This document shows, piece by piece, positions 1 through 64,000 of a stretch of 64,000 nt of DNA; the first letter of the stretch is position 1; each line of letters starts with the position of its first letter. The stretch comes from Gammaproteobacteria bacterium (GTDB lineage: Bacteria; Pseudomonadota; Gammaproteobacteria; GCA-001735895), in assembly GCA_018669845.1 (NCBI GenBank), contig JABHSO010000212.1, forward strand, positions 1 to 64,000. The letters run 5' to 3'. A program made the position numbers and the translations under genes. The notes beneath the pieces are model-generated. The model was given only the letters and a program-made list of their open reading frames with translations, made no database searches and was not told where the DNA came from.

Positions 1-443
1 GGTACCACGGTGTATTCGGAAAATGTAGAGCAGCCCATGTAGTGATAAATAGGTGAACCATTCATTGAAAAGCGGCGGGTGTTATCCGGCATATAACCCG
101 TCCAGACTGTTGCCGCTATTGACTGACACAGGTTTGTTTTTGGTGAGCGACAATACTCACATTCACCACACTCTGGAATATACAGTGGAATCACATGGTC
201 ACCCGGTTTTAAATCTTTAACTCCTGGCCCACATTCAACAACCTCACAACCACCTTCATGGCCTAATACACAGGGAAAAGCACCCTCGGGATCATCTCCG
301 GACAGGGTAAAGGCATCGGTATGACAGACACCGGAAGCTACGACTTTTAATAGTACCTCTCCCTCCCTGGGTCCTTCTACATCGATCATTTCGATAGCGA
401 GTGGTTTTTTCGGCTCCCAGGCCACAGCTGCTTTTGCTTTCAT
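1..443 (-). CDS. adhC: Class III alcohol dehydrogenase / S-(hydroxymethyl)glutathione dehydrogenase, N-terminal part (truncated by window edge)
   Basis: Reverse complement from ATG at 443 reads [107 protein letters not shown]..., typical class III ADH; absent from ORF track because it runs off the window. Confidence 0.93.
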
Positions 444-556
444 GTAGATTCCTCTATCAGTGGTTAGTATTTAGACCTGAATCCGTAACTTCAATCCGGC
501 TGCAAGAGCCTAATGCACTGAAATTACGGATTCAGGTGAGACTTAAAATAATTTAG

Positions 557-570
557 AATGAATGTTCATT
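557..570. promoter_or_regulatory. Palindromic candidate TetR operator AATGAATGTTCATT between adhC and tetR
   Basis: Perfect AATGAA/TTCATT arms; same box at 1416, 19628 and 19649. Confidence 0.7.
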
Positions 571-622
571 ATTGTCAAATAGTATTCTATAATTAGTATA
601 AATTACTGTTATTATTTACAAA

Positions 623-1273
623 TTGTTCAAACTTGATTATTTATTGACCCGTATGCCCTATCTATCACGCCCCGAACCCGATCCGAAGCCAATGGATTGC
701 CGTATCCTGACTGCAGCACTTAAGTTGTTTGTCAACCAGGGGTATCACAATGTCTCGGTGCACGATGTACAGAAACAGGCTGATGTCAGTATTGGTTCAA
801 TCTATAAACATTTTGGTGGTAAGGAAGGTATGGCCAAAGCATTGCACGAACGTTTGCTGGTGGAAATGAATGAAATGGTCGATTCTGTTATTGCTCAGGA
901 TCTGACGATCATCGAACAATGCAACCGTATCATCGAGCTGCTATTCGAATACACCGAAACCCGCTGCGAAATCATCGCTTTTATCCTGCACGCCAATCAC
1001 ACAGAATTTATTTCAGATGAACCCCCGATCTGTTCAGCTGAACCGTTCCAGAAAATTCGTGACATGGTGCAGCGCGGTATGGATACCGGTGAAATTCAGG
1101 CTTATGACTGCTTGATAGCAGCTTCAGTCATTTTTGGTGGAGCATTCCGCCTGATCCATATGCGCCTCGATGGACTCATTGATCGACCACTGCCAGAGCT
1201 TTACGAGCAACTTATCGATGCGACCTGGAGGGGTATGAAAATCCAGGTTGAACCTGGTGTCTCCAACAAGTAA
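623..1273 (+). CDS. TetR/AcrR family transcriptional regulator (start may be ATG at 653)
   Basis: N-terminal HTH ALKLFVNQGYHNVSVHDVQKQADVSIGSIYKHFGGKEGMAKAL; divergent from adhC. Confidence 0.9.
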   Translation: MFKLDYLLTRMPYLSRPEPDPKPMDCRILTAALKLFVNQGYHNVSVHDVQKQADVSIGSIYKHFGGKEGMAKALHERLLVEMNEMVDSVIAQDLTIIEQCNRIIELLFEYTETRCEIIAFILHANHTEFISDEPPICSAEPFQKIRDMVQRGMDTGEIQAYDCLIAASVIFGGAFRLIHMRLDGLIDRPLPELYEQLIDATWRGMKIQVEPGVSNK

Positions 1274-1415
1274 AGACAACGGTATTACAGCCTGAATCTT
1301 GAGTTCCACAAGAATACTCACAAATTATACTGATTCCAAACGGGCTGTTTCTGACGCGGCTTTCAACAACCACCTTTCAAAGCAGAAGGATAGAAAGTCT
1401 TTTGTAATTAACTAG

Positions 1416-1429
1416 AATGAATATTCATT
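1416..1429. promoter_or_regulatory. Palindromic candidate TetR operator AATGAATATTCATT upstream of cyoE
   Basis: Perfect 14-bp palindrome; overlaps a plausible -35 (TTCATT 1424-1429) 17 bp from TATAGT (1447-1452). Confidence 0.7.
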
Positions 1430-1550
1430 TTAATCTTTATTTACTGTATAGTCGCAACAATATTCAGCTGAAAATCTGAACAATACAGATATACAGCGAA
1501 ATAAAAAGCTGGCTGCAAAGACAGTCATATGATCCCGGGGAGCATAAATA

Positions 1551-2465
1551 ATGAATGAAGCAGTTGCTGAAGCAAATATAGCCAATATTACCTGGAAAAC
1601 TTATCTAGCTTTATGTAAACCAAAGGTAGTTTTACTGATTGTCTTTACTGCAGTTGTCGGAATGCTGCTAGCTTCTGCTGCTAACCCACCCTGGGCCACT
1701 GTCTTTTTTGCAATTTTTGGGATTGGTCTGGCAGCGGCAGCGGGTGCTGCAGCCAACCACTGGGTAGATCGGAGAATAGATGCCATTATGGCGCGTACCC
1801 AAAGCCGACCATTACCGCAACACCAGATTTCCCCGATATCAGTTATCGGCTTTTCACTACTGCTAGCTACCCTGTCAATGGTAATGCTTGTCACACAGGT
1901 CAATTTGTTAACTGCACTGCTCACTTTTATATCGATGATCGGTTATGCGATTATCTATACCGTATTCCTTAAACCGGCTACGCCCTACAATATCGTTTTG
2001 GGTGGTGCAGCCGGGGCTACACCACCGCTGCTAGGCTGGACTGCGGTCACTGGAGAAGTGCACACCGAGGGGCTACTGTTATTTCTGATCATATTCATCT
2101 GGACCCCTCCGCATTTCTGGGCACTAGCTATAAAACGCAGGGAAGAATACGCCAGAGCCGAGGTGCCGATGCTGCCGGTTACCCATGGAGTTGCATTCAC
2201 CAAGTTACAAATCCTTTTCTATACAGTGATGCTGGTGATAATCAGTGTACTGCCTTTCACCATCCAGATGAGTGGTATCATTTATCTGTCTGGAGCCCTG
2301 TCTCTGGGCATCGGGTTTCTTTGGCATGCGATTCGGCTTTTCAGGGAAGACGGAGACAGCCATGCTGGACCAACCTTTGGATACTCAATATTTTACCTCA
2401 GCATGCTGTTCGGGTTTTTACTTCTTGACCACTATGCAAGAATAATTATCCGTTTGTGGCTGTAA
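1551..2465 (+). CDS. cyoE: Heme O synthase (protoheme IX farnesyltransferase)
   Basis: UbiA-type prenyltransferase membrane protein; LCKPKVVLLIVFTAVVGMLLA and WTPPHFWALAIKRREEYARAEVPMLPVTHG signatures. Confidence 0.95.
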   Translation: MNEAVAEANIANITWKTYLALCKPKVVLLIVFTAVVGMLLASAANPPWATVFFAIFGIGLAAAAGAAANHWVDRRIDAIMARTQSRPLPQHQISPISVIGFSLLLATLSMVMLVTQVNLLTALLTFISMIGYAIIYTVFLKPATPYNIVLGGAAGATPPLLGWTAVTGEVHTEGLLLFLIIFIWTPPHFWALAIKRREEYARAEVPMLPVTHGVAFTKLQILFYTVMLVIISVLPFTIQMSGIIYLSGALSLGIGFLWHAIRLFREDGDSHAGPTFGYSIFYLSMLFGFLLLDHYARIIIRLWL

Positions 2466-2477
2466 TCAAATATAACG

Positions 2478-4838
2478 TTGATTAGCTCTAGTCAAATGGA
2501 TTGTAAGCTCTGCGGCCTTCCAGCTACGCCAGAATTGCAACAGGACGATCACGTATTTTGCTGTATAGGTTGCCGGGAAGTATACAGGCATTTTGGCTCT
2601 ATCACCTTGCCCGGACCGAGCTCAGCAAATAGTGAAACTAAAATTGAACCGGAAGGAAATGAGGCTTACCTACGAATCGATGGAATGCATTGTTCTTCAT
2701 GTGAATTATTGATCGAAAGGCACTCTCTTCAGGTTAAAGGTATTGTCGCTGCAAAAACCAACTATGCTACTGCCACCACAAAAATCATCTATAATCCAGA
2801 GCAGATTGACGAATCTGATTTACCAGAACTGATCAGCCGCTCCGGCTACCATGCCCGCTTCAGTCAGGACAAGGCTCCCGATTACGACTATCGCATGCCA
2901 ATGCTGCGCCTGGTGACTGCCGAAAGCCTGGCAGCGACAATTATGATGATGTATCTGGCCTTCTACTACCCGGTCCATCTTGGCTTGATTGATATTGCTG
3001 AACTGGAACCAGTCCATTGGCTGGTTCACAAGGCTGTACCGATGGTACTGCTTTTTCTTACCAGCATTCTAATTTTCTATGTTGCATTACCTATTTTTCG
3101 AGGTGCCTGGATCGGTCTTCGTACCGGTGTGTTGAATATGGATAACTTATTAGCAATCGCCATTCTTGCGGCTTATGGATTCAGTATTGGGCAGATGATC
3201 ATCGGTACGCTTGAACTATATTTCGACGTTGCTGCCACGATTATTGCCGTGGTGACAATTGGCCGCTATTTAGAACGCGAAGCCAAGGAAAAAGCCACAG
3301 AAGCCCTTGCTAGTATTATGGATGCATGGATACCTTTTGCACGAGTCCGCAGGGATGGAAATCTGCACATGCTATCGATCGATGAACTACATCCAGCAGA
3401 GCACATCTTTGTTTACCAGGGAGAAATGATCCCGGCAGACGGTATAATTGTCGAAGGGCAGTGTGCAGTGGATGAATCGCTTATGACTGGTGAGCCATTC
3501 CCTGTTACCCGCAATGTTGGTGACCGCATCCTGGGTGGCACCCGCAACGTCGAAGGCACAGTTGAAGTCGAGGTTGGACATGTCGTCGCAAGTCAGCTCG
3601 ACAATCTGGCTCGCGTATTATGGAATGCACAAAGTTCTACAGCTGGTACACTTGGTATGGGTGACAGGGTGGCACGCCTGTTTGTTCCCACGGTGCTGAT
3701 TCTGGCACTTGGAGTTAGTTTCTGGTTATACAGCGGAGGTGCCTCTCTCGGCACCGCACTGCTCGCGGGTATGGCTACGCTGATAGTCTCCTGCCCCTGT
3801 ACTTTTGGTTTAGCTATCCCTCTGACCTCTGCAGTGGGGGTCAGTGTTGCTCTGAAGAAAGGTATCATCATCGCCAGTGCCGATGCATTTGAAAAAGCCC
3901 GGCAGATTCATACGATTGCAATCGACAAGACCGGTATTTTATCAACTGCGAACATGTCCGTCAGCAATGTGGTCGGGCCACCTGAAGTCATCGAATATGC
4001 TGCTGCGGTTGAAAGGCTATCACCACATCCGATTGCCGAAGCCATTGCCCGACTTAATTCGCGATACGAGGCAAAAGATATCAAAAACTATCCCGGAAAA
4101 GGGGCCGTAGCACAAGTTGAGAACCATTCTGTCGCGGTTGGCAGTAAATCACTTTTTACCATACTGGGGTGGGAAATTCCGAAAACGCCAATCACACCCG
4201 ATCCAGAACAGGCTGTGAAATCCTATGTAGGCTGGGATGGAAAGATTTACGGCGTGATAACCACCGAGGATCAACCCCGGCCGGGCTGGAGCCAGGTGGT
4301 TGACAGGCTGCGTAAGCAGGCTCATGTAGTTTTACTGACCGGTGCAGAAACGGCTGGATCATTCGGAGAAAAATTTGATGATGTTTTTACCGGTATACCA
4401 CCTGAAGGTAAAGCCTCGGTGATCAGGCAGTTAAAAACTAAGGGGGTTGTCGTGATGATTGGTGATGGCAGCAATGATGCTCCTTCACTCGCAGAAGCTG
4501 ATCTCGGTATCGCATTCGGGGCACCGACCGCATTGGCTGCCGATGCAGCCGATGTGATCATTCCCGGTGACAGGCTGGATTGCATCTTTGTGACCTTTGA
4601 GATACTTCAGTCAATCCGGCTCAGGATTAGGCAAAACCTGGTGTGGGCACTGCTGTATAATGCCATCGCTATTCCGATTGCTGTCTCGGGCATGCTCAAT
4701 CCCCTTTTTGCAGCACTGGCAATGTCTTCCAGCAGTTTGTTAGTAATCTGGAATTCATCCAGGCAACTCGTTCCTGATGAGACACCAGATACTCTGGAAG
4801 ATCAGCACACTGCCCTCCAGAATGTGAGTCACATTTAA
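2478..4838 (+). CDS. Heavy-metal (Cu-type) translocating P-type ATPase, FixI/CcoI/CopA-like
   Basis: N-terminal Cys-rich CKLCG...CCIGCREVYRHFG, HMA MHCSSCE, CPC (VSCPCTFGLAIP), SPHP, GDGSNDAPSL; phosphorylation loop reads DKTGI. Start TTG 2478 or ATG 2496. Confidence 0.92.
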   Translation: MISSSQMDCKLCGLPATPELQQDDHVFCCIGCREVYRHFGSITLPGPSSANSETKIEPEGNEAYLRIDGMHCSSCELLIERHSLQVKGIVAAKTNYATATTKIIYNPEQIDESDLPELISRSGYHARFSQDKAPDYDYRMPMLRLVTAESLAATIMMMYLAFYYPVHLGLIDIAELEPVHWLVHKAVPMVLLFLTSILIFYVALPIFRGAWIGLRTGVLNMDNLLAIAILAAYGFSIGQMIIGTLELYFDVAATIIAVVTIGRYLEREAKEKATEALASIMDAWIPFARVRRDGNLHMLSIDELHPAEHIFVYQGEMIPADGIIVEGQCAVDESLMTGEPFPVTRNVGDRILGGTRNVEGTVEVEVGHVVASQLDNLARVLWNAQSSTAGTLGMGDRVARLFVPTVLILALGVSFWLYSGGASLGTALLAGMATLIVSCPCTFGLAIPLTSAVGVSVALKKGIIIASADAFEKARQIHTIAIDKTGILSTANMSVSNVVGPPEVIEYAAAVERLSPHPIAEAIARLNSRYEAKDIKNYPGKGAVAQVENHSVAVGSKSLFTILGWEIPKTPITPDPEQAVKSYVGWDGKIYGVITTEDQPRPGWSQVVDRLRKQAHVVLLTGAETAGSFGEKFDDVFTGIPPEGKASVIRQLKTKGVVVMIGDGSNDAPSLAEADLGIAFGAPTALAADAADVIIPGDRLDCIFVTFEILQSIRLRIRQNLVWALLYNAIAIPIAVSGMLNPLFAALAMSSSSLLVIWNSSRQLVPDETPDTLEDQHTALQNVSHI

Positions 4839-5357
4839 CTGCTTACTAATTTTCTCCGAGGTTGCCTTTGTGCTTTTGAAATAAAAAGAGGAAGTTCGGC
4901 TAATAACCCTGAGCGTGGGTATTTTAGCTAGTAAGTTAATAAACTCTTCACTTAGACCATAAGAAAAATACTCCTGATCCTGCTCAGGACTTAAGTCAGC
5001 AAAAGCGAGAACTGCTATAGATTTTTCACTTTTGTTATCGGCTTTAGTTCCAGGGGCCTGTAGGGTTTCACTTCTCCCTGCAACTTCTTCAATGTTAGCA
5101 ATGAACTGATAAGCACGACCATGAATGGTTTTAATAACCTGTTGTTTTTGCCCGTCTTCCTCAAGGACTTTACGAGTGCTTTTAATATGGTTACTTAATG
5201 AGGTATCGGAAACGATTCTTCTTTTATCAGTAAATTTTATACCAGTTATTCTTTCAAAATTTTCATATAGTGAATTTCTAAATGCCCATATAACAACTTT
5301 TACTAAAACAGGCATGAAGCAAATCAAATACTCAACGAACTTAAGTAGTATAATCAA
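4755..5357 (-). pseudogene. Remnant of winged-helix (CadC/OmpR-type)-TolB-like domain regulator
   Basis: RRIVSDTSLSNHIKSTRKVLEEDGQKQQVIKTIHGRAYQFIANI + EKSIAVLAFADLSPEQDQEYFSYGLSEEFINLLAKIPTLRVISRTSSFYFKS...LNVTHILEGSV; N-terminal wHTH start frameshifted (VFDLLH visible in another frame); C-terminus breaks off and overlaps the P-ATPase 3' end. Confidence 0.75.
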
Positions 5358-5391
5358 TCAACTATTAGAAAAAATGAAGAGGAAATTCTAC

Positions 5392-5784
5392 ATGGAATTA
5401 AAGGTAACACTTGAAGGTAATAAAAAAGTTTCAACACACATCGGTGATCACCTGATCATGACTGATCAGCCTGAAAAGAGTGGCGGCAGCAATACCGCAC
5501 CTGCTCCCTATGATTTATTTTTAGCTTCTATAGCAACCTGTGCCGGCTTTTATGTACAGTCTTATTGTGATAATAAAAATATTGACTGTTCTGGCATTGA
5601 GATTACTTTGAAAGCCAGACGTGATGATAAAAAGGTAATAAATGGCTTTGTCACAACGATTCATGTGCCTGAAGAAATTCCTGAAAAACTACATGGTGTG
5701 CTGAAAAAAGTTGCATCGCAGTGTGCTGTCAAAAAAACTATCATGAACAATCCGGACTTTATTGTCGAGACTATAAAACGATAA
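5392..5784 (+). CDS. OsmC family protein
   Basis: MELKVTLEGNKKVSTHIGDHLIMTDQPEKSGGSNTAPAPYDLFLASIATCAGFYVQSYC...; ATG at 5392 preferred over ORF-track start 5125. Confidence 0.88.
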   Translation: MELKVTLEGNKKVSTHIGDHLIMTDQPEKSGGSNTAPAPYDLFLASIATCAGFYVQSYCDNKNIDCSGIEITLKARRDDKKVINGFVTTIHVPEEIPEKLHGVLKKVASQCAVKKTIMNNPDFIVETIKR

Positions 5785-6074
5785 ATCTATAATCCCAGAT
5801 TTTGAAAGAAAGTGTGTCGTCTACCACAGGGTGTATGAAAACTATTTACTATAAAAGCATTGTGGAAAATGTGATCTGAATATGAATACTTCCTAGCTTT
5901 AAAGTGGACAAGTACGAGTGAATTACGTGCTAAATTCTACCTGCAATGGCAATAATTTAATGGTTTTGTAATTTTTTGAGTTTTCACACAACCTGTGCCA
6001 TCAGGAACCATTTAACTCTTCACCTAAATGTTTTAATCTTAGAGGCAACAGAATGAGTAGACATAAACCTTCTT

Positions 6075-7139
6075 ATGAATGATCTGAAAAGTATAGGGTA
6101 TAGCGACTGGTTTAAGAGTCGGTCGGATGATGAAAAAATGGCCGCTCATGGTGTTGCCCGGGTAGTTTCTGTACATAAAGACAGCTACACAGTCACAAAA
6201 GGTGGAGATGAGATATTTGCTGAATTATCAGGAAATCTTCTCTATTCTACAGAGTCGGCTAGTGACCTTCCTACCACTGGTGATTGGGTATATGCTGATT
6301 TTTACGATGATGAAACCCATGCAATTATATATGGCGTTTTCCCAAGAAAGACACTTCTAAAGAGAAAGGCGGCTGGTAAATTAGTGGACTTTCAACTGAT
6401 AGCAGCAAATATTGACGTTGCTTTCATTATTCAATCTTTAAATGATAATTTGAATTTACGAAGGTTGGAACGCTATTTAGTTATGGTTAATGAAAGTGAG
6501 ATTATACCTTTTATCCTACTGAGTAAGTGCGATCTTATAGCCAATGATAAGCTCGCTGAGATTAAGAAAAAGATTTTGGATATTGCACCTCAAGCTACGG
6601 TGATGGAGTTTAGTAATTTAAACCGAGAAAATATTGATTCCATTTTTGGCTTATTAAAAAGTGGATCTTCCTATTGCTTAATAGGTTCATCAGGTGTGGG
6701 CAAAACGACCCTGCTAAATAACATACTAGGTAATAATCATTTTGAAACCCAGTCCGTTAGTAAAATACAAAGTAAAGGTCGACATACAACAACAAGCCGT
6801 CAATTAGTTCGATTAGAAAGTGGCGCAATGATAATAGATACTCCAGGAATGAGAGAGCTTGGTAATATTTCAGTCAATGATGGCTTAGATGAAACTTTTT
6901 CTGAAATACTTGAGCTTTCTCAGAACTGTAAGTTTAATAACTGCTCCCATAGCAATGAAAAAGGCTGTGCAATTTTGGATTCCATCAAGTCGGGTGAGCT
7001 GTCAGAACAACGCTATAAAAACTACCTGAAAATGAAGAAAGAATCAGACTTCAATCAAATGAGCTATGTAGAAAAAAGAAAGAAGGATAAGAGCTTCGCA
7101 AAGCTGGTGAAATCGGCGGTTCAGAAAAAAAAGAGATAA
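6075..7139 (+). CDS. rsgA: Ribosome small subunit-dependent GTPase (RsgA/YjeQ family)
   Basis: Circularly permuted GTPase: LSKCDLI, GSSGVGKTTLLN, DTPGMREL, Zn-binding CKFNNCSHSNEKGC. Confidence 0.92.
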   Translation: MNDLKSIGYSDWFKSRSDDEKMAAHGVARVVSVHKDSYTVTKGGDEIFAELSGNLLYSTESASDLPTTGDWVYADFYDDETHAIIYGVFPRKTLLKRKAAGKLVDFQLIAANIDVAFIIQSLNDNLNLRRLERYLVMVNESEIIPFILLSKCDLIANDKLAEIKKKILDIAPQATVMEFSNLNRENIDSIFGLLKSGSSYCLIGSSGVGKTTLLNNILGNNHFETQSVSKIQSKGRHTTTSRQLVRLESGAMIIDTPGMRELGNISVNDGLDETFSEILELSQNCKFNNCSHSNEKGCAILDSIKSGELSEQRYKNYLKMKKESDFNQMSYVEKRKKDKSFAKLVKSAVQKKKR

Positions 7140-7164
7140 TGCTCCTATCAATACATTAATAATT

Positions 7165-7187
7165 AGGAGCTATAAAGCATAGCTCCT
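7165..7187. terminator. Hairpin AGGAGCTAT-N5-ATAGCTCCT downstream of rsgA-like gene
   Basis: Perfect 9-bp inverted repeat; weak T-tract. Confidence 0.5.
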
Positions 7188-7407
7188 TCATTACTTTGTT
7201 TTACGGCCAATATTATTTCATTAAAAGGCTCTACTGGATCACCTGCTGATGGTTATAGCTATGCTCAGTTTTGTTGTGTTGTTTTTCGTTAGAATCTCTT
7301 AGCTAATTATTGATTGCTCATATATTATCGGTTTCACAAGTAATTTGAGTTCTAACCAAATTGTAAATTAATTTTTTCTATCAAAAATAAAGGACAGGGA
7401 CATAAGT

Positions 7408-9378
7408 ATGTGGAATAAATATATTCATTTAGCATTATTCATAACTTTTCTTTCATCTTTCAATATAAGCCAGGCCGATAATCAACTTAATCCAACAGAT
7501 GATTTTTATGCGTGGGTAAATAATGACTGGCTTGAAGCTGCTGTAATACCAGATGAAAAACCTGCAGTAAGTAACTTCTCAATAATTAATGAAAAGGTTT
7601 TGGGGCAGTTAAAAACAATGCTGTCGGTACTTCAGAGCTCTACTGATAAGTCAAAGGATGAGCAGAAGGTTGTTGATCTGTATAACGATTATATGAATAT
7701 TGATAGACGAAATAATCAGGGCATTACACCGATTGAAAGTGACTTAAAAGCTATTGAAGCAATAAAGACGGTTAATGATGTTTTTATGATGTTTGCAAAA
7801 CTTCAAAAGACTGGTGTCCCTGTACCTTTATTATATGGTGTGAGTGCAGATTATAAGCACTCAGATAAGCATTTGGTTGCTTTAGTACCAGGTGGACTTG
7901 GGTTGGGAAAAGATATTCTTGATGGAAAGGATGAGCGCTCTGAAAAGCAAAAAAAGCTTTACACTGAATTACTGTCAAAGCTGTTTATATTAGCTAAATT
8001 TGATCAAAGTGAAGATAGGGCTAAGCAAGTGCTTAACCTGGAGAAACAGTTGGCCAGCATACAGTGGACAAAGGTTGAAACTAGAAATATTGAAAAAATC
8101 TATAACATTGTAGATCAGGCACAATTGGAGGCAATGTTAGACAGTGTGCCTGCTTCAAGTTATATGAATAGTTTGGGAATTGCTTCGCAAAATCGTTATA
8201 TGATCATGCAACCCCCTTATATGAAAGGCCTGAATAACCTGATAGGTAGAACCAGTATTGATACATGGAAGAATTATTTTAGAGCAAGAATCCTGTCTTC
8301 TTTTGCAGGGTTATTGACATCAGAATTTAAGGCAGCAGAAACAGAGTTTAATATAAAAAAAGGACTTATCAAAAAAGAATCTGCTATGTGGAAGCAAAGT
8401 GTTCGCTTTCTAACAGGGAATGTAGAGCAGATGTTAGGGAAGCTCTATATAGAGCACTATTCGAGTGAAAAAATAAAAGCCAAAATTTTAGATGTAATTG
8501 GAAATATAAAAGAAGAGTATCGTTTATCAATATCCAATTCAGAGATATTTACTGCGGCAACAAAAAAGAAAGCACTGAATAAGCTTGCAAAGATGAGATA
8601 TAACGTTGGTTATCCTAATAAGTGGAAAGATTACTCTTCACTTGATATTCAGCCAGGTAACCTTATTGATAATTACAAAAATATTGCAACCTTTGATCAT
8701 CATCATGATCTAGATAAACTTGATAAACCAGTTGATAAGTCAGAGTGGTCCGTGTCACCTCATATAGTTAATGCATTTTATTCGCCCACTAAAAATAAAT
8801 TTGTGTTATTAGCTGCGATTCTTAATGAACCTTTTTTTAGCTTAGATGCGGATTATGCTGAAATTTATGGTGGTATTGGTTTTGTCATTGCACATGAGAT
8901 AGGACATGCTTTTGATGACACCGGTAGTCGATTTGATGCTAATGGTAACTTAAATAACTGGTGGCAGGAGATTGACCATAAAAAATATACTAAGCTTAAG
9001 AATGCACTAATAAAACAGGCTAATGAGTATGAAATCTTACCAGGAGTAACTTTAAATGGTGAGTTAGAAATAGGTGAGATTATTGGTGATTTGAATGGTG
9101 CACAAATTGCGTTAAGGGCATATCAAAAAATTATTAATGAAAAGAATTTAGATAAATTTAATGCTCAAAAGAAGTTTTTAAAACAGATTGCAAAAACATG
9201 GCGTTTAAAAATAAGACAAGAGTATCTTTTATATTTAATTGAATCTGATCCACATCCCCATTCAGAGTTTAGGACTAATGGTATTGTTAAACATATTGAT
9301 GAATTTCATGAAGTTTTTGCCACAATGCCAGGGGAAAAAATGTATCTACAACCTGAACAAAGAATAAGTATGTGGTAA
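7408..9378 (+). CDS. M13 family (neprilysin/PepO-like) zinc metallopeptidase, secreted
   Basis: Signal peptide; GGIGFVIAHEIGHAFDDTGSRFDANGNLNNWW; downstream E-IIGD; C-terminal PGEKMYLQPEQRISMW. Confidence 0.92.
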   Translation: MWNKYIHLALFITFLSSFNISQADNQLNPTDDFYAWVNNDWLEAAVIPDEKPAVSNFSIINEKVLGQLKTMLSVLQSSTDKSKDEQKVVDLYNDYMNIDRRNNQGITPIESDLKAIEAIKTVNDVFMMFAKLQKTGVPVPLLYGVSADYKHSDKHLVALVPGGLGLGKDILDGKDERSEKQKKLYTELLSKLFILAKFDQSEDRAKQVLNLEKQLASIQWTKVETRNIEKIYNIVDQAQLEAMLDSVPASSYMNSLGIASQNRYMIMQPPYMKGLNNLIGRTSIDTWKNYFRARILSSFAGLLTSEFKAAETEFNIKKGLIKKESAMWKQSVRFLTGNVEQMLGKLYIEHYSSEKIKAKILDVIGNIKEEYRLSISNSEIFTAATKKKALNKLAKMRYNVGYPNKWKDYSSLDIQPGNLIDNYKNIATFDHHHDLDKLDKPVDKSEWSVSPHIVNAFYSPTKNKFVLLAAILNEPFFSLDADYAEIYGGIGFVIAHEIGHAFDDTGSRFDANGNLNNWWQEIDHKKYTKLKNALIKQANEYEILPGVTLNGELEIGEIIGDLNGAQIALRAYQKIINEKNLDKFNAQKKFLKQIAKTWRLKIRQEYLLYLIESDPHPHSEFRTNGIVKHIDEFHEVFATMPGEKMYLQPEQRISMW

Positions 9379-9434
9379 TGATTTTGCTTTCAGCATTACT
9401 TTTGTCTAAACCGATAAGTATCAAGTATTAAATT

Positions 9435-10214
9435 ATGTTTAAAAATAATAAATTATTAATTGCTTTGGTTGTATTTATTGTATGGGTTTTGATTACTTTT
9501 ATTGGGATCATACTTCAAGTTAATGGGGCGTTAGGGCTTGATAAGCTGGTTACTCAAGGTGTTGTGTTTGCCTTTGTTGCGGCATCTGCTTTGCTTTTAT
9601 TTTTTGTAATCTATTCAAAATGGGAAAATATTGGTTTTAATTGGCCAGCCTCTAAAAAAAGTTGGCTATTGCTGTGGTTACCATTGATTTATGTTTTTGC
9701 TTTTATGGCAGGTGCTTTAAGCAATGAGTTACCCAGTAATGACATAATTTTTCTGATCCTTTTTAATACTATGCTGGTAGGCTTTTCTGAAGAAGTGATG
9801 TTTAGAGGGGTTCTATTACAAGGGGCTTTATCTCGATTTTCTATCTGGCCGGCTATTATATTTGTTTCTGTTGCCTTTGGCATGGTTCACTCACTTAACG
9901 CTTTTATAACAGGTGAGGTCACGTCTGCCATTATTCAATCTGTCGCAGCCTTCATGACTGGTTTTTACTTTATGGCAATTCGTGTGCGTTCCGGTTCGCT
10001 AATTCCAGGTATATTGCTACATTGGTTTTATGATTTTTCAATCTTTATGATGGTTTATAAAGAAGCGGGTGCTTCTAAACTTGTAGAGCAAACACCTCAG
10101 CTAGATACTTTGCCTCAAATATTGCCCATATTAATGGTTATTCCTTTATTTCTTTATGGATTTTACTTATTGCGAAATGTTAAACAAGATATTAATGGCA
10201 TTAAAAGTCAATGA
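9435..10214 (+). CDS. CPBP family intramembrane glutamic endopeptidase
   Basis: GFSEEVMFRGVLLQGAL (EExxxR) and FGMVHSLN motif; multiple TM segments. Confidence 0.88.
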   Translation: MFKNNKLLIALVVFIVWVLITFIGIILQVNGALGLDKLVTQGVVFAFVAASALLLFFVIYSKWENIGFNWPASKKSWLLLWLPLIYVFAFMAGALSNELPSNDIIFLILFNTMLVGFSEEVMFRGVLLQGALSRFSIWPAIIFVSVAFGMVHSLNAFITGEVTSAIIQSVAAFMTGFYFMAIRVRSGSLIPGILLHWFYDFSIFMMVYKEAGASKLVEQTPQLDTLPQILPILMVIPLFLYGFYLLRNVKQDINGIKSQ

Positions 10215-12664
10215 AGAAAATAGTGTTTTTTACTTTGTTGTCATGGCAATCAATAACTTGGGTTTGTAGCCTTTTTTTTCTATTCTTGCTTCCTGTGCAG
10301 GCTCAGCAGTTAGCAACTGATACTCCAGATCAAATTATAGAATTAAAAGAAATCCAAATTATTCAGCCAGCGGATATATTGGCAATATCAGAAAAGGATC
10401 ATTCCAGACTTATTAACCTTCAGCAACAAATGCTATCTGATTCCGATATCAATCAGCTTAAATCCAATGCTGATGTCATCATAAAAAAATGGAACAAAAT
10501 TGCAGCTGAGCAGGGCATTAAAAATCCTGAGCGTCTCAGTTTTCAAGCCCAAAAAAACTACTCGATTCAATTATCAAAACTACAAAAAGATTACGTTGAA
10601 TTTAAAAAAATAGTTGTACATAACTCTTCAGTGGTGCAAAAAGATAGAGATGTATTGCGTGATATGCGCATAATCTGGCAAGAAACCTCCAAACAGTCTG
10701 ATACCTTAGACATAGCAGAGACTATGAAAAGCAGGATTAAGGATATGATCAAGGAGATCAAATCTCTGGATGAAGAGGAAAGTAATAAAATAAATACGTT
10801 ACTTCACTTGCATAAAACAATTTCAAAAAGTGAAGAGAAAGTGATTTCATTGTTGACCCTTTATAAGGAATTGAATAAGAATAAAAATGAAAGTGTTTTT
10901 AATCAAAATATGGCCCCTCTATGGCAAGGGTTTAAAGTTTCAGAAGAAATTGACGGTATTGTAAATTCAATCCAACTTTCTAAACAGAATAACCTGCAGT
11001 CAATCAAGGATTTTTATTTTTCTCAAAAGCCAAGAATAAGTTTTGATGCTTTGTTTCTGATAGCTCTACTCTTAGTAATGCACTGGTTACGACAGTATCG
11101 TGAAGAATGGAGTAAAGACGACTCTCTTGCTGCAGCTGTTCATGTGTTATCTCGACCAATTGCCTCTGCAATATTGATTTTAATTATTACTGCAATGCTA
11201 ATTTTTGGTGAAACACCTCCCATTATTGAATGGATGATTGGTTTAGTGATTGCCCTGATATCCGTACGAATTCTCTATGGTCTTTTGCCTGAAGTTTTTC
11301 GTAGACCGTTAATAGTGATAGCCCTGCTATACACTTTGCTCGATATACCCGCGCTCATACTCGATAATATTTTACTGGAGCGTTTAATTGTTTTTGTGCT
11401 GACAGTTCTTGCCCTAAGTTACCTTTTGTATGAAAAGTATATTGCACAAATTTCATCCTCTGAATTATTCTTGCAGAAGCGTTTTTTATATTTCATTATC
11501 CACATTGTGATGGCGTTATTAGCACTATCACTACTGAGTAATTTAAGTGGGTTTTATGACCTTTCTAAATTACTTACCTATGGTATTATTCATAGCGTGT
11601 TTGTTGGTGTTTTATTTTTTTCAAGTTTGTTGGTGATTCAAAGTATTCTAACTTTGCTTTTAAGAACGCGTTCAATCAGCGCTCTTAAAAGTGTTAGGAC
11701 ACATAGAGATATCATTCAAAATAGGATTGTTAAAATACTTCGATTGATAACGGGGCTTGTATGGGTTGTTATTGTTTTAAATGAGTTTCATATTGCGACA
11801 GCTACCTTTTCCTTTATTGGTAGTATTCTGAGCCAACATCTTATTGTTGGTAGTATTGATATCTCCCTGGCAGATATTGTTTTATTTGTACTCACTTTGT
11901 GGATTTCTATCTGGATTTCACGTTTTGTAAATTTTCTTTTGGAAGAAGAAATTTATTATCATGTCAGGCTTCCTCGTGGTGTGCCGTCTACTATTTCAAT
12001 GCTCACTCGTTATACCATCATTGGTATTGGTTTAATGTTTGCATTTTCTGTAGCAAGTATAGAGCTTTCTAAATTTGCCATATTAGCTGGTGCATTAGGC
12101 GTTGGTATTGGTTTTGGATTACAAAATATCGTTAATAACTTTGTATCAGGTTTAATACTAGCATTTGAGAGACCGATTCAAAGTGGTGATACGATTCAAA
12201 CGGGAACTCTATATGGGCAGGTAAAGCGCATAGGTTTTCGCTCAAGTACCGTAAGAACATTCGAAGGGGCAGAAGTTATAGTTCCTAATGCCAATTTAGT
12301 ATCTACTGAGGTTACTAATTGGACATTGTCTGATCAACTAAGACGTATTGAAATTCCGATTGGGGTTGAATATGGCACTGACCCTGAACGGGTAATAGAG
12401 CTTTTAGTGGAAACTGCTAAAAATGAAAATCAGGTTATATCAAAACCTGAGCCTCATGCTTTATTTCTTAATCACGGGGACAGTTCTCTGGATTTTTTAC
12501 TGCGATTCTGGATCAGTGAATTTAATGACTGGGCTTTTATACGTAGCAGAGTGAATATTGCTATAAACAAAGCTTTAGTCGCAGATGGTATAGGAATACC
12601 CTTTCCTCAACGAGATATCAACTTGAAAGCTGATATAGAGACGTTATTATCTAAAACGGATTAA
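10211..12664 (+). CDS. Mechanosensitive ion channel family protein (MscS/MscK-like)
   Basis: Signal peptide, coiled-coil periplasmic region, C-terminal MscS domain GALGVGIGFGLQNIVNNFVSGLILAFERPIQSGDTIQ. Confidence 0.92.
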   Translation: MKKIVFFTLLSWQSITWVCSLFFLFLLPVQAQQLATDTPDQIIELKEIQIIQPADILAISEKDHSRLINLQQQMLSDSDINQLKSNADVIIKKWNKIAAEQGIKNPERLSFQAQKNYSIQLSKLQKDYVEFKKIVVHNSSVVQKDRDVLRDMRIIWQETSKQSDTLDIAETMKSRIKDMIKEIKSLDEEESNKINTLLHLHKTISKSEEKVISLLTLYKELNKNKNESVFNQNMAPLWQGFKVSEEIDGIVNSIQLSKQNNLQSIKDFYFSQKPRISFDALFLIALLLVMHWLRQYREEWSKDDSLAAAVHVLSRPIASAILILIITAMLIFGETPPIIEWMIGLVIALISVRILYGLLPEVFRRPLIVIALLYTLLDIPALILDNILLERLIVFVLTVLALSYLLYEKYIAQISSSELFLQKRFLYFIIHIVMALLALSLLSNLSGFYDLSKLLTYGIIHSVFVGVLFFSSLLVIQSILTLLLRTRSISALKSVRTHRDIIQNRIVKILRLITGLVWVVIVLNEFHIATATFSFIGSILSQHLIVGSIDISLADIVLFVLTLWISIWISRFVNFLLEEEIYYHVRLPRGVPSTISMLTRYTIIGIGLMFAFSVASIELSKFAILAGALGVGIGFGLQNIVNNFVSGLILAFERPIQSGDTIQTGTLYGQVKRIGFRSSTVRTFEGAEVIVPNANLVSTEVTNWTLSDQLRRIEIPIGVEYGTDPERVIELLVETAKNENQVISKPEPHALFLNHGDSSLDFLLRFWISEFNDWAFIRSRVNIAINKALVADGIGIPFPQRDINLKADIETLLSKTD

Positions 12665-12922
12665 CTTATATTGAATTTTTATATTATGGAGAAACTTAAT
12701 AAAAAATAAAATCATACCTGAGATTAGATGTTGCAGAGTGGCATGACAACTTTATCTATTGGGGTCTTTATTATTCACTAAGTATTAGTCGAGTAAGCGC
12801 CATTTTGGATCATTGATTAGTTACTCTATGAATGAGAAAATAATTCGGCATTTCACAATATTACGTATGTAACAAAGCACGATTTTTGTACGTGTTACGT
12901 AATCACCTGTTAGGCAAAAAAA

Positions 12923-13342
12923 ATGGCAATAAATTATAAAGACATAGAACTAGCCTTCGATTTTGTTAATTTCGGTCAGCCCTATGAACATGAAGCATAT
13001 TTAAATCTTTACACTGGCGAAACCTATTGGCATTCGGAAATTGGAGACAATGAGGAAGAGTTACCAGATGATATTGATGATGAAACAAAATATATTCCTC
13101 TACCGCACAAAAATGATTTAAACCTGGATAAAAAACTTGTTCTTAAGTTTGCATATCAATACCTACCGGACGATGCAGAAAAAGTAGAAAATATTTTCGG
13201 ACACAAAGGGGCATATTCCAGGTTCAAAGATATCTTAGAAACTAAAGGTAAAGTTGAAGAATGGTATGAATATGAAAGTAAAGCAGCTGAAAAAGCATTA
13301 CGTGAGTGGTGTAAAATAAATGAAATCAAAATTAATGGCTAA
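12923..13342 (+). CDS. UPF0158 family protein
   Basis: IELAFDFVNFGQPYEHEAYLNLYTGETYWHSE... LPDDAEKVENIFGHKGAYSRFKDILE...WYEYE...ALREWCKINEI. Confidence 0.75.
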   Translation: MAINYKDIELAFDFVNFGQPYEHEAYLNLYTGETYWHSEIGDNEEELPDDIDDETKYIPLPHKNDLNLDKKLVLKFAYQYLPDDAEKVENIFGHKGAYSRFKDILETKGKVEEWYEYESKAAEKALREWCKINEIKING

Positions 13343-13353
13343 CAAAAATAAGA

Positions 13354-13857
13354 ATGAGCATTGAACAAGAAATTGCAGCATGGGATGGAAAGTCATCTGA
13401 CGATATTGCTGTTATGTATGAATCTCATTCCAAGGAGTCATCTTTTTCTGATGAAATTGTAAAATTTATAAAAAATACGTCATATCAAAAAGCTGCGACC
13501 TGGTTATTAAAATATTATTTAGAATCGGGAAATCATCTTGAAAAAACTAAAATAAAATCAATCTACAACTTTTTGCTAGAGATTGAAAACTGGGAGACAA
13601 AATTACATATACTGCAAAGTATTCCTTTCATGCCAATATCAAAAAATGAAATAAAAACAGTTGAAGCCTTTCTCAGGGTTTCATTAACTGATTCTAATAA
13701 ATTTATTAGGGCATGGGCGTATAATGGTTTTTATGAAATGGCAATACAATATCCAGAATATAAGAATGAAACAAAACAGTTTTTTGAGATGGCAATGAGA
13801 GATGAAGCAGCATCCGTCAAAGCCAGAATTCGCAACATAATTAAAAAAGATTTCTAA
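13354..13857 (+). CDS. Hypothetical protein, HEAT-like helical
   Basis: 167 aa ORF, helical repeat character, no recognised family. Confidence 0.6.
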   Translation: MSIEQEIAAWDGKSSDDIAVMYESHSKESSFSDEIVKFIKNTSYQKAATWLLKYYLESGNHLEKTKIKSIYNFLLEIENWETKLHILQSIPFMPISKNEIKTVEAFLRVSLTDSNKFIRAWAYNGFYEMAIQYPEYKNETKQFFEMAMRDEAASVKARIRNIIKKDF

Positions 13858-13929
13858 CAATTAAAATACACTCAAAATAGCAATAGTAAATTTTAGAATA
13901 TCTCGTTTTAAAAGTGAAAAAGACAAAAT

Positions 13930-14175
13930 ATGATCGAAAGATACCTTATCAATTACGAACAGGAATTAAAATGGATTGCTCTTGTTTTAGGCATTATAAG
14001 TACAATTGCCATAGTACAAAACTGGTACCCGTTTACAATGTTTGTAAGTCTACCGTTTTGCCTTATCTGGGTATGTTACGCATGGCTGCATACTGAGCGT
14101 CAACTAAAATATATTAATATTATATTTTCCATCCTATACATATATGGGATCATTCGTTACATACTTATTGAGTAA
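13930..14175 (+). CDS. Small membrane protein (2-3 TM), hypothetical
   Basis: 81 aa hydrophobic ORF; preferred over overlapping 13914..14096. Confidence 0.6.
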   Translation: MIERYLINYEQELKWIALVLGIISTIAIVQNWYPFTMFVSLPFCLIWVCYAWLHTERQLKYINIIFSILYIYGIIRYILIE

Positions 14176-14375
14176 GAACAGTGTCACTTTCAAAGATCTG
14201 GATATTGCTCTCGAACGATTGAATACATCCAGGTGTAGAAATATTTACTCCCTGTAGTCAATAGATGAATAATTTATATCTGATTGCAGGCTTAATCTCA
14301 TTAAAGTTGATAGTGCAATACAAAATTCTCCAGCTATAATTCTGGCCATTCAATTTCTAATGAAACAAATAGATA

Positions 14376-14744
14376 ATGGCTAAACTTATTTTTAAACTTA
14401 AATCAGTGTCTTTTGACGAAGCCGATGATATAAAAAATCTGCTAACCGAAAATAAAATAGATTTTTACGAGTCACCTGCTGGCAACTGGGAGATATCCCT
14501 TCACGGGCTTTGGTTAAATGATGAGTCTCAATGCATTCAGGCAAAACAACTAATAGATGAATATCAGCTTAAAAGAGGCCAGCGAATAAGGTTGGAAACT
14601 CAGCAGAAAATTGATAAAGGTGAGTTTGAAACATTTTTTCAGCGACTATTAAACAGGCCTGCTCAGTTTATTTTTCTTCTAGCTATTATTCTTTTTATAC
14701 TTTATTTATCTATCATGCCTTTTCTCAAAATTGGTCAGGCATAA
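14376..14744 (+). CDS. Hypothetical protein with C-terminal TM segment (DUF6164-like)
   Basis: MAKLIFKLKSVSFDEADDIKNLLTENKIDFYESPAGNWEISLHGLWL...FIFLLAIILFILYLS. Confidence 0.65.
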   Translation: MAKLIFKLKSVSFDEADDIKNLLTENKIDFYESPAGNWEISLHGLWLNDESQCIQAKQLIDEYQLKRGQRIRLETQQKIDKGEFETFFQRLLNRPAQFIFLLAIILFILYLSIMPFLKIGQA

Positions 14745-14948
14745 AAGTCCAGTTTTCATCTGCCAGGCGGCGAGCAGTCCATCCATTGGTTGCGTCACAA
14801 ACCGGTAGAAAATTACAGTATGTCAGAAAGGGCCAGTATGGATCGACAGCAGGCTTCAAGGACTTTTAAAATTTGACTGAATTGTACCAACATTGTCAAC
14901 TCTAGTTATTCTGGGTCTTATAGTTAGTTGCTGTTAAACTGATTAACC

Positions 14949-15278
14949 ATGGGTAGAGTCGATCGGGAAAAGAAAACTATTGATGTCATGGTGAGAATCT
15001 ACTGCCATGACCATCACAAGACATCCGATGATCTATGTGCTGACTGTCTCACTTTACAGGATTATGCTCACAGCCGCCTGGATGCCTGTCCCTTCGATGA
15101 TGAAAAACCAGCCTGTAATAAATGTGCTGTACACTGTTATTCTTCTAAAATGCGGGAGCAGGTAAGAAAGATAATGCGTTACTCCGGCCCACGCATGATA
15201 TTAAAACACCCACTATTGTCGCTATTGCACTTGCTTGATCTTATAGGAGAAGCGCCACAACTTAAGAAACGCCGTTGA
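14949..15278 (+). CDS. ygbA: YgbA-like nitrous oxide-stimulated promoter family protein
   Basis: MVRIYCHDHHKTSDDLCADCLTLQDYAHSRLDACPFDDEKPACNKCAVHCYSSKMREQVRKIMRYSGPRMILKHPLLSLLHLLD. Confidence 0.88.
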   Translation: MGRVDREKKTIDVMVRIYCHDHHKTSDDLCADCLTLQDYAHSRLDACPFDDEKPACNKCAVHCYSSKMREQVRKIMRYSGPRMILKHPLLSLLHLLDLIGEAPQLKKRR

Positions 15279-15446
15279 AAGGAGTAATGTCAAACAGACA
15301 AAAATGTTTGGATTATAGTTACCCATAAACGGCTGCTTTAAGTTGAAGAACCTATTGAGGGAAGCCTCCCAATTGGCGAGTTAATGCCAGTTGGTGTCAT
15401 TCATAGCTTGTAAATTGATTAATAAATAGGGTGATAGCTGTAACAA

Positions 15447-16076
15447 CTATTGTATTAGTACCATTAATTGCCACCCAGCAAACCCGAGCAAGAAGATTCC
15501 CGCTGTCCGGCTAATCCATTTCAGAGTATCTGAATTTATTTTATGCTTGATTAGTGTTACCACTGCTACCAGGCTTAGCCACCAAACTACTGAACCTAAA
15601 AAGACTCCTAATACCATGATTCCTGCTGAACCTGTATCTAAGCTCATATTGCCACCCATAGATGCAAATACAGCAATAAATGAAAGGATTGTTATCGGGT
15701 TTGCTATGGTCAGTAAAAATGTAGACACAAATGATACCAGTGCATTATTTGAAAGCACTTCCTGAGTTACCTGGTTTTGATTATCAGATCTTAAGAATTT
15801 TACTCCCAGCCATATCAAAAAAATTATTCCAAATATAGCCAGGGGTTTTGCTGCAGATGTCAGGACATGGGTTAATGCTGTTAAACTAAATGCACCAATT
15901 GCACCATAAATGGCATCTGCTGTTGCTGCTCCAAATCCAGAAGCTAAGCCTGATTTTGAACCTTGAATTAAGGTGCGCTGAATACAGATTAGACCAATAG
16001 GACCGACAGGAGCGGCTATGGCAAAACCAACAAAAATTGCCTTACTGAATAGTAAATAATCCATAACAAGTACCAT
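15447..16076 (-). CDS. LysE/RhtB family translocator
   Basis: AAPVGPIGLICIQRTLIQGSKSGLASGFGAATADAIYG...; likely start ATG at 16064. Confidence 0.9.
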   Translation of the reverse strand: MVLVMDYLLFSKAIFVGFAIAAPVGPIGLICIQRTLIQGSKSGLASGFGAATADAIYGAIGAFSLTALTHVLTSAAKPLAIFGIIFLIWLGVKFLRSDNQNQVTQEVLSNNALVSFVSTFLLTIANPITILSFIAVFASMGGNMSLDTGSAGIMVLGVFLGSVVWWLSLVAVVTLIKHKINSDTLKWISRTAGIFLLGFAGWQLMVLIQ

Positions 16077-16199
16077 TTATTTATCTTAAGTAGTAGGCAA
16101 TATTTTGATAAACAATCATGCTGTATTAAATGGATTAAACTATGTGTTTTAAATAAAATACCTTAATATTTAAGGCGCAAACTTAAAAATGGTTAAAAA

Positions 16200-16655
16200 A
16201 TGAATATTGATGCTATTTCATGGAAAATATTACGTACTTTACAGTCAAAAGGCCGAATTTCGATAAAAGCTCTTGCTGGTAAAATTGATCTTTCGATACC
16301 AGCTACATCAGAACGGCTTAAGCGATTAGAAGAAACAAAAGTTATTGAAGGTTATAAAGCTGTTATCTCTCTTCCTGCTGTTGGGTACCAGGTAATGGCC
16401 GTAATAGGAATGACAACGCCTAAGCCTGACAAAGAAAGATTGGTGAAAATATTAAATAAAATGCCAGAGGTAATTGAGTGCCTTCATGTGACAGGTCAGG
16501 ACTCATATCTTCTTAGAGTTGTATCAAAAGATATAAATCACCTGGAAAAATTTATTGAATCTATAAACAAGTACGGAGAAACAAGAACTTCCATCGTTAT
16601 GTCACAACCCATTCCTTTAAGATCAGTTGATGCGATTGATAATTCAATTTTATAG
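16200..16655 (+). CDS. Lrp/AsnC family transcriptional regulator
   Basis: IDAISWKILRTLQSKGRISIKALAGKIDLSIPATSERLKRLEETKVIEGYKAVI; divergent from LysE-type exporter. Confidence 0.93.
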   Translation: MNIDAISWKILRTLQSKGRISIKALAGKIDLSIPATSERLKRLEETKVIEGYKAVISLPAVGYQVMAVIGMTTPKPDKERLVKILNKMPEVIECLHVTGQDSYLLRVVSKDINHLEKFIESINKYGETRTSIVMSQPIPLRSVDAIDNSIL

Positions 16656-16821
16656 CTTATGCAGGGAGTAGGTGAATATTACAGAAGTGTGACAGGCAAA
16701 TACGTTTTACTTCTGTGGATGGGATTTATCCTGACCCTGATGAGCAACGATTCCGGAAGATCATTCAAATAACAAATATCAACCGGAATGGTCACTCATG
16801 AAAGGCCAGAATATTTAAAAG

Positions 16822-18321
16822 CTAATAATCAATTGCTTTGGACCTGATCAGGCTAAGGAAGTACAGCACAAAAGCATATAACATCATCATGCCAAAGATA
16901 AATATAAATGCTCCATAGATAAACCAGTCGCCTTCCCAGTCTCCGTTTCTGCGGGGCATACCGGCAGCACCAGCTGCCATAAAGCTATAAAACAGGCCCA
17001 GATAAGAAATGAACAGATATTTAATACTTGACCTCGCCAGGCTATCGTCAATAGTACGGTTAGTCATTAGAGGATAATGGTAATAAAGCATACCCATCCA
17101 CAATGCACTGATTGCTATCAGCACCACCATGGCATGCCCACCAGCCCACATTGTGCCGTGTAATTTAAAATTCCACGCAACATTACTGATCACAATCGCT
17201 GAGACTCCATCCAGGATATACATGACAAAACCACCTAAAATTAAAAATAATGCAGGTGTTGCAATAATACCGTGCTTCCAGATCGTTGCCAGAATGGTAA
17301 ATATCGTCAGGGCAGCACCAACTGCTGTGGCATAACTCATGATATTTCCATGATACGCAAAGGTAGAAGGCAGAGCTGGATACATGGTGTAAAAGTGATG
17401 GAAGAATGACGTCAACGAAGTGATTAGTAAAATCCACAAGGCAGTCATTGCAATTTTATCACTGTATAACTTGCGGGCACCGTCAGCCAGGCAAAGCGGC
17501 AAGGTCGAGTACACGGCTCCAATAATCATAATGGCCATGGCTTCCATTAGATTATGCGCGAAGATATAGAAAACAAATTCAAACACCACAGGATCCGCAG
17601 CCCAGCCAATCCATGATGCCGGAAAAATTCCATACAAATGCAGCAGCAAAGAACCCGCAACAATCATTAATGGTGTTCCAGTCACAAGCAGAACCATGAC
17701 ACCCATGATCATGCCGACCATTCCCGGGTCCTTCAACGTGCGCTCTGCAACCTGCAGGGTGTCGTCTGTTTTCTCAAAAAATGACATTCTGAGAATTTTG
17801 ATTGGATAAATAAAAATCATCGAGGTAAGCACTAAAGCAATACCACTAAATCCAAGCACCAGGGTAGCCATACTCCACTGGCCATTGCCAACGCCAACTA
17901 CGGGTAATGGAAACATGACTGTGTAAGTCACATGAAATCCAGATAATACGGCGAGGGTAAGCAACAATGCACCTACATTCATGAATATATAAAAAAGCGA
18001 AACAAACAGGTCATCGGCTCTTTTACCTAAACAGGCCCCCGCCCTGTGCAGACTCATGGCAACCATTAGCTGAAATGCAAATGGAAATGCCATAGCAGCG
18101 CCATGCAGTGTTATATTTTTATAATACCAGTTAGCCCCTAAATCAAGGAACTGGATTGCTGGCATGGATACACCCAAAACGGCGGCAATGGCAAACCAGA
18201 CAAAGGCTGTCATTGCCATCAGCGCTGGCCATGCATTAACTGGATTTAGCTCATTATCCTCAACTTTAAACATGCCCCCAAAAAAAGGGACTTTCTCTAT
18301 AATATTTATTGCAGCTGACAT
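16822..18321 (-). CDS. Heme-copper oxidase superfamily subunit I, NO reductase-like active site
   Basis: ~12 TM; helix II ITLHGAAM; helix VI YIFAHNLMEAM (H-x-x-x-E instead of HPxxY); helix VII SFFHHFYTMYPALP; helix X LHGTMWAGGHAMV. Confidence 0.88.
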   Translation of the reverse strand: MSAAINIIEKVPFFGGMFKVEDNELNPVNAWPALMAMTAFVWFAIAAVLGVSMPAIQFLDLGANWYYKNITLHGAAMAFPFAFQLMVAMSLHRAGACLGKRADDLFVSLFYIFMNVGALLLTLAVLSGFHVTYTVMFPLPVVGVGNGQWSMATLVLGFSGIALVLTSMIFIYPIKILRMSFFEKTDDTLQVAERTLKDPGMVGMIMGVMVLLVTGTPLMIVAGSLLLHLYGIFPASWIGWAADPVVFEFVFYIFAHNLMEAMAIMIIGAVYSTLPLCLADGARKLYSDKIAMTALWILLITSLTSFFHHFYTMYPALPSTFAYHGNIMSYATAVGAALTIFTILATIWKHGIIATPALFLILGGFVMYILDGVSAIVISNVAWNFKLHGTMWAGGHAMVVLIAISALWMGMLYYHYPLMTNRTIDDSLARSSIKYLFISYLGLFYSFMAAGAAGMPRRNGDWEGDWFIYGAFIFIFGMMMLYAFVLYFLSLIRSKAIDY

Positions 18322-18348
18322 TTTATTCTCCCCGAACTATTAGTTATT

Positions 18349-18903
18349 TTAAAGTACAGTTAAAGTGTTTTTCATTGCGTGGTGCGCTATCCCGCAATAC
18401 TCAAGGCAACGGACCGTGTATTCCCCTGGTTCCGTAAAGGTATGCACCACAGCACTCTCTGTACCTGCTCCAGGTACTAGCATCATCGTAAATAACTGAC
18501 TGCCATCCGGGTGAAACAGGGCAAAACTATGCACAGTGTCTACACTTTTTGCCTGGAACCGAACTGTCTGACCGACCTTGTATTCCATTTCACTGAATTC
18601 AAAAGACCATGAACGAGCTGTAACGCTCACATTCTTCACATCCTGTGAGGTTGATGCATTAGCCTCTACTATCGTTGGCATGTATTCAATACTGGCAGCA
18701 TTGAGTACGATAAAAGCAACCACTACAAAAGCTATCCAGCCATATCTGGAATAAGAATATTTTTCTGGATCGGTTTTGCTGGGCTCTGAATCCACAAATG
18801 CCTTTTTATTGACGACATGAAAAAAGACTAAAAGAAAAGGAATTTGGAACATCAATAGAGCTATGAATGCTCCCCAAGCGTTTGTATATAAAAATTCAAT
18901 CAT
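18349..18903 (-). CDS. Heme-copper oxidase subunit II with CuA cupredoxin domain
   Basis: Membrane anchor + cupredoxin; DTVHSFALF and complete CuA motif CLEYCGIAHHAM. Confidence 0.9.
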   Translation of the reverse strand: MIEFLYTNAWGAFIALLMFQIPFLLVFFHVVNKKAFVDSEPSKTDPEKYSYSRYGWIAFVVVAFIVLNAASIEYMPTIVEANASTSQDVKNVSVTARSWSFEFSEMEYKVGQTVRFQAKSVDTVHSFALFHPDGSQLFTMMLVPGAGTESAVVHTFTEPGEYTVRCLEYCGIAHHAMKNTLTVL

Positions 18904-18926
18904 TTACCCCACCTTTTGTAATTATT

Positions 18927-19535
18927 TTAATAAACCTGATTTTTGTAACTTAATTTGGATGCCCTTGAAGCTATATAGGCATTTAACTGTGGCGAAAACT
19001 CATCATAAGGCTCCAGTCCCAGACCTCGTATTTGAGTTCGAACCTCCTCCAGTTCAGTTGAATCAGTTCCAGACTCAACAATTGAGGAAACAAATCCAGC
19101 GAACTGTATTGGTGGCCAGCCGTCATCTTTTGATAGCTCCAGGTGAATAAAATCAAGGCCATAAAAATGGTGACTCTCATCCTCTACACGACCAAACATA
19201 TGGGTACCGCACTCACTACAGACATGACGTTGAATTGGCACGTTTTCATCAAGAATTTTGAGTTTGTCGGCATTTTTAATCACACTGAGCTTATCGCGCG
19301 GTACAACTGCTACCTGGGAAAACAAAGCACCCTCTGGCTTCCAGCACTGGGTACAGCCGCAGAGATGATTGTGTGCGGCCTGTGCAGTAATTTTTATAAC
19401 CACCGGATTCTTTTCGCACTTGCAAGAAAGAGTCCCTCCCGGTTTTGGCCTGTTGTTGATATAACCCCAAATACTTCTTGTAACCGGGTTTGTTTTAATT
19501 CCCGCGTCAACTGCAGGATGAATCGATTTTTTCAT
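18927..19535 (-). CDS. gfa: S-(hydroxymethyl)glutathione synthase (glutathione-dependent formaldehyde-activating enzyme)
   Basis: LSCKCEKNPVVIKITAQAAHNHLCGCTQCWKPEGALFSQVAVVPRDKLSV...RHVCSECGTHMFGRVEDESHHFYGLDFIHLEL. Confidence 0.92.
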   Translation of the reverse strand: MKKSIHPAVDAGIKTNPVTRSIWGYINNRPKPGGTLSCKCEKNPVVIKITAQAAHNHLCGCTQCWKPEGALFSQVAVVPRDKLSVIKNADKLKILDENVPIQRHVCSECGTHMFGRVEDESHHFYGLDFIHLELSKDDGWPPIQFAGFVSSIVESGTDSTELEEVRTQIRGLGLEPYDEFSPQLNAYIASRASKLSYKNQVY

Positions 19536-19627
19536 AAATACCCCTGATCTTCTTTTATTTGATTTTGCCTTTAGCCTTGTCTTAGCAAGTAAAGCGGCCT
19601 ATATAAATCTGTTTAAATCAACTATAG

Positions 19628-19641
19628 AATGAATGTTCATA
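19628..19641. promoter_or_regulatory. Candidate TetR operator AATGAATGTTCATA upstream of gfa operon
   Basis: TAGAATGAATGTTCAT identical over 16 nt to the site at 554-569. Confidence 0.68.
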
Positions 19642-19648
19642 ATATTGT

Positions 19649-19662
19649 AATGAATATTCATT
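19649..19662. promoter_or_regulatory. Candidate TetR operator AATGAATATTCATT upstream of gfa operon (second copy)
   Basis: Perfect palindrome identical to 1416-1429; centre 21 bp from the neighbouring box. Confidence 0.7.
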
Positions 19663-20165
19663 GCATTGTAAAATTATTGTATTTACATGAGTCCAGGGTT
19701 AACTCTGCTGTGTGCAAAAGATTGACTATTCAGGTTGATAATTGGGGTGTCTATGCGTGGAGCAATAAAAGTCCTTTCTGACAATTTAAACCCCTGAAAC
19801 CCCAACCAGTACTAATACTTTTCCCTGTTTTTTACTGCTTTTGTTTACAAGATGTATAGGAATTCAGGGGGCAAGTGATATCTTTTGATTCCTTGCTAAC
19901 AGCTTTGTCCTGGTTTAAGGCTAATTGGAAACATTTAATATTTTAGTGGTTCATATTTAATAGTAGGGTCTACTGATTTCAACGATCGGTATAAAGAAGT
20001 TAGGAAATACCAGCCTGATTTGAAACTTTCTGGTTAATGGCGCTAATTTATAGCGCATATTGATATTTATCATTTTTCAAACAATTTAATTCTGTAACTG
20101 TATATGTTGATATTATCTTTTATAAGATAGTACCGTTTTTATATTTTGATCAGGTATGTATCGCT

Positions 20166-21050
20166 ATGAAAAAATCTCCATTTGACCTTGATGATGACAG
20201 CACTTACCAGAAATGGCGTGACTGGAAACTGGAAAATCGTGCGAAGGATGTAAGTGACTTTATTGTGGAGATCGATGATCCCCGCAAGCTAACTCAGGCC
20301 CAGCATGATGCCATTCTGGATCGCTGCAAAAAATACAACATGGCTGTTTATATTAGTAAATTAGGTGATATGGAGGGAACCGATATTCCCCGTGGTATTG
20401 GCAGTGCATTTGGCCTGGAGAACCTGGATTATAACCGGGGGGCTGAGTCTGACGCAGTCACAGCCCTTACTGTTCAGGATGATGCGTATCATGGCGCGTA
20501 CATTCCATACACCAATAAAGAGATTCACTGGCACACAGACGGTTACTACAATCGTCTTGATTTGCAAAATCACGCTCTGCTTCTGCACTGTGTAAGACCG
20601 GCTATGAGTGGCGGTGAAAGTTCCGTTATCGATAACGAGCTAGTCTACATTCTGATGCGTGATGAGAATCCCGAGTATGTCCGCGCCCTGATGGCAGAGG
20701 ATACTGTACTCTACCCCGAGAACGTTGTGGACGGAGTTGAACTTCGCCCCAATCGCATCGGTCCGGTCTGGATGGTTGCAGCTGATGGCCACCTCCACAT
20801 GCGCTACACCATGCGTAAGAGAAATGTGGTTTGGAAAGATGATCCGATTATAAAGGACGCAGTATCCTGGCTGAAAAATCTACTCAATGGGGATTCTGAG
20901 CACATCTTTCGTGCAACCCTTCAATCGGGTTGGGGGCTAGTGAGTAACAACGTGCTACATGACAGAAGCGGCTTTGAGGATGATGAGGACCCCGCAAAAA
21001 AACGTCTGCTCTACCGTGCTCGCTACTTCGACCGCATTCATGGAATGTAA
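20166..21050 (+). CDS. TauD/TfdA family Fe(II)/2-oxoglutarate-dependent dioxygenase
   Basis: HWHTDGYYNRLD (HxD), ALLLHCVRPAMSGGESSVID, distal NNVLHDRSGF. Confidence 0.88.
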   Translation: MKKSPFDLDDDSTYQKWRDWKLENRAKDVSDFIVEIDDPRKLTQAQHDAILDRCKKYNMAVYISKLGDMEGTDIPRGIGSAFGLENLDYNRGAESDAVTALTVQDDAYHGAYIPYTNKEIHWHTDGYYNRLDLQNHALLLHCVRPAMSGGESSVIDNELVYILMRDENPEYVRALMAEDTVLYPENVVDGVELRPNRIGPVWMVAADGHLHMRYTMRKRNVVWKDDPIIKDAVSWLKNLLNGDSEHIFRATLQSGWGLVSNNVLHDRSGFEDDEDPAKKRLLYRARYFDRIHGM

Positions 21051-21299
21051 CTCCATTTGTTCCGGATAGGGAAATCCGGGAGTATTTACCCTGACTTTTT
21101 AACAGAAAGTTAGTGTCATCAATAGAAATTTTCTGGTTAAGTTGTTTTATCAAAAATCAGTTAGTTTAGGTATTTCCAGGGCATAAAGATGAGCTGCCTC
21201 CTGTTAGGAGTCATTCAGAAATTATCAGACTCTGTTCACCATGATTTTCCCTTAATACCCTTACAACTGGTGGTATTTTAATGAGTCATAGGTATAATC

Positions 21300-23306
21300 A
21301 TGAAAAATAACAACATAACTATAAAATCTAAGGGCATTGGTATGTATTTACAAGTTAAGGCTATTTCGGCCTTACTCATCTATTTAATTCTGGGCTTTTT
21401 TATTTCCGCCCCTGTCGTTGCTGAATCAGGCTCAAGTTCGTCTGTACATAAAGCATTTAAATCTATTCCCAGTAAAAAATGTAATAAATGTCATGATGAT
21501 GAAGACGATACTACATGGGAATATGATGAAGGACCTTTAGCGGGTACTGAAAAAAATATCTATGTGCCTTCTGAAATTATTGAAAACAGTGTGCATGGCG
21601 AGCTAAATTGTAATGACTGTCACACCAATGTTTCTCTAAAAAGAAAGGAGCATGCTGAGTACACCCCCATCACAGTCAGTTGTATCCAGTGTCACAAGAA
21701 AAAAATAGAAGCGCAAAAAGATGACCCTGATCCAGAGTTGAAGCGGTTAAAGGTTGTTATGGAGCAAGTCGATAGCTATATGCATTCGGTGCATGCACAA
21801 CCCAGTATAAAGGATCAGTCTAAAACCAATGCCAGCTGTTATGACTGTCATGAAGCTCATAATATTGGCACGCTTGGAAGTGAAGCCCGCGCTGAATACC
21901 GTCTTAAAAATCCTGAAGTCTGTGGACAATGTCATGAAGAGCAAAAACAGGCATATGTGAGTTCAATTCATGGTAAAGAAGTGCTGGAGAAGAAAAACAG
22001 CGAAGCAGCCGTTTGTTCTGATTGCCACACAGCGCATGATATTGCCGCAACAGAAGAAGGCAGCACAAAACTGAATATCACAAAAAATTGTGGAAGTTGT
22101 CATGAGAAATCACTGGAAACCTATCTGACGTCTTATCACGGTCAGGTCAGTCGCCTGGGTTATTCACACACTGCCAAGTGTTTCGATTGTCATGGTGGTC
22201 ACGAAATCACCAAAATAGATGATCCCAGCTCTCAAATTCATAAAGATAATCGACTGGAAACCTGTAATAAATGTCATCAGGATGCCACCGAAGGTTTCCT
22301 CAGTTTTAATGCACATGGTGATGCCAATAACTTTGAGGATTATCCAATTATCTATGTTACTAGCAAATTCATGCAGGCATTAATTATTGGTGTATTCCTG
22401 TTCTTCTGGACCCACGTTATTTTATGGGGTTATCGAGAGCTTAGAGATCGTCAGCAGGGTAAGGGCTATGTGCCTCCGCTGACAGAGGATACGGTATATT
22501 TCCGTCGTTTCTCCAGAACATGGCGTGTACTGCATCTATTATTTGCGGTGAGCACCATGATACTGGCATTGTCAGGTTCGACCTTATTGTTCTCTCACAC
22601 GGCCTGGGCACCCTTTATTATCGGCTTAATGGGCGGACCGGAAGTCGAGGCAATTATTCACCGGACAGCGGGTGTTACCTGGTTAAGTGTATTTGTCATT
22701 CACTTTGGTACAGCGATGTACAATATTGCAGCTAACTATAAATCATTCCGTTGGTTTGGCCCCACATCCATGGTTCCAAACTGGCAGGATCTACGAGATG
22801 TTATTGCCATGTTTAGCTGGTTCTTTGGCAAAAGTGAAAGACCAACTTTTGATCGTTGGTCCTATTGGCAGAAGTTTGATTACTGGGCTCCATTCTGGGG
22901 TGCTGGCATCATAGGCTTTAGCGGTATTATGTTATTTGCGCCCACGGTTACGGCCGCTATTTTGCCGGGCTATGTATTTAATATTGCGACCATTATTCAC
23001 CAGGAAGAGGCATTACTCGCCACTATATTCCTGTTCACTGTGCATTTCTTTAATGCACATTTCAGGCCTGATAAATTCCCAATGAGTACCACTATATTTA
23101 CCGGTTCGATACCACTGGATGAGTTTAAACATGAGCATGAGCTTGAGTATGAGCGTCTAAAAGCCAGTGGTGAGCTGGAGAAACATTTGGTGAAGAAACC
23201 ATCAAGACTGGTTAGAACTGGTTCTAACATGCTGGGAATTTTACTAATTATGGCCGGACTGACACTGTTGACGCTGGTTATTATTGGTTACAGCAGTATG
23301 CATTAG
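21300..23306 (+). CDS. Multiheme cytochrome c (nine CxxCH) fused to membrane cytochrome b domain
   Basis: CNKCH, CNDCH, CIQCH, CYDCH, CGQCH, CSDCH, CGSCH, CFDCH, CNKCH followed by TM domain with HTAWAP, IHRTAGVTWLSVFVIHFG, HFFNAHF. Confidence 0.92.
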   Translation: MKNNNITIKSKGIGMYLQVKAISALLIYLILGFFISAPVVAESGSSSSVHKAFKSIPSKKCNKCHDDEDDTTWEYDEGPLAGTEKNIYVPSEIIENSVHGELNCNDCHTNVSLKRKEHAEYTPITVSCIQCHKKKIEAQKDDPDPELKRLKVVMEQVDSYMHSVHAQPSIKDQSKTNASCYDCHEAHNIGTLGSEARAEYRLKNPEVCGQCHEEQKQAYVSSIHGKEVLEKKNSEAAVCSDCHTAHDIAATEEGSTKLNITKNCGSCHEKSLETYLTSYHGQVSRLGYSHTAKCFDCHGGHEITKIDDPSSQIHKDNRLETCNKCHQDATEGFLSFNAHGDANNFEDYPIIYVTSKFMQALIIGVFLFFWTHVILWGYRELRDRQQGKGYVPPLTEDTVYFRRFSRTWRVLHLLFAVSTMILALSGSTLLFSHTAWAPFIIGLMGGPEVEAIIHRTAGVTWLSVFVIHFGTAMYNIAANYKSFRWFGPTSMVPNWQDLRDVIAMFSWFFGKSERPTFDRWSYWQKFDYWAPFWGAGIIGFSGIMLFAPTVTAAILPGYVFNIATIIHQEEALLATIFLFTVHFFNAHFRPDKFPMSTTIFTGSIPLDEFKHEHELEYERLKASGELEKHLVKKPSRLVRTGSNMLGILLIMAGLTLLTLVIIGYSSMH

Positions 23307-23370
23307 GATATCGATGAGATATGAATATTTATTTGAAAAATTACTGGATGTGAAATTGTTGGATATAAAA

Positions 23371-24096
23371 ATGAAATCCTTTTTTAACACTGTTGGCATG
23401 GTTTGTATGGCATTGGCTTTTAATGTTAATGCGGCCTCATTAGAAGATCTGGATGAAACTATCCAACAGGCAATAGCCGCTACACCCAATATTGAAAAAG
23501 GCAAAGAAATATATCGTAACTGTGCGTTATGTCATACGCCTGAAGGTTGGGGAACGCCTTCAGGGCATTACCCACAAATTGCAGGGCAGCATAAAAGTGT
23601 GATTATCAAGCAACTCGAGGATATTCAACTGGGTAACCGTGATAACCCGACTATGCGTCCTTTTACAGATCCGGTGATTGAGCTAGGAAGCCAGGCTGTC
23701 GCCGATGTTGCAGCCTACATCAGTCAGCTACCGATGACTCCAAAGAATGACATGGGTTATGGTTCAGAGTTAGATCGAGGAAAGACCCTGTACGATGATA
23801 ACTGTAAGCAATGCCATAAAGCTAATGGTGAAGGAAAGCCTGAAAAATTTTATCCCAAAATTCAGGGGCAACATTATAACTATTTGAAACGACAACTACT
23901 CTGGATAAAAACAGGTAAGCGAAGAAATGCAGATATTAAAATGGTAAAGCAGATGCGTGATTTTAGCCTTCAGGATATTGATTTAGTCTCAGACTACGTA
24001 TCCAGGTTAAGACCGGATAAATCATCGATGGCTAAAAGTATATTTTGGAAAAATCCTGATTTTAGATCGGGTTTCCGTGCAGCTCCAAGAAATTAA
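23371..24096 (+). CDS. Diheme cytochrome c (c4/c553-like)
   Basis: Signal peptide from MKSFFNTVGMVCMALAFNVNA; NCALCHTPEGWG and NCKQCHKANGEG. Confidence 0.9.
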   Translation: MKSFFNTVGMVCMALAFNVNAASLEDLDETIQQAIAATPNIEKGKEIYRNCALCHTPEGWGTPSGHYPQIAGQHKSVIIKQLEDIQLGNRDNPTMRPFTDPVIELGSQAVADVAAYISQLPMTPKNDMGYGSELDRGKTLYDDNCKQCHKANGEGKPEKFYPKIQGQHYNYLKRQLLWIKTGKRRNADIKMVKQMRDFSLQDIDLVSDYVSRLRPDKSSMAKSIFWKNPDFRSGFRAAPRN

Positions 24097-24116
24097 TTTA
24101 TAGTAAGGAAATAAGT

Positions 24117-25061
24117 ATGTTACACGCAAAAAAAATAATATTATTTTTTATAGCACCCCTAATTGCAACTCTTTCGAGTGTTGTTATCGCTGATGTTGAA
24201 CTGGACAAACAACTTCGAGAGGTAGCTGCAGGCGGCACAACCAATCAGCTGACAGGTCTAATAAGTAAAGGAGCCGGAGTAAATGCGCCGGGTAAATATG
24301 GCAAGCGCCCCATTATGTTTGCTGCGGAGTCTGGCAATATTAATATTATTGCAGTCCTGCTTTCTTATGGCGCTGAAGTTAATGCCAGAACAAGAAAGGG
24401 AGATACCGCCCTCACCATAGCCACAGAAAACAGTAATGAACAAATAACGGCACTACTGATAGAGTTTGGTGCAAATATTCATGACCGAACACGTACTGGC
24501 CTGGATTCATTAATGATTGCCTCTAAAAAAGGTAATGCATTGATTGTTAAACAGCTACTGCAATTTGGGGCTGATGCTCGCTCCTCTGATAGTTTAGGGA
24601 ATACTGCTTTAATGCATGCAATAAAAGCAGGTCATACAGATGTTGTTAAAGCTTTGCTGGGTAGCAGTCAGGTTATGCCTTGCACGCCGAATAATATCGG
24701 TGTAACACCGCTTATGACCGCTATTATTAAAGGTAATAAAGATATTCTGGATATTGTTTTGCCGGGTATAAACTGCATCAACTTCCAGGATAACTTTGGA
24801 ACCATAGCACTCCATTATGCAGCAGAAAATAATAATCTTGAGGTGGTTAAATACCTGATTGAGAATCAAGCATTGGTTAATCAGGAAGATTTAGATAATG
24901 AAACGCCTTTATTTTATGCGGTAAAAGCAGAGAATGAGGAAATTGTAAAATACCTATTAGCAAATAAAGCTGATAAATCACATAAAAATAGTTCGGATTT
25001 AACGCCCTTGCAGGTAGCATCCAAAAAGAATAACCAGGCTATCATGAGTTTATTAAAGTAA
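24117..25061 (+). CDS. Exported ankyrin-repeat protein
   Basis: Signal peptide then about 7-8 ankyrin repeats (GKRPIMFAAESGNINIIAVLLSYGAEVNARTRKGDTALTIA...). Confidence 0.92.
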   Translation: MLHAKKIILFFIAPLIATLSSVVIADVELDKQLREVAAGGTTNQLTGLISKGAGVNAPGKYGKRPIMFAAESGNINIIAVLLSYGAEVNARTRKGDTALTIATENSNEQITALLIEFGANIHDRTRTGLDSLMIASKKGNALIVKQLLQFGADARSSDSLGNTALMHAIKAGHTDVVKALLGSSQVMPCTPNNIGVTPLMTAIIKGNKDILDIVLPGINCINFQDNFGTIALHYAAENNNLEVVKYLIENQALVNQEDLDNETPLFYAVKAENEEIVKYLLANKADKSHKNSSDLTPLQVASKKNNQAIMSLLK

Positions 25062-25069
25062 CTAAAAAG

Positions 25070-25150
25070 GAATGCCTGATCTTTAGTCTAAACAAGGTTT
25101 TACAAAAAAACTTAAAAGTGTTTGTTAAAACCAGATTACTTCAGGCATTC
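25070..25150. terminator. Long interrupted inverted repeat between convergent genes, candidate bidirectional terminator
   Basis: GAATGCCTGA (25070-25079)/TCAGGCATTC (25141-25150) and inner GGTTTTA (25096-25102)/TAAAACC (25126-25132). Confidence 0.55.
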
Positions 25151-25172
25151 ATCTGACTCTTACTTACATTAA

Positions 25173-26060
25173 TCAAGTTGAAAGCGGTTTCTTCAGAGAG
25201 CCAAGCGTAAACACAAACAGCGCGCACCAGATAAAAATGAATCCAATTAACTGATCGTTATCAAAGGATTCCTTGAGAATAAAAACGGCAATACAAAATT
25301 GCAGAGTAGGATTTATATACATCATAAATCCAATCGCACTTAAGCTCAGTTTTTTCGCAGCCGACGCAAAAAGTAATAACGGCATAGCAGTCACTATTCC
25401 ACTCACCATTAACAGTAAAGTCAGATCACTACCGGCTACATAAAATATTGAATTATCAACCCAAAGCAGGTAACCCCAGTAACATAAAGCAAAAGGCAGC
25501 ATGATACCGGTTTCTATGGCGAGCCCGGTTAAAGTATCTACATTTAGTTGCTTTCTGGCCAGACCGTATAAGCCAAAACTTACAGCCAGAGACAGTGAAA
25601 TCCACGGCAGGTATCCTAATCTGACAATTAACCAGAGAATCCCAATACTCGCAAGAATGATAGCCAGCATTCTTGATAGATTAAGCTGCTCTTTTAAAAA
25701 AACTCGTGCAAGGAATACACTCACCAACGGGGTTAAAAAATATCCTAAACTGGATTCAAGCACACGCCCCTGAGCCACTGACCAAATATAAACCAGCCAG
25801 TTAACACTGACTAGCAGCGATGATATAGTCAATCCCTTTATTAAACCCGGTGTCTTTAATGCCTTAAATAAGCGCTGCTTCTGCGATGTTAGAATGATGA
25901 TCAAACTCACAAAGACAAATGACCAGACAACACGATGCAGTAACACTTCTGTTGATGGAACATCTCGCAGCAGGTGAAAAAATAATGGGAAAACGCCCCA
26001 CATGGCATAGGCAATGAAGCCAAAAATAAACCCCTGAGAGGCATTGCCGAAAGAGAACAT
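25173..26060 (-). CDS. rarD: EamA family transporter RarD
   Basis: GFIAYAMWGVFPLFFHLLRDVPSTEVLLHRVVWSFVFV typical RarD N-terminus. Confidence 0.92.
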   Translation of the reverse strand: MFSFGNASQGFIFGFIAYAMWGVFPLFFHLLRDVPSTEVLLHRVVWSFVFVSLIIILTSQKQRLFKALKTPGLIKGLTISSLLVSVNWLVYIWSVAQGRVLESSLGYFLTPLVSVFLARVFLKEQLNLSRMLAIILASIGILWLIVRLGYLPWISLSLAVSFGLYGLARKQLNVDTLTGLAIETGIMLPFALCYWGYLLWVDNSIFYVAGSDLTLLLMVSGIVTAMPLLLFASAAKKLSLSAIGFMMYINPTLQFCIAVFILKESFDNDQLIGFIFIWCALFVFTLGSLKKPLST

Positions 26061-26079
26061 GTGTAACGTATATGAGGGG

Positions 26080-26445
26080 TTATTTAAAAGAAGATTTTAG
26101 AATAAATTCTTCGAGTTTTTTATCGATGCCATAAATATGACCTTTAAGCCATTCTGAAAGAAATTCAGATAATGCCTGTCTAAAAAGCTCATCATAACTG
26201 GTAAATTCCTGCATCATGCTTTTCAGTTCTGCACGAAACTTGTCATGAGCTAGAATATGTTCCTCTGTACCAGGAAAATTTAGCTTAATCATATATTCTT
26301 CTTCCATTGAAAAGTGATTTTCAGCATATTCAAAGAGTTGATGAAAGACTCTGTCATCAACATCACGCACATTAATTTGATCAATGAGCTCAAATAGAAC
26401 CTGATGCTGTTTTTACTGCCAGATGAGTTCGCTGGTTTTTTTCAT
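26080..26445 (-). pseudogene. Bacteriohemerythrin interrupted by in-frame TAA (26413-26415)
   Basis: Conceptual MKKTSELIWQ*KQHQVLFELIDQINVRDVDDRVFHQLFEYAENHFSMEEEYM...EEHILAHDKF...HIYGIDKKL; the 26080..26370 ORF lacks the first His ligand region. Confidence 0.75.
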
Positions 26446-26790
26446 TTAAACTAATAAGTTTTGCGGGTATTGTGAACTATATAGCACATGGCTGAACGTG
26501 ATGAAATAAATATTATCGAATGATTTTATCAACCAACAGATAATTGATAAAATGAACTGACTACAATGAGTATCTTATTTTTATATTCTTTTAGTGTATT
26601 TTTTATCGACTCATGCATGGTCAGTTGAATCGAATGAGATAGATGAACTGCACGGCAGGATTGGAGTGAAGATCTATTCTAGCAGGCTAAACTGCAGCTT
26701 TTGCCTGTTCTAAAAATAGTTGCTCACTACCGGTATTTGATTCCGATAAATTGCTACAATCATTGCCTTAATTCCAGGCGATATAAAAAT

Positions 26791-27336
26791 ATGGCAATTC
26801 ACAAGGTACTGCGCATGGGTGAGCCCGGCCTGTTGCAAATATCAAAACCAGTTTCAGACTTTAATACTGCTCAGCTTGATCAATTAATTGCAGATATGTG
26901 GGATACCATGCAGGCAGAAAATGGTGTCGGGCTGGCAGCACCTCAAATAGGCATTAACTTACGAGTAGTTATTTTTGGTTTTGACAATAACCCACGTTAC
27001 CCTGATGCTTTGGATATTCCTACAACTGTTTTAATTAATCCTGAAATCAACATTATCAGTGATGAAACAGAAGAGTCCTGGGAAGGTTGTTTAAGTTTGC
27101 CGGGCATGCGTGCTCTCGTTCCACGATATAAAAACATACGTTACAGTGGGTGTGATGCAAATGGTTTGCCCTTTACTCGTGAAGTAACGGGTTTTCATGC
27201 CCGGGTTGTACAGCATGAATGTGACCATCTTGATGGAATTTTGTACCCACAAAGAATTACTAATTTGCAATCATTTGGCTTTAGAGAAGAGCTGGAAGAA
27301 AATGGCCTGATGACAGCACAATCCTGTGATGACTGA
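26791..27336 (+). CDS. def: Peptide deformylase
   Basis: GVGLAAPQIG, WEGCLSLPGMRA, VVQHECDHLDGILY; ATG at 26791 preferred. Confidence 0.93.
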   Translation: MAIHKVLRMGEPGLLQISKPVSDFNTAQLDQLIADMWDTMQAENGVGLAAPQIGINLRVVIFGFDNNPRYPDALDIPTTVLINPEINIISDETEESWEGCLSLPGMRALVPRYKNIRYSGCDANGLPFTREVTGFHARVVQHECDHLDGILYPQRITNLQSFGFREELEENGLMTAQSCDD

Positions 27337-27949
27337 GCCTTATCGCTTTGTAGTTCTGGGCACAGGCGGTGATTTTACGTTTAAAGTTTTACAGACCCTG
27401 ATTAAACAAAATATGCGACCAGTCGCATATATTCAGTCAGGCAATAAACCCCAACAGGATCAATCATCATTCGCAGACATAAAACTTGAAGTAAACAAAC
27501 CGCAGAATGATTTACTGCAATTATTATCATCAAACAATATTCCAGTGTTCTATGGTTCAGAAATTGAATTATCTCATCAAATTAAATCATTAAAAGCAGA
27601 ATTCCTGCTAGTTGCCTGTTGGCAAAAGTTACTCTCCAATGAGGTTTTGAATTCCGTTTCAAAAGCGGCATTAAATCTACACCCTTCATTGTTACCAAAA
27701 TATCGGGGTGTTGACCCCATTGGAGAACAGTTATTAGCCAAAGATTATAATTTTGGAATAAGCCTGCACCTATTGAATGAACATTTTGACAAGGGGGATA
27801 TAGTGCTACAGAAACCTCTTAACATAAAAACTCCTTACCTTCGGCATGGGATAAACAACCTAAGTGCAGAAACTGGAGCTTACTTATTTATCGAAGCCTT
27901 AAAGCTAAATTCAACGACAGAATGGGTATTAACAAAACAGAAAAAATAG
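27329..27949 (+). CDS. Formyltransferase-fold protein (Fmt-like N domain only)
   Basis: LNLHPSLLPKYRGVDPIGEQLLAKDYNFGISLHLLNEHFDKGDIV; overlaps def stop by 8 nt (ATGACTGA). Confidence 0.85.
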   Translation: MTEPYRFVVLGTGGDFTFKVLQTLIKQNMRPVAYIQSGNKPQQDQSSFADIKLEVNKPQNDLLQLLSSNNIPVFYGSEIELSHQIKSLKAEFLLVACWQKLLSNEVLNSVSKAALNLHPSLLPKYRGVDPIGEQLLAKDYNFGISLHLLNEHFDKGDIVLQKPLNIKTPYLRHGINNLSAETGAYLFIEALKLNSTTEWVLTKQKK

Positions 27950-27966
27950 ACTGAAAGTTATATATT

Positions 27967-27991
27967 GTAGGGTGTGCCATGCGCACCCTAC
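27967..27991. repeat. REP-like palindrome GTAGGGTGTGCCATGCGCACCCTAC
   Basis: Same GTAGGGTGCGC core as elements at 39476, 43782 and 52271. Confidence 0.7.
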
Positions 27992-28037
27992 TCCTATCTG
28001 CAACCAATTATCCCTTCAGCTAAATTAAAAATTTAGT

Positions 28038-30200
28038 TTATATTTCAGCCTTCATTCGCTGCCGATACTTATGCAATATATCTTCTGTATATCCATTCGC
28101 TACCTTTGTTCCCTGTAATACAAGATTAAGCGCAGCTTCAAATGCTAAACCATTAAACTGAGGAGCCATGTTGACATATCCTGGTACGGTCTCATTTTGT
28201 TGATCGACGATTACAGCCATCCGTTTAAATGTTTCAGTTAACTGCAACTTATTAAATAGGCCATGTCTTAACCAGTTAGCCAGTAATTGACTTGAAATTC
28301 TTAACGTCGCCCGATCTTCCATCAATTCGGTATGATTTATATCCGGTACTTTTGAGCAACCTATACCCATATCAATCCACTTCACCACATAGCCTAAAAT
28401 ACCCTGTACATTATTATCGAGTTCCAGTTGAATTTCTTCTTTGGTTAACTGTCTTGTTGGGGGTAATAAAGGAATCAATAAAATTTCATCCACACTGGCT
28501 CTTTTTCTGTTTTTAAACACTTGTTGCTGTTTTCTAACATTAATTTTATGATAATGCAGAGCATGAATAGTGGCTGCTGTGGGAGAAGGTACCCATGCAC
28601 AGTTAGCTCCAGATTGTGGATGAGATATTTTTGATTTATACATATCTAACAGATTTTCGGGTTCTGCCCACATGCCTTTTCCTATTTGAGCTATACCATC
28701 CAGTCCACATAATAATCCTGTATCAACATTCCAGTCTTCATAAGCAGTAATCCAGCGGGCAGTTTTAATCTCGGCTTTTGGAAGCATAGCCCCTGCTTCC
28801 ATGCTGGTATGAATTTCATCTCCCGTACGATCCAGAAAACCAGTATTAATAAAAATAACACGATGTTTTGCCTGACGAATGCATTCTTTTAAATTAACCG
28901 TTGTCCTCCTTTCCTCATCCATGATGCCAATTTTAATGGTATTTTCAGCTAGCCCGTAAGCTTTCTCAATATCAGTAAATACCTTGCAGCTAAAAGCAAC
29001 TTCATCTGGCCCGTGTAATTTTGGCTTAACGATATAAATACTGTCTTGCCGGCTGTTCTTAATTTTTCTATTGGGCAGTAGGTCATGCATTGAAGTCAAA
29101 ACCGTTATCAGTGCATCAACCAGTCCCTCTGCCACCTTTTCATTCTGATCAGTTAATACCAGTTCTGAAAACATATGCAAACCGGTATTTCGTATTAACA
29201 TCAGGCTACGACCGGGCAACTTAAAATCTTCTCCCTTTCGATCGGTATATGCTCGGTCATCATTTAAAACACGGGTAACTCTCTTCCCTGCTTTCTCCAG
29301 GTCAAATCGAATACTTCCCTTAATAAGCTCAAACCAGTTGTTATAAACTTGCATTTTATCTTCGATATCTACAGCGGAAACCGAGTCTTCACAATCTATA
29401 ATTGTACTTACAGCAGCTTCTAAAATTATATCTTTTATACAGCCCTGTTGATTTAGTTGAAGTTCAAAATATAGATCATTATGGATAAATAAAAGCACCT
29501 GATTTTCATTCTGAGAATAACCACAAAACTGCTCAATATATTTTAGAGAGGTTATAGTGCCATCATTTAATACTACAGTTACTAACTTGCTTTCACCTTG
29601 TTCAGATAATTGATATTGTTTGACTGTAGAATGTGAACCTTCCAGTAAAGGTAATGCTTCATCAAGCCATTGATTACAAGACTCATGAACACGTTCACCT
29701 CTCTTTTCGTTGTAAGAATTTGATCTGGCTATTTCACCTTCATCCGTTATCATATCGCTACCATATAGGGCATTAAACAAACTACCCCAACGTGCATTTG
29801 CAGCATTGATGACAAAACGAGGTTTATTGATGGGTACAACAAGTTGCGGAGCTGCTATTGAAGAAATTTCGTTATCTACATTTTCAACTGAAATTTTAAA
29901 ATTTTCACCTTCTTCAAGCAGGTATCCAATATCAGTTAAAAACTGTTTATGTGCTAAATAACTATTCTCATCATAAGTATGTTTATGAAACCATTCATCA
30001 ATTTGTGCCTGTAAATTATCACGTTTTGTTAATAACTCATTATTTTTTGAATTGTGCAGCAATAGGATAGATTCAAATTTTTCCCAGTACTCAGTACTAT
30101 CAAGAGCTAAGCCGGGTAACACAATATTATTAACAAAGTCGACAAGCTGTTGAGCAACTTTATACTGTTTTAAATGAAGGTATTTCATTCTCGCTGTCAC
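28038..30200 (-). CDS. glcB: Malate synthase G
   Basis: 720 aa; FVINAANARWGSLFNALYGSDMI, IFINTGFLDRTGDEIHTSMEAGAM, CAWVPSPTAATIHALHYH. Confidence 0.96.
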   Translation of the reverse strand: MTARMKYLHLKQYKVAQQLVDFVNNIVLPGLALDSTEYWEKFESILLLHNSKNNELLTKRDNLQAQIDEWFHKHTYDENSYLAHKQFLTDIGYLLEEGENFKISVENVDNEISSIAAPQLVVPINKPRFVINAANARWGSLFNALYGSDMITDEGEIARSNSYNEKRGERVHESCNQWLDEALPLLEGSHSTVKQYQLSEQGESKLVTVVLNDGTITSLKYIEQFCGYSQNENQVLLFIHNDLYFELQLNQQGCIKDIILEAAVSTIIDCEDSVSAVDIEDKMQVYNNWFELIKGSIRFDLEKAGKRVTRVLNDDRAYTDRKGEDFKLPGRSLMLIRNTGLHMFSELVLTDQNEKVAEGLVDALITVLTSMHDLLPNRKIKNSRQDSIYIVKPKLHGPDEVAFSCKVFTDIEKAYGLAENTIKIGIMDEERRTTVNLKECIRQAKHRVIFINTGFLDRTGDEIHTSMEAGAMLPKAEIKTARWITAYEDWNVDTGLLCGLDGIAQIGKGMWAEPENLLDMYKSKISHPQSGANCAWVPSPTAATIHALHYHKINVRKQQQVFKNRKRASVDEILLIPLLPPTRQLTKEEIQLELDNNVQGILGYVVKWIDMGIGCSKVPDINHTELMEDRATLRISSQLLANWLRHGLFNKLQLTETFKRMAVIVDQQNETVPGYVNMAPQFNGLAFEAALNLVLQGTKVANGYTEDILHKYRQRMKAEI

Positions 30201-30375
30201 CCACCGATTTAACTTAAAAAATGTAGATACTTCTTAACTTATAATTATATATTCGTCATTTATCAGCTCAACTCGATTCACATTATCACCACAAATGTTG
30301 CACCACAACTCAAGCAGATGTTTAATACAGGTTAATATTTCAATACACATTATCAAACTATTCAGGGTCTCTTTC

Positions 30376-31563
30376 ATGTCGGGAAATATCGTCATTACTC
30401 ATGCCACACGAACTGCCATTGGGTCTTTCGGAGGTGCGCTTTCTACAACTCCAGCACAGGAACTGGGCGCCATTGTGATCAAATCTTTACTGGATAAATC
30501 TAAGGTTAATCCACAGCTAATTGATGAAGTTATTATGGGGCAGGTATTAACTGCCGGTTCGGGTCAAAATCCGGCACGTCAGGCTGCTTTACAGGCTGGT
30601 ATTGCAGAAACAACCTCTGCGATGACTATTAACAAAGTCTGTGGTAGTGGCTTAAAAGCAGTTCAACTGGCTTTCCAGGCTATCAGTTGCGGTGATGCAG
30701 AAATTATCATTGCCGGAGGTCAGGAAAATATGAGTCTTGCTTCTCACGTGCTTCCTAAGTCCCGTACTGGAAAAATGATGGGGAACTGGGAACTGCAGGA
30801 CAGTATGATAGTAGATGGCCTGTGGTGTGCCATGAATGATTACCATATGGGCGTTACTGCTGAGAACATTGCCAGTCAATTCAATATTTCCCGTGAACAG
30901 CAAGATGATTTTTCGGCTACCTCACAACAAAAAACGGAAGCCGCACAGAATGCAGGCTATTTTACTGATGAGATTACTCCAGTAGAAATTCCTCAACGTA
31001 AAGGAGACCCTATCATTTTCAACACCGATGAGTTTCCACGTTCAGGTACAACGGCTGAAAAATTATCCGGCTTACGCCCTGCATTTAAAAAAGATGGCAG
31101 CGTGACAGCAGGCAATGCTTCAGGCATTAATGATGGTGCTGCCGCAGTGCTGGTAATGAGTGAGTCGAAAGCACATGAGTTAGGTCTCAAGCCAATTGCT
31201 CGAATAGTCTCCTTTGCCAGTGCAGGAGTTGATCCGGCAATCATGGGAACAGGGCCAATACCGGCCACCCAGAAATGTCTTAAAAAGGCGGGTTGGGATA
31301 TTAATGATCTTGATTTAATAGAATCAAATGAAGCCTTTGCTGCTCAGGCACTATCAGTCAATCAGTCACTAAACTGGGATACAGAAAAAGTAAATACCAG
31401 CGGTGGAGCAATATCTTTAGGCCATCCCATCGGAGCCTCTGGTGCGCGCATTTTGGTCACTTTGTTACACGGTATGCAAAGACAATCTGCTGCAAAAGGT
31501 TTGGCGACTTTATGTATTGGTGGCGGGCAGGGTGTCGCTATGGCTGTTGAACGAGTAGGATAA
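30376..31563 (+). CDS. phaA: Acetyl-CoA C-acetyltransferase (beta-ketothiolase)
   Basis: [30 protein letters not shown]-type [32 protein letters not shown] 30376 preferred. Confidence 0.93.
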
Positions 31564-31568
31564 ATTAT

Positions 31569-32315
31569 ATGAAAAAACATATCGCATTAATCACCGGTGG
31601 AACTGGTGGTATTGGAACGGCCATTTGCAAAGAACTGGCTAGTCAAGACATCATCGTAGTCGCCAATTATTTTCCTGCTGAAAAGCCTCAGGCAGAAAAT
31701 TGGCTAATAGAAGTGAGGAATCAATATCCAAATATATTTATAGCAGCAGCTGATGTGACTGATTATGATAGTTGTCATGACATGCTGGAGTCTGTAAAAA
31801 CTGATGTTGGCCCGATTGATATTTTAGTTAACTGCGCAGGTATTACCCGTGATAAAACCCTAAAGAGCATGACTCCAGACCAGTGGAATTCTGTCATCAA
31901 TACTAACCTCAACAGTGCCTATAACGTAACTCAGCAACTTATACAGGAAATGATGGAAAGAGGATTTGGTCGAGTGATCAATATTTCATCGGTAAATGGT
32001 CAGAAAGGCCAGTTTGGCCAGGCTAATTATTCAGCTGCAAAAGCAGGTTTACATGGTTTTACCATGGCGGTGGCACAGGAATGTGCTAGTAAAGGTGTCA
32101 CAGTAAATACAGTTTCACCTGGGTACATCGAAACAGCCATGACGAGAGAATTACCTGAGCAGGTTCTAACATCAATTGTGAACAGTGTTCCACTTAAACG
32201 CATGGGAACAGCACAGGAAGTTGCCTATGCCGTTGCCTGGTTAGCCGAAGAAAAAAATGCCTATATTACCGGTGCCAATATTCCAGTTAATGGTGGAATG
32301 TATATGTCATCGTAA
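31569..32315 (+). CDS. phaB: Acetoacetyl-CoA reductase (SDR)
   Basis: ALITGGTGGIGTAICKEL, INISSVNGQKGQFGQANYSAAKAGLHGFTMAVAQE; directly downstream of thiolase. Confidence 0.92.
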   Translation: MKKHIALITGGTGGIGTAICKELASQDIIVVANYFPAEKPQAENWLIEVRNQYPNIFIAAADVTDYDSCHDMLESVKTDVGPIDILVNCAGITRDKTLKSMTPDQWNSVINTNLNSAYNVTQQLIQEMMERGFGRVINISSVNGQKGQFGQANYSAAKAGLHGFTMAVAQECASKGVTVNTVSPGYIETAMTRELPEQVLTSIVNSVPLKRMGTAQEVAYAVAWLAEEKNAYITGANIPVNGGMYMSS

Positions 32316-32323
32316 AATATCAC

Positions 32324-32755
32324 CTAGTGAACTTTATAACCAGAATGGCAGGCGACACATTGTTGCATAACTTCTGATAAAGCTGAAAATGCCTTGTTTA
32401 AGCCTCCATCTAATTCAGCATCTTTGGCTGCTGTTGCAAAGCGGCTTGCTGCCCGATGCATATTTGTTCCAATGGCACCCATCTCTTTAGGCATGAACTT
32501 GCCCATATGCGAGGCTCCATGGAGATTTAAAGAGGACATGCCTAAGCGGTTCTCGGCTACTTCAGCAGCTTTATCATAATTCTGATTCGCTAAAAATCGG
32601 GTTATTTCTTCGAGGGCGAGAAGATGATCACGCATATTACTCAGCATATGTTCTCGCATCATATCTGGCAGCTCAACCTTTACACGGCTATCATCAGCAA
32701 AAACAGGTTGAGATAAAAGAGAAAAAATAACTACAAACAATAATCTTTTTAGCAT
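32324..32755 (-). CDS. Cytochrome c'-like monoheme helical cytochrome
   Basis: Signal peptide; C-terminal CVACHSGYKVH heme motif on a helical protein. Confidence 0.8.
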   Translation of the reverse strand: MLKRLLFVVIFSLLSQPVFADDSRVKVELPDMMREHMLSNMRDHLLALEEITRFLANQNYDKAAEVAENRLGMSSLNLHGASHMGKFMPKEMGAIGTNMHRAASRFATAAKDAELDGGLNKAFSALSEVMQQCVACHSGYKVH

Positions 32756-32832
32756 AAGTGGACTTCCTGAGTTGATAGGTAATTTGTAGGATACTATTGA
32801 AAAAACATCATTACTACATTGTTTGCGATAGA

Positions 32833-33372
32833 TTACTTTTGACGGAGTTTATTCAAAGGAAGCTGTGCTGCATTTACGAGAGTAAAGTACCCTTGTGCTT
32901 TCGACAATAACAGGTCTACCCAAACTTGAACCGAAACCGCCCCTTCAGGAATGAATTTCAACTTTGGAACCACTCTTATATGAATATCTTCGGCACTTGC
33001 TCTGGAAAGAAACTTTTGTAGGTTTCTAAATTTGACCTTTGATACTTCAGAAAGGCGCAAAGTATATGCAGTTACCAGCTCAGATTTTTCTAAGAAGCCT
33101 CTAGACTGGCTGATAACTTTTTCATAGTCCTGATCAAGTTCAAATATTCCCTGGTGCTTACCAGCGGCAGATTTTATATCAATACCTAACCAGCTTTTGT
33201 CTGAATTTAGCTTGAAGCCTTGAGGTAACATAATCTTTACTCGAAGCTCATCTTCATTAAGTTTAATAAAATCCTGAGTATCAAAAGTGCTCATTTTGAC
33301 CATTGTTGATAAAGGTACTGATGCGCAACTGTGAAGAGTAAGAAGTAAAAATAAAAGTAATATTCTATTCAT
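32833..33372 (-). CDS. Putative lipoprotein, unknown function
   Basis: Lipobox-like LTLHSC at N-terminus; no recognised domain. Confidence 0.6.
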   Translation of the reverse strand: MNRILLLFLLLTLHSCASVPLSTMVKMSTFDTQDFIKLNEDELRVKIMLPQGFKLNSDKSWLGIDIKSAAGKHQGIFELDQDYEKVISQSRGFLEKSELVTAYTLRLSEVSKVKFRNLQKFLSRASAEDIHIRVVPKLKFIPEGAVSVQVWVDLLLSKAQGYFTLVNAAQLPLNKLRQK

Positions 33373-33416
33373 AGTGTGATCAAAATATTTTTTAGTCTCA
33401 TAAAATTAATAACCTT

Positions 33417-34298
33417 CTAATTTATCCAGTAATCAATTTCCTGCAATTTTAAAAAGTCTTCTGCCCTGTCGCCCTGTAACATTGCCAGGGTTGATAACAT
33501 GCCGGCCTCAATACAGGTTGGGGCTGTAATACTTACGGTATGTGGAGCGCCTATAACAGGCCAACCTGTTTTAGGGTTTAGTACATGACTGTATCGAATA
33601 CCTTCTTTTAATAAATAACGATGTGCATCACCACTGGTCGCAATTGCACCTTTGCGTAGTTGAAATAATGCCACAGAATGCTCTTTGCCAGTTATTAATC
33701 TGCCCACCGACCAGAACCCATTATTCTGTCTTGGACCTGTGGTTGCCAGATCACCGCCAAAGTTTATGAGTACACTGTCCCGTGTCATTTCTTTAGCTAC
33801 CAACACACATCGGTCTACCGCATATTCTTTGCCCACACCACCAAGATCAATTTCCATATCAGCTTGCATTGTAAGCTGTTGGTCTTTCCAGATAACTTTA
33901 CTCCATCCAACCGTCTTTAATATTTTTTTTACCTCAACTGGCTCTGGTATATTATCACTACCATCAAACTTCCAGACCTTTCTTAACACCCCGGATGTTA
34001 TATCAAACAGTCCCTCACTAAGCTGGTATAGATTATCGGAGAAATCAATTAGCCTGGCAGTTTCAGAATCAATTGAAATTGTTTTTCCGTCAGCGTTATT
34101 TATTGTGAAAATAATATTATTATCACGATAACGACTAAATTTATGTTCAATACGTCTTGCTTCTTCTACCACGGCTTTGAATATTTTTTCTGCTAAAGCC
34201 TTATTTTCAACTTCCATCAGTACTTCACAGGGGCTTGCCATGGCTTCAAAGCTACCGCACCAGCAATCCTGTTCTTTTTTGAGTTGAATATCAGTCAT
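33417..34298 (-). CDS. apbE: FAD:protein FMN transferase
   Basis: ApbE fold: EARRIEHKFSRYRDNNIIFTINN, DLGGVGKEYAVDRC, INFGGDLATTGPR, YSHVLNPKTGWPV. Confidence 0.92.
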   Translation of the reverse strand: MTDIQLKKEQDCWCGSFEAMASPCEVLMEVENKALAEKIFKAVVEEARRIEHKFSRYRDNNIIFTINNADGKTISIDSETARLIDFSDNLYQLSEGLFDITSGVLRKVWKFDGSDNIPEPVEVKKILKTVGWSKVIWKDQQLTMQADMEIDLGGVGKEYAVDRCVLVAKEMTRDSVLINFGGDLATTGPRQNNGFWSVGRLITGKEHSVALFQLRKGAIATSGDAHRYLLKEGIRYSHVLNPKTGWPVIGAPHTVSITAPTCIEAGMLSTLAMLQGDRAEDFLKLQEIDYWIN

Positions 34299-34302
34299 AA
34301 AA

Positions 34303-34324
34303 AAGGCCTCTACACAGAGGCCTT
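34303..34324 (-). terminator. Rho-independent terminator-like hairpin immediately before apbE start
   Basis: Minus strand AAGGCCTCTGTGTAGAGGCCTTTTTTATG: perfect 9-bp stem with T tract ending at the apbE ATG. Confidence 0.7.
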
Positions 34325-34353
34325 ACTTTACTATTAAAAGATTGACTCATCTA

Positions 34354-35658
34354 TTACCAGACAAAAGAATAATTCACCTGCACGATAACCGCATCTAAAT
34401 CGGGTGTTTCTTCGCCTGCTGGCACATTATCATCGGTCACTGTCTGGCTGATAATTTCAGCACGCATCGACAATTCACTGTTATCACCTATTGGCATTCC
34501 ATATTTCACTCCCAAAGTTAGTGTCTCTGATTCTGCGAGGCGGTAATCATTACTGGCATAATCAACCAGAACTTCTCCAGTGACCTGATCAACCTCTGAG
34601 CCAAGCTCAAGGTTATGTATATGAAATTCAGCAGCTGATTGCATGTAATAACGAAAATGCGGCTGTAAATAACTGTTTGCCATCTGGTAGCGATATTTGA
34701 AATCGAAGGTGTGTGAATTAATGTCCCAGTCATCCCAATAGTAACGATATGAAAAGTTAATCACATCCTCTTCAAGATGACGCACAACCTTAAAGTACAG
34801 GTTATTTTTCTGGCGTGAATCAGGTCGTTTCTCATAAACATACGGTAGGTTTCCAGTAACTCCGGTATCAAAAATACCTCCGGTAGCAGGCAACCCGGTG
34901 ACCGGGTCGATAACGGTTACAATTTTAAACGGATCATTCTGGTAACCATCTGTAATGCCCAATGAATAATTCAACTGAACAATTGTTTTACGATCCACTA
35001 CCTGAGTAATGCCGACCAGGAAGTCGGTGATAACTTTAGTGTCATTATCGCCTTCACGATTTTGAGAAAAGCCTTCTCTCATCATTGGCATTAGCTCAGA
35101 AGGGATATCACCAACAGGATTTATAGTGTCACTGTTAAAGGCAAAACCCGTGGTAAGAGTCGTATTTCTATTATTAAAATCCTTAGCGTAACTTGCACTG
35201 ATTCCCAGCGAGGTATAATCAAACTCCTTAGAAAAATTAGCTCCAAGAGTCAGTTTGGATAACCGATCCAGCTCCATTGTCCAGTCAGCACCCAATGCGA
35301 CCCGGGTATCACGAAAAGTATCATCCAGTGGAGTATCACCGGCTTTAGTCGTGTAACTGCCTTTACCCGATGGAGTGGTAAAAGTCTGAGCGACTGAAGA
35401 TGCATGCGCACCATTTGGAGAAGCTCCTGTTAAGGCATCAACAACAAGTCTTAAATCAATTCGATCCCCATCTTCAAGATCACGCCCTGCATAGATTGCA
35501 GGTTCGAATGCACTTACCCTGCCATCACCTTCACTGTATAAAAGTACTGCTGTATCGACATCCCATTCATTGTCCTCTGCTTGAACTGTCGGGCTTGTTA
35601 CCTGTAATAATGCACAGGCCGCCAGACTCATCTGGCCTTTAATGTTCTTTAATTGCAT
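34354..35658 (-). CDS. DUF3570 domain-containing outer-membrane-like protein
   Basis: Beta-rich protein with C-terminal aromatic (VNYSFVW); NEWDVDTAVLLYSEGDGRVSAFEPAIYAGRDLEDGDRIDLRLVVDALTGASPNGAHAS. Confidence 0.85.
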   Translation of the reverse strand: MQLKNIKGQMSLAACALLQVTSPTVQAEDNEWDVDTAVLLYSEGDGRVSAFEPAIYAGRDLEDGDRIDLRLVVDALTGASPNGAHASSVAQTFTTPSGKGSYTTKAGDTPLDDTFRDTRVALGADWTMELDRLSKLTLGANFSKEFDYTSLGISASYAKDFNNRNTTLTTGFAFNSDTINPVGDIPSELMPMMREGFSQNREGDNDTKVITDFLVGITQVVDRKTIVQLNYSLGITDGYQNDPFKIVTVIDPVTGLPATGGIFDTGVTGNLPYVYEKRPDSRQKNNLYFKVVRHLEEDVINFSYRYYWDDWDINSHTFDFKYRYQMANSYLQPHFRYYMQSAAEFHIHNLELGSEVDQVTGEVLVDYASNDYRLAESETLTLGVKYGMPIGDNSELSMRAEIISQTVTDDNVPAGEETPDLDAVIVQVNYSFVW

Positions 35659-35876
35659 CCGCAGCCGCCTCCACCAACACCCTGGCCACCTGAAGAGGCT
35701 TCTTTACTGAAATAAATATGCTCATCATAAAAATTATCCAGATAATCAGCATTCAATCTCATGGATTTCTTTGCTAACAGATCGCGCTCCCAGGGCTCAA
35801 CACCCATTGTAGAGCAACCTGTGCCTGTAATTACCATCACTAGAAATAAACCAAAATTTCGCATATTGATCACCAC
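35649..35876 (-). CDS. DUF4266 domain-containing small lipoprotein
   Basis: Lipobox TGTGCS; VEPWERDLLAKKSMRLNADYLDNFYDEHIYFSKEASSGGQGVGGGGCGCN. Confidence 0.85.
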   Translation of the reverse strand: MVINMRNFGLFLVMVITGTGCSTMGVEPWERDLLAKKSMRLNADYLDNFYDEHIYFSKEASSGGQGVGGGGCGCN

Positions 35877-35879
35877 TAC

Positions 35880-36374
35880 TTATTGTTTGAGTAATTGTTG
35901 AATTGCCTGTTCCATTATTGGCTTATCTTTTTCACGAAAACCAATATGTGAAGCGTATAACTTTCCATCACGGCCAATAAGATAACTGCCTGGCATGCCG
36001 CGTAATTTATACGCTTTTGCTGAATCACCTTGCTGATCGAAAGCAATAGTGAAATTTGTTTCAACTTTTTTCAGAAAAGCATCTGCCTTCGTTTTGTCTT
36101 TATCCAGATTAATTGCAACAATTTCCAGCCCCTTATCTTTATAAGCCGCCATCATTTCATTCATCCAGGGGAAAGATTTTTTGCAGGGTAAACACCAGGA
36201 AGCCCAAAAATCCAGATATACAACTTTACCGCGAAAATTGGCGAGTTCTACCTCACCCAGTAATGCTGGAAGCTTAAAGGCAGGGGCATCAGATACGTCC
36301 GCAACTACCATATTGCTGAACATAAGGACTGTAATAAAACAGATCATCTGTACAAATTTCATGCAATTTTCCAT
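35880..36374 (-). CDS. TlpA-like thioredoxin family protein
   Basis: Signal peptide; VVYLDFWASWCLPCKKSFPWMNEM. Confidence 0.93.
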   Translation of the reverse strand: MENCMKFVQMICFITVLMFSNMVVADVSDAPAFKLPALLGEVELANFRGKVVYLDFWASWCLPCKKSFPWMNEMMAAYKDKGLEIVAINLDKDKTKADAFLKKVETNFTIAFDQQGDSAKAYKLRGMPGSYLIGRDGKLYASHIGFREKDKPIMEQAIQQLLKQ

Positions 36375-36762
36375 TCTGATTTATTCATAAATACAGCTTA
36401 GGCATCCAGACTTAAACAAACCTTAACAATTTGATTGCCAACTAATAGTTAAGAAAGCCTTAAGCATGGCAAGCGTAAATTAAATTGCTTGTTTTGAAAT
36501 GTATTGCGAGGCAACCTATTACCCTAGATAAATCAGTTGAATTACGAAAGTATGCACAAGTTCTTGATTCGTCTAGCTATATGAAAAAAGTACTCATCAC
36601 CAATAAGGTGGCAGAAAAATGCTCCATGCATTTTCTGCATATACGCCATCCATGGCGAAAACCACATATTTTTTCATTACGCTAGCCAAACCAATAACTT
36701 GCACATCTTTTTCGTATTTAACTGATTTTTCTAGGATACCCTTGAAAAGGCAGGAATAATAA

Positions 36763-37425
36763 GTGCGAATATTATTAGTTGAAGATGATGCATTGCTTGG
36801 TGAAGGCCTGTATGCCGGATTACAGCGTGAAAATTATTCACTGGACTGGATTAAGAATGGTGAAACTGCACTTATTGCGATGCAGGAAACGGCCTATGAC
36901 GTGGTCATTCTGGATATAGGATTGCCAAAAATGAGTGGACTTGAGGTATTAAGAAAGGCTCGAAATGAAGGTAATAAGCTACCAGTTCTTATTTTAACCG
37001 CACGTGATGCTGTATCAGATCGGGTTGACGGTCTGGATGCAGGAGCCGATGATTACCTGGTAAAACCCTTTGAATTTACAGAATTATGTGCACGACTACG
37101 AGCCTTAGCTCGCCGCTCTCGCGGTTTAAGCGAACAGCTAATCTGTTATAAAAATATCCAGATAGACCCTGCCGCTCACAGCGTAAAATTGGATAACCAA
37201 AATGTTGAGTTATCCAGACGAGAGTTTTCGTTACTCGAAGAAATGCTATCTAATGTAGGTCGAGTTCTTTCTAAAGCCCATCTTGAAGAAAAACTATATA
37301 GCTGGGGAGATGAAATCGGCAGCAATACTATCGAAGTGCATATTCACCATCTGCGAAAAAAGTTTGGCAGTGAATTAATAAAAACAGTGCGCGGTGTAGG
37401 TTACATTATCGCCAAAGAGTTATAA
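36763..37425 (+). CDS. OmpR/QseB-type response regulator
   Basis: REC (VEDD, DIGLP, K) plus winged-helix C-terminus. Confidence 0.95.
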   Translation: MRILLVEDDALLGEGLYAGLQRENYSLDWIKNGETALIAMQETAYDVVILDIGLPKMSGLEVLRKARNEGNKLPVLILTARDAVSDRVDGLDAGADDYLVKPFEFTELCARLRALARRSRGLSEQLICYKNIQIDPAAHSVKLDNQNVELSRREFSLLEEMLSNVGRVLSKAHLEEKLYSWGDEIGSNTIEVHIHHLRKKFGSELIKTVRGVGYIIAKEL

Positions 37426-37430
37426 GTAGA

Positions 37431-38837
37431 ATGTCTATCCGCTATCACTTAATGTTGCGATTATTCCTGGTTTCGCTTGTGCTGGTGGGCGGAGGTGCAA
37501 TCATTGGCTATAAGGATCTTCAGCATGAGTCCAGAGAATTATTCGATGCTCAGCTTGCTCGATCTGCCCGCTTAATTCTTAGCATGACTCAAGCGGATAT
37601 TGATCAAAACAATTTTTCCAGTGTCCAGCAGTTCTTAAATCAGAATCAGTTACAAACTCCAGTTGATAACTACAATACTGAAAAAAATGAAGGTTTCGAA
37701 GAACTAAGTTCCGGGCATATGTATGAAACTAAACTTGGCTTCCAGATATGGGATAATCTCGGGAACCTCCTGCTCAAATCACCCAATGTTCCACTAACAC
37801 CTATTACTCAGAATAAAAATGGTTTTAGTAATAATAGTTTTCTACAGCATGATTGGCGCATTTTCAGCTTGACCAGTCTGGACTCTCGTTACCGTTGTAT
37901 TGCTGCCGAGCGAATAGATGTGCGAAATGATTTGATAGGAAAAATAAGCTCCAACCTGTCATTTTTATTTATCATTTTAATTCCTGTTTTGTCCATTACC
38001 ATGTGGTTCGCAATTAGTCAGGGATTGTCACCGCTGCAAAAACTTGCTTCTCAGATAAATCGTTTAGGTGCGGAAAAACTAGATGCAGTTTCCGAAGATA
38101 ATGCTCCAAGCGAAATTAAAACTATTACCGGAGCCCTCAACCAGTTACTTTCAAAATTACGTAAAGCACTGGCACGAGAAAAAAGAATTACCTCCGATGC
38201 AGCCCACGAGCTTAGAACTCCACTTGCCGCTGTTAAAATTCACGCAGAGCTCGCTAAAACAGCCACCAATAAGGAAGACCGCATTGACTCCATTAATCAT
38301 GTGTTACTGGGTATAGATCGTACCACCCATCTGGTTGATCAAATATTGGCTTTGGCCAGGCTCGAACCCGATAATTTTAGTGACAAATTACAACCGGTAA
38401 ATCTGACCAATCTGGTTATTGATGAAGTCGCCCTGTTAGCCCCTCTGGCACATACCAGGAATGTAGAAATTTCCGTCTGTAAAAGTGAAGCTTTAATAAT
38501 CATTGCTGAAGATACAGCATTGAGACTGCTCGTCAGGAATCTGCTCAACAATGCTGTTTCCTATACCCATAATAATGGAGAGGTTGAAATATTTATTGAA
38601 ACAATCGAAGATAAAGCCTGTCTTATCATTCAGGATAATGGTCCTGGAATTCCAGCTGAAGACAGGGAGCGAGTATTACAAAGATTTTATCGTCTAAAAA
38701 ATCATCAGACACCCGGCTGTGGTATTGGTTTATCCATTGTTATGTCAGTTGTGGAAATGCTAAATGCAAATTTTAAAATGGAAGATTCAAGCTCTGAAAC
38801 CGGACTAAAAGTAACTGTTTGTTTTGCAACTAAATAA
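37431..38837 (+). CDS. QseC-like sensor histidine kinase
   Basis: TM, HisKA AAHELRTPLAAVKIHAELA, HATPase DNGPGIP / GCGIGLSIV. Confidence 0.94.
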   Translation: MSIRYHLMLRLFLVSLVLVGGGAIIGYKDLQHESRELFDAQLARSARLILSMTQADIDQNNFSSVQQFLNQNQLQTPVDNYNTEKNEGFEELSSGHMYETKLGFQIWDNLGNLLLKSPNVPLTPITQNKNGFSNNSFLQHDWRIFSLTSLDSRYRCIAAERIDVRNDLIGKISSNLSFLFIILIPVLSITMWFAISQGLSPLQKLASQINRLGAEKLDAVSEDNAPSEIKTITGALNQLLSKLRKALAREKRITSDAAHELRTPLAAVKIHAELAKTATNKEDRIDSINHVLLGIDRTTHLVDQILALARLEPDNFSDKLQPVNLTNLVIDEVALLAPLAHTRNVEISVCKSEALIIIAEDTALRLLVRNLLNNAVSYTHNNGEVEIFIETIEDKACLIIQDNGPGIPAEDRERVLQRFYRLKNHQTPGCGIGLSIVMSVVEMLNANFKMEDSSSETGLKVTVCFATK

Positions 38838-38849
38838 TTGGAGAATAAA

Positions 38850-39446
38850 ATGAAAGTCTATGGTGATAGTCAGTCTGGTAATTGTTATAAAATTAAACTT
38901 CTGCTTTCATTATTAGACCTCAACCATGAATGGATTCATGTGGATATACTCACTGGTGGAACAAAATCAGAATCATTTTTATTAAAAAATCCTAATGGTC
39001 AAATTCCGCTACTTGAACTGGATGATGGACGCTTCATTAGTGAATCAAATGCAATTATGAATTACCTTGCTAGTGGTAGTTTTTATCTTCCTGATGATAA
39101 TTTTGAAAGAGCAAAAGTTTTGCAATGGCAGTTTTTTGAGCAATATAGCCATGAGCCTTATATTGCTGTGGCACGTTATATTGCTAAATACCTTGGTTTA
39201 CCTGAAAATCGAAAAGCTGAATTTGAATCAAAACAGGAAGGCGGTCACAAGGCATTAAAAGTTATGGAGTCTCAACTGGAAAAAACACCTTATCTGGTAG
39301 GTGAAAACCTAACCATTGCCGATATTTCACTGTATGGCTATACCCATGTGGCACATGAAGGGGGATTTGATCTCTCGCAATATTCGTCTATTCAGAACTG
39401 GTTAAATAGAATTCGCCAGCATCCTCAATATGTTGGTATGGAATAG
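38850..39446 (+). CDS. Glutathione S-transferase family protein
   Basis: MKVYGDSQSGNCYKIKLLLSLL...NPNGQIPLLELDDGRFISESNAIMNYLA; ATG 38850. Confidence 0.92.
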   Translation: MKVYGDSQSGNCYKIKLLLSLLDLNHEWIHVDILTGGTKSESFLLKNPNGQIPLLELDDGRFISESNAIMNYLASGSFYLPDDNFERAKVLQWQFFEQYSHEPYIAVARYIAKYLGLPENRKAEFESKQEGGHKALKVMESQLEKTPYLVGENLTIADISLYGYTHVAHEGGFDLSQYSSIQNWLNRIRQHPQYVGME

Positions 39447-39475
39447 CCGAAAAATCTATACATTCCTGGTTAGAT

Positions 39476-39492
39476 GGTGCGCCTGGCGCACC
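39476..39492. repeat. REP-like hairpin GGTGCGCCTGGCGCACC (followed by CTAC)
   Basis: Perfect palindrome, same core as other REP-like copies. Confidence 0.6.
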
Positions 39493-39567
39493 CTACCTGT
39501 TTGACTTAGTATTCTGTAAAAGGATAGGTTTATCGGTAGATAACCATATTATAACTACTATTTGAAT

Positions 39568-40095
39568 TTACATTTCACTAATAGTTTTGCCGAACTCTTC
39601 AACCTGAGTCCAGTCAGTAAAATCAATATTAGTATTGGGATCAGTTGGACCGTGGGTTATGTGCATAATTAGCCGGATTACAAAACGATCCCAGAAGCTG
39701 TATTTTTGATAATCAATCTTTCCTGCAAAAACAGCCAGGTTTTTAGGCTTCCAGGATATTTGTTTGAGAAATCTCCTGAGATACGGATTTGTATCGGGTG
39801 TATTTTTCTCTGGCTTTCTGGCAACAACGTTCACCGAGAAAAATGCATTTGGCCTGCTATCTAATGTATGCAAATTATTCTTGATGAATTGATATATTTT
39901 CGGATGATGTTTGCCATAACGAATACTTGCTCCAATAATTATCTTATCAAACGTATTTAAATTGATAGTGCTTTCATCATCTACTGAGAGTAGTGTCACT
40001 TGAAGGTGATCTTTTTCAATAATCTGCTGTAATCGTTGGCATATCTCCCTGGTATGGCCGTCAGTTGTTGAATAAAGAATTAGAGTTTTAACCAT
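39568..40095 (-). CDS. hemG: Menaquinone-dependent protoporphyrinogen IX dehydrogenase
   Basis: Flavodoxin-like TLILYSTTDGHTREICQRL; GASIRYGKHHPKIYQF; RFVIRLIMHITHGPTDP. Confidence 0.93.
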   Translation of the reverse strand: MVKTLILYSTTDGHTREICQRLQQIIEKDHLQVTLLSVDDESTINLNTFDKIIIGASIRYGKHHPKIYQFIKNNLHTLDSRPNAFFSVNVVARKPEKNTPDTNPYLRRFLKQISWKPKNLAVFAGKIDYQKYSFWDRFVIRLIMHITHGPTDPNTNIDFTDWTQVEEFGKTISEM

Positions 40096-40279
40096 TGGTT
40101 TTAGTTTAATTTACTTTCCAGATACTAAACTGAAGGTTATAGCGACCCATTGCAAGTACATCCGTAAGCAATTTTGATATAAATCAATATCGCCAAAAGA
40201 GACATGAGAATATACTATTCATATGACTTTCACGGAATGGACTGTCTGGCCCGACATATAAAATAGAGAGGCGCTTATT

Positions 40280-40693
40280 ATGTTTGAATCTTTAACACAC
40301 TGGTTTGAATCACTAGGAAAAGAAAGCAAGCTTTTTAACGACCCGGAAGACGAGGTTCTTCATGGTGCTCTTGCTTCGGTGCTTTATCACATCATTAGTG
40401 CTGATAAACATGTTATCGAAAAAGAGAAACACAAGTTTTCCAGTATTCTAAAACAGGAATTTGATCTGGACGATGATCAGGTAGATCACCTATACCTTGC
40501 TGCAAAATCTTCAACTTCAGATCCTCATAGTGATCTGGAAACGGTTAATCAGCACTTAAAGAAAAATCCGCAACTACGTATGAATTTCATGAAAAAACTC
40601 AATCAGTTAATAGATCTTGATGGTGTTCAGGATAGTGAGCTGGATATTTTCTATGAAGCATTGAATCTGGTATTTCCTGACTTAAAGCGTTAG
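40280..40693 (+). CDS. TerB family protein
   Basis: ALASVLYHIISADKHVIEKEKHKFSSILKQEF...LNQLIDLDGVQDSELDIFYEAL. Confidence 0.8.
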   Translation: MFESLTHWFESLGKESKLFNDPEDEVLHGALASVLYHIISADKHVIEKEKHKFSSILKQEFDLDDDQVDHLYLAAKSSTSDPHSDLETVNQHLKKNPQLRMNFMKKLNQLIDLDGVQDSELDIFYEALNLVFPDLKR

Positions 40694-40783
40694 TTGAAAA
40701 TGGAGCACCTGACTTTAGTAAAGGTGCGCCATGCACTCTGCAAAATACCAGCCAATGTTACACTTTTAATGAGTTTCTAAATC

Positions 40784-40949
40784 TTAAGGAACCTCTGATC
40801 AATTCATGAACTCATATCTTACTCTCAGAAAAGCCAGCTTCTACGCTGCGAATCTTCGCGATAGCACACTATTACGAAGATTCGAAGCCTTAAATCTGAC
40901 TTTTCTGAGTACAACCTGTTTCGTCCTGAATTAATCAGAGACTCCCTAA
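40784..40949. mobile_element. MITE-like palindromic element with ~23-bp imperfect terminal inverted repeats
   Basis: TTAAGGAACCTCTGATCAATTCA ... TGAATTAATCAGAGACTCCCTAA; internal CTCAGAAAAGCCAG/CTGACTTTTCTGAG and GAATCTTCG/CGAAGATTC arms. Confidence 0.7.
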
Positions 40950-41399
40950 ACAATTTACCATTGCCAGGGCATCTTCAAATATTAGCTTTGTATGGTGCAT
41001 TCGAATTTTACCCTGCTGGTATAAGTCCATAAATTCTTCTCTGGAAAAATAACGGCACTCTTTAATTTCTTCTTTGAACTGAGGATCTATCTGCTGATTT
41101 TCTGTGGGTTTTGCCAGCCATACATGTCGTGCAACAAATTCACCATCATTAAATCGACCAACATAGGTGTCCATATAAGATACTAAAGAAACATCCAGAC
41201 CTGTTTCTTCTTTTGTTTCACGCAGGGCTGCAACCTCAAGCGACTCATTCTCCTCAACACTTCCAGAAGGAATGTGCCACAAACCTGCTTTACCGGGTAA
41301 TTTTTCATGTACTAAAAGTATCTGGCATTGATTATTAATAATTGCAACGCCAGCAGCTTTTGCCTTAATCGGAATATGGTGTTTCTCATCATACTGCAT
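40935..41399 (-). CDS. NUDIX hydrolase
   Basis: Nudix box GSVEENESLEVAALRETKEETGL. Confidence 0.93.
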   Translation of the reverse strand: MQYDEKHHIPIKAKAAGVAIINNQCQILLVHEKLPGKAGLWHIPSGSVEENESLEVAALRETKEETGLDVSLVSYMDTYVGRFNDGEFVARHVWLAKPTENQQIDPQFKEEIKECRYFSREEFMDLYQQGKIRMHHTKLIFEDALAMVNCLGSL

Positions 41400-41437
41400 A
41401 AATATAACTAACGGGTTAAATTGGATTTAGCTAAAAA

Positions 41438-42865
41438 CTAATCCTGAATTTCCTTCCACTCATTTCCAGCATCTACTTCATGACAGGGGATATCTGTCAC
41501 CGGGTTTTTCATCGTGACCAGTTCTTCTGCACTGCCCGGGTGAATAGCTACCGTGTTATCAAAATCAGCCTTGGTAGCCCCCATTTTTACCGCGACTGCA
41601 AAACCCTGCATCATTTCATCAGCACTGTCTCCGATGATGTGGATACCCACTACTTTTTCATCTTTATCGGCGCACACCAGTTTTAAAGCAGTTGTGGTGC
41701 CGTGATCAGACAGTGCATAACGCATCGGAGTGAAATCACTTTGGTAGATAGTGCAGCAGCAGTACTTTTCCAGAGCCTGTTGCTCAGTTAAACCAATGGT
41801 TGCAATGGGAGGATGGGAAAAAACAACGCTGGGGATATTTTCATAGTCCATCTTTATGTCTGGTTTATTATTGAATAACCTTTCAGCAAGTCTGCGCCCT
41901 GCAGCGATGGCAACCGGTGTGAGTTGAGGACGACCAGTAATATCACCAATAGCATAAATGCCGTTAACACTGGTATTTTCAAATTCATCGACATCGATGA
42001 TGCCATTTTTCTGAACATTGATATCTGTCGAATCCAGATTCAAGTTTCGTGTATTGGCATAGCGTCCAACCGCCCAGATGACTTCATCAAAATGCTGAAG
42101 ATCTCCATTCGGGCTATTCACCACAAGACCCTGATCATTGCTAGAAAGTCCTGTCACCTGATAGTCAGTGTGTACATCGATGCCTTGCTTGATCATTTCC
42201 TTGTGCAGGATATCGCTGATCATCGGATCAAACAGGTTCAGGATTCGATCGTCCAGAGTCACAATGGTTACTTCTGAGCTAAGAGCACGTAAAACGCCTG
42301 ATAATTCAACGCCAATATAACCTCCGCCAATAACAGCGACTCGTTTAGGCTGTTGCTGTAGTTGAAAAAAGCCGTCAGAAGTAATACCCAGTTCAGCACC
42401 TGGAACAGGAGGCACAATTGGTGCACCGCCTGTAGCAATAACAATATGTTCGGCCGAATAGTGTTTGCCGTTGGCTTCCACCGTTTTGTTATCGATGAAT
42501 CGACCAAAGCCATCGATATGAGTAATTTTCAGGTCATTAACATAACCATCCCAGAAATTATTGATATTGGCTATATAGCTTTCCCTGCCAGTAACCAGTT
42601 TATTCCAGTCAACTTCACCTCGCTTAACTGAAATACCAAAATCAGCGGCATCATCAACAGCATGAGCCAGGTTAGCGGCATACCACATAACTTTTTTGGG
42701 CACACAACCATTATTAACGCAGGTACCACCGAGTTTAGAGTTTTCGATGATGCCAACTTTCTTGCCGAATTCGGCTGCTTTTTCTGCAACAGCCAGTCCA
42801 CCGCTGCCACCACCAATCACTAATAAATCAAAAGTAGAGTCATTCATTTGTGTTATCCAGGTCAA
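41438..42865 (-). CDS. gor: Glutathione-disulfide reductase
   Basis: [51 protein letters not shown]-terminal [11 protein letters not shown]; likely start ATG 42847. Confidence 0.94.
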
Positions 42866-42914
42866 TAGCCCCGACTGTTCAGGTCAGGGCTTTAGGTTTT
42901 CCAGTGTACTAAAG

Positions 42915-43676
42915 CTATGCTGCAATGCCAGTTTTAACATCCAGATATTGTTCCAGATCATCAGATCCACCAATACGAACACCATCGATAAAAATCTGAG
43001 GAACTGTAGTTTCACCTGAAATGGCACGGATAGTAGATTCATTAAAATCTTCATTCAAAACAAGCTCATCGAATTCCATTCCTGCATCCAAAAGCATTCC
43101 TTTAGCTTTGACACAAAATGGACAGCCGTTACGGGTAAATACGGTTACATTTTTAGGTGCTTCAGCCTTTGGGTTGATGTATTCAAGCATCGTGTCGGCA
43201 TCGGAAACTTCAAAAGGATCACCCGGTAAATCAGGTTCTATAAACATTTTTTCGACCACACCATCTTTTACCAGCATAGAATATCGCCACGATCTGTCAC
43301 CAAAACCCAGGTCATTTTTAGCCATTAACATTCCCATTCCGCGAGTAAAATCAGTATTTCCATCTGCCAGGAAAGTAATATTGTCAGCCTTTTGTTCCGC
43401 CTTCCACTGGTTCATTACAAAAGTATCGTTAACCGATACACAAACAACTTCATCCACTCCGTTTTGCTTGAATGTATTGGCCAGCTGATTGTAACGAGGC
43501 ACATGTGTTGATGAGCAGGTTGGAGTAAATGCTCCGGGTAATGAAAAAACAATAACTGTTTTTCCTTTGAAAATATCATCGCTACTGATGCTGACCCATT
43601 CATGATCCTGACGAGTAGGGAATGATACTTGAGGGACGTTCTGGCCTTCGTGATTTTCTAACATAAGATGCTCCAA
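42915..43676 (-). CDS. Peroxiredoxin-glutaredoxin fusion (hybrid Prx5)
   Basis: [18 protein letters not shown] peroxiredoxin plus C-terminal glutaredoxin [14 protein letters not shown]. Confidence 0.95.
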
Positions 43677-43781
43677 TTGAGTGTTTAATTAAAAGATGGG
43701 AGTATTATGCTGAACCGTAGATGATGATTGAAATCGTTTGATTCTATATTTACGATAGGCCTGGCCTATCATGATCTATTG

Positions 43782-43848
43782 GTAGGGTGCGCCGCGCGCA
43801 CCAATGAATTTCGGTACCAACATCATTGGTGCGCACGGCGCACCCTAC
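43782..43848. repeat. REPIN-like inverted pair of REP elements
   Basis: GTAGGGTGCGCCGCGCGCACCAATG ... CATTGGTGCGCACGGCGCACCCTAC, one mismatch across 25-bp arms. Confidence 0.8.
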
Positions 43849-43862
43849 GCAGATTATTTGTT

Positions 43863-44336
43863 TTACAGCAGCAAACCTTCTTTAATCGGGTGAAAAATGC
43901 TAGCTGATTCAATAAGTGAATTAGCGGTCAATGCCTGCACCCCATACACCTCTGTTTTAACTGAATAATCTTCATTAATTTTTTGTAGCAGCAAATCAAA
44001 GTCACCATCACCTGACAGTAATATTACGGTATCAACTTGCGGTGCGATTTGCATAACGTCGATGGTAATTCCTACATCCCAGTCTCCTTTTGCCGAGCCA
44101 TCACTACGCTGGATATAAGGTTTAAGTTTGACATTAAAGCCAATATGCTTAAGGGCTTCCTGAAACTTTTGTTGCTGGTTATCACCACGATTTATGGCAT
44201 ATGCATTAGCGCTGACAATGATTCCTTTGGTTTTTAATGTATCCCACAGTTTTCGATAATTAAACTGGCGTCCATAGGTATGGCGAGTGGTGTAATAGAT
44301 ATTCTGTACATCGACAAATATTGCCATTTTATTCAT
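43863..44336 (-). CDS. NYN domain (LabA/DUF88-like) protein
   Basis: MAIFVDVQNIYYTTRHTYGRQFNYRKLWDTL...DWDVGITIDVMQIAPQVDTVILLSGDGDFDLLLQKI. Confidence 0.92.
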   Translation of the reverse strand: MNKMAIFVDVQNIYYTTRHTYGRQFNYRKLWDTLKTKGIIVSANAYAINRGDNQQQKFQEALKHIGFNVKLKPYIQRSDGSAKGDWDVGITIDVMQIAPQVDTVILLSGDGDFDLLLQKINEDYSVKTEVYGVQALTANSLIESASIFHPIKEGLLL

Positions 44337-44555
44337 GGTTTAATTTCACCGTTAAATAACCCTGGAAAAAGGCTGGATTATACATGGATTGAATTTCAGC
44401 TAAGTCCTATAGATATAATTGAGGCAAAAAGCATGCAAATCACCTATTAGCACTAATAAAAAATAACCTGTATTAACCTGAAAGAGTGGTAGTGGCCGTA
44501 TTACCTACAAACTGTGTAGATTCTTCTATACTCAATCTTTGGCATAATTTTATTC

Positions 44556-45518
44556 ATGGGCATGAAAAAATACCTGTTTCCAACAATAGCCTTTTATCTG
44601 TTGTTATCAGTTTCAATGAATGTAATAGCAACACCTAAGTGTCTGTGGATATCATCCTACGCCCCTGGGTATGAGTGGAACGATGGTATAAGCGAGGGTC
44701 TACATTCGGTTCTCGATGGTAAATGCGAAGTAAAAGAGTTTCATATGGATACCAAACGGAACAAAGGCTCTGAATTTGGACATGAACAGGCTTTACACGC
44801 AAAGGCATTGATAGAAAGTTATAAACCGGATGTTGTTATTGCTTCTGATGATAATGCATCTAAATACCTCATCGCTCCCTATTATAAAAATGCAGATTTG
44901 CCTATCGTAGTTTGCGCCATCAACTGGACCGCAAAAGGGTATGGTTACCCCTATAAAAATGTCACTGGAATGATAGAAGTCATGCAGATTAAACCCTTAC
45001 TAAAGATGGCTAAAAAAGTATTATCAATCAGTGAAGGTAGTGCAAGCTTTATCGTACCGAACACAAATACAGGTAAAAAAAATGCTAAATACATACGCAA
45101 ATATTTTGCTAGAGAGGGCTTTGATTTAAAAATTCAATTTGTTAATGATTTTAAACAATGGAAAAATGCATTTATAAATGCTCAACAGGATGATGTCATT
45201 TTTATGCTTACAACAGGTGGAGTAACAAACTGGAATAAAGAAGAAGCAAAATTATTTGTTGCTGCTCACGGTAAAAAATTATCCATCAGTGTCAACAAGT
45301 GGGTAAAAGATTACGCAATGATAGTGTATGCCAAACGTGCTGAAGAGCAGGGTGAATGGGCAGCTAAAGTTGCATTAAAAATTCTTGATGGAACCCCTCC
45401 ATCTAAAATTCCAATGACGGTAAATAAACAATGGGAGCGTTATTTTAACAAGAAGTTACTGGATAAAGCTGGAATATCGGTAGGTCGACAAATTTTAAAC
45501 AGAGCCATTACCGGTTAA
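44556..45518 (+). CDS. ABC-transporter-type substrate-binding protein (PF04392-like), periplasmic
   Basis: Signal peptide; CLWISSYAPGYEWNDGISEGL...PDVVIASDDNASKYLIAPYYKNADLPIVVCAINW. Confidence 0.8.
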   Translation: MGMKKYLFPTIAFYLLLSVSMNVIATPKCLWISSYAPGYEWNDGISEGLHSVLDGKCEVKEFHMDTKRNKGSEFGHEQALHAKALIESYKPDVVIASDDNASKYLIAPYYKNADLPIVVCAINWTAKGYGYPYKNVTGMIEVMQIKPLLKMAKKVLSISEGSASFIVPNTNTGKKNAKYIRKYFAREGFDLKIQFVNDFKQWKNAFINAQQDDVIFMLTTGGVTNWNKEEAKLFVAAHGKKLSISVNKWVKDYAMIVYAKRAEEQGEWAAKVALKILDGTPPSKIPMTVNKQWERYFNKKLLDKAGISVGRQILNRAITG

Positions 45519-45539
45519 TTCTACTACTAATAAATACGC

Positions 45540-48500
45540 ATGATTTTACATCAAAGATTTTCGCTGATTGTTTTTATTGTCACACTTAGTTTTGGTCTGT
45601 TTGTTATAAAAACCAGCTGGGATAATCATATAGATAGTATTGTAAAAAGATCAAACCAGATAAGCACTCCGGTCATCAATTCAATTTCTCAAAATCTATT
45701 TCACTCTGAAGGAGCACTTAAGCAACTGGAAGTGTTATTTAATAGCTTTTATAGCCTGGATGAAACTCAGTTCAGACTAGTGACAAAGCAGGTAATGGAA
45801 CAGTGTAGTTGCATTGAAAAATCAATATACATGCCACGAATTAACGCATCGGAAAGAAAGTCTTTTGAACGGGAAATGGAAGAGGAAAATTTTATAAGTT
45901 TTAACATAAAAGAGCGTGATCAAAATGGTGATTTAAAACCTTCTACTGAAGGTCGTGCTATGTACTTCCCCTTTCTCCATGTTGAACCACATACGGTAGA
46001 TAATTTAATTCTGATTGGCTTTGATGCCTATTCTAATGAATCTTTTCGAACTGCAATTGATAGTGCGATAACTTCTGCTAAAACAATTCCAGTTATAGTT
46101 AAAACAAATTCTGGGAATAGTAAAATCAAAGCTAATGAATATTGGCTTATACACTCAATTTATAGTGGTTTTGATACGCCATCGTCAATCGAACAACGAC
46201 TTAAGAGAATAAATGCAGTCATTGCATTTAAGATAAACATACAGCAGACATTTGATAGTCGAGATATTCAGAATAAGTTCGACTACTTTAATTTAACAGG
46301 CGGAATACCAGAAAAAGATAATTCTCTTTTCAGTTTCAAAAACAAAAATAAAAAAATAGATAAACTGTTCTCTCACCTTATTCCTGATCAGGTTGATATT
46401 AAAACAGAAACACAGAATCTAAAGGCTTCTTATCGAGTTCGTGTTACGGGTTCTATAAGTGAGATTATCCCTTTTATAAGTACCATAATATCAACAATAT
46501 TTATTGTTATTTTAGCAACTGCCTTCAGCCGTCAGGCAGTATTAGGCGTAACACGAAGGTTAGATCTAAATCAACGCATAAAAGAAAGTGAGTTTCAACA
46601 ACGAGTTATTTTGGATAGCGTGGCTGACGCCATAATTACTATCGATAAAAAAGGTATTATTCAAACTTTTAACATCTCAGCAGAAAAAATATTTGGATAT
46701 AGCCTGAAAGAAGTCTTTCATAAAAATATTTCAATTTTATTATCGGACCAGGAGATAAAACTGCATAAGGATATTGTTGAAGACGCCACATTGAATGTAT
46801 CAACAGTGATGAATGAATTTCATGAATTACAGGGCAGGCGCAAAAATGGAAGTCATTTTGTACTGGAATTAAATATGACCCCGATGGCACTGTCAGGAGG
46901 ATCTGGCTATGTCGGCATTATACGTGATATTACAGATCGTAAGCAGGCTGCAGAAAAAGTTCTGAATAAAGCTGAGGAGGCTTTGGCTGCCCAACAATTT
47001 GCTATGGATCAACATGCCATAGTGGCTATGACTGATATTTACGGCACAATTACCTATGTAAATGATAAATTTTGTAAGGTCACAGGCTTCTCTGAATCAG
47101 AATTGTTGGGAGAAAATCATCGGATTTTAAGTTCAGGTTTTCTAGATACGGATTACTGGAAAGAAATGTATCAGGAAATTTCCAATGGTAGAGTCTGGAA
47201 AGATGAAGTGTGTAATAAAAACAAAGATGGTGAATTATTCTGGTTAGATACAACCATTGTTCCATTATTGGGAGATAATGGAGAACCTGTAGGTTATGTA
47301 TCCCTAAGAACGGATATTACAAAACGTAAATTAGGTGAAGAAGCACTGGTCAAAAGTGAGGCTCAGGCAAGGGGTATTTTCGAATCAGTTGCAGATGGAA
47401 TTATTAGTATTAATGAGCATGGAATTATTACCGCTTTTAATCCCGCTGCAGAACAAATATTTGGTTATCAGCAAAAAGAGGTTATGGGTAAAGACGTCAT
47501 TAAACTCATGCCCGCTTCTATTCACCAACAACATCTGCAATGGCTAGATAATTACTTTTGCTTAGGAGAAAAGAATATAATTGACAATACTGTTGAGGTA
47601 AAAGGTCTACGTAAGAATGGAGAAGAATTTCCACTGGAACTTTCGATAACAGATATTTTATTGGGTAATGAAACTTACTTCACCGCCATTACCCGTGATA
47701 TTACACAGCGTAAAGAGTATGAAAATATTTTAATTTCGGCTAAAAATTCTGCCGAAGATGCCACTCGAGCAAAGAGTGAGTTTCTGGCTAACATGAGTCA
47801 CGAAATAAGAACACCAATGAATGGTGTTATCGGCATGACAGCACTATTATTGGATACTGAGCTGGATGAAGAACAGTATGAATTTACTTCAACAATAAAA
47901 AATAGTGCCAGTACATTATTAAAAATTATAAATGATATTCTGGATTTTTCTAAAATTGACGCTGGCAAACTTAAGCTCGAAATACGAGAATTTGAGTTAA
48001 CTTCTTTACTGGAAGATTTTGCAAGCACAGTTGCTTTACAAACTGAAGAAAAAGGACTGGAACTTATATGCCCAGCAAGTCCAATGAAAACCCAATGGTT
48101 TATGGGTGATGCTGGACGAATTCATCAGGTACTCACTAATCTCGTTGGCAATGCCTTAAAATTCACATCCCAGGGTGAAATTTCAGTTCGTTGCAAAATA
48201 GAACCAGTATCTGACGATAAAACAAATTTATTTTTTTCAATAACTGATAGTGGTATTGGTCTTAGTGACGATGATCAGAATAACCTGTTCAAACGATTCA
48301 CTCAGGCTGATGGATCAATAACCAGAAAATATGGAGGAACGGGTTTGGGGCTGGCAATTTGTAAACAAATGGTTAGTTTAATGGGTGGAAAAATTAGTGT
48401 AGAAAGTAAGCTTAATTTAGGCTCGACTTTCGAGTTTTCAGTGAGTGTTGAAAATACTGATAAACCAGCCCTACCTATACCGACTGAGCTTTCAGGTATA

Positions 48501-49718
48501 AAAATATTGGTAGTGGATGATAATAAAACCAGTCGCCAATTACTAAGCTCACTATTAACTAACTGGCAGGTAGAATTTAAAGATACAGAAAATGAAGAAG
48601 ATGCTTTAAAAGTCCTGCGTAAGGCTTATGTAGAAAGAACTCCATTCGATATAGTTTTACTGGATATGAAAATGTCAGGTATTGATGGCATTCATCTAGC
48701 TGAAAAAATTCTTCAGGATAAAAAATTGCTGGAGACTAAACTTGTTCTGCTGGCTTACCATGGGCGCCGTGGTGATGCCCAAAAAATGTATGATAGTGGA
48801 TTTTCTGGTTACATCAATAAACCCATTCAACAGTCAAAATTGTATGATGTATTAATTGATGTAGCGGGTATAAGAGAGAATATAATACCTCAAAAACATC
48901 AGCTTACTCGAGATCTTCCTAATATAAATGCACGTGTACTGGTAGTTGAAGATAATATTACAAATCAGAGAGTTGCTCAGGAAATTTTGAAAAAACTCGG
49001 ATTACATATTGAGGTTGCATCTAATGGAAAGGAAGCTATCAATATCCTGAAATATTCACTTTTTGATCTGGTATTAATGGACTGCCAAATGCCGGTAATG
49101 AATGGTTATGAAGCAACTAAAGCTATTCGAGACCCGGCTTCCCTGGTACGCAATAAAGATATTCCTGTTATTGCTTTAACGGCTAATGTGATGCGAAAAG
49201 ATCGTGAATTATGTTTGCAGGCCGGTATGGATGATTTTCTGTCCAAACCCATTGACCCCTCTGTTTTATTAAATGTAATTCAGCGCTGGTTAATTCAAGA
49301 TGATAGCCCACCTGAAACTGCAAATTCTATCGTCAGTAATACTCCCGAGCCAAAAGAATTAATGTCGGACAACTCTTCAAAGCATGTCGAATTGATGTTT
49401 GATCATGATGACCTATTAAGGCGAATGGACAACGACGATGATATTATTGTGTTAATTGTAGAAGCATTTTTAGAGGATATCCCTGCACGAATAGATGCTA
49501 TAGAAAGCGCATTGACCAGTACGGATTTTAACCAGTTAATCCGGGAAGCTCATAGCATAAAAGGTACTGCTGCCAATATAGGTGCCAAAGCGTTAAGTCA
49601 ATACGCATTAGAATTAGAACAGGCAGCTAAACTGGAAGATAATGATGTTAGCCAACAGACATTTGAAACCTTGAAAGAGTGCTTTGCAGAACTTAAAATT
49701 ATTCTGGAAAAATTCTAA
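45540..49718 (+). CDS. Hybrid sensor kinase: CHASE-PAS-PAS-PAS-HisKA-HATPase-REC-REC-Hpt
   Basis: N-terminal extracytoplasmic CHASE-like region between TMs; NMSHEIRTPMNGVIGM; DSGIGLSDDD...GGTGLGLAICKQMV; VLLDMKMSG and VLMDCQMPVMNG; AHSIKGTAANIGA. Confidence 0.93.
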   Translation: MILHQRFSLIVFIVTLSFGLFVIKTSWDNHIDSIVKRSNQISTPVINSISQNLFHSEGALKQLEVLFNSFYSLDETQFRLVTKQVMEQCSCIEKSIYMPRINASERKSFEREMEEENFISFNIKERDQNGDLKPSTEGRAMYFPFLHVEPHTVDNLILIGFDAYSNESFRTAIDSAITSAKTIPVIVKTNSGNSKIKANEYWLIHSIYSGFDTPSSIEQRLKRINAVIAFKINIQQTFDSRDIQNKFDYFNLTGGIPEKDNSLFSFKNKNKKIDKLFSHLIPDQVDIKTETQNLKASYRVRVTGSISEIIPFISTIISTIFIVILATAFSRQAVLGVTRRLDLNQRIKESEFQQRVILDSVADAIITIDKKGIIQTFNISAEKIFGYSLKEVFHKNISILLSDQEIKLHKDIVEDATLNVSTVMNEFHELQGRRKNGSHFVLELNMTPMALSGGSGYVGIIRDITDRKQAAEKVLNKAEEALAAQQFAMDQHAIVAMTDIYGTITYVNDKFCKVTGFSESELLGENHRILSSGFLDTDYWKEMYQEISNGRVWKDEVCNKNKDGELFWLDTTIVPLLGDNGEPVGYVSLRTDITKRKLGEEALVKSEAQARGIFESVADGIISINEHGIITAFNPAAEQIFGYQQKEVMGKDVIKLMPASIHQQHLQWLDNYFCLGEKNIIDNTVEVKGLRKNGEEFPLELSITDILLGNETYFTAITRDITQRKEYENILISAKNSAEDATRAKSEFLANMSHEIRTPMNGVIGMTALLLDTELDEEQYEFTSTIKNSASTLLKIINDILDFSKIDAGKLKLEIREFELTSLLEDFASTVALQTEEKGLELICPASPMKTQWFMGDAGRIHQVLTNLVGNALKFTSQGEISVRCKIEPVSDDKTNLFFSITDSGIGLSDDDQNNLFKRFTQADGSITRKYGGTGLGLAICKQMVSLMGGKISVESKLNLGSTFEFSVSVENTDKPALPIPTELSGIKILVVDDNKTSRQLLSSLLTNWQVEFKDTENEEDALKVLRKAYVERTPFDIVLLDMKMSGIDGIHLAEKILQDKKLLETKLVLLAYHGRRGDAQKMYDSGFSGYINKPIQQSKLYDVLIDVAGIRENIIPQKHQLTRDLPNINARVLVVEDNITNQRVAQEILKKLGLHIEVASNGKEAINILKYSLFDLVLMDCQMPVMNGYEATKAIRDPASLVRNKDIPVIALTANVMRKDRELCLQAGMDDFLSKPIDPSVLLNVIQRWLIQDDSPPETANSIVSNTPEPKELMSDNSSKHVELMFDHDDLLRRMDNDDDIIVLIVEAFLEDIPARIDAIESALTSTDFNQLIREAHSIKGTAANIGAKALSQYALELEQAAKLEDNDVSQQTFETLKECFAELKIILEKF

Positions 49719-49892
49719 AGCCAAACGATATCCCTCACCACCCGCTTCATAGATAAACATGAAGCCGGCCCTTTAACTTCATCCGCAGTATTAGGATATA
49801 ATAATTTAATCATGTCATTTGCCATCAGACATGGCAAGATGCCTTCCCCTCACCATTCACCGTTTAACAACTAGATGAGTTAGACCTTATTT

Positions 49893-51188
49893 ATGAATAA
49901 CCTTACTCTGCCTCCTGCTCGTCTTGCGTGGACAATGTGGGGTCTTGGAGCTGCGCTTTATCTATATGCTTTTTTTCAGCGGGTAGCTCCAGGTGTAATG
50001 ACGGTTGAACTTAGCGCTGACTTTGCACTATCAGCTTCAGCACTGGGTAATTTATCGGCTTTCTACTTTTACAGTTATGTGGCCATGCAAATACCAACCG
50101 GCATATTGGCAGATGTCTGGGGGCCTCGCAGATTGCTCACCGCTGGTGCAATTACTGCTGGAGTAGGCAGCCTGTTTTTTGCTTATTCAGACAGTTTAGC
50201 CCTGGCTTCAATTGGTCGGTTTTTGATTGGTGGATCCGTAGCCGTTGCTTTTGTGTGCATGCTCAAACTGGCTAACCACTGGTTTGTTCCCCGTCAATTT
50301 GCTCTGGCTACCGGCCTGGCCTTATTAACCGGCATTATCGGTGCTGTATTTGCAGGTGTTCCGCTACACTTATTTGTAGAAAGTTATGGCTGGCGCGATG
50401 TGATGGCTGTATCAGCTATTTTTCCTATTTTAATTGGCCTGGTTATCTGGTTTTATGTAAGAGATGATCCGAGTGAAAAAGGTTACCAGAGTCATTTTGA
50501 ACATGAACCCGCTAAAGACAGTACCCCCTGGGCACATGCTTTAACCGGTTTGATTGATGTAATGCGATATCGAAATACCTGGTTACTTTCCATTGTGCCG
50601 GGTGGCGTAGTTGGCAGTATCCTGGCTTTTGCAGGTTTATGGGGTGTTCCTTTTTTAACCACACAACATGGACTGACTACCGGTGATGCAGCAGCCGTAT
50701 GTTCCGCGATGTTAATTTCCTGGGCTATTGGAGGGCCAGTAGTTGGTGCGCTTTCTGACCGAATTGGTTTAAGAAAACCATTGTATGTTTTTGGTTGTAG
50801 TTTTATTGCATTAGGCTGGAGTTTAATAGTGCTGGTTCCAGACATGAACAGCATTTTACTGATTTTATTATTACTCGTTATTGGTTTTGCTTCAGGCTGC
50901 ATGATTGTGGGTTTTGCCTATGCAAAAGAATCTATCCCCGGTCATCTGGCTGGCACTGTGTCAGGGGTTGTTAATATGGGCGTCATGATGGGTCCGATGA
51001 TATTACAGCCAGCCGTAGGATGGATGTTAGATACAAGCTGGAAAGGTGAACTCAATAATGGCATTAAGGTTTATGATCTTGATGCTTATCAAAGTGGATT
51101 TATGCTCATGGCTGGCTGGGCCATTTTGTCATTTGTTCTGATTCTATTTACCAAAGAAACTCGAGCTCAGAGTTTACCTGTCCAATAA
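49893..51188 (+). CDS. MFS transporter
   Basis: 12-TM; IPTGILADVWGPRRLLTAGAITAGVGSLFFA. Confidence 0.92.
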   Translation: MNNLTLPPARLAWTMWGLGAALYLYAFFQRVAPGVMTVELSADFALSASALGNLSAFYFYSYVAMQIPTGILADVWGPRRLLTAGAITAGVGSLFFAYSDSLALASIGRFLIGGSVAVAFVCMLKLANHWFVPRQFALATGLALLTGIIGAVFAGVPLHLFVESYGWRDVMAVSAIFPILIGLVIWFYVRDDPSEKGYQSHFEHEPAKDSTPWAHALTGLIDVMRYRNTWLLSIVPGGVVGSILAFAGLWGVPFLTTQHGLTTGDAAAVCSAMLISWAIGGPVVGALSDRIGLRKPLYVFGCSFIALGWSLIVLVPDMNSILLILLLLVIGFASGCMIVGFAYAKESIPGHLAGTVSGVVNMGVMMGPMILQPAVGWMLDTSWKGELNNGIKVYDLDAYQSGFMLMAGWAILSFVLILFTKETRAQSLPVQ

Positions 51189-51221
51189 TCTTTCAATATT
51201 TGAACTAGAAAAATCTACGGA

Positions 51222-52133
51222 ATGTTTACCCACTCCATAAGCCTCTATTTCTCCGCAGTATTTATCTGGGGCTCAACTTTTTTTGCTATTAAGTTTCAAT
51301 TGGGCGAGGTAGCACCAGAGCTTTCTATAGCCTATCGTTTTGCAATAGCATCATTAATATTATTTGGCTGGAGTCTGTTTAAAGGTTTACCCATGCGTTT
51401 TAACAGGAAGCAACATCTGTGGATGGCGTTTCAGGGCTTATTCCTTTTCGGCCTCAACTATCTGGTTATTTACTGGGCCACTTCCAGTTTAACAAGCGGT
51501 TTGATAGCCGTTATTTTCTCAACCATCGTGTTGATGAATATTGCCAACAGTATCATTTTTTTACGTAAGTCGGCGAGCATGCTGATGATTGTTGGTGCAT
51601 TAATGGGACTGGCCGGCATAGGTCTGATTTTTGCTCCGGAATTCACTAATTTCACCGCTAGTAATAATTCCCTGACTGGCATAGGTTTAAGCTTGTTAGG
51701 CACCTTTATCGCCTCACTGGGAAATATAATATCTGCGCATAATCAGAAGCAGAAAATGCCGGTTATTCAGACCAATGCTTATGGTATGGCTTATGGTGCA
51801 ATCATTCTTCTGGTGGCAGCATTGTTTCAGGGTGAGCCATTAAATTTTGATTTGTCTTTAGCTTATAGCTTGTCTTTATTGTATCTGGCACTTTTTGGCT
51901 CGGTGCTGGCTTTTGGCAGTTATTTAACATTGCTCGGTCGGATTGGCCCTGAGAAAGCTGCTTACACAATGGTTCTTTTCCCATTAGTTGCACTGGGTAT
52001 TTCCACCATTTTTGAAAATTACCAATGGACACTAAGTTCAATACTAGGAGTGTCTCTAGTGCTTTTAGGCAATATCATCATTATCCTTCCAAAAGGTTTT
52101 ATGCGCTCAATAGTGGCTCCAGGTAAAAATTAA
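51222..52133 (+). CDS. DMT/EamA family transporter
   Basis: 10-TM EamA: YFSAVFIWGSTFFAIKFQLGEVAPELSIAYRFAIASLIL. Confidence 0.92.
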   Translation: MFTHSISLYFSAVFIWGSTFFAIKFQLGEVAPELSIAYRFAIASLILFGWSLFKGLPMRFNRKQHLWMAFQGLFLFGLNYLVIYWATSSLTSGLIAVIFSTIVLMNIANSIIFLRKSASMLMIVGALMGLAGIGLIFAPEFTNFTASNNSLTGIGLSLLGTFIASLGNIISAHNQKQKMPVIQTNAYGMAYGAIILLVAALFQGEPLNFDLSLAYSLSLLYLALFGSVLAFGSYLTLLGRIGPEKAAYTMVLFPLVALGISTIFENYQWTLSSILGVSLVLLGNIIIILPKGFMRSIVAPGKN

Positions 52134-52270
52134 ATATTTGAATACTCCACGGACTATATATTGTTGTAGATGGAAAGTTAGTCTCTGAAAAAAGTGGTAG
52201 CGGTGTTGTGAACCCGATTGATTTATTATTTTTATTATCGCTGATAGCGTTGGTGAACAATTATAAAATG

Positions 52271-52338
52271 CGTAGGGTGCGCCGTGCGCACCAATTTCCT
52301 ATACTTTGATTCCCATGGTGCGCGCGGCGCACCCTACG
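52271..52338. repeat. REPIN-like inverted pair of REP elements
   Basis: CGTAGGGTGCGCCGTGCGCACCA ... TGGTGCGCGCGGCGCACCCTACG. Confidence 0.8.
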
Positions 52339-52389
52339 TTTTGATAAGTTAGTAACCGGGCATTTATTGTGCCCGATTACTTTCGCTAC

Positions 52390-53637
52390 TTAAGCTTCTT
52401 CAGACTCTTTCTCTTTAGGAAGAATAATATTAAGAAGAATCGCTGCAATAGCTGCAAGCCCGATACCTTTTAGGGTAAATTCTCCAAGCCCTAATTGCAT
52501 ACCGCCTAAACCAAATACCAATACCAGCGAAACAATGATCATGTTTCTGGTTTTAGCCAGGTCTTCACCCGAACGCACAAGAGTATTCAAACCAATCGCT
52601 GCGATAGCACCAAACATCAGAGTCATGATTCCGCCCATAACAGGAGTTGGAATAGTTTGTAGAATAGCTCCTGTTTTTCCAGACAACGACAGCAATATTG
52701 CAAAACCAGCAGCCCAGGTCATGATCACTGGGTTGAATGCTTTGGTCAGAGCAACTGCACCGGTTACTTCAGAGTAAGTCGTATTGGGTGGTCCACCAAA
52801 CATTGCCGCAGCAGATGTGGCCACGCCATCACCTAACAGTGTGCGATGTAAACCAGGCTTTTTAATGAAATCTTTACCCGTTACAGCGCTGATGGCTACC
52901 ATATCACCAACATGTTCAATGGCTGGTGCGATAGCGATAGGCACAATAAACAGAATCGCTTCAAGGTTAAATTCTGGCGCGGTAAAGTTAGGAATCGCAA
53001 ACCAGGCTGCAGTGGATACCGCATCAAAACTTACCAGTCCATAAGCCATAGATACGATGTAACCCACCAAAATACCAATCAGGATTGGGATTAACTTGAA
53101 AATGCCCTTACCCAGAAATGAAGTTGCAATGGTTGCCAGTAAAGTGAGCATTGAAATGACCAGGGCAGTATCACGTGTAACCAGTTCTGCTGCTCCATCT
53201 CCCGTTTTACCCACGGCCAGATTTATACCGACTGGAGCCAGGCTTAAACCGATCACGATGATGACAGGTCCAACCACAACTGGTGGCAGGTAGCGATCAA
53301 TGAACTCTTTACCGCGAATATAAATCATACCGCTCAGCAGCATATACAGTAATCCTGCTGCAAATAGCCCGGACATAGTTGAGGCAATTCCCCATGTTTG
53401 CACGCCATAGATAATCGGGGCGATAAAAGCGAAAGAAGATGCAAGAAAAATAGGCACCTGTCTTTTGGTAATCAACTGAAAGATTAAAGTACCTATTCCG
53501 GCTGTAAAAAGTGCAACATTAGGATCGAGCCCGGTCAGGATAGGCACCAGGACTAATGCCCCAAATGCAACAAATAACATCTGAGCGCCAACTAAGGCTG
53601 TATGAATGGGTGATTCGTTTACGCTATTTTCGGTCAT
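52390..53637 (-). CDS. uraA: Uracil/xanthine permease
   Basis: NCS2 family: GAQMLFVAFGALVLVPILTGLDPNVALFTAGIGTL; adjacent to upp. Confidence 0.93.
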   Translation of the reverse strand: MTENSVNESPIHTALVGAQMLFVAFGALVLVPILTGLDPNVALFTAGIGTLIFQLITKRQVPIFLASSFAFIAPIIYGVQTWGIASTMSGLFAAGLLYMLLSGMIYIRGKEFIDRYLPPVVVGPVIIVIGLSLAPVGINLAVGKTGDGAAELVTRDTALVISMLTLLATIATSFLGKGIFKLIPILIGILVGYIVSMAYGLVSFDAVSTAAWFAIPNFTAPEFNLEAILFIVPIAIAPAIEHVGDMVAISAVTGKDFIKKPGLHRTLLGDGVATSAAAMFGGPPNTTYSEVTGAVALTKAFNPVIMTWAAGFAILLSLSGKTGAILQTIPTPVMGGIMTLMFGAIAAIGLNTLVRSGEDLAKTRNMIIVSLVLVFGLGGMQLGLGEFTLKGIGLAAIAAILLNIILPKEKESEEA

Positions 53638-53658
53638 GGATATTTTCTCGTTAGTTTA

Positions 53659-54285
53659 TTATTTAGTTCCAAAAAGTTTGTCACCGGCATCTCCCAGTCC
53701 GGGTATTATATAGCCTTGATCATTCAAGTGATCATCGACAGCTGCTATGTGAATATCTACGTCAGGATGCTGTTTTTGAACGGCTTCAATACCTTCGGGT
53801 GCGGCCACTAGAAAGAGTCCACGAATATTTGTACAACCTGCCTTTTTGACCATGTCTACGGCAGCATTGAAAGATCCACCGGTAGCCAGCATAGGATCTA
53901 CAATTAATGCCATGCGCTTGTCGATATCGGAGACCAGTTTTTCAAAATAGGGTACCGGTTCTAGCGTTTCTTCATTACGATAAAGCCCTACCACGCTGAT
54001 ACGGGCATTAGGTATTAGTTCAATCACGCCATCAAGCATTCCCAAACCAGCTCTCAAAATAGGAACGATGGTGATTTTTTTTCCTTTAATCTGTTTAACA
54101 TTAACTTCACCATCCCAGCCTTGAATAGTAGTGTCTTCAATCGGGAGATCGCTGGTAGCTTCATAGGTCAGAAGCATTGATATTTCACTTGCAAGCTGTC
54201 GAAAGCTCTTGGTGCTAATACCATCTTTTCTTAATAATCCGAGTTTATGTTGAATTAACGGGTGACTAGCGACATAAATTGCCAT
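53659..54285 (-). CDS. upp: Uracil phosphoribosyltransferase
   Basis: [50 protein letters not shown]. Confidence 0.96.
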
Positions 54286-54528
54286 GAAAAATCCTCAAGT
54301 TGGTTGGTATTTATCGAGTCGCTATTACTGATTGAGCCAGATTCCATTCCTGTAAATATCCCTCGTTTAAAAATCAGTACCAGAGAGTCGATATATGAGG
54401 CGATTCTAACCAGATTGAGTTTCAGAATAAAACTATTTATTAGATTTAAATCAGCTATCGATAATTATATTTATACATCTTTCTCAAAATTAGCTCTTAA
54501 TCGAAATATATTGTGCTAAATTAAATAA

Positions 54529-55065
54529 ATGAATCTTTTACCCTATAGTCCAAATAATATTGAAGAAATTAAGCAGCTCTTTACTAAGGTATTTACTGAT
54601 TCAGAAGGACAGTCAGAAGGCCTGGTAATAGGAAACCTGGTTTATGACTTAATGACTGGAACGGATGTCCAGGATTTTTATGGATTTGTTGCTGTTGAAA
54701 AGGAGAGCATCATCGGTAGTATATTTTTTACTCGGTTGACATTTGATAGTGAGGTAAATGCTTCTCTTTTATCTCCGGTAGCTATACAGACTAATTACCA
54801 GGGAAAAGGTATTGGTCAAAAGTTGATTAATCATGGTATTCATCACTTAAAAGAAAATGGAGTAGGCTTAGTCTTTACCTATGGTGATCCTAAGTTTTAC
54901 TCTAAAGTCGGCTTTAAGCTCATTACCGAAAAAACAGTAAAAGCCCCCTTTACACTAACATACCCGGAAGGTTGGCTTGGTCAATCATTGGTTGGTGATG
55001 AAATTAAACCAGTTACAGGTGATTCATATTGCGTAGAAGCGTTTAACAATACTGAATATTGGTAG
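54529..55065 (+). CDS. GNAT family N-acetyltransferase
   Basis: SPVAIQTNYQGKGIGQKLINHGIHHLKENGVGLVFTYGDPKFYSKVGF. Confidence 0.93.
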   Translation: MNLLPYSPNNIEEIKQLFTKVFTDSEGQSEGLVIGNLVYDLMTGTDVQDFYGFVAVEKESIIGSIFFTRLTFDSEVNASLLSPVAIQTNYQGKGIGQKLINHGIHHLKENGVGLVFTYGDPKFYSKVGFKLITEKTVKAPFTLTYPEGWLGQSLVGDEIKPVTGDSYCVEAFNNTEYW

Positions 55066-55238
55066 AAATTTTTTGTACAGAACAACAAACTATTGAATGG
55101 CTAAATTCTTGAATCAGAGAGCTTAGCAGTTAAATGGGACGCCAATAGCATCATACCTTTTGATATCATTGCCAATTTTGAATTTAGACTGTATAACGCC
55201 CTATATTTTTTAGATATTAACAGCTGAATATTTACATT

Positions 55239-55622
55239 ATGAGTATTAACGTGAGCAGAATCTTCATTATATTGTCAGTTTTGATCTTAGCGAGTTGTAG
55301 TGAGACACTGAATATTCAGTTAGATCCGGAAGTGACTGTGTTTCTTAGTAAAGACAGTGAAAAAACAATACGTCTTACTCCAAAAGATAAAGAGTATACA
55401 ATTCTCAATGAATGGTTGAATGAAAGCAGATCTGACTGGAATTCAACTTCCGGTCGTTATCCCAGTGGTGTATACGTTCAATCTGGTAATTATGGAATTC
55501 AGGTTACGAAAAGACATGTCATTCTTTATGACACTAATCGTCCTGATCCTAAGGCAATATATATTCAAAAAATTGGCAAGGATGAACTAAGTGTCATTAA
55601 AAATATTGGTCTATCACGCTAA
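55239..55622 (+). CDS. Small lipoprotein, unknown function
   Basis: Lipobox ILASC at N-terminus; 127 aa. Confidence 0.65.
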   Translation: MSINVSRIFIILSVLILASCSETLNIQLDPEVTVFLSKDSEKTIRLTPKDKEYTILNEWLNESRSDWNSTSGRYPSGVYVQSGNYGIQVTKRHVILYDTNRPDPKAIYIQKIGKDELSVIKNIGLSR

Positions 55623-55750
55623 TAATAACGCTGTCATTTTTTCTGCAGGTACTGGTTTACTTAAGAGATAGTCCTTAACAACAACCATTCTATTTCAGAA
55701 ATTTTTTCAGTTACTGTGTTTCAACACCTTCAGCAATGAAATTTAGCTTG
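55622..55750 (-). pseudogene. Degraded C-terminal fragment of an EAL (cyclic-di-GMP phosphodiesterase) domain
   Basis: Reverse complement reads FIAEGVETQ*LKKFLK*NGCC*, then +1 frame DYLLSKPVPAEKMTALL, matching the EAL C-terminal pattern IAEGVET..QL.FL...GC....GYL.SKP.PAE. Confidence 0.75.
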
Positions 55751-55812
55751 AAAAACCAAACCCTGCAAATCGAACAGAGTCATTCTTGTCTCGTAAATCA
55801 TAAATAACTAAC

Positions 55813-56640
55813 ATGACAAATAACACGTTTAACACCTTACAAGTAAGCAAAACCATGAAAGAACCTTCCATGAACTCAACAGTCCACATTAATAGCTTTA
55901 CCATCAGTGACGTATTTAACAGCCTCAATGATGGTTGGAAATTATTTTTAGCAATGCCCAGGGTCAGTATTGCTAACACATCAATTTTTGCAGTTATTGG
56001 TTTGATCTTACTTACTTTCATCGGTGTGATGGGTGTTTCTCCAATGGCTTTACCATTTGCCGGAGGGTTTATGCTCATTGGCCCAGTATTGTTAAGTGGA
56101 TTTTTCAAAATTGCTGATAACTATTATGATGAAAAAAAATCTGTCCGATTTACTGATGCCGTATTTGCACTTAAAAATGCTCCAGTACAACTGTGGATTA
56201 TGTCACTCATCTGTACAATGTTGTTTTTGGTATGGATAACAGATGCGGCTACTCTGTATGCAATTATGATCGGTATGGATCATATACCTTATGTTTTTCC
56301 ATGGACGATTGAGTTTAGAAGTAACATTATAGCCTTTGAATTATGGGGCTCAATTATGGGATCGGTATTAGCCTTTCTTATATTTTCAATTTCTGCATTT
56401 TCTGTTCCTTTAATTTATCAAGATAGAGCTAATTTGGTCAGGGCAGTTTCACTTAGTATAAAAACAGTTTTTGGAAATTTTATTGGCAGTATTTTCTGGG
56501 GAGTATTCCTATCAATAGTAATGATAGTCTCTATATTGTTACTACCATTATTTATTGTTGCACTACCGGTAATGGCATTTGCAAGTTACAGTCTCTTTAA
56601 GAAGGTTTTTCCACTTTCTAATAATAATTCTGATTGCTGA
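55813..56640 (+). CDS. DUF2189 domain-containing membrane protein
   Basis: Multi-TM; DGWKLFLAMPRVSIANTSIFAVIGLILL...MALPFAGGFMLIGPVLLSGFFKIADNYYDEKKSVRFTDA. Confidence 0.82.
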   Translation: MTNNTFNTLQVSKTMKEPSMNSTVHINSFTISDVFNSLNDGWKLFLAMPRVSIANTSIFAVIGLILLTFIGVMGVSPMALPFAGGFMLIGPVLLSGFFKIADNYYDEKKSVRFTDAVFALKNAPVQLWIMSLICTMLFLVWITDAATLYAIMIGMDHIPYVFPWTIEFRSNIIAFELWGSIMGSVLAFLIFSISAFSVPLIYQDRANLVRAVSLSIKTVFGNFIGSIFWGVFLSIVMIVSILLLPLFIVALPVMAFASYSLFKKVFPLSNNNSDC

Positions 56641-56791
56641 TTCTCTTTTGAGTTAATTTATACCGGAATAACTCCATTGAGATGTAGTAATGACCTTAAC
56701 AAAAAATATAAGATTTTATTATTTACCGAAGCTCAATAAAAACTTAATTTAGCGACTATAATAAAACTGACTATAGTTACTAAAAAAAATA

Positions 56792-58471
56792 ATGCAGTTA
56801 GAGGGTTACAGTGACCTTGCCAAGCTAACTCGTGGCGGTATGGCAACGGTCTATAAAGCACAGCAGGACTCACTTGATAGAACGGTTGCAATTAAATTTC
56901 TATCTGCCGAGTTTCTATGGGATGACCAGGCGAAAAATTTCTTTGACCAGGAATCGCTAGTTATCGCGCGTTTGAATCACCCGAATATCATCCATATTAT
57001 CGATCGAGGGGTAACGGTAAAGGGGCGCCCTTATTTTGTGATGGATTTTATTCAGGGCAGAGAACTTTCCGAGGTAACAAAGCAAAACAAACTATCACTT
57101 AATGCCCGTGTGCAACTGTTGTTGCAAACCTGCAAGGGCATGGCCTTTGCGCATAAAAATGGCGTTGTTCACCGGGATATCAAACCCGCAAATATTCTGA
57201 TCGATAATGAAGCCCATGTGTTTATTCTTGATTTTGGTATCGCGTTGCTTGAAGCCAGTGGTCAATCTGAAGGTGAAGAGATAGTGGGAACACCCGATTA
57301 TATGTCTCCTGAACAGTTTAGTGATCCTCAGTCTGTAAGTCATCTGAGTGATATTTATTCTCTGGGTGCTGTAATGTTTGAGCTGTTTACCGGGAAGCTT
57401 CCTGCTGAGAAACTGGATGATCTGCCCGGCAGTTTAACGGCCTTACCTGAAGTATTAGCAGAATTAATTTTACGCTGCCTGAAAACAAATCCTGAAGAAC
57501 GCCCTGAATCTGCTGACGAAGTTGCTTTTAGCCTACTTAAGATTTTAAATGGTGCACACTTAAATCAAAGTGATAAAAATGAAGCTAAAGCGGCCATTGG
57601 TAAAGCCTCTGAAAAATTTGAATTACTAGATGTGTTAAATCGAAGCAGGTTTGGAGCGGTTTATCTGTTTCAGGATAAAATCAGAAAAAAGATGATCGTG
57701 GTAAAGAAGCGATTGAAAACACATGCCGGGTTTGAGCAGGCAAGCCAACTGGCAAAAATAGATCATAAAAATCTGGCTCGAGTGCTGGGTACTTCAAAAA
57801 ATAGTAATGCCTTTATCGTGGTAATGGAACATTTGGCTGGTGGAAGTTTGCAGGATCGGCTTTCGCGAGCCTATACTCTGGAAAATTTTGTACCGGTTGC
57901 GCTGGAGATCTGCAGTGCGATGCAGCGTTCGCATCAATATCATATAGTGCATGGTGATTTGCGCCCGAGTAATATTTTATTCAATAAAAAAGGGAATTTA
58001 AAAATAACGGATTTTGGTTTTGAAAGGCATTATGAACAAGTGAAGGAGATTGACTGGTATCAGCCCGAGAATAGAGCGACAGCATCGGTAAGCAGAGATA
58101 TCTATAGTGCAGGCATAATTTTTTATCAGATGTTGACTGGCAATATGGCAAAGCTGAAGTTTGGATTGCTTAAGAGTAATAAAGACTTTGAAAAACTGGA
58201 TGAACCGGTGCAGGACATTATTCGGAATATGCTGGAAATGCAATCGGTAACACGCTTACAAAGTTTTGCTGATGTTATGGCAGGGTTGCAGGCAATACCT
58301 TTAAAAATGCTACAAAAAAAATCCACACAGCTGAAGAAAAAATCAACATTCACTATCAGGATTTTTCTGCTGCTTATATTGCTGGTTAATATAGGTGGCC
58401 TGCTAGTTTTTTATTTTTTGAATGATGGTTTTCAGCTGTTTATCAAGCAGATAATAGCTGGTTTTAATTAG
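56792..58471 (+). CDS. Tandem Ser/Thr protein kinase (active kinase + degenerate second kinase domain) with C-terminal TM
   Basis: First domain RGGMATVYKA, AIKFL, VVHRDIKPANIL, DFG; second domain RSRFGAVYLF, IVHGDLRPSNILF, DFG. Confidence 0.92.
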   Translation: MQLEGYSDLAKLTRGGMATVYKAQQDSLDRTVAIKFLSAEFLWDDQAKNFFDQESLVIARLNHPNIIHIIDRGVTVKGRPYFVMDFIQGRELSEVTKQNKLSLNARVQLLLQTCKGMAFAHKNGVVHRDIKPANILIDNEAHVFILDFGIALLEASGQSEGEEIVGTPDYMSPEQFSDPQSVSHLSDIYSLGAVMFELFTGKLPAEKLDDLPGSLTALPEVLAELILRCLKTNPEERPESADEVAFSLLKILNGAHLNQSDKNEAKAAIGKASEKFELLDVLNRSRFGAVYLFQDKIRKKMIVVKKRLKTHAGFEQASQLAKIDHKNLARVLGTSKNSNAFIVVMEHLAGGSLQDRLSRAYTLENFVPVALEICSAMQRSHQYHIVHGDLRPSNILFNKKGNLKITDFGFERHYEQVKEIDWYQPENRATASVSRDIYSAGIIFYQMLTGNMAKLKFGLLKSNKDFEKLDEPVQDIIRNMLEMQSVTRLQSFADVMAGLQAIPLKMLQKKSTQLKKKSTFTIRIFLLLILLVNIGGLLVFYFLNDGFQLFIKQIIAGFN

Positions 58472-58520
58472 GAATATCTGATCAATCTATTTCGTCCAGA
58501 ATTAATCAGAGGCTCCTTAG
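58468..58520. repeat. Internally deleted relative of the 40784-40949 MITE-like element
   Basis: TTAGGAATATCTGATCAATC then TTTCGTCCAGAATTAATCAGAGGCTCCTTAG, matching both ends of the full element. Confidence 0.6.
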
Positions 58521-58533
58521 GAAAAATCTCAGC

Positions 58534-58734
58534 TTATTGACGCATAATGCGTGGAAGCCAGATCATCATAAATCCGCAGAAAATAACCAGCCCAATAAAA
58601 AAATAGACGAACTTGTGTTTTCTCTGTTCCAGGTTTCTATCCTGCTGTGCCGGTGAAGGAGCATGGCAGTATGGGCAGTGATTTAATTGCTCATCATAAC
58701 TTTGAGAGCAGTGAAAACATCGTATTTCACTCAT
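58534..58734 (-). CDS. Small zinc-ribbon protein with C-terminal TM helix
   Basis: MSEIRCFHCSQSYDEQLNHCPYCHAPSPAQQ...FVYFFIGLVIFCGFMMIWL. Confidence 0.75.
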   Translation of the reverse strand: MSEIRCFHCSQSYDEQLNHCPYCHAPSPAQQDRNLEQRKHKFVYFFIGLVIFCGFMMIWLPRIMRQ

Positions 58735-59097
58735 GTTGTTACCATTTAATTCCAGATTGTGTGTTTCTCAAGCGTTGCTTTAATTTAGCTATTTTTTGAC
58801 ACTATCAATGGGTCTAACCGCTTCATCTATTCTACGGGCAAGTTGAATAGATGAGTATATCCTTTTTGATCTAGAGTTTTTGAAATAGAGCGTACAGATT
58901 TTGTTACCTAAATATTTTGCAAAAGTACTTCCTCTCCCCCCAGATTCCCATCTGTAGTTTCATCGGACTTTGAATAAAATTACATTGCTAAGGTTTGTCC
59001 CGTAAATCACACCGAGGGCAGGTATTTATTTTCAGCAGTGGCGGGTTCTTAAGCTTTAGTACAAAATACGACTTCTATTCACAGGACGCAGAAACGA

Positions 59098-61662
59098 TTG
59101 AAATTACCTTCTTTACCCATTACCGCTGTTTTAGGTGATATTCAACAAGCGCTAAAAAAACATAATCAACTGGTATTACAGGCACCGCCGGGTGCGGGTA
59201 AAACCACCCTGGTGCCGTTAGCGCTTTTAAATGAACCCTGGTTAGGTTCACACAAAATATTGATGCTTGAACCGCGACGTATGGCTGCCAGAACGGCTGC
59301 AGAGCGTATGGCTAGTTTGTTGGGTGAAAAAGTTGGTGAAACTGTTGGATATAGAATTCGCCAGGAAAACAGGGTGAGTGCTAAAACCCGTATCGAAGTG
59401 ATTACCGAAGGCGTGTTGATAAGGCTGTTTCAAAGTGACCCCGAGTTACAGGGTACAGGTCTGATCCTGTTTGATGAATTTCATGAACGGAATATAAATT
59501 CAGATCTGGGATTGGCATTAAGCCTGCAGGCTCGTGAACTATTTCGTGAAGATCATAAACCTTTAAAGCTGATGGTCATGTCAGCCACTCTGGATGGTGA
59601 TGGTGTAGCAAAGTTACTGGATGATGCGCCGCTGCTAAACAGTGAAGGAAAAATGTATCCAGTTGATGTGTTTTACGCTAAAACATATAAAGTTAATGAG
59701 CCTATCGTGCAGCCCATGGTAGAAACTATTGTTCGGGCACTGGATGAAACAAGTGGCTCAATTCTTGTGTTTCTACCGGGACAGGGAGAAATTATCAGGC
59801 TGCAAAAAGAACTGTCTAGCATTATCAATAGTGATGTCTGTTTGCTTCCTTTATATGGAGCCTTGTCATTAGCGGCTCAAATGAAAGCCATAGCGCCGCT
59901 AGAAAAAAATAGTCATTTTAAACGAAAAATAGTGTTGGCAACTGATATTGCTGAAACCAGTTTGACCATTGCAGGCATAAGTACTGTTGTTGACAGTGGT
60001 TTAAGCCGGCAGCCACGTTTTGATCCAGCGACAGGCATGACCCGTTTGCACACGCGCCGAATTTCACAGGCATCCAGCATTCAACGAATGGGCCGGGCAG
60101 GTCGAACTCAAGCAGGTTACTGTTACCGCCTGTGGAGTAAAGAGACACAAAATGCATTGGAAAAACAGGTTCCAGCTGAAATACTTCAGGCTGATTTATG
60201 TCCGCTGGTATTGCAGCTATTACAATGGGGAGTGAGTGATAGCAGTGAATTGAAATGGATGGATAAACCACCCAAAGCTGCTTTTAATCAGGCGCTTGAC
60301 TTACTGTATGCTCTGGGGGCTTTAAATCAAAACCCGCAGCATTCAGAAATAGTGAGCCTGAGTGATCACGGAATGCAGATGGCAAAATTTCCAACCCACC
60401 CACGACTGGCTCATATGTTAATAAAATCGGTTCAAATAAATCGATCTAAAATAGCTGCAGCACTGGCCACGTTATTATCGGATAAAGATCCATTACGTCA
60501 ATATGGTATTGATATTGGAGCCAAAGTAGATGTGATGCTTGGTCAAATTCCCTGTGAACAGAAGTTCAAAGGCTGGTTTAATCGAAGCCAGCATCAGCTA
60601 GAAACGTTTGAAAAATTATGCCGCTCTATCAATAGAGAAAAAATTGAAGATATTGATGACAATGATGTTTTAGGATTTTTAATTTGTATGGCATACCCGG
60701 ATAGAGTAGGACAGCGCAGAAGAGAGAATAGCGGGTTATACCTGTTAAGTAATGGTCGATCTGCTGCGTTAAATGCTTCCGATAAACTGGCTAGTAATGA
60801 ATACCTGGCAATAGCTGAACTTGGTGGTCTGGTCACTCAACGAGAGGATAAAATTTATGCCGCAGCTGCGTTGAATAAGAATTTATTTACTACTTTCCTG
60901 TCATCGATGGTGGCACAGCATCAATCAATTGACTGGAATAATAAAACTGATCGGTTTATAGCAGAACAGCAGCAGAAAATAGGATCCATAGTCATTAATA
61001 GAAAGCTACTGGAGACTATTCCACAACAACTCAAACAACAGGTTTTAATGAAACTTGTTCGGCAGAGAGGATTGTCCCTGTTACCCTGGGATGAAAAAAC
61101 CAGGCAGTGGCAGGCTCGTTTATTATGTTTACGTTCGGCTGATGTTACCGCTACTGGCGTTGAATCTCAGTGGCCGGATGTCTCTGATAAAAATTTATTG
61201 GAAACACTGGAAGTTTGGCTTCAACCTTATCTTGATGGAATTAATAAAATTGAAGGTTTTAAAAAGCTGGATTTAAAAAGCTGTTTGTCGGTTTTGCTAC
61301 CCTGGCCTTTGCCTAAAAAATTAGATGAGCTGGCACCATTAACTTTCAAGGTTCCATCCGGTTCGGCAATAAAAATTGATTACTCTCAAACACCGCCTGT
61401 ATTGGCCGTGAAATTACAGGAAATGTTTGGTTGTTTGAAAACACCTGCAATTGCTAATGGAAAAATTCCACTATTGGTTCACTTGCTATCACCAGCCCGC
61501 AAACCATTACAAATTACTCAGGATTTAACGGGCTTCTGGCAGGGCAGTTATCAGGATGTCAAAAAAGAAATGAAAGGGCGTTACCCTAAACATCCATGGC
61601 CTGATGATCCCCTACAAGCTTTGGCTACACGCTACACTAAAAAAAGGAATGCCAGGTCCTGA
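59098..61662 (+). CDS. hrpB: ATP-dependent helicase HrpB
   Basis: APPGAGKTTLVPLALL, DEFHERN, SATLDG, QRMGRAGRTQAGYCYRLW; HrpB C-terminal FKVPSGSAIKIDY...GFWQGSYQDVKKEMKGRYPKHPWPDDP. Confidence 0.96.
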   Translation: MKLPSLPITAVLGDIQQALKKHNQLVLQAPPGAGKTTLVPLALLNEPWLGSHKILMLEPRRMAARTAAERMASLLGEKVGETVGYRIRQENRVSAKTRIEVITEGVLIRLFQSDPELQGTGLILFDEFHERNINSDLGLALSLQARELFREDHKPLKLMVMSATLDGDGVAKLLDDAPLLNSEGKMYPVDVFYAKTYKVNEPIVQPMVETIVRALDETSGSILVFLPGQGEIIRLQKELSSIINSDVCLLPLYGALSLAAQMKAIAPLEKNSHFKRKIVLATDIAETSLTIAGISTVVDSGLSRQPRFDPATGMTRLHTRRISQASSIQRMGRAGRTQAGYCYRLWSKETQNALEKQVPAEILQADLCPLVLQLLQWGVSDSSELKWMDKPPKAAFNQALDLLYALGALNQNPQHSEIVSLSDHGMQMAKFPTHPRLAHMLIKSVQINRSKIAAALATLLSDKDPLRQYGIDIGAKVDVMLGQIPCEQKFKGWFNRSQHQLETFEKLCRSINREKIEDIDDNDVLGFLICMAYPDRVGQRRRENSGLYLLSNGRSAALNASDKLASNEYLAIAELGGLVTQREDKIYAAAALNKNLFTTFLSSMVAQHQSIDWNNKTDRFIAEQQQKIGSIVINRKLLETIPQQLKQQVLMKLVRQRGLSLLPWDEKTRQWQARLLCLRSADVTATGVESQWPDVSDKNLLETLEVWLQPYLDGINKIEGFKKLDLKSCLSVLLPWPLPKKLDELAPLTFKVPSGSAIKIDYSQTPPVLAVKLQEMFGCLKTPAIANGKIPLLVHLLSPARKPLQITQDLTGFWQGSYQDVKKEMKGRYPKHPWPDDPLQALATRYTKKRNARS

Positions 61663-61684
61663 GTTTTCTACAGGGCCATTGAAT

Positions 61685-62299
61685 CTATTTTCCCAGCCCA
61701 CTGGCATAAAGAGCAACAGCTTCGCGCTCCAGCTCGGTCAGCTTTGAAGCAATAGAATGCATAATGGCATTATCGTTAGTTCTTTTGCGGCTGTTAAATT
61801 CAGAAAGTTGTGAGCTGAGATAACGTTTATGTTGACCTGCAAGGCGAGGCAGGCTATCGGTTCCGGCACCGTCTATGCCATGGCAGGAAGCACAGGCGGG
61901 AAGATCAGAATAAGGATTGCCTTTAGTGAAAATATATTTTCCCACACCGGCTAAATCTTTATTTCGAACCTTGTGAGTTAGAACAGGTTTAGCGCTAAAG
62001 TAGTCGGCCAATTCTGATATCTCAGTGTCAGTTAATTTTTCGGCCATTTCATTCATGGTGCCAAGACGTCGCTTTTCACGAAAGTCAGTGAGCTGTTTTA
62101 CGATATATTTTTTATGTTGTCCAGCCAGTCGGGGATAAATGGCATTTGAGCCTTCACCTTCACTGCCATGACAGTATTTACATACCTCTTCTACAATTTC
62201 TAATGTTCGTGGTTGGACTTCTGCATAAACTGTTGAGAGAGGTAGTAGAGTGGTGGTGCTGACCAGGAAAAGTGCTTTAATGAGACTCATTGATTTCAT
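61685..62299 (-). CDS. Cytochrome c4-like diheme cytochrome c
   Basis: Signal peptide; CKYCHGSEGEG and CASCHGIDGAG. Confidence 0.93.
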   Translation of the reverse strand: MKSMSLIKALFLVSTTTLLPLSTVYAEVQPRTLEIVEEVCKYCHGSEGEGSNAIYPRLAGQHKKYIVKQLTDFREKRRLGTMNEMAEKLTDTEISELADYFSAKPVLTHKVRNKDLAGVGKYIFTKGNPYSDLPACASCHGIDGAGTDSLPRLAGQHKRYLSSQLSEFNSRKRTNDNAIMHSIASKLTELEREAVALYASGLGK

Positions 62300-62591
62300 T
62301 GATATGACCTAAGAGGTAAGTCGGTTTGCCTGCACAAATTAAACCGTTTCAGCAGACAAAATACAGAAAAATAAAGAATAAACTAATATTCTAACATAGG
62401 CCTCAGTAAAATTATTTAACCAGGCATTTAATACCGGTTGTAAATATAAATAACGCGTTTATCCATGATTTACCCGCATTAAAGGCTTAAAAAGTTGTTT
62501 TTTCGTAGAATCATTCTATAAGAAATTAATAAAAGAATGATTTTCACCGTAAAGTAGAAAATTGAATATTAAATAAAAGGTACAGGATAAA

Positions 62592-62819
62592 ATGAGAACT
62601 TTAAATTCAGATAATGATTCGCCAAAGGGAAATCTAAGAAATTTTGACTTAAGTGTTGATGAAATAAGACTCATTAAGTCTATTGATGAAATGAATGTTA
62701 CAGTAAACAGGATTCAGCAACTGGACCCTCAATCCCCAAGAATAAAATATATTCGCCTTGAAATTAAAAATCTTGAAGGCCGTCTAGACGATCTAAGAGA
62801 TAATACTTTAATTAGCTGA
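62592..62819 (+). CDS. Hypothetical small protein
   Basis: 75 aa ORF with upstream AAGG-like RBS; no recognised family. Confidence 0.5.
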   Translation: MRTLNSDNDSPKGNLRNFDLSVDEIRLIKSIDEMNVTVNRIQQLDPQSPRIKYIRLEIKNLEGRLDDLRDNTLIS

Positions 62820-63116
62820 TAGCTTTGGGTATTGCCTGTTTTAAGCTCTGTTCTACTGTAAAGTAGAATCTAAGGCAGAGCTATTTTGTCTATAATTTGA
62901 TTAAATACGATCTACTGACCCAGGCCTCCCACAGGCCATAAAGCATGTTGCTTAATTAAAATGCTCAGGTATTGGAGCGCTGATACGAATGCTACCTAAA
63001 TAAAATATAGATTTTCAAGATTGATGAAGGGCCTCCATATAACAGGTTTCTTGAAAAATCTAACATGTGGCATTCTAAAAATTATAACAATTTCCAGAAA
63101 ATAGAAGAGGAACGCA

Positions 63117-63983
63117 ATGAATACACCTGCTAATCAATTACGTGAATTACTGGAACGTCCTGGCTTACTATTAATGCCGGGTTGCCACGATGCCATGTCG
63201 GCTAAACTAATCCAGGAAGCTGGTTTTGAGCTGGGTTTTATGAGTGGTTTTGCAGTCTCTGCTGCTCGCCTTGCTTTGCCCGATACCGGTCTTATTTCAT
63301 TTGCCGAAATGGTCGATCAGGGGCGAAATATTAATAATGCAGTTACTATTCCCATGTTTGGAGATGGCGATACAGGTTTTGGTAATGCGTTGAATGTAAA
63401 ACGAACGGTACAGGGCTTTGCCCGTGCGGGGTTTGGTTGCATCATGCTTGAGGATCAGGTTATGCCGAAACGCTGCGGCCATACTAAAGGTAAAGCGGTT
63501 GTCTCTATGGATGAAGCCTGCTCACGTATCCAGGCAGGAGTCGATGCTCGCAATGAAGGTGATGATATTCTTATCATGGCTCGAACCGATGCCCGAGGTA
63601 CTCACGGGCTTGAAGAGGCGATAAATCGTTGTAAGGAATTTGCCAAAATCGGTGCAGATATTACATTTCTTGAAGCCCCCCTGTCGGAAGAAGAAATGAT
63701 CGAATACTGTAGCTCGGTACCCGGTTATAAAATGGCTAATATGATAGAGCATGGTAAGACACCAATTTTGCCGCCAGCTCGTCTGGAAGAAATTGGTTAC
63801 AAAATATCGGTATTTCCACTGACATTGATTAATGCATCCATCAAGGCGATGCGGGAATCTCTGGCAACTCTTAAACAGGGCAATACGCCAGATAATATTC
63901 TCGATTTTGAAGACCTGAAGTCTGCCGTTGGATTTCCTGAATATTATGAAGGTGAAGAAAAATATTCGCTTGAGCGTGAATAG
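63117..63983 (+). CDS. Isocitrate lyase/PEP mutase superfamily protein
   Basis: LLERPGLLLMPGCHDAMSAKLIQEAGFELGFMSGFAVSAARLALPDTGLIS...MLEDQVMPKRCGHTKGKAVVS...IMARTDARGTHGLEEAI. Confidence 0.93.
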   Translation: MNTPANQLRELLERPGLLLMPGCHDAMSAKLIQEAGFELGFMSGFAVSAARLALPDTGLISFAEMVDQGRNINNAVTIPMFGDGDTGFGNALNVKRTVQGFARAGFGCIMLEDQVMPKRCGHTKGKAVVSMDEACSRIQAGVDARNEGDDILIMARTDARGTHGLEEAINRCKEFAKIGADITFLEAPLSEEEMIEYCSSVPGYKMANMIEHGKTPILPPARLEEIGYKISVFPLTLINASIKAMRESLATLKQGNTPDNILDFEDLKSAVGFPEYYEGEEKYSLERE

Positions 63984-64000
63984 CTATAGCCAAGTCACTT

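Follow-up and report, generated by a model that had tools for sequence, protein, structure and literature searches.

A CuA-linked heme-copper oxidase family with Glu at the tyrosine position and Met at a heme histidine position, a candidate NO reductase

The window analysed here is the whole stretch of 64,000 nucleotides from a gammaproteobacterium. It encodes a heme-copper oxidase (HCO) in which Glu260 stands in place of the cross-linked Tyr of O2 reductases and Met398 in place of a low-spin heme His. From these and other sequence features we predict a two-subunit, CuA-dependent NO reductase (NOR), respiratory or detoxifying, whose low-spin heme is held by His and Met and whose binuclear site contains a Glu. 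We put the probability of this reading at about 0.6. The anatomy of the family is unusual and well conserved. A further proposal is more tentative and falls a little short of even odds: that this is an undescribed CuA-linked NOR family, that it acquired its cNOR-like Glu independently, on a scaffold resembling sNOR, and that its His/Met low-spin heme departs from the superfamily's histidine sextet.

Subunit I and its two exchanged residues

The catalytic subunit I (499 aa) was assigned from its open reading frame and motif residues. The frame lies on the minus strand and matches positions 16822..18321 exactly. The COX1 domain (PF00115) was found with 136.6 bits (E 1.5e-39), which identifies an HCO domain. 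The best NCBIfam matches, CtaD/CoxA and others, were far under their curated cut-offs. FVFYIFAHNLMEAM, SFFHHFY and LHGTMWAGGHAM were all present, and H256, E260, H308/H309, H388 and H396 were mapped by codon. The B-metal ligands are H256, H308 and H309. The high-spin heme ligand is H396, and the low-spin heme ligands are H73 and, probably, M398. The AlphaFold2 model (mean pLDDT 82, pTM 0.85) was compared with solved structures; the best matches were COX1 chains at a TM-score of about 0.8, and the predicted fold thus agrees with the assignment. The dN/dS of the gene is about 0.03, which indicates strong purifying selection.

Helix VI of subunit I reads FAHNLMEAM, that is, H256-N-L-M-E260. In PDB-sequence, profile and MAFFT alignments, HPEVY has its CuB His at H256 and its Tyr at E260 (codon GAA, 17542..17544, minus strand). 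E260 is invariant in 56/56 homologues, counting those that cover the motifs of helices VI, VII and X in full. Because of this invariance and the purifying selection on the gene, a chance occurrence of Glu260 can be dismissed. In O2 reductases a cross-linkable Tyr is supplied by helix VI (A and B types) or by helix VII (C type), and every A-, B- and C-type O2 reductase in our panel has one. Subunit I has Glu260 and Ser302 at these places. No Tyr from helix VII, as in cbb3, was found: Ser302, also invariant in 56/56 homologues, occupies the position that is Tyr in all four cbb3 sequences of the panel. The replacement of the cross-linked Tyr by Glu, claimed in an earlier note made from the DNA alone, is therefore upheld. 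The same note had named a Glu outside the active site, or a Tyr from another helix, as findings that would speak against it; the Glu does occupy the active-site position, and helix VII carries Ser.

The earlier note also stated that the HH pair and the heme His were kept. This is correct for the CuB pair, the high-spin His396 and the helix II His73, but the second low-spin His, in helix X, is Met398 (codon ATG, 17128..17130, minus strand). The HxH of helix X, where the high-spin ligand is followed by the low-spin ligand, is HxM in subunit I, a change that the note did not mention. M398 is invariant in 56/56 homologues. Seven other HCO groups, compared through 40 sequences, have His at this column in 39/40 and Lys in 1/40 (a Thermus eNOR). 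On the Thermus thermophilus TF24 plasmid (L166:583-2268), an eNOR-type subunit I (HGAQQ) has HFK for HFH, so that the low-spin His is lost there in a different way.

The HCO superfamily is defined by a histidine sextet (PMC3413370, PMC3475470), with two low-spin, one high-spin and three B-metal ligands. Subunit I has five of the six His, with Met398 as the sixth residue. It still belongs to the heme-copper superfamily by fold and homology.

The loss of the low-spin His from helix X is firm. Whether Met398 takes over as the ligand depends on the register of the helix, which has a one-residue deletion whose gap is placed differently by different alignments. The first MAFFT run (inside HxH/HxM) and hhalign against eNOR put the gap at the His position. 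If they are right, helix X is one residue shorter, Met398 is no heme ligand, and there is either no low-spin heme or one that is five-coordinate or ligated in another way. We consider this unlikely. A better-sampled MAFFT alignment, hhalign against the A family and against sNOR, and HMMER against PDB chains all align M398 with the His and place the gap later; adding references to the MAFFT alignment closed the gap within HxH/HxM. Furthermore, residue 397 varies (A, T, F or V) and M398 never does, and residues 391-420 form one unbroken helix in the AlphaFold2 model. Met398 is thus the probable low-spin heme ligand. A family-wide His to Met exchange is a natural variant with which to probe the influence of heme potential on the passage of electrons into the binuclear centre.

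Placement among heme-copper oxidases and NO reductases

In a tree with A, B, C, cNOR, qNOR, eNOR and sNOR references, the last anchored by the named sNOR of Ruegeria (Silicibacter) pomeroyi, the family forms one clade (support 100/100). Its sister group is sNOR (support 99/97), from which a long stem of 1.45 changes per column separates it. A joint clade with A (p-AU 0.043) or with B+eNOR (p-AU 0.022) was weakly rejected. A joint clade with cNOR+qNOR was 17.7 lnL worse (p-AU 0.073), so common descent of the Glu with cNOR/qNOR is disfavoured but not rejected. Glu260 likely has an independent origin, with the reservation that long branches are present. The resemblance to sNOR- or eNOR-type enzymes suggested earlier holds in part: the family groups with sNOR (NorSY) and not with O2 reductases, but it lies inside neither sNOR nor eNOR, has Glu where these have Asn or Gln, and has lost one sextet His to M398.

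The NOR families tabulated in PMC8756737 (Table A4) all lack the Tyr and have E, Q, N or D instead (see also PMC3475470): E in cNOR and qNOR, N in sNOR and CuANor, Q in eNOR and D in gNOR (PMC8756737 Table A4). Like our family, sNOR has two subunits with a CuA subunit II, has lost the helix VI Tyr and keeps three B-metal His. In contrast, it has Asn at H+4 and keeps HxH in helix X, and the profile identity is 24%. All 8/8 sNOR-side sequences, L024 and L160 among the examples, have Asn at the Tyr position. The Ruegeria pomeroyi sNOR operon carries a SCO gene and a formate/nitrite transporter, whereas the family locus carries a Cu-ATPase and heme o synthase. Membership in sNOR was excluded by Glu for Asn and by the position outside the sNOR clade. 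Similarly, eNOR shares the CuA subunit II, the replaced Tyr and the three B-metal His, but it has Gln (HSSQQ; L102 in the window's genome is an example) and clusters with B-type O2 reductases; Glu for Gln excludes membership.

The Glu itself matches cNOR and qNOR, in which Glu at H+4 (HLWVE) is the FeB-ligand Glu of cNOR, and E260 is at this place. Those enzymes, however, are not CuA-linked (they use NorC or a fused domain), branch with cbb3 and keep HxH, whereas the family has a CuA subunit II and groups with sNOR. The bNOR group (CuANOR / qCuANOR) is B-family-like, has a CuA subunit II and has lost the Tyr, but has Asn at that position (PMC3475470); on this description it was set apart. Membership in gNOR was excluded by Glu260 for Asp and by the three B-metal His that are kept (PMC8756737); some NOR types are reported to have Asp in place of a B-metal His (PMC3475470). 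The closest solved structures, by fold and sequence, are A-type aa3/caa3 cytochrome c oxidases, whose HPEVY and HFH are both lost in the family.

The family may already carry a name. An nNOR family was reportedly proposed by Murali et al. 2024, and our proteins could be that family, or a close branch of it, named but not characterised. This seems possible but on balance doubtful. nNOR is a B-related, non-canonical NOR (PMC11388526). Non-canonical nor genes, searched for with HMMs including nNOR, were common in oxygen-deficient-zone (ODZ) MAGs rich in Proteobacteria and SAR324 (PMC10359470), and our family is present there too. On the other side, the papers found do not give the defining residues of nNOR, and Table A4 of PMC8756737, in which nNOR is absent, has no CuA-type NOR with Glu.

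Gene neighbourhood and hosts

Subunit II (184 aa; 18349..18903, minus strand) is encoded 27 bp upstream of subunit I on the same strand. It has two hydrophobic segments, taken as two TM segments, and the full CuA ligand set (H125, C166, E168, C170, H174, M177), in agreement with the CuA subunit II described in the earlier note. The CuA site is complete at all examined loci. An S-(hydroxymethyl)glutathione synthase gene (GFA; 18927..19535, minus strand), with TIGR02820 and NF003829 above cut-off, lies 23 bp before subunit II and seems to open the operon. Upstream of subunit II, no conserved FNR/DNR box scored above shuffles; the window has one FNR/DNR site with 1 mismatch, ATGATAAATATCAA, upstream of GFA, which is not conserved evidence.

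At the start of the window are a class III alcohol dehydrogenase / S-(hydroxymethyl)glutathione dehydrogenase gene of the GSNO-reductase type (3..443, minus strand), cut by the window end, a TetR-family regulator (623..1273, plus strand) conserved in close relatives, a heme o synthase (CtaB/CyoE; 1551..2465, plus strand) and a copper-type (P1B) P-type ATPase (2478..4838, plus strand). The dehydrogenase is 99% identical to the copy in the sister genome L047, and its L052 orthologue matches TIGR02818. The heme o synthase is the orthologue of CtaB in L047 and L052, and the ATPase is 90% identical to the L047 copy, which is next to subunit I. In L047 the Cu-ATPase and CtaB genes are close to subunits I and II. 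In the window, about 12 kb (4839-16821) separates the two groups and encodes an RsgA-like GTPase, an M13-like peptidase, a CAAX protease, an MscS channel, LysE, Lrp and others. On the far side, 21300-24096 encodes a fusion of a multiheme c-type cytochrome with a cytochrome b561-like membrane domain, and then a protein with two CXXCH motifs.

Across 51 loci examined, a Cu/heavy-metal P-type ATPase was seen in 41 at first look and, with the window counted, in 42/42 scorable loci. Heme o synthase was found in 33 loci, class III alcohol dehydrogenase in 22, GFA in 19 and S-formylglutathione hydrolase in 17. The ATPase is presumably an accessory for copper loading, and its presence suggests that the B-site metal is Cu and not Fe. 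Heme o synthase was seen at the locus and heme A synthase (CtaA) was not, so the high-spin site probably holds heme o or b. Some betaproteobacterial loci (e.g. L071:1026-3068) have genes for SBP56, of the methanethiol-oxidase family, and SCO1/SenC a few kb upstream of subunit II.

More than 50 family loci, at 48-98% identity, came from searches of relatives, of the class and of the GTDB genome collection. The hosts are gamma-, alpha- and betaproteobacterial records and SAR324; the proteobacterial ones include Sulfuritalea, Rhodocyclales, Ideonella, Ca. Desulfobacillus denitrificans and an ETNP MAG. No further member was found in 398 other Pseudomonadota genomes (E<=1e-20; at most three candidates scored per genome), and the family is therefore rare. 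A plasmid search gave no member, just distant HCOs at about 26% identity or less.

Domains of cd1 nitrite reductase (E<=1e-100) occur in 20/26 family genomes and in 50/270 other genomes of the class (odds ratio 14.7, p=2e-9), and strict NirS in 16/26 and 29/270 (p=1e-8), in a test that ignores relatedness among the 26 family genomes. Five family genomes have no nirS or nirK above the limits used; there the enzyme may have a detoxification role. In the window's genome (G000), cNOR and an eNOR-type HCO accompany a nirS cluster, so the present enzyme would not be the sole NO reductase there. The genome also has an A-type oxidase, two cbb3 and a B-type. The subunit I gene lies outside the nir clusters; in G000 it is on contig 106 and not on contig 215.

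Several other HCO-like proteins were seen in these genomes. On contig 215 of G000, which also has nirS and cNOR, L102 (50757-52118) is an eNOR-type HCO (GHSSQQ) adjoined by a CuA subunit II and heme o synthase. L104 (44921-46150), a 460-aa COX1-domain protein beside nirS, seemingly has no helix VII HH and no NCBIfam match; similar proteins occur in nirS contigs of other family genomes. L129 (in the genome of L059) and L148 (in that of L068, Sulfuritalea) are qNOR-like; their helix VII has HN in place of the HH pair, and Gln fills the column of cNOR's second Glu. HN and Gln together are the signature described for putative NO dismutases (PMC3413370).

Proposed function and its alternatives

In the proposed mechanism, a periplasmic cytochrome c or cupredoxin would reduce the CuA of subunit II. 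Electrons would then pass to the low-spin heme on His73 and, presumably, Met398, and on to a binuclear centre made of a high-spin heme (on His396, probably of type o or b) and a metal. This metal, with Cu favoured, would be held by His256, His308, His309 and possibly Glu260. As the Glu does in cNOR, Glu260 would act as metal ligand and proton donor in 2 NO + 2 e- + 2 H+ -> N2O + H2O. The Tyr that it replaces is the source of the fourth electron and proton in O2 splitting.

Several observations point to NO reduction: Glu at H+4 in 56/56 homologues with no Tyr in helix VI or VII, the sister position to sNOR, and the complete CuA sites. The cd1/NirS enrichment, the nirS cluster of the window's own genome, the Cu-ATPase in all scorable loci and the members from denitrifier or low-O2 records (Sulfuritalea, Ca. 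Desulfobacillus denitrificans, the ETNP MAG, SAR324) point the same way, as does the linkage in 22/51 loci of class III alcohol dehydrogenase, a family that includes GSNO reductases. What counts against it is that the gene is outside nir clusters, that a conserved FNR/DNR box was missing and that five genomes have neither nirS nor nirK. The nearby formaldehyde genes hint at a different context, as does methanethiol oxidase at some beta loci.

If the enzyme is a NO reductase, N2O, a greenhouse gas, is probably its product. Family models see subunit I just as a weak cytochrome c oxidase subunit I match, so denitrifiers of the Sulfuritalea type, bacteria of oxygen-deficient zones and SAR324 could reduce NO and produce N2O unnoticed. 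A second case of the catalytic Glu would also test if this residue suffices for a NO reductase.

Two other functions were weighed, both of low probability. The enzyme could be a high-affinity or otherwise unusual O2 reductase that does not need the cross-linked Tyr. NO reduction by sNOR is itself just proposed, and the Nitrosomonas enzyme, induced under O2 limitation, may be a high-affinity oxidase (PMC6967387). A-type structures are the closest solved folds, and just one other HCO was seen in some family genomes. The strong nirS association and the lack of Tyr in helices VI and VII, when all A-, B- and C-type O2 reductases of the panel have one, make this function improbable. Slightly less probable again is a terminal reductase of C1 or methyl-sulfur metabolism, serving glutathione-dependent formaldehyde oxidation or methanethiol oxidase; its substrate would then not be NO, or NO removal would be secondary. 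GFA, class III alcohol dehydrogenase and S-formylglutathione hydrolase do recur at gamma-, beta- and alphaproteobacterial loci, and SBP56/methanethiol oxidase and SCO are upstream in some beta loci. But 8 changes on the family tree are required to explain this module, and 12 scorable loci lack it; the Cu-ATPase is missing from none. Class III alcohol dehydrogenase is also a GSNO reductase, and this double role fits NO stress.
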